From: an uncultured Eubacterium sp.
GTDB lineage: Bacteria; Bacillota_A; Clostridia; Lachnospirales; Lachnospiraceae
Direction: 5' to 3'
Assembly: GCA_948468465.1 (NCBI GenBank)
Contig: CAOKJJ010000103.1
Coordinates: forward strand, 1-17,220
DNA length: 17,220 bases
Shown here: piece by piece, positions 1 through 17,220 of the stretch
Position numbering within the stretch: position 1 is the stretch's first letter
How the letters are laid out: each line of letters starts with the position of its first letter
Program-made: the position numbers and the translations under genes
The notes under the pieces: generated by a model
Told to the model about the DNA's origin: nothing
Database searches by the model: none
What the model saw: only the letters and a program-made list of their open reading frames with translations

Positions 1-51
1 CGCAAAGTGGGGAGTGCAGATCGCGGGAATGATTTTTCAAACACGCTCTAG
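1..51 (+). CDS. possible 3' end of an upstream gene (partial)
   Basis: Frame 1 is open from the window edge to a TAG at 49-51 and would give a 16-residue tail. It is too short to recognise. The only support is that the next gene starts 26 bases later with its own ribosome site. Frame 2 is also open here and runs on to 286, so the choice of frame is weak. Nothing else is seen in the first 77 bases. Confidence 0.2.
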   Translation, partial: RKVGSADRGNDFSNTL

Positions 52-77
52 GAAGGCATATTGGAGAATGTTTGGGA

Positions 78-2627
78 ATGTTTGGATTAATAGGCAAAAG
101 AAAAAAGATACATATAAAAACGAGCATAAAGGCCGGGCCTGCAGCGGCAGGCATTTTGGCCGCATTCGTGCTGACAGCAGTCTATGCCTTTCTGCTATGC
201 GCAAGATACCAACCGGTAAAAATCGGTCAGCAGGAATTTTACGGAACAAAGAATCAGAATCTGAAAGACTTTGTACGGGAAAGTGACCGGTTAAGATCCG
301 TGTCAGGGGATTCTTGGGTGGAATGCGAACTGCCGGATGTGACAAATATCCGAGTGATTGAAATAAAACTAAGGAATGTGGAAAAGCCTGGCATGCGCGG
401 CGAGGTCTTTGATAAGGAAACATGGGATAGCAAATCCTTTAACGTCAAAAACGGCAGGATACTTCTTTTTTATGGATGGACTGCCGGACAGGGCAAAAAG
501 AATCTGCGTTTTGATTTTGTGGAAGAAGCGGGAGCCTGTTTGGACATTGAATCTGTCGTGATCAATTCCGGATTCGGCCTTGCATGCGACGTGGCGCAGC
601 GGTTTTTATTTTTGCTGGCCTGCAGCTTGTTTTTCAGCTTTTTTATAAAGGCAGGCAGACAGAAAAAAGCGCTCACCTTCTTATGGCTTGGAATGCAGGC
701 CGCGGCTGCTGCGGCAGCGTTTTGTATTGTGACATTTACGGACAGGACAGTTTCAGAAATCATATGGGTATGGATCTTATGTTTTGCACAAATGGGGCTT
801 GGACTCGTGGTGAGGTATGAGCAAAGCAAGGGCCGGAAGAAAGCGCGGGAATACTTGTCTGCGTTTTTACAGAAAGCGTGCTTTGTTATTGTATGTGTCG
901 CACTGTTTGAAGTTTCATCTGGTACGGCATATAATTTTCAAAATATTTTGGACGGTTTGTGGAATTTTGTTCTGGTGTGGCTGGCCGTTACGATGTTAGG
1001 GATTCTTTTGCGCAGCGAATGGATTCCGATGATCATTGTAAGCACAGCAGTAGTCATGCTGGGGACGGCAAACCATTATTTTTATCTGTTTCGCAAGGAT
1101 CCGCTGCAAATGACAGATATTTTGCTGGCAGAGACTGCGGCGGCTGTGGCTGGAAATTATACATATTCTGTAAACAGTTTGCTGGCGTTCTTTTTTCTGT
1201 CGGCGGGCAATCTGTTTTTTGACTGTATGATGTTGAAAGAAAGCGGCTGGAACAGCAGAGAACAAAAGAGCCGTATATGGCAGGCGCGCATAGCGGGGGT
1301 TTTTCTGGCGATTCTTGGCACAGCGGCCTATACACCGCAGGTCAGCTATTGGAACATGGTGCAGAGTACGCAGACATATGGGTATTTGAACGCGTTCGTT
1401 GGCTATGCGAAAAAAGATCTGCAAAGCCAGAAACTGCCTGGTTATTCGCTGCAGAATGTAAAAGAAATTCTGGATCTGCATCAGCAGGGGCAGGCAGAAA
1501 ATAAACAGACAGAAAATAAACAGACAGAAAATGACGGGATCAATAAGAACCAGACAGATGTGATCGTAATTATGAATGAGGCTTTTTCAGATCTGCCGGC
1601 AGTTTATGAGTTTGAGACAGATACAGATGGAATGCCTTTTTTACACACGTTGGAGAAACACACGAGAAAAGGGAATCTGCTGGTATCTGTATTTGGAGGT
1701 TCTACGGCAAATACGGAGTATGAATTTTTGACGGGAAATTCCATGGCTTTTTTCCGGGCAGGCAGCGTGCCGTATGTGCAGTATGTAAAAGGCCAGCAGC
1801 AATCGCTGACGTCTGTGTTAAAAGGGCTTGGGTATCAAACGATTGCGTTTCATCCGTCTGCGGCGGCAAATTATAATCGTGACAGCGTATATCCGCTTTT
1901 GGGGTTTGATGCTTTTTATGCTTCCCAAAGTGAGCTGAAATATCGGGAAAATCTGCGCGGATATATGAGTGATGATGCAGATTTTAAAAATGTGATTGAT
2001 TTTTATGAAAGCAGAGATGCCGAAAAGCCGTTTTTTATGTTTAACGTTACGATGCAGAATCATGGCGGATACAGTTATGAGAAAAGCAGTGTGGCAGAGA
2101 CGGTAAAGCCGGTACGTAAAGATCTGCAGTGTGCCCAGCTGATCGAATATCTGTCGCTTGTAAAAAAAACAGATGAAGCGTTTGAGCGGCTCGTAAATTA
2201 TTTTTCAAAAGTGGACCGCAAGGTCGTGATTCTGATGTTTGGGGATCACCAGCCAGGGCTTTCCGGCACCGTATATGACAGGATGCAGCATGGTACGCAG
2301 CCGGCCGTGTGGCAAAGGTATGTGGTCCCTTATGTTTTATGGGGGAATTTTGAATTTTCCTGTGAGGATAACGCACAGATGGTATCACCGGGGTATTTAA
2401 GGCAGATGTTCATGGAGGCGGCAGGAATCCCGCTGGATGCGTATGGACAGTTTTTAGCGCGGTGCAGGGAACAATATCCGGCAATGAACTGTTTTGGATA
2501 TTTTACGGCGGACGGGATATGGCATGCGTCCGGGGAACTGCCGGCGGATGGCCTGCTGGGACAGTATCGGATGCTGCAGTATGCCAATACGTTTGATAAG
2601 AAGGCAAAAGCGTTGTTTGGTAAATAA
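78..2627 (+). CDS. LTA synthase / phosphoglycerol transferase family membrane protein
   Basis: A 849-residue polytopic membrane enzyme of the alkaline phosphatase/sulfatase fold. Family members move glycerol-phosphate from phosphatidylglycerol onto lipoteichoic acid or other surface glycans outside the cell. One N-terminal membrane segment (about 22-44) is followed by a soluble beta-rich stretch to about 165, then several hydrophobic helices to about 430. A TEN/KQ-rich linker leads to the catalytic domain from about 490. Visible motifs are IMNEAFSD with the metal-ligand-like Glu501; GGSTANTEYEF with Thr543 in the place of the LtaS nucleophile; FHPSAAANYNRD; and FGDHQPG with Asp723/His724. Start: ATG at 78 has GGAGAA nine bases upstream; an in-frame TTG at 72 is less likely. 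The extra N-terminal soluble domain makes it longer than classic LtaS (about 650 residues). The exact acceptor is unknown. It is probably monocistronic, since the next gene has its own promoter. Confidence 0.85.
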   Translation: MFGLIGKRKKIHIKTSIKAGPAAAGILAAFVLTAVYAFLLCARYQPVKIGQQEFYGTKNQNLKDFVRESDRLRSVSGDSWVECELPDVTNIRVIEIKLRNVEKPGMRGEVFDKETWDSKSFNVKNGRILLFYGWTAGQGKKNLRFDFVEEAGACLDIESVVINSGFGLACDVAQRFLFLLACSLFFSFFIKAGRQKKALTFLWLGMQAAAAAAAFCIVTFTDRTVSEIIWVWILCFAQMGLGLVVRYEQSKGRKKAREYLSAFLQKACFVIVCVALFEVSSGTAYNFQNILDGLWNFVLVWLAVTMLGILLRSEWIPMIIVSTAVVMLGTANHYFYLFRKDPLQMTDILLAETAAAVAGNYTYSVNSLLAFFFLSAGNLFFDCMMLKESGWNSREQKSRIWQARIAGVFLAILGTAAYTPQVSYWNMVQSTQTYGYLNAFVGYAKKDLQSQKLPGYSLQNVKEILDLHQQGQAENKQTENKQTENDGINKNQTDVIVIMNEAFSDLPAVYEFETDTDGMPFLHTLEKHTRKGNLLVSVFGGSTANTEYEFLTGNSMAFFRAGSVPYVQYVKGQQQSLTSVLKGLGYQTIAFHPSAAANYNRDSVYPLLGFDAFYASQSELKYRENLRGYMSDDADFKNVIDFYESRDAEKPFFMFNVTMQNHGGYSYEKSSVAETVKPVRKDLQCAQLIEYLSLVKKTDEAFERLVNYFSKVDRKVVILMFGDHQPGLSGTVYDRMQHGTQPAVWQRYVVPYVLWGNFEFSCEDNAQMVSPGYLRQMFMEAAGIPLDAYGQFLARCREQYPAMNCFGYFTADGIWHASGELPADGLLGQYRMLQYANTFDKKAKALFGK
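1491..1535 (+). repeat. three 15-bp in-frame tandem units in the linker of the LTA-synthase-like gene
   Basis: Three consecutive 15-base units of the form cagacagaaaataaa, with single changes in the outer copies, encode a TENKQ-type pentapeptide repeat. They lie between the membrane domain and the catalytic domain, so changes in copy number would alter linker length without breaking the frame. Confidence 0.85.
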
Positions 2628-2700
2628 CAAAATATAACCAAAAGAAAAGATATCTTAAAAGCACAGTTATCTTTAGCTAAACATATGTTGTTGGTTTGCA

Positions 2701-2729
2701 TTGACTCTGCGCTATGAGAAAGATATAAT
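2701..2729 (+). promoter_or_regulatory. sigma-A type promoter for the AAA-like/PD-(D/E)XK gene
   Basis: TTGACT (2701-2706), a 17-base spacer and a perfect TATAAT (2724-2729). Transcription would start near 2736, about 34 bases before the ATG at 2770. The gene therefore has its own promoter. Confidence 0.75.
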
Positions 2730-2769
2730 GGATGTACGAGTTATACAATAAACAGGCAGGTAATGGAAT

Positions 2770-4533
2770 ATGGCAAGAACGATAGCAATAGGAGTCCAGG
2801 ATTTTGGCAAAATCATTGAAAATAACAGTTTTTATATAGACAAAACGCATTTTATCAAAGAATGGTGGGAAAGCAGGGATGAAGTTACCCTGCTTACGCG
2901 TCCCAGGCGTTTTGGAAAAACACTTACGATGAGCATGACAGAGTATTTTTTTTCTGTCAGGTATGCGGGCAGAAGTGATCTGTTTGAACACCTTATGATA
3001 TGGAAAGATGAAAGATATCAAAAAATGCAGGGCACATACCCTGTTATATTTCTGAGTTTTGCGGCTGTAAAGGCGGACCATTATGAGATGGCAAGGAAAA
3101 AAATATGCCAGTTGATTGTTAATCTGTATAAAGATTATGATTTCCTGGTGAGCAGCGGATTTTTAAAAGGGGAAGACCTTGCCTTTTATCAGAGGGTTTC
3201 TGTAAATATGGATCGTGCGGATCTGGAAAATTCGCTGAGCCAGTTATCCAGATATTTATGTCGTTATTATGGAAAAAAAGTGATACTTTTACTGGACGAG
3301 TATGATACGCCGATGCAGGAAGCCTATGTCAAAGGGTTTTGGGATGAACTGGCAGATTTAATGCGGGGGTTATTAAATTCTGCATTTAAAACAAATGCCG
3401 ATTTGGAGCGCGGCATGATGACGGGCGTTACAAGAGTCAGCAAAGAATCTATCTTTTCAGATTTGAACAATCTTGAAATCGTCACAGTAACTTCCTGTAA
3501 GTATGAGCAAACTTTTGGATTTACCGAAAAAGAAGTTTTTCAGGCGTTAGAGGAGTTTGGCCTGCAGGACCAGGCAGACGGGGTAAAACGGTGGTATGAT
3601 GGATTTCGGTATGGAGATTGCGGCAGCATTTATAATCCGTGGTCGATTACGCAGTTTCTTGACAAAAGGGAATTCAAACCGTATTGGGCAAATACAAGTT
3701 CCAATGCACTGGTTGGAAAGTTGATTCAAAAGAGCGACCGGGACATAAAAATAGCTGTTGAGGATCTGATAAAAGGAAAAACGATTCACATCGCGATGGA
3801 TGAACAGATTGTATTTCATGATCTGGATGACAATCCGGATGCTGTCTGGAGCCTGCTTCTTGCCAGCGGCTATTTGAAAATCACAGATATGTATTCTGCG
3901 AATCAGGAACATGGGGGATTACAGGAGCCTTTGGAATACGAACTGATGCTTACAAATCTTGAGATAGTTATGGTGTTCCAAAAGATGATACGCGGATGGT
4001 TTGGCGTATGCCAATCTTCTTACCATGATTTTATAAAATCACTGTTACACAATGACATGGATAGCATGAACGAATATTTAAGCAGAGTTACATTTGCAGT
4101 AGTTGGAAGCTTTGATTCAGCTGGCAAACCTTCTGGACGGATGCAGCCGGAAAAATTTTATCATGGGCTTGTACTTGGTTTGATCCTGGATTTGAGAAAT
4201 AAATATGTGATAACATCCAATCGGGAAAGCGGGTTCGGAAGATATGATATCCTTTTAGAACCGCGTAGTATAACAGATGATGCGATCCTTTTTGAATTTA
4301 AAGTATTTCACGCTAAAAAGGAAAAAAGCCTCGAAGATACTGTACAGGCAGCCATACAGCAGATAATAGTTAAAAAATACGCAGCAGCATTGGAAGAAAA
4401 GGGTGTGCCAAAGGAAAAGATTCGCATTTATGGGATTGCATTTAAAGGGAAAGAAGTTCTGGTGGATGGAGGATATCTCAGCGAATTTGAAAAGAATCTT
4501 AAAAAAGATCTTCTAAATCCGGGTCATCTGTGA
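2770..4533 (+). CDS. AAA-ATPase-like / PD-(D/E)XK nuclease superfamily protein (PF09820 + DUF1703 type)
   Basis: A 587-residue cytoplasmic protein of the family with an N-terminal AAA-ATPase-like domain and a C-terminal PD-(D/E)XK_9 (DUF1703) domain, common in Bacteroidetes and Clostridia and often multicopy. N-terminal signs are the conserved opening (FYIDKT), the degenerate Walker A RPRRFGKT at 44-51 and the Walker B LLLDEYDTP with Asp176/Glu177. At the C-terminus, GRYD (Asp493) followed by FEFK (Glu509, Lys511) matches the nuclease signature, so the nuclease triad looks intact. The biological role of the family is not established; a selfish or defence-related role is only a guess. The start is supported by a promoter just upstream, but the ribosome site (AGGTAATGG) is moderate. 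The 3' end overlaps the convergent regulator gene by 21 bases, with no terminator visible between them. Confidence 0.88.
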   Translation: MARTIAIGVQDFGKIIENNSFYIDKTHFIKEWWESRDEVTLLTRPRRFGKTLTMSMTEYFFSVRYAGRSDLFEHLMIWKDERYQKMQGTYPVIFLSFAAVKADHYEMARKKICQLIVNLYKDYDFLVSSGFLKGEDLAFYQRVSVNMDRADLENSLSQLSRYLCRYYGKKVILLLDEYDTPMQEAYVKGFWDELADLMRGLLNSAFKTNADLERGMMTGVTRVSKESIFSDLNNLEIVTVTSCKYEQTFGFTEKEVFQALEEFGLQDQADGVKRWYDGFRYGDCGSIYNPWSITQFLDKREFKPYWANTSSNALVGKLIQKSDRDIKIAVEDLIKGKTIHIAMDEQIVFHDLDDNPDAVWSLLLASGYLKITDMYSANQEHGGLQEPLEYELMLTNLEIVMVFQKMIRGWFGVCQSSYHDFIKSLLHNDMDSMNEYLSRVTFAVVGSFDSAGKPSGRMQPEKFYHGLVLGLILDLRNKYVITSNRESGFGRYDILLEPRSITDDAILFEFKVFHAKKEKSLEDTVQAAIQQIIVKKYAAALEEKGVPKEKIRIYGIAFKGKEVLVDGGYLSEFEKNLKKDLLNPGHL

Positions 4534-4956
4534 GCCAAGCAGAGCAAAATTGTGGCAGTATAACAGATCATTGACCTGCATAATGGTCTGCCTGCGCTGT
4601 ATGGCGTACAAAATCAGGGCGTCACGCGCATCTCTTGCATATAATTCCCGGTTGCCGGACAGCCTGAGCATTTTCTGTGTTTCCTGGTCGGTGAGTCGCA
4701 GTCCGAAAGACAGGGCGATCAGCTTATCTCTGGACGGTGTTTTTTCGCCTGAAAAGATCTGATACACATAGGCGCGGTCAAGCAGTGAGCCACGCACAAC
4801 TTCGGCACGGCTTAACTTTTTTTGGGACAGCAGCATATGCAGGTGCGCAGATAAAGTACCGTGCAGCAGCTGTGCCTGGTTTTTTGTCAGAAAATCCTCT
4901 GCATCCGTGGCATTTTTAATTTCATGATATAATTCTTCAGTTGATAGTTGTTTCAT
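4513..4956 (-). CDS. XRE-type helix-turn-helix regulator next to a kinase
   Basis: A 147-residue cytoplasmic protein. A helical N-terminal segment (1-35) is followed by an XRE/Cro-like helix-turn-helix at about 36-92, with the pattern LHMLLSQKKLSRAEVVRGS then AYVYQIFSGEKTPSRDKL. A helical C-terminal part (95-147) is rich in Arg and Asp. The start has a good ribosome site (TAGGAG, minus strand) and a promoter upstream. It is divergent from the Ser/Thr kinase gene, an arrangement I know from Lachnospiraceae, so it may control or be phosphorylated by that kinase (inference). Its 3' end overlaps the convergent PD-(D/E)XK gene by 21 bases. Confidence 0.75.
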   Translation of the reverse strand: MKQLSTEELYHEIKNATDAEDFLTKNQAQLLHGTLSAHLHMLLSQKKLSRAEVVRGSLLDRAYVYQIFSGEKTPSRDKLIALSFGLRLTDQETQKMLRLSGNRELYARDARDALILYAIQRRQTIMQVNDLLYCHNFALLGSQMTRI

Positions 4957-4985
4957 CTTGCATCTCCTACCTGGTTTTTGCTATA

Positions 4986-5014
4986 ATTATACAAAATCAG
5001 TGTAAATCTGACAA
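4986..5014 (-). promoter_or_regulatory. promoter for the XRE-type regulator (minus strand)
   Basis: Read on the minus strand: TTGTCA (5014-5009), 17 bases, then TATAAT (4991-4986), about 30 bases before the ATG at 4956. On the plus strand a weaker TTGCTA/TGTAAA pair with 17-base spacing overlaps the same stretch and could serve the kinase, so the divergent promoters may share one control region. Bases 5022-5062 are a purine-rich run of imperfect AGACAGAAA units. Confidence 0.7.
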
Positions 5015-5062
5015 TAGTAAAAAAAGAAAGACAGAAAAACAGACAGAAAGACAGGCAGAAGG

Positions 5063-6583
5063 ATGGAATATATTGAAATAGAATTGCTCAAGCAGAGCGA
5101 TAAAAGCACGGTGCATCTTGTGCGTGAAAAAGAGGGAGGACAGGTTTTTGTCCGAAAACGGCTGAAAGGGCGGCTTGAGGTTTATGAAATACTAAAAAAC
5201 TGTCCGCATGCCGGACTGCCGAAGCTGTATGAGGTGGAACTGTCGGATGAGGAAACGACGGTGATCGAAGAATATATCAAGGGACAGCCGTTAGGCCGTG
5301 AGGAATTGTCGGAACAGCAGCTGCGAAAGATTGTCAAAGAGCTGTGCGGCGTGCTTGGGATGCTGCATGAAAAAGGAGTGATCCACCGTGATTTGAAGCC
5401 GTCTAATATTCTTTTGGATGAGGACGGGCATATTCGCCTGATTGATTTTGATGCGGCGCGTATCCCCAAGGATAAGAGGGAGTCTGACACAAGGCTGCTG
5501 GGTACACGTGGATATGCGCCTCCGGAACAGTATGGATTTGCACAGACTGATGTGCGGACAGACATTTATGCGCTTGGCGTTACGTTAGAACAGATCTTTG
5601 GGGACAAGGCACGAAAACCGCATTACCGGCGTGTGTTTCAAAAGTGCAAAAGGCTTGATCCGAGAAAACGGTATCAGTCTGTACAGCAGGTAGAACGTGC
5701 CTTTTTTCACAGAAACCGAAGTGTCTGGTATGGTTCGGCAGCGCTGCTGTTGCTGTTTGCCGCTGTTTGGTTATATTCGCAAGAGCAAGAGGGTACTGAT
5801 GGGCAAAGGTCACCAGATGCACTCTCTGCACAAGAAAAAGATTCTGATAAAGCAGCATCATTGACGGTGCTTCCGGCACCGGAAAATCCGCGCTGGAATG
5901 GCGATACCGGGATTGCGTTATGGGATGCTGCGTCAGATCAGGACAGCAGCAGTGATTATAGGTACCATTGGGAGCTGTACTGGCAAAAAACAGCCCAATC
6001 GCCGGACGTACACAGTTCGGTGCCAGTACAGCAGGGTGATATGACATGGAGTCGTAATTATATAGAGGAAACATCTACCTTTCAGGTAAGTGTATCCAAA
6101 AACTTTCAGAAAAACGGCTATTATTTTTTTGCGGTGTCTGCGAAAGGAGACGGAGTGCAGTATGCGGACAGTCCTTATGCAATATCCGATCTCTTTGCAT
6201 ATACAGGTGAAGATGCCCCCTCACTGCCAGACCCTGCCGGACTGGAATGGAAGATATTGGATACAGACAGCGGAAGAGCTGACTGTTATGCGGTATGGGG
6301 GAATCTGGACGCTTATGAAGATGCGGATAGATTTCAGGTACGCGTATACAATGCATCTGGCGAATTTGTGGGCAATAATATCTGGTCAAAGGCGAATATT
6401 CTATCCATAGGACAGGGAGGGGTCTGGATAGACCCTAAGATGTTAACAAAAGAAGGAAGCCCATACCGCTTTACGATACAGGTATATTCGTCACGGCCAA
6501 ATAAGTTTCAGTCAACGAATATGCCGGATCCTGTGCCGGAAGAATATTTTAGCCCGTGGTATGATGCTGCGGAAAAAATGTGA
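5063..6583 (+). CDS. membrane-anchored Ser/Thr protein kinase with C-terminal extracytoplasmic domain
   Basis: A 506-residue Hanks-type kinase. The kinase domain spans about 1-215: catalytic loop HRDLKPSN at 108-115, metal-binding triplet DFD (128-130) instead of DFG, then GTRGYAPPEQYG at about 147-158 with the APE-like motif, and DIYALG at 167-172. The N-lobe has VFVRKRL with a candidate ATP-binding Lys32, but the glycine-rich loop is poorly matched and the N-lobe is short. A single transmembrane helix at about 222-239 separates the kinase from a 265-residue outer part with two beta-rich, Trp/Tyr-rich segments that may sense ligand or cell-wall material. No PASTA repeats are visible, so it is not PrkC-like. 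The ribosome site before ATG 5063 is weak. It is divergent from an XRE regulator and closed by a strong terminator that overlaps its stop codon. Targets are unknown. Confidence 0.85.
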   Translation: MEYIEIELLKQSDKSTVHLVREKEGGQVFVRKRLKGRLEVYEILKNCPHAGLPKLYEVELSDEETTVIEEYIKGQPLGREELSEQQLRKIVKELCGVLGMLHEKGVIHRDLKPSNILLDEDGHIRLIDFDAARIPKDKRESDTRLLGTRGYAPPEQYGFAQTDVRTDIYALGVTLEQIFGDKARKPHYRRVFQKCKRLDPRKRYQSVQQVERAFFHRNRSVWYGSAALLLLFAAVWLYSQEQEGTDGQRSPDALSAQEKDSDKAASLTVLPAPENPRWNGDTGIALWDAASDQDSSSDYRYHWELYWQKTAQSPDVHSSVPVQQGDMTWSRNYIEETSTFQVSVSKNFQKNGYYFFAVSAKGDGVQYADSPYAISDLFAYTGEDAPSLPDPAGLEWKILDTDSGRADCYAVWGNLDAYEDADRFQVRVYNASGEFVGNNIWSKANILSIGQGGVWIDPKMLTKEGSPYRFTIQVYSSRPNKFQSTNMPDPVPEEYFSPWYDAAEKM

Positions 6584-6630
6584 AAAATCCAGAACGCTTT
6601 TGCAGCTGTACAAAGCGTTCTGGATTTTTT
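6583..6630 (+). terminator. strong intrinsic terminator after the kinase gene
   Basis: A perfect 18-base-pair stem (6583-6600 with 6612-6629) around an 11-base loop, with an A-run at the 5' edge and T-run at the 3' edge. It should also work on the minus strand. It begins at the last base of the kinase stop codon. Confidence 0.92.
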
Positions 6631-6690
6631 ATATGCGTTTTTGGGAATGTAAAAGGAACATATAAAGAAGATGATAAAGCACATTTAAAT

Positions 6691-6734
6691 GTCTGCTGCC
6701 AGCAGACCTACAGCAACAAAATATTTTTTATAAT
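6691..6734 (+). promoter_or_regulatory. -10 box with palindromic operator in place of a -35 box
   Basis: A perfect TATAAT lies at 6729-6734, but 16 to 18 bases upstream there is no acceptable -35 hexamer. That position is occupied by the perfect inverted repeat GTCTGCT-GCC-AGCAGAC (6691-6707). The layout suggests an activator-dependent or repressed promoter for the Sel1/WG operon. Bases 6735-6881 would be a leader of about 140 bases. An in-frame ATG at 6774 inside this leader has no ribosome site. Confidence 0.5.
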
Positions 6735-6881
6735 AGAATTTAGAAAACAGGATTTTGCTTCGCGAGGGGCCGGATGCCTGCAGCCACTACATTTTCATAC
6801 GGTCTGTGCAGCAAATGCGCAGACCTGCCTGAACTGTTACCTGCTGACATCAGAGAAATTAAAAAAGAGGAGAAAATGGTG

Positions 6882-8912
6882 ATGACTTTGGTAAAAATTA
6901 TTGTAGTACTTTTTATAATTGGTATGGTTTGGACAACAGTACAAAAAATATACGCCAGTACAAAGATCGCTGTACAAATGAGTTCTGATCCTGAATCAGC
7001 CTTACAGATAGCTGAAAAGAGTTTAGAGTCAGATGCATTCACGCTGGATGAATATGAGAATCAGTTAATAAGAATAGCTAAAGATACCGGATATGCTGGA
7101 GCGATGCTGAAATTGGCTGAATTTTATACAGGCAAACGTTATAAAAATAAGAAGAATGAAGAAAAAAGTAAGTATTGGAAAGAGGAAGCAGTAAAAGCGG
7201 GTGATTTTGAAAGCATTATTGATCACTATGGCTTTTCAGATTATGATGTATCTAGCGGAGATTATAACGAGATCATTCAAAATTTACAAACCGCAGAAGA
7301 AAAAGCTGTATCAAAAGAAATAAAAGATGGAATTACTCATATGAAAGGAATCGTTTATTTTAAAATGGGAAACACCGATGCAGCGAAACAGTTGTTTGCG
7401 GATATTTCTTTACCAGAGCTTGCTAATGAAAGTAAATATATGACTTTTCAATGTTTAAAAAGAGAAATAAATGCAGCTGCAGCAGAAAAAATTTTAGAAG
7501 AATTGGAGTCCGGCGAATTTGAAATACCAGCTGATGATTATTTATGGTTATATAATTCTTATGCTGCTAAAAGAGATAGTGAGCCAGACTATGAATCAGA
7601 AATGAAATATGTTCAAAGGTATATTTCAAGCAAAGATGCAGATAAGGAAACGGCAAATAGGATTGGTGCGGATACATATTATCATGTGGCAAAAGCATTG
7701 CGGGAAGGAATGAAAGGTCATTTTCAGACAGATACATTGAGTGACGTTGAAGCACTTCAAAAGGCAGCAAAATTTGGGCATGTGGAAGCATTGTATGATG
7801 TTGGATTGGGATTTTGGACTGGAAATGGTCATTATATGCGCAATTATTATAAAGCAAATGAATATTTATTTCAAGCTGCACTGAAAGGACATAAACAGGC
7901 AGTAAACATTTTGAAGAAGCATGGTGTGGAAGGGATATTACTTTCATCTGCTCAGGAAGATGCAGTGACATATCGATTTATAGATGGTTACGAACTAAAG
8001 GCTTCCAAAGATATTATGAGATGGCTGCAGCTATACTATGGCCTTATTTATAAAGCATCTGTAGTAAAACGTGAATTTATGAGTGGATATTCGAAAAAAT
8101 TTCAATCATTTGATGAACTGGTTAATGGTATTCACTTGCTATATTCTGAACAGGTGGCTGAAATGCTCAGGTGGAGTGTTTTAGCAATGATGCATTTTGG
8201 GATTGATATATATGATGTAAACGATATTATGGCTGAATGCGGAGAGTTAAGTTTGCTGCCCCGTGTTCCGAATTTTGAGAATGGACTGGAGCAAATTGAT
8301 AGAAGAGCTTCACAGTTAAATATACATATGTCTTATGCACAGGCCGCCCGTGGATGCTGGAGTGGGGCAGGAATTGGAACTACAATTAAAGGTACAGTTA
8401 CTGCAGCTGCTAAGGCATCTGTAGCTGCTGGCATTATGAACATAGGCAGCGGAGTATTACATGGTATAGGAGACAGTATTATTAGTGCAATGAATAATTC
8501 TGAAATTAAAGGAATGGGAAAGAAGTTATTTGAGGATAAAAAAACAAAAAAAGAATTTGCAGATGCGGTGTTCTCTGCTTGTATGGAGATTGGCGTTGTT
8601 GTACGGAAAAATATAGAAACACAATGTAATATGAGCATGACGGCGTTGGAGGGATGTGTGAGGTATGGAAAGGAGAACCTTGCTGAACTGGATGACAGAA
8701 CCCTTAGGGCAAAAATCAACAATAATTTGTCAACCAGGAAAAATGAGTATGCATATGCATTATTAATAGAGGCGTTACGCCGTCATCCGCTTAATGGAGA
8801 TATTTATTTGAAGATTTTGGAGATTACAGGTAAACGTGCAAAATCTTTAACTGATAATGAAGCATATGAACCGATAGAACGGTATGCATGTGATTTTGGA
8901 ATTGTGCAATAG
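6882..8912 (+). CDS. membrane-anchored Sel1-like/TPR repeat protein
   Basis: About 676 residues. The first 22 residues form one hydrophobic helix (VKIIVVLFIIGMVW) that anchors a large alpha-helical domain. Sel1-like units are visible near residues 55-95 (AGAMLKLAEFYTGKR, then EKSKYWKEEAVKAGD) and around 300-345 (VEALYDVGLGFWTGNG, then ANEYLFQAALKGHKQA). The C-terminal third is different, with a Gly/Ala-rich stretch (about 485-530) that may pack against a membrane, followed by helical sequence with TPR-like character. Start choice: GAGGAG at 6867-6872 sits 9 bases before ATG 6882, 6 before GTG 6879 and 3 before ATG 6876; the longer reading from 6774 lacks a ribosome site. Sel1 proteins usually scaffold protein complexes or signalling. 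The gene is visibly more AT-rich than its left neighbours and is followed after 30 bases by the WG-repeat gene. No function can be assigned. Confidence 0.75.
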   Translation: MTLVKIIVVLFIIGMVWTTVQKIYASTKIAVQMSSDPESALQIAEKSLESDAFTLDEYENQLIRIAKDTGYAGAMLKLAEFYTGKRYKNKKNEEKSKYWKEEAVKAGDFESIIDHYGFSDYDVSSGDYNEIIQNLQTAEEKAVSKEIKDGITHMKGIVYFKMGNTDAAKQLFADISLPELANESKYMTFQCLKREINAAAAEKILEELESGEFEIPADDYLWLYNSYAAKRDSEPDYESEMKYVQRYISSKDADKETANRIGADTYYHVAKALREGMKGHFQTDTLSDVEALQKAAKFGHVEALYDVGLGFWTGNGHYMRNYYKANEYLFQAALKGHKQAVNILKKHGVEGILLSSAQEDAVTYRFIDGYELKASKDIMRWLQLYYGLIYKASVVKREFMSGYSKKFQSFDELVNGIHLLYSEQVAEMLRWSVLAMMHFGIDIYDVNDIMAECGELSLLPRVPNFENGLEQIDRRASQLNIHMSYAQAARGCWSGAGIGTTIKGTVTAAAKASVAAGIMNIGSGVLHGIGDSIISAMNNSEIKGMGKKLFEDKKTKKEFADAVFSACMEIGVVVRKNIETQCNMSMTALEGCVRYGKENLAELDDRTLRAKINNNLSTRKNEYAYALLIEALRRHPLNGDIYLKILEITGKRAKSLTDNEAYEPIERYACDFGIVQ

Positions 8913-8942
8913 GATTATGTACGAAGGGGGTATTGGATAATT

Positions 8943-10811
8943 ATGGAGAATATTTTGGTATGTTTGTTGCTAGCTGCACTTGCCGGTATACCAATTGGAT
9001 TGTTTTCAGCTATTATTAAAAAGATAAAGGGAAAATCCGCTAAAAAATCTTTGAAAATGACAGGTCTTTCAATTGCAGTATTTTTGGCAGTAGCATTCAT
9101 TTATCCGGAAACACCGGATGAAATGCCTGACACAGATAAAAATCAGGCAACAGCCGTATCTGGCGGAGCTGACCTACCGGCGCAAACAAAAGCAGATGAT
9201 GATATATCAGAAGAATTTGAAGACAAAACAGAAGAATTAGATAATGAAGATTCTGGTTCGAAGCAGGGTACAGGACATAGTGAGGAAGAAGAATACATTG
9301 GTGATAAATTGTGTCTGGACGAGACAACTGATTTTTCAGAGGGAAGAGCATGGGTGCAGTATAATGTAATGGATAAAGAAAAGGGCAGTGCAAAAGCATT
9401 TGCAGAAAGTGTCAGTGCAGCAATGGGTGATGATTTTGACCGCATTCAATATTTGGTGGAAAATTATGACTTGCGGGGAAACAAAGCTGCGTTAATTGAT
9501 ACAAATGGGAAAATTTTATGGGAATCTGAAGCCACAGAAAAAGATACTGTTTTGGAGCAAGTAAGTGAATTTAGGGATGGGCTGGCTTATTGTATATTCA
9601 ATGGAAACGATAAGAAAACCTATATCATTGTCGATGCGCAGGGAAATACTGTTTTTACAAGAGATTTTCATGAAGATGATATGGATGAAGATGATATGGA
9701 TTATATTATTCTCGGACATGGAGGCGGCCTGGTTTTAGCAGCCGAGCATGTAGCTGATTTCAGCACTAATGAATGGAGGATTGGGGCTATTGACAAAAAC
9801 GGGGCTATTGCTGTACCATTTCAGGTTTATGAAAATAAGCCAAATGAAGGGTTAGAAGCTGTTGAAGCTCCATCTGGAGAGGAACCAGATCCGAATTATG
9901 ATTACGATGGATATCTAAAATACCATGAACAGCTTGAGGCATATGAGGAATATGAGAGTGAATGCAGCGTTTCTTATCCGTTATCGTTTGATAATTATAA
10001 TAGAGAAGAGTCATGTGAATATTTAGGTGATGGGGTATTCGGCTTGTCTTGTCCAGAATGGAGTGTGCTGCTGAACATAAAAACACAGAAGATTATTTAT
10101 TCGTATGACAATTATATGGGAAGGCTGATTAGTACATTTATTACAAAATTTAAAGATGGCGTGGCAACGGTTGTTTATTCGGTCTTTCATGGACTTAAAA
10201 ACGAACAATATATTTCTTCTTTGAGAACAGACGGCACATTTACAGAAACCATATCGAATGATTGGATAAACTATCATTTAAAGAGTCATATGGAGTTTGG
10301 AGATGGTCTGGTATTTGTATCAGACACCGTTGCGCAAAATGAAATATATGGAGAGGTGATGCAGGAGAATCTAACAACGGGTGCATATTATGATAAAGAT
10401 GGCAGAAAAGTCATTGATTTTCCTGAATATGATGATAAAAACCTGTATTACTGTTGTACGCCGTTTCAAAATGGATATGCGGTTATGTACATTGAAGGTG
10501 CGGATGAATATCTGTATACTACCGTAATTAATAAAAAAGGAAAAAGAATGTTTGAGCCTAAAACGGGGTTTAATCCTTCGTACATAAGCGAGGACGGCAG
10601 ATATCTTACTGCTATTGGAAATGGATATCTTACTGTATTTGATATAAAAGGAAAAGCATTGATGGATATAAAGAGCAAAAGTATAAGTTCTAACTCTGAA
10701 TACAATGTGCATGATGAGATGATTAACGTCAATAATTTTTACGTGAATATTGAAAATGGAACAGTGATAGGTATGTATGAGAATGCGAAAGATTCTGTTA
10801 CGGTTTATTAA
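8943..10811 (+). CDS. membrane-anchored WG-repeat protein
   Basis: A 622-residue protein. Two hydrophobic helices (about 2-24 and 39-56) separated by a Lys-rich loop are followed by a highly acidic linker (about 58-120, Glu/Asp-rich). Then comes a long beta domain made of degenerate WG-type repeats of about 30-40 residues with the pattern F-x-DGLA..., then a strand, then I-D-x-x-G-x. Examples are FRDGLAYCIF, YIIVDAQGNTV, FKDGVATVVY, FGDGLVFVSD, FQNGYAVMYI and VINKKGKRMF. WG (KWG) repeats are thought to form beta-propeller-like binding surfaces; the partner is unknown. AAGGGGG at 8924-8930 lies 12 bases before ATG 8943. It is probably cotranscribed with the Sel1-like gene 30 bases upstream, so the two may act together at the membrane. 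A 15-base direct repeat near 9671-9700 encodes an Asp/Glu/Met-rich stretch. Confidence 0.8.
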   Translation: MENILVCLLLAALAGIPIGLFSAIIKKIKGKSAKKSLKMTGLSIAVFLAVAFIYPETPDEMPDTDKNQATAVSGGADLPAQTKADDDISEEFEDKTEELDNEDSGSKQGTGHSEEEEYIGDKLCLDETTDFSEGRAWVQYNVMDKEKGSAKAFAESVSAAMGDDFDRIQYLVENYDLRGNKAALIDTNGKILWESEATEKDTVLEQVSEFRDGLAYCIFNGNDKKTYIIVDAQGNTVFTRDFHEDDMDEDDMDYIILGHGGGLVLAAEHVADFSTNEWRIGAIDKNGAIAVPFQVYENKPNEGLEAVEAPSGEEPDPNYDYDGYLKYHEQLEAYEEYESECSVSYPLSFDNYNREESCEYLGDGVFGLSCPEWSVLLNIKTQKIIYSYDNYMGRLISTFITKFKDGVATVVYSVFHGLKNEQYISSLRTDGTFTETISNDWINYHLKSHMEFGDGLVFVSDTVAQNEIYGEVMQENLTTGAYYDKDGRKVIDFPEYDDKNLYYCCTPFQNGYAVMYIEGADEYLYTTVINKKGKRMFEPKTGFNPSYISEDGRYLTAIGNGYLTVFDIKGKALMDIKSKSISSNSEYNVHDEMINVNNFYVNIENGTVIGMYENAKDSVTVY

Positions 10812-10852
10812 TGCTTGATATGGAATTGCATCCTGCATGGATAGTTTGAGTG

Positions 10853-10886
10853 CCAGGCCGCTTTGAAAGGCGTTTATGCGGCCTGG
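10853..10886. other. GC-rich hairpin after the WG-repeat gene
   Basis: CCAGGCCGC (10853-10861) pairs perfectly with GCGGCCTGG (10878-10886) around a 16-base loop. There is no T-run on either side, so it is not a standard intrinsic terminator, although it sits between two converging genes (WG gene and catalase). Just downstream, 10895-10911 holds a second small stem, GGGAT/ATCCC around GGTTCAA, that resembles but does not match a tRNA T-arm. Confidence 0.6.
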
Positions 10887-10936
10887 AGATGATGAGGGAT
10901 GGTTCAAATCCCCCCACCAGCTTGATTCTTTGCGTT

Positions 10937-11146
10937 TTATGATTTTTGACGGATATCGAATTCCGGATTAAAAGCATAGAAATTCTTCGAATCCAAATGT
11001 TCTTTTACGACATTAAGCCCTTCGCCAAAGCGCTGGAAGTGCACGATTTCACGTTCTCTTAAAAAACGAATCGGGTCGCATACTTCAGGATCTTTTACGA
11101 GGCGAAGAATATTGTCATAAGTTGTGCGTGCTTTTTGTTCTGCTGC
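10937..11146 (-). pseudogene. cotJC: manganese catalase, C-terminal fragment (split by the serine-recombinase element)
   Basis: The minus strand encodes AAEQKARTTYDNILRL, then FLREREIVHFQRFGEGL and a tail ending near FNPEFDIRQKS with a TAA at 10939-10937. This is the conserved second half of CotJC-type manganese catalases, which turn H2O2 into water and oxygen with a di-manganese centre. The Glu of AAEQ and the His of EREIVHF correspond to family metal ligands. The fragment has no start codon of its own and begins at the element junction. Its upstream partner is the fragment at 15016-15240; joined through TCTGCTGC the frame is continuous. As it stands it cannot give active enzyme. Confidence 0.88.
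11139..11146 (+). repeat. left attachment site core (TCTGCTGC)
   Basis: Chromosomal side to the left (catalase C-terminal half), element side to the right (gattttgtaagg). The 8 bases are identical to 15016-15023. Serine recombinases exchange at a 2-bp dinucleotide and need little flanking identity, so the true crossover lies somewhere within these 8 bases. Confidence 0.82.
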
Positions 11147-11181
11147 GATTTTGTAAGGGCAGCCTGTAAACAGGTAGCCGG

Positions 11182-12759
11182 CTAGAAATTCCAGTGGATT
11201 TCTACAGGCACGTTCGTGGTGCCAGCGACTCGCCTGCCGACCGATATATAGTCAATCAGCTTGTCAACGGTTTCCCGGTCTAATTTTTCAAGACAGGCGT
11301 ACGATTCAGAGAGCTGGCCGCGATTGTCTGCGGTCTGTATTTTTATTTCTGTTTCTATTTCTATGTTTGCAAGCTGTTTTTCCGCTTTCAGGATCAATGT
11401 TTCAAAACGCTCTTTTTCAGACGTAAATTCTTTGGAAAAATCCAGATATTCACTTTCCGATATGACAGCTTTTACCTTGTCAAAATACAGTTCCCGGATA
11501 CATTTTGCATAGGCGGCTGTCTTTTTCCGATAGGCGGCGATATCCTTTTCCAGCCGTTTCTTTTGCGTAGTCAGATGATTTTGAAATGCAGGATTTTCTT
11601 TTAATTCGTCTTTCTCCAGATATTCTGCGCAAAACCTGTTGATTTCCTTTTGGACAGCCTGCTCTAACTTTGTCACGGAAATAAAAGCTCCTTCGCAGGC
11701 TTCTTTTGATACATGCCGGTTGGAACAACACAGGTACCGCCGCCCATCTGACATTTTACGGGTGCGCATGGTATAGCCGCAGTTGATGCAGCGGACTTTC
11801 CGGGCAAACAGGCCGATTTCTCCGGTGGAAAATGGTTTTGCCCTCTGGCCAACGAGAGATTGGACCTGATCCCATAGTTCCCGGTCAATAATCGCTTCGT
11901 GAGTACCTTCTACAATATACCACTGGCTTTTGGGGCGGGGCTTGTTCTGCTTTGTTTTATAAGAAACACTCCCGTATTTTCCCTGAACCATGTTTCCGAT
12001 ATAAATCTCATTGGTCAGCATACTGGAGATGGCAGAATACTTCCAGAGGGTGCTCTGCTTTCTGAGCGGCTGCTGATACCGCAGGCCGTGCAGGCGCTTG
12101 TATTCTGTGGGGTTTGGAATCCCACGGTCATTTAACATCCGTGCAATCGCAGTCTTGCCATATCCCTGCGAGAATAAAGTAAATACCTCACGGACAACCG
12201 CGGCGGCTTCTTCGTCGATGATCAAATGTCCTTTCTGCGCAGGGTCTTTTTTATAACCGTATAAGGCAAAGGATCCAATATGTAACCCGTTGATCCTGCG
12301 GTTTGTCAGCACACTCTTGATATTGTCAGACATATCCTCCAAATACCACTCATTGACAAGACCGTTGATTTGGCGTGACTTTTTATTGCCTTTGTTTGCC
12401 GTGTCAGCGTTATCCACAATGCTGACGAACCGCACGCCCCAGATGGGGAACAGCCCATGAATATATTTTTCGACCAATTCCAATTCACGGGTAAAACGGG
12501 ACTGGGTTTTACAGAGCACAATGTCGATGTTTCCATTTTCCGCATCGGACAGCAGCCTGTTAAATTCCGGGCGGTTTCTGTCTGCGCCTGTGTAATCATC
12601 ATCACTGTAAATGCGGTAGATATCCCAGCCCTGTTCCAGCGCATACTGAATCAGCATGGATTTCTGGTTCTGGATACTGTTGCTGTCATCGGATTCGCAT
12701 GGTTTGTTTTTATCTTCTTCGGATAAGCGGCAATAAATGCCAACCTTTAAGTTTGTCAT
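11182..12759 (-). CDS. large serine recombinase (site-specific integrase)
   Basis: 525 residues; cuts and rejoins DNA at att sites through a serine-phosphodiester intermediate. N-terminal resolvase domain about 1-150, with nucleophile Ser13 in YCRLS, then SIQNQ and the arginine-rich region SRFTRELELVE. The recombinase domain follows (about 165-290, with ALYGYKKD and GYGKTAIARMLNDRGIPNP). A zinc ribbon sits at about 320-360 (CINCG, then CCSN and a further Cys). A long coiled coil at about 385-475 and a C-terminal segment end near VPVEIHWNF. Start: the reading frame extends 20 codons further upstream, but ATG 12759 has TAGGAG just before it, while the upstream part lies inside the companion ORF. 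It ends about 35 bp from the left att core. All catalytic signs look intact, so it may be active; no separate excision factor is recognisable other than possibly the 46-aa ORF. Confidence 0.93.
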   Translation of the reverse strand: MTNLKVGIYCRLSEEDKNKPCESDDSNSIQNQKSMLIQYALEQGWDIYRIYSDDDYTGADRNRPEFNRLLSDAENGNIDIVLCKTQSRFTRELELVEKYIHGLFPIWGVRFVSIVDNADTANKGNKKSRQINGLVNEWYLEDMSDNIKSVLTNRRINGLHIGSFALYGYKKDPAQKGHLIIDEEAAAVVREVFTLFSQGYGKTAIARMLNDRGIPNPTEYKRLHGLRYQQPLRKQSTLWKYSAISSMLTNEIYIGNMVQGKYGSVSYKTKQNKPRPKSQWYIVEGTHEAIIDRELWDQVQSLVGQRAKPFSTGEIGLFARKVRCINCGYTMRTRKMSDGRRYLCCSNRHVSKEACEGAFISVTKLEQAVQKEINRFCAEYLEKDELKENPAFQNHLTTQKKRLEKDIAAYRKKTAAYAKCIRELYFDKVKAVISESEYLDFSKEFTSEKERFETLILKAEKQLANIEIETEIKIQTADNRGQLSESYACLEKLDRETVDKLIDYISVGRRVAGTTNVPVEIHWNF

Positions 12760-12761
12760 GT

Positions 12762-12902
12762 TCACGCTCCTAAAATATTCCCTTTGTTTTTTTCTTTCTG
12801 ATGGATTAATTCCATCCACAGCTTTGTAAAGGCTTCTTTGGCATCCTTTTCGCTGCCGCTTTTGAAAATATTTTTACAAATTACCTGTGTTTCTTTTGCC
12901 AT
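12762..12902 (-). CDS. 46-aa companion ORF upstream of the serine recombinase
   Basis: The sequence starts MAKETQVICKNIF and is rich in Lys; it contains KEAFTKLWMELI near the middle. It has an excellent ribosome site (AGGAGG, minus strand, 7 bases before the ATG), and its TGA (12764-12762) is only two bases from the recombinase ATG, so the two are translationally linked. Small proteins of this type sit upstream of recombinases in clostridial elements; a role as regulator or directionality factor is possible but unproven. It contains no recognised domain. Confidence 0.7.
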   Translation of the reverse strand: MAKETQVICKNIFKSGSEKDAKEAFTKLWMELIHQKEKNKGNILGA

Positions 12903-12990
12903 TGGATTCCTCCTGTTTTTGCTTTGCAGTAACAGCTTATGCAGAAGTGCCTGTACGCTATGTAAAGATTCAGGAATTATGATTACTTTT

Positions 12991-13027
12991 CACGGGTCAG
13001 GAATGCGCACTAGCTGCGCGTTCCGTG
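12991..13027. other. GC-rich inverted repeat in the divergent control region of the element
   Basis: GGAATGCGCA (13000-13009) faces TGCGCGTTCC (13015-13024) around CTAGC, with an outer CAC/GTG pair. It lies between the two divergent units of the element (recombinase to the left, GH1 to the right), so it could be an operator or an RNA hairpin. No convincing minus-strand promoter for the recombinase unit is seen in 12903-13076. Confidence 0.55.
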
Positions 13028-13036
13028 AGAACATGA

Positions 13037-14581
<1,545 letters not shown>

Positions 14582-14641
14582 AAAAGGCAGCGGCGTAAGC
14601 GAAGCTGTCAAAGCTGACAGGAAAGGAAACAGACAGTAGTT

Positions 14642-14974
14642 ATGGCGATTGTTGTGAATTTGTATTATACGGGAACGAACGGGGCTGCGCGAAGATTTGC
14701 GGAGGAAATGGTGAATAGCGGGACTGTGGCGAAAATCCGCGCAGAGAAAGGAAATCTGAGGTATGAATATTTCTTTCCGATGGAGAATTCAGAGACGGTG
14801 ATGCTGATAGATGCCTGGGAGGATCAGCAGGCCATAGATGAGCATCATGCCTCGCCTATGATGGAGACGATAGCAAAGCTTCGAACGAAGTACGATCTCC
14901 ATATGAGAGTGGAGCGGTATCAGACGGATGAGAACGGAGTGCCAGAGAAGGATCGGGATTTTATTCGGGAATAA
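14642..14974 (+). CDS. ABM-family small protein (putative quinol monooxygenase, YgiN-like)
   Basis: A 110-residue cytoplasmic protein with the antibiotic-biosynthesis-monooxygenase (dimeric alpha/beta barrel) pattern: MAIVVNLYYTG strand, helix AARRFAEEM, strand NLRYEYFFPM, then VMLIDAWEDQQAIDEHHASP and a helix MMETIAKL. The conserved W-x-D...H-x-x-S/T-P motif is clear. Relatives oxidise quinols or break down haem, but many have unknown substrates. It follows the GH1 gene by 60 bases with a modest ribosome site (AAAGGA, 14 bases before the ATG), so the two are probably cotranscribed. It is the last gene before the right end of the element. Its metabolic link with GH1 is not evident. Confidence 0.8.
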   Translation: MAIVVNLYYTGTNGAARRFAEEMVNSGTVAKIRAEKGNLRYEYFFPMENSETVMLIDAWEDQQAIDEHHASPMMETIAKLRTKYDLHMRVERYQTDENGVPEKDRDFIRE

Positions 14975-15013
14975 GGCGCTGCAAAAAAGAATGTTGTTTT
15001 TGCACAATCGCCC
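14975..15013 (+). terminator. hairpin at the right end of the element (possible terminator, possible att arm)
   Basis: TGCAAAAA (14980-14987) pairs with TTTTTGCA (14997-15004), with GGCG/CGCC outside it. It starts directly after the ABM stop codon and lies next to the att core. The stem is AT-rich, so terminator strength is doubtful; it may serve recombinase binding instead. Confidence 0.45.
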
Positions 15014-15015
15014 CA

Positions 15016-15023
15016 TCTGCTGC
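15016..15023 (+). repeat. right attachment site core (TCTGCTGC)
   Basis: Element side on the left (gcacaatcgcccca), chromosomal side on the right (catatcttccgtcag, antisense of catalase codons LTEDM). Same 8 bases as 11139-11146. Confidence 0.82.
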
Positions 15024-15240
15024 CATATCTTCCGTCAGATCAGTAATCGGGTCGCCTTTTGACTGGAATTCACAGGCATTAAATGGAATACCGCCAGCGG
15101 CTTGCGGCCAAAGTGCAAGCGTATGGTCCACATAATATTTATCAAAGCCGGATGCCACGATTTCTTCCGGTGTTAAGTTGCGGGTAAGCTGATGGACAAT
15201 GGCACAAATAATTTCCAGATGAGCAAGTTCTTCGGTACCC
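15016..15240 (-). pseudogene. cotJC: manganese catalase, middle fragment (5' part missing)
   Basis: The minus strand encodes GTEELAHLEIICAIVHQL, then RNLTPEEI, FDKYYVDHT, GGIPFNACEFQSKGD and ITDLTEDMAA up to the element junction. These are residues of roughly 65-140 of CotJC-type catalase and include the E...H metal ligands of GTEELAHLE. At the junction the frame runs into element sequence and stops at 14963-14961. At the other end the match ceases at about 15240 (the GGTACC of GTEE): the preceding sequence in this frame shows no catalase similarity, so the first 60-odd residues with one more metal ligand are gone or displaced beyond the window. Confidence 0.85.
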
Positions 15241-15455
15241 AGAGAAGCAGCGGTAATGTTCCATTTATTGTATTTTGGGACGGGCATGAAACGGTGGGAT
15301 TTCCGATACATAGCTTTTCGACGTTTGAGAGGATAAAAAAGTATGATGAAAATGAGGATGCGGGGAATGTCGGGAGGCCTTATTCTATTGATGTTTGCGA
15401 CACTCCGAGATGGATAAATCTCTATGCGGCAGCCAATGACGATGTTTATTTATGA
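15241..15455 (+). pseudogene. C-terminal tail of an unrecognised protein, cut at the catalase breakpoint
   Basis: An open frame ending at TGA 15453-15455 encodes about 70 residues (contains PFIVFWDGHETVGFPIH and TPRWINLYAAANDDVYL). The frame also reads back to an ATG at 15192, but that part is antisense of catalase, so the 87-codon ORF is a chimera. A proper terminator follows 14 bases later, supporting that this is the real 3' end of a former plus-strand gene. I do not recognise the family. Confidence 0.45.
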
Positions 15456-15469
15456 TACGGAATGTAAGG

Positions 15470-15511
15470 AACTCAGTTTGTCTATATATTCTTGGACAGA
15501 CTGAGTTTTTT
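15470..15511 (+). terminator. intrinsic terminator
   Basis: AACTCAGTTTGTC (15470-15482) pairs with GACAGACTGAGTT (15495-15507) with one G-T wobble, loop of 12, followed by a T-run. It closes the truncated ORF ending at 15455. From 15512 to 15559 nothing is seen. Confidence 0.85.
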
Positions 15512-15559
15512 ATATCAAATCACACCATCGAATGATTTATTTATGGCGTTTTACTATCA

Positions 15560-15588
15560 TTGACTTTTCATACAAAAGAGGATATACT
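15560..15588 (+). promoter_or_regulatory. sigma-A type promoter now feeding AbiE remnants
   Basis: TTGACT (15560-15565), 17 bases, TATACT (15583-15588). It lies where a promoter of an AbiE-type operon could be, but the coding start of AbiEi is missing downstream, which suggests an internal deletion after the promoter. Confidence 0.65.
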
Positions 15589-15642
15589 ATAACAAATCAC
15601 ATAATTGTTGAGACATTTTTGTGTGGATTCATAGAGGTGTAA

Positions 15643-15723
15643 TCAATCCCAAACCTTATGAAATATGCAAAGGAACTCAGGGTGCAGAAGAAAGTAAAGG
15701 AATTGATTGGAGTGTGGTTGTAG
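15643..15723 (+). pseudogene. abiEi: AbiEi antitoxin remnant (C-terminal end only)
   Basis: After a stop at 15640-15642 the frame reads NLMKYAKELRVQKKVKELIG and ends at TAG 15721-15723. This resembles the conserved C-terminal end of AbiEi-type antitoxins (LM-x-YA-x-x-LRV-x-x-KV...). The winged-helix N-terminal and most of the protein are absent. The stop overlaps the GTG of the next fragment, as in intact abiEi-abiEii pairs. The assignment rests on a short stretch read by eye. Confidence 0.45.
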
Positions 15724-15890
15724 TGGCTGATATTGCGGCTTCTGTTTTGGCAAGGCTAAGGAATAAGGCAAAGGCGGCTGGCATTAGTTATCAGCAATGC
15801 TTAATAGAAGTTCCTATTAAACGAGATAGAATCTCTATGTATAGGAACTACAAATGCTATATTGGAGAACAAGCAGCATTGGATGATTGA
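15723..15890 (+). pseudogene. abiEii: AbiEii nucleotidyltransferase toxin remnant (N-terminal end)
   Basis: From the GTG at 15723 the frame begins ADIAASVLARLRNKAKAAG and ISYQQCL, the typical N-terminal helix of AbiEii/AbiGii toxins. After about 27 residues the family pattern stops: the expected LKGG...D-x-D nucleotidyltransferase core is absent, and the frame ends at 15890 after about 28 unrelated residues. An intact AbiEii is about 280-300 residues. The fragment is therefore dead as a toxin. Its last codons overlap the next promoter. Confidence 0.5.
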
Positions 15891-15915
15891 GTTTAAATAT
15901 AAAAAGTGCTATAAT
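15887..15915 (+). promoter_or_regulatory. strong promoter of the attenuator-like leader
   Basis: TTGAGT (15887-15892), 17 bases, perfect TATAAT (15910-15915); start expected near 15922, which leaves a leader of about 276 bases before the next full gene. Confidence 0.8.
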
Positions 15916-15921
15916 ACAAAA

Positions 15922-16197
15922 AGTCCTATTTCATATCGAAAAATGATGAAAGGGAATATGAGAAGAAAAAGTTTATTTGATACTTTGATGTGAAGTTATC
16001 GTTTGGAGGATATTATGTGCAGGAATAAAAAAAGAAAAAATAAAGGTTTACTCCATGCAAAGCCAGTGTAATAAGCGACATTTGCATGGAGGAATATGAG
16101 TCGCTGATATAGAATATCTGGCTTTGCTGCTTGACATTAGAACCTAAAAATACACATTTCAAGTGGTCTTTAGGAGAATCAAGGAGGAAGCCTGCGT
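15922..16197 (+). promoter_or_regulatory. structured mRNA leader with mutually exclusive hairpins (attenuator-like)
   Basis: An early hairpin (TTTCAT 15929-15934 with ATGAAA 15946-15951) precedes a short ORF with a good ribosome site (16015-16071). The end of that ORF lies within a choice of structures. Structure A pairs CTCCATGCAAA (16051-16061) with TTTGCATGGAG (16081-16091). Structure B pairs GCAAAGCCAG (16057-16066) with CTGGCTTTGC (16118-16127), with an inner AGCGAC/GTCGCT pair (16074-16079, 16100-16105). The two share 16057-16061 and cannot coexist. A third stem, CCTAAA/TTTAGG (16143-16148 and about 16170-16175), precedes the AAGGAGG site. A ribosome stalled or slow on the leader ORF would decide between A and B, as in antibiotic-sensing leaders. 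No T-run follows A or B, so control might be translational or act by processing. Confidence 0.6.
16015..16071 (+). CDS. 18-aa leader peptide
   Basis: ATG at 16015 follows GGAGG (16005-16009) by 5 bases. The peptide is MCRNKKRKNKGLLHAKPV, very rich in Lys/Arg. Its TAA (16069-16071) falls in the loop of hairpin A and beside the 5' arm of hairpin B, so ribosome position would control RNA folding. Basic leader peptides before ribosome-protection and other antibiotic resistance genes have this layout. I cannot confirm identity to a named leader from memory. Confidence 0.6.
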   Translation: MCRNKKRKNKGLLHAKPV

Positions 16198-16461
16198 ATG
16201 AAATATGTGAATGCAAATGACATTCTCCCCGACATGCTGATTGAGGAATTACAAAAATATGTCCAGGCAGGATATATTTATATTCCAGTTAAGGGCGAAC
16301 AGCATAAATCTTGGGGTGAATTGTCTGGTTATCGGAAAGAACTTGCAAGACGCAATAAAGCTATCATTGAAGAATACCGCAGAGGTGTTTCTATTGAAAA
16401 ACTTGCGGACAAATATTATCTTTCGATATATGCTATAAGAAAAATAATATATCAGAAATAA
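16198..16461 (+). CDS. CD3324-family helix-turn-helix protein
   Basis: 87 residues. The opening MKYVNANDILPDMLIEELQKYVQAGYIYIP and a later HKSWGEL-x-x-YRKELARRN match the CD3324-type small proteins of Clostridia. The C-terminal half (about 58-85, EEYRRGVSIEKLADKYYLSIYAIRKI) is a helix-turn-helix, so DNA binding is likely though no targets are known. Ribosome site AAGGAGG (16181-16187), 10 bases before ATG. It is the first full gene behind the attenuator-like leader and has its own terminator, so the leader seems to control this gene, or a gene that once stood here. Such proteins often neighbour acetyltransferases, as here. Confidence 0.78.
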   Translation: MKYVNANDILPDMLIEELQKYVQAGYIYIPVKGEQHKSWGELSGYRKELARRNKAIIEEYRRGVSIEKLADKYYLSIYAIRKIIYQK

Positions 16462-16464
16462 TTG

Positions 16465-16498
16465 GAGAGGGCTGCCGTATCAATGGCAGCTCTCTTTT
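16465..16498 (+). terminator. intrinsic terminator after the CD3324-type gene
   Basis: GAGAGGGCTGCC pairs with GGCAGCTCTCTT (12 bp with two wobbles) around GTATCAAT, ending in a TCTCTTTT run. It separates the leader-driven unit from the acetyltransferase gene. Confidence 0.8.
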
Positions 16499-16528
16499 AT
16501 ACTGATTATTTCTGTATCATTCTATGTA

Positions 16529-16557
16529 TTGAGGATGTAACAACGAAAGGGTAAAAT
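16529..16557 (+). promoter_or_regulatory. probable promoter of the acetyltransferase gene
   Basis: TTGAGG (16529-16534), 17 bases, TAAAAT (16552-16557), about 36 bases before the ATG. Confidence 0.55.
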
Positions 16558-16592
16558 TACGGTGTATTATGTATTGACAGGAGGATAACAAG

Positions 16593-17220
16593 ATGGCAGA
16601 TTTGCAAAAAATATTTCCGAGGACAGGGGATACACAGACTGTCTATTTAAAGAACGTAGTTACGAATCCCAATATTGAGATTGGCGATTATACGATGTAT
16701 AACGATTTTGTAAGTGACCCTGCGGAATTTGAGAGAAATAATGTACTGTACCATTATCCAATCAATCACGATAAGCTCAGGATTGGAAAATTCTGCTCGA
16801 TTGCTTGTGGGGCAAAATTTCTTTTCAATAGCGCAAACCATACGATGGCTTCTTTATCAACCTATCCGTTTCCATTGTTTTTTGAGGAATGGGGGCTTGA
16901 GAAAAAGAGTGTCGAGGAAGCTTGGGATAATAAGGGAGATATAAACATCGGAAATGATGTATGGATTGGATATGAAGCGGTTATTTTAGCAGGCGTGACG
17001 GTTGGGGACGGAGCAGTGATTGGAACCCGTGCGGTTGTCACGAAAGATGTGCCGCCCTATACCATTGTGGGCGGCGTCCCTGCAAAACCAATAAAAAGAC
17101 GCTTTTCTGATGATAGAATAGAACAGTTGCTTAAAATGAGATGGTGGGACTGGTCGGAAGAAAAGATTGCAGGGAACATAAAGGCGATACAGTCGGGATG
17201 TATGGAACAACTGAAAGGGG
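16593..17220 (+). CDS. Vat/CatB-type xenobiotic O-acetyltransferase (partial, runs off the window)
   Basis: 209 codons are present without a stop. A left-handed beta-helix (hexapeptide) enzyme that uses acetyl-CoA to O-acetylate hydroxylated drugs. Visible: NPNIEIGDYTMYND; LYHYPIN and DKLRIGKFCSIACGAKF; the active-site His83 in SANHTM, followed by STYPFPLF; hexapeptide turns INIGNDVWIG, VILAGVTVGDGAVIG; then VGGVPAKPIKRRFSD and the C-terminal helix MRWWDW. This pattern is closest to streptogramin A acetyltransferases (Vat), which are about 210-220 residues, so only the last few residues should be missing. The wider CatB-related group includes enzymes without a resistance role. AGGAGG (16579-16584) is 8 bases before ATG. 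Transcribed from its own probable promoter after a terminator. Confidence 0.85.
   Translation, partial: MADLQKIFPRTGDTQTVYLKNVVTNPNIEIGDYTMYNDFVSDPAEFERNNVLYHYPINHDKLRIGKFCSIACGAKFLFNSANHTMASLSTYPFPLFFEEWGLEKKSVEEAWDNKGDINIGNDVWIGYEAVILAGVTVGDGAVIGTRAVVTKDVPPYTIVGGVPAKPIKRRFSDDRIEQLLKMRWWDWSEEKIAGNIKAIQSGCMEQLKG

Follow-up and report, generated by a model that had tools for sequence, protein, structure and literature searches.

A skin-like large serine recombinase (LSR) element that the mother cell removes prior to expression of the interrupted gene is our preferred reading of a segment that splits the spore-coat manganese catalase gene cotJC in an uncultured Lachnospiraceae bacterium, and we place the probability of this reading at roughly three in four. 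The anatomy of the element, its GA core, its frame-restoring junctions, a second cut in the same gene, the recurrence of the arrangement and a promoter-like signal were all read from sequence; from these we infer the timing of excision, the role of a small ORF and the rebuilding of the gene.

Anatomy of the element

The window, i.e., the whole stretch of DNA that was analysed, comprises 17,220 nt (positions 1 to 17,220, forward strand, of contig CAOKJJ010000103.1, assembly GCA_948468465.1, uncultured Eubacterium sp., Lachnospiraceae) and holds the following features:

10937..11140, minus strand: cotJC 3' piece, from EQKARTTYDN... to the stop, core GA included (PF05067, E 1.4e-8; translation)
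11139..11140, minus strand: core dinucleotide GA (TC on the plus strand) of the C-half junction, GA in 51/51 C-side junctions of relatives
11141..11163, minus strand: element arm GCTGCCCTTACAAAATCGCAGCA of the C-half junction, 15/23 positions mirroring the other arm in the window
11182..12759, minus strand: LSR of about 525 aa, open frame reaching 12819 (PF00239, PF07508, PF13408)
12762..12902, minus strand: small ORF, 46 aa, candidate recombination directionality factor, preceding the recombinase in relatives
12938..12961, minus strand: putative sigma-E-type promoter, ATA at 12959-12961, 17 bp, CATA at 12938-12941, with the box GTACAGGC between
13085..14581, plus strand: cargo gene of the GH1 family, 6-phospho-beta-glucosidase-like (PF00232, E 3.8e-129)
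14642..14974, plus strand: cargo ABM-domain gene, quinol monooxygenase-like (PF03992, E 4.8e-13)
14993..15015, minus strand: element arm TGGGGCGATTGTGCAAAAACAAC of the N-half junction, from the comparison of junctions with relatives
15016..15017, minus strand: core dinucleotide GA (TC on the plus strand) of the N-half junction, GA in 36/36 N-side junctions of relatives
15016..15239, minus strand: cotJC middle piece, GTEELAH...EDMAA, cut at both ends (PF05067, E 1.6e-9)
15236..15239, minus strand: GGTA overlap, the second cut site (site B) in cotJC, from the junctions of six sequences (G001, G004, G008, G011, G007 and the window)
15240..17220, no strand: near end of the site-B element, extending beyond the window end (alignment with L070 and L025)

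The initial annotation, which held that a serine-recombinase element precisely splits a catalase gene, was borne out: two minus-strand PF05067 pieces enclose the recombinase-bearing segment, and the Resolvase (PF00239), Recombinase (PF07508) and zinc-ribbon (PF13408) domains of the LSR all score above cutoff. The 3' end of the recombinase was said to abut one junction and lies 36 bp from the repeat on the side of the C half. Measured from core to core (11139 to 15016), the element is 3,877 bp long and contains the recombinase, the 46-aa ORF directly upstream of it, the GH1 gene, which NCBIfam 6-phospho-beta-glucosidase models match only below their cutoffs, and the ABM-domain gene. As these four genes include no structural phage genes, the element is not classed as a prophage, and it has no recognised genes for mobilisation or conjugation. 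The ABM-domain cargo gene recurs with 70% identity at L025:8050-8379, beside a site-B end of cotJC. Downstream of cotJC, the window also encodes a protein resembling AAA-ATPases plus PDDEXK_9 (2770-4533, plus strand).

Crossover core and reading frame

The 8-bp repeat TCTGCTGC that the initial annotation placed at the element boundaries is present at 11139-11146 and at 15016-15023, although the comparison of junctions shows that only GA is conserved and that the other bases vary. The L060 N side was left out of the junction counts as spurious. The six bases preceding GA differ among relatives, and in 11 of 51 C-side junctions it is the element that supplies GCACCA, so that the host reading is regained only through a crossover at GA. 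The true core is thus the 2-bp GA, the 8-bp repeat being partly a coincidence. The consensus sequences of the outer arms in relatives (GTTGTTCTTAtATGATTGCAGCA and TGGTGCGATTtTGTAAGAACAAC) show mirror symmetry at 18/23 positions, as compared with 15/23 for the window arms.

When the two pieces are joined at the core, DMAAEQKARTTYDN is read in frame, i.e., a single crossover at GA would restore the cotJC frame across the site-C element. In the initial annotation, deletion of the segment brings back the conserved catalase sequence in frame; this holds for the junction, but the whole gene would not be regained, owing to the second cut at 15236-15239.

Further cut sites in cotJC

The upstream catalase piece begins at GTEE, whereas full-length CotJC has ~60 further residues ahead of it; the missing 5' part (about 60 codons) and the site-B recombinase lie beyond the window end. 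Here the 135 bp adjoining site B align with E. plexicaudatum (L070), and positions 15984-17220 are ~96% identical to L025. Since a second LSR site cuts the upstream piece, removing the site-C element alone would leave cotJC incomplete, and the gene of the window is divided into at least three pieces. The site-B element also carries, at 16593-17219 (plus strand) and reaching the window end, a hexapeptide acetyltransferase like those of the Vat/CatB group, which scores 243 bits, below the NCBIfam Vat cutoff of 300.

Four cut sites were distinguished among relatives, A (~residues 25-35), B (~61), C (~135, the site of the 3,877-bp element) and D (~173), each adjoined by its own LSR type. The recombinases at A, B and D are roughly 480-600 aa long and share 21-28% identity with that of the window (BLAST). 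A search with the joined CotJC sequence yielded pieces in the genomes of 12/12 relatives, with three pieces in G001, G004, G007, G008, G010 and G011 (the last piece on a separate contig in G008 and G011) and an intact second copy in G005.

In order to sample more widely, 75 genomes from the family of G003, fully listed, were surveyed. Matches to cotJC occurred in 44 of them, 25 with intact copies only and 16 with complementary pieces, 13 of the latter without an intact copy and 3 (G034, G037 and G048) with one. The remaining three held an intact copy plus one piece (G050), one piece (G058), or two overlapping fragments with a frameshift-like break (G040). G003, the centre of the sample, was a known carrier beforehand, and leaving it out gives 15/43 split. 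Among the 16 split genomes the pieces share one contig in 8, and a draft contig break could contribute in the other 8. Stop flags were raised in eight survey rows; the aligned cotJC pieces are stop-free in G014, G023, G033 and G049, as is the first piece of G048. Strand and order of the pieces are kept in all genomes with the pieces on one contig (10/10 in the 12-genome search and 8/8 in the 75-genome sample, G003 counting in both). This conserved order was dropped as a sign of excision, since any simple insertion keeps it, and it argues only against later rearrangement.

Recurrence of the site-C element

A scan with the recombinase returned 338 relatives, the best 80 of which were retained. 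Of these best 80 loci, 76 carry a fragment of cotJC with its break at the same codon, the exceptions being L013, L018, L029 and L068; this recombinase family recurrently splits cotJC across many genera and several families of Bacillota. What had been taken for a single insertion event is a real element at site C, yet it is one of two in the cotJC of the window and belongs to a large recurrent family. It does not match the clade of multi-targeting LSRs with DUF4368 (PMC10083194), as this domain (listed for many relatives) reaches 22.3 bits in the window recombinase against a cutoff of 25 and 76/80 loci share one target gene. A related recombinase lies away from cotJC in Holdemanella biformis (L029:7563 onward), in a genome with no cotJC match, where the flanking reading frame resembles a PTS mannose IID gene as judged by eye. 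In the IMG/VR viral collection, 6 of 10 contigs bearing a related recombinase (L203-L208) hold a cotJC piece as well, which shows that such regions have been catalogued as viral.

With the window included, the recombinase 3' end points toward the C half in 47 of 81 sequences and toward the N half in 27, with 7 unplaced. On the recombinase tree, orientation requires 9 changes as compared with 22 in shuffles; it has thus flipped repeatedly yet been inherited in between. Both element ends were present in 12 sequences (window included, L060 left out for its spurious N side), and these elements measure about 2.9 to 7.3 kb. The cargo is variable: MATE transporters, chemoreceptors, an ABC transporter, a Na/Pi cotransporter, GmrSD-like and Schlafen-like proteins, a methyltransferase, a ParE-like toxin and regulators. 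The cargo scan covered 20 proteins from 11 other loci; 4 proteins had no match, and structural phage families of Pfam were absent from all 20.

Two observations had been named in advance as speaking against the initial annotation, namely unrelated DNA between the same catalase pieces in related strains and boundaries differing from the repeat. Both were made in part: the cargo differs, as do the bases outside GA, but the GA core is constant, and the proposal stands because the recombinase, the small ORF and the attachment arms are homologous.

Small ORF and promoter-like signals

In 75 of the 81 sequences (counting the window), the recombinase is preceded by an ORF of 41-61 aa. This ORF has no match in Pfam or PHROG and is a candidate directionality factor. 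Upstream of it, a conserved motif consists of ATA at -35 and CATANNNT at -10, usually spaced by 17 bp. The relaxed pattern ATA-N15..18-CATANNNT matched 62 of the 74 regions (counting the window but not L052, which lacks a start), as compared with a mean of 0.98 and a maximum of 4 in 100 dinucleotide shuffles and with 15/903 upstream regions of control ORFs; these 74 regions are mutually homologous and hence non-independent, and the pattern was fixed after a first look at the data. A strict sigma-E pattern, based on the B. subtilis consensus, was found in 52/74 (shuffled mean 0.67; 6/903 controls). By consensus match, this suggests that a sigma-E-type promoter precedes the pair of small ORF and recombinase. 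In C. difficile, the -35 element is ATA at sigma-E sites and AC at sigma-K sites, and the spoIIID promoter reads ATA-N16-CATATATA (PMC3789822). A box GKACWWGC between -35 and -10 is conserved in relatives (12949-12956 in the window) and is perhaps a site for SpoIIID or for the recombinase.

The other recombinase types gave a different picture. For types A and D there was no enrichment of the promoter pattern beside cotJC (4/18 vs. 4/12 elsewhere and 1/5 vs. 3/13, respectively), while for type B the difference (3/7 vs. 1/17) is suggestive only; similar promoter-type sites lie near some site-B recombinases (L113, L120, L129, L179 and L181). Elements of types A and D may have their directionality factors elsewhere, or may be simple insertions.

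Ahead of cotJC itself the sigma-E pattern was found in only 6/44 regions. By contrast, 31 of the 51 distinct regions had a sigma-K-type pattern, AC-N16/17-CATANNNTA, 350-900 bp upstream of the gene, against a mean of 1.16 after mononucleotide shuffling, and the catalase operons of C. difficile are controlled by sigma-K (PMC3789822). With a sigma-E-type site at the recombinase and sigma-K-type sites upstream of cotJC, sigma-E would precede sigma-K action.

Selective constraint and mobility

The window and E. plexicaudatum (L070) share the cuts at B and C and have closely similar, homologous site-B ends; between them, dN and dS were 0.012 and 1.07 for the middle piece and 0 and 0.91 for the 3' piece, which places both cotJC pieces of this doubly cut pair under strong constraint. 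Median dN/dS was 0.135 and 0.134 over all usable pairs, and 0.105 and 0.123 in pairs with comparable recombinase divergence (L060 and L078 excluded for N, L043 for C); a one-codon indel left unaligned probably explains the C-piece outliers with L001 and L022. The values over all pairs were set aside as proof of gene rebuilding because the elements move. In many pairs, recombinase and cotJC divergence are discordant (the L007 and L009 recombinases show no synonymous difference, while their cotJC is saturated), a mismatch from which horizontal spread of many elements follows; intact pieces alone are then no proof of reconstitution, as an insertion may be recent.

Such near-identical recombinases in hosts with synonymously saturated cotJC could also mean that a dispensable cotJC is nothing but a conserved docking site for LSRs, where the gene is inactivated and the pieces are intact for being recent. 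The intact paralogs kept in some genomes fit this, as do insertional mutants of two C. difficile spore catalases, which lost catalase activity and had no significant coat defect (PMC11222575). Against it stand the mother-cell-type promoter ahead of the recombinase pair, the strong constraint seen for the middle and 3' pieces alike in the pair cut twice, whose site-B ends are homologous, and the presence of split copies only in 13/44 genomes, and we regard it as unlikely.

Uninterrupted counterparts exist in metagenomes: over 201 aa, P0124 matches the joined pieces of E. plexicaudatum at 100% identity, and P0125 shows zero mismatches to the middle and 3' pieces of the window across 140 residues, with only the last residue missing. 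These proteins establish the joined frame as real, whether the source was excised or never-inserted DNA, and might stem from strains that were never invaded. Tandem insertions at one cotJC site, with an attP-like junction between neighbouring elements, were seen in L023 (L023:3039-10230) and probably in L018 (L018:1564). Reading the L018 site as a free circle was rejected, since that genome has cotJC pieces, one probably on the same contig; a tandem insertion is the best reading because L023 has the identical layout between two elements. An exact-match scan of IMG/VR for the full attP gave 0 hits. A relaxed pattern matched 4 viral stretches, discarded for right arms that look unrelated, and, among 397 genomes of the family, a single one whose matching stretch is identical to the L023 tandem junction. 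Intact alleles with identical protein, tandem insertions that show past integration, and a core and arms that are intact and apparently usable would likewise suit a low-frequency excision and reinsertion during growth, so that catalase-on and catalase-off populations would arise independently of sporulation timing. The promoter, however, fits a mother-cell sigma factor, and excision is linked to sporulation in published relatives (PMC5025042, PMC5595907), which makes such a switch highly improbable.

Proposed excision during sporulation and its significance

The site-C segment combines an insertion within a sporulation gene, an internal site-specific recombinase and frame-restoring attachment sites, as skin-like elements do; the sporulation status of cotJC is taken from its coat role and sigma-K control in C. 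difficile (PMC3789822). In the preferred, skin-like reading, the recombinase would excise the site-C element as a circle and another recombinase would remove the site-B element; later, transcription of the reassembled cotJABC operon by sigma-K would follow, and the catalase would become part of the spore coat. The forespore chromosome would retain the elements, which could thus pass to offspring with little burden on the host. Only split cotJC in 13/44 surveyed genomes with matches supports this reading; the intact second copy in some hosts (G005; G034, G037, G048) and the lack of promoter enrichment for recombinase types A and D speak against it. More speculatively, and with perhaps a modest chance of being right, cotJC could be a common docking gene for several unrelated LSR lineages, with four sites and up to three or more pieces in a genome, in which small cargo-bearing site-C cassettes excise only in the doomed mother cell, successive excisions rebuild the gene, and circles may escape at lysis and spread between species.

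Only a handful of sporulation genes are known to be rebuilt in a programmed way, namely sigK, spsM, spoVFB, gerE and yabG (PMC10747680), whereas here 16 of the 44 surveyed genomes that match cotJC have this coat gene split; the cuts fall at four sites, belong to different types of recombinase and sometimes occur repeatedly in a single genome. Carriers available in culture are Eubacterium plexicaudatum ASF492, Sporofaciens musculi WCA-9-b2, Roseburia faecis M72, Parablautia intestinalis D8-82 and Anaerotignum lactatifermentans DSM 14214. If excision is mother-cell specific, gut commensals would share a developmental rearrangement of DNA that is widespread among them; recombinases paired with directionality factors could be drawn from it, and it would offer a setting in which to study how mobile elements come to settle at harmless sites.

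Comparison with known systems

In line with the initial annotation, which knew of no described element with this target, the open-access PubMed Central literature (preprints and subscription papers lying outside this scope) yielded neither a description of cotJC as a split gene nor a report of manganese catalase together with a serine recombinase. The closest solved sequence relative of the window recombinase is TnpX, and LSRs of the TnpX/TndX type, found in mobilisable and conjugative transposons, use a GA core. The window element differs from these transposons in that no mobilisation or conjugation genes were recognised and one target gene dominates.

The available portions of PMC10747680 and PMC5595907 do not mention cotJ, nor does the available main text of PMC10083194 mention catalase, a study in which many unrelated LSRs hit the same genes. 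A cotJC-like ORF downstream of attR of the C. difficile prophage phi027 was treated as a bacterial gene (PMC11222575).

Among gene-intervening elements of sporulation, gin in gerE of Bacillus cereus resembles the cotJC element in being non-phage and in combining a serine recombinase with an additional factor, a candidate one in the case of cotJC, but it spans 28.6 kb with three recombinases, as compared with 3.9 kb and one recombinase here, and has another target gene (PMC5595907). Similarly, yin in yabG of Clostridium botulinum is clostridial, sits in a late mother-cell gene and pairs a serine recombinase with a putative directionality factor; that study found it in a single strain, whereas cotJC elements occur in many genera (PMC10747680). 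The nearest parallel to our preferred reading is skin in sigK of C. difficile, likewise an LSR element splitting a mother-cell sporulation gene, for which a small directionality factor is under a sigma-E promoter and SpoIIID and the forespore copy is retained, a scheme to which the cotJC element is likened from its sequence (PMC5025042). The two differ in target (sigK as opposed to the coat catalase gene cotJC), in expression, as the skin recombinase is made vegetatively while the small ORF and recombinase described here lie behind a single promoter-like site, and in format, the cotJC elements being cargo-bearing cassettes of 3-7 kb (PMC5025042).
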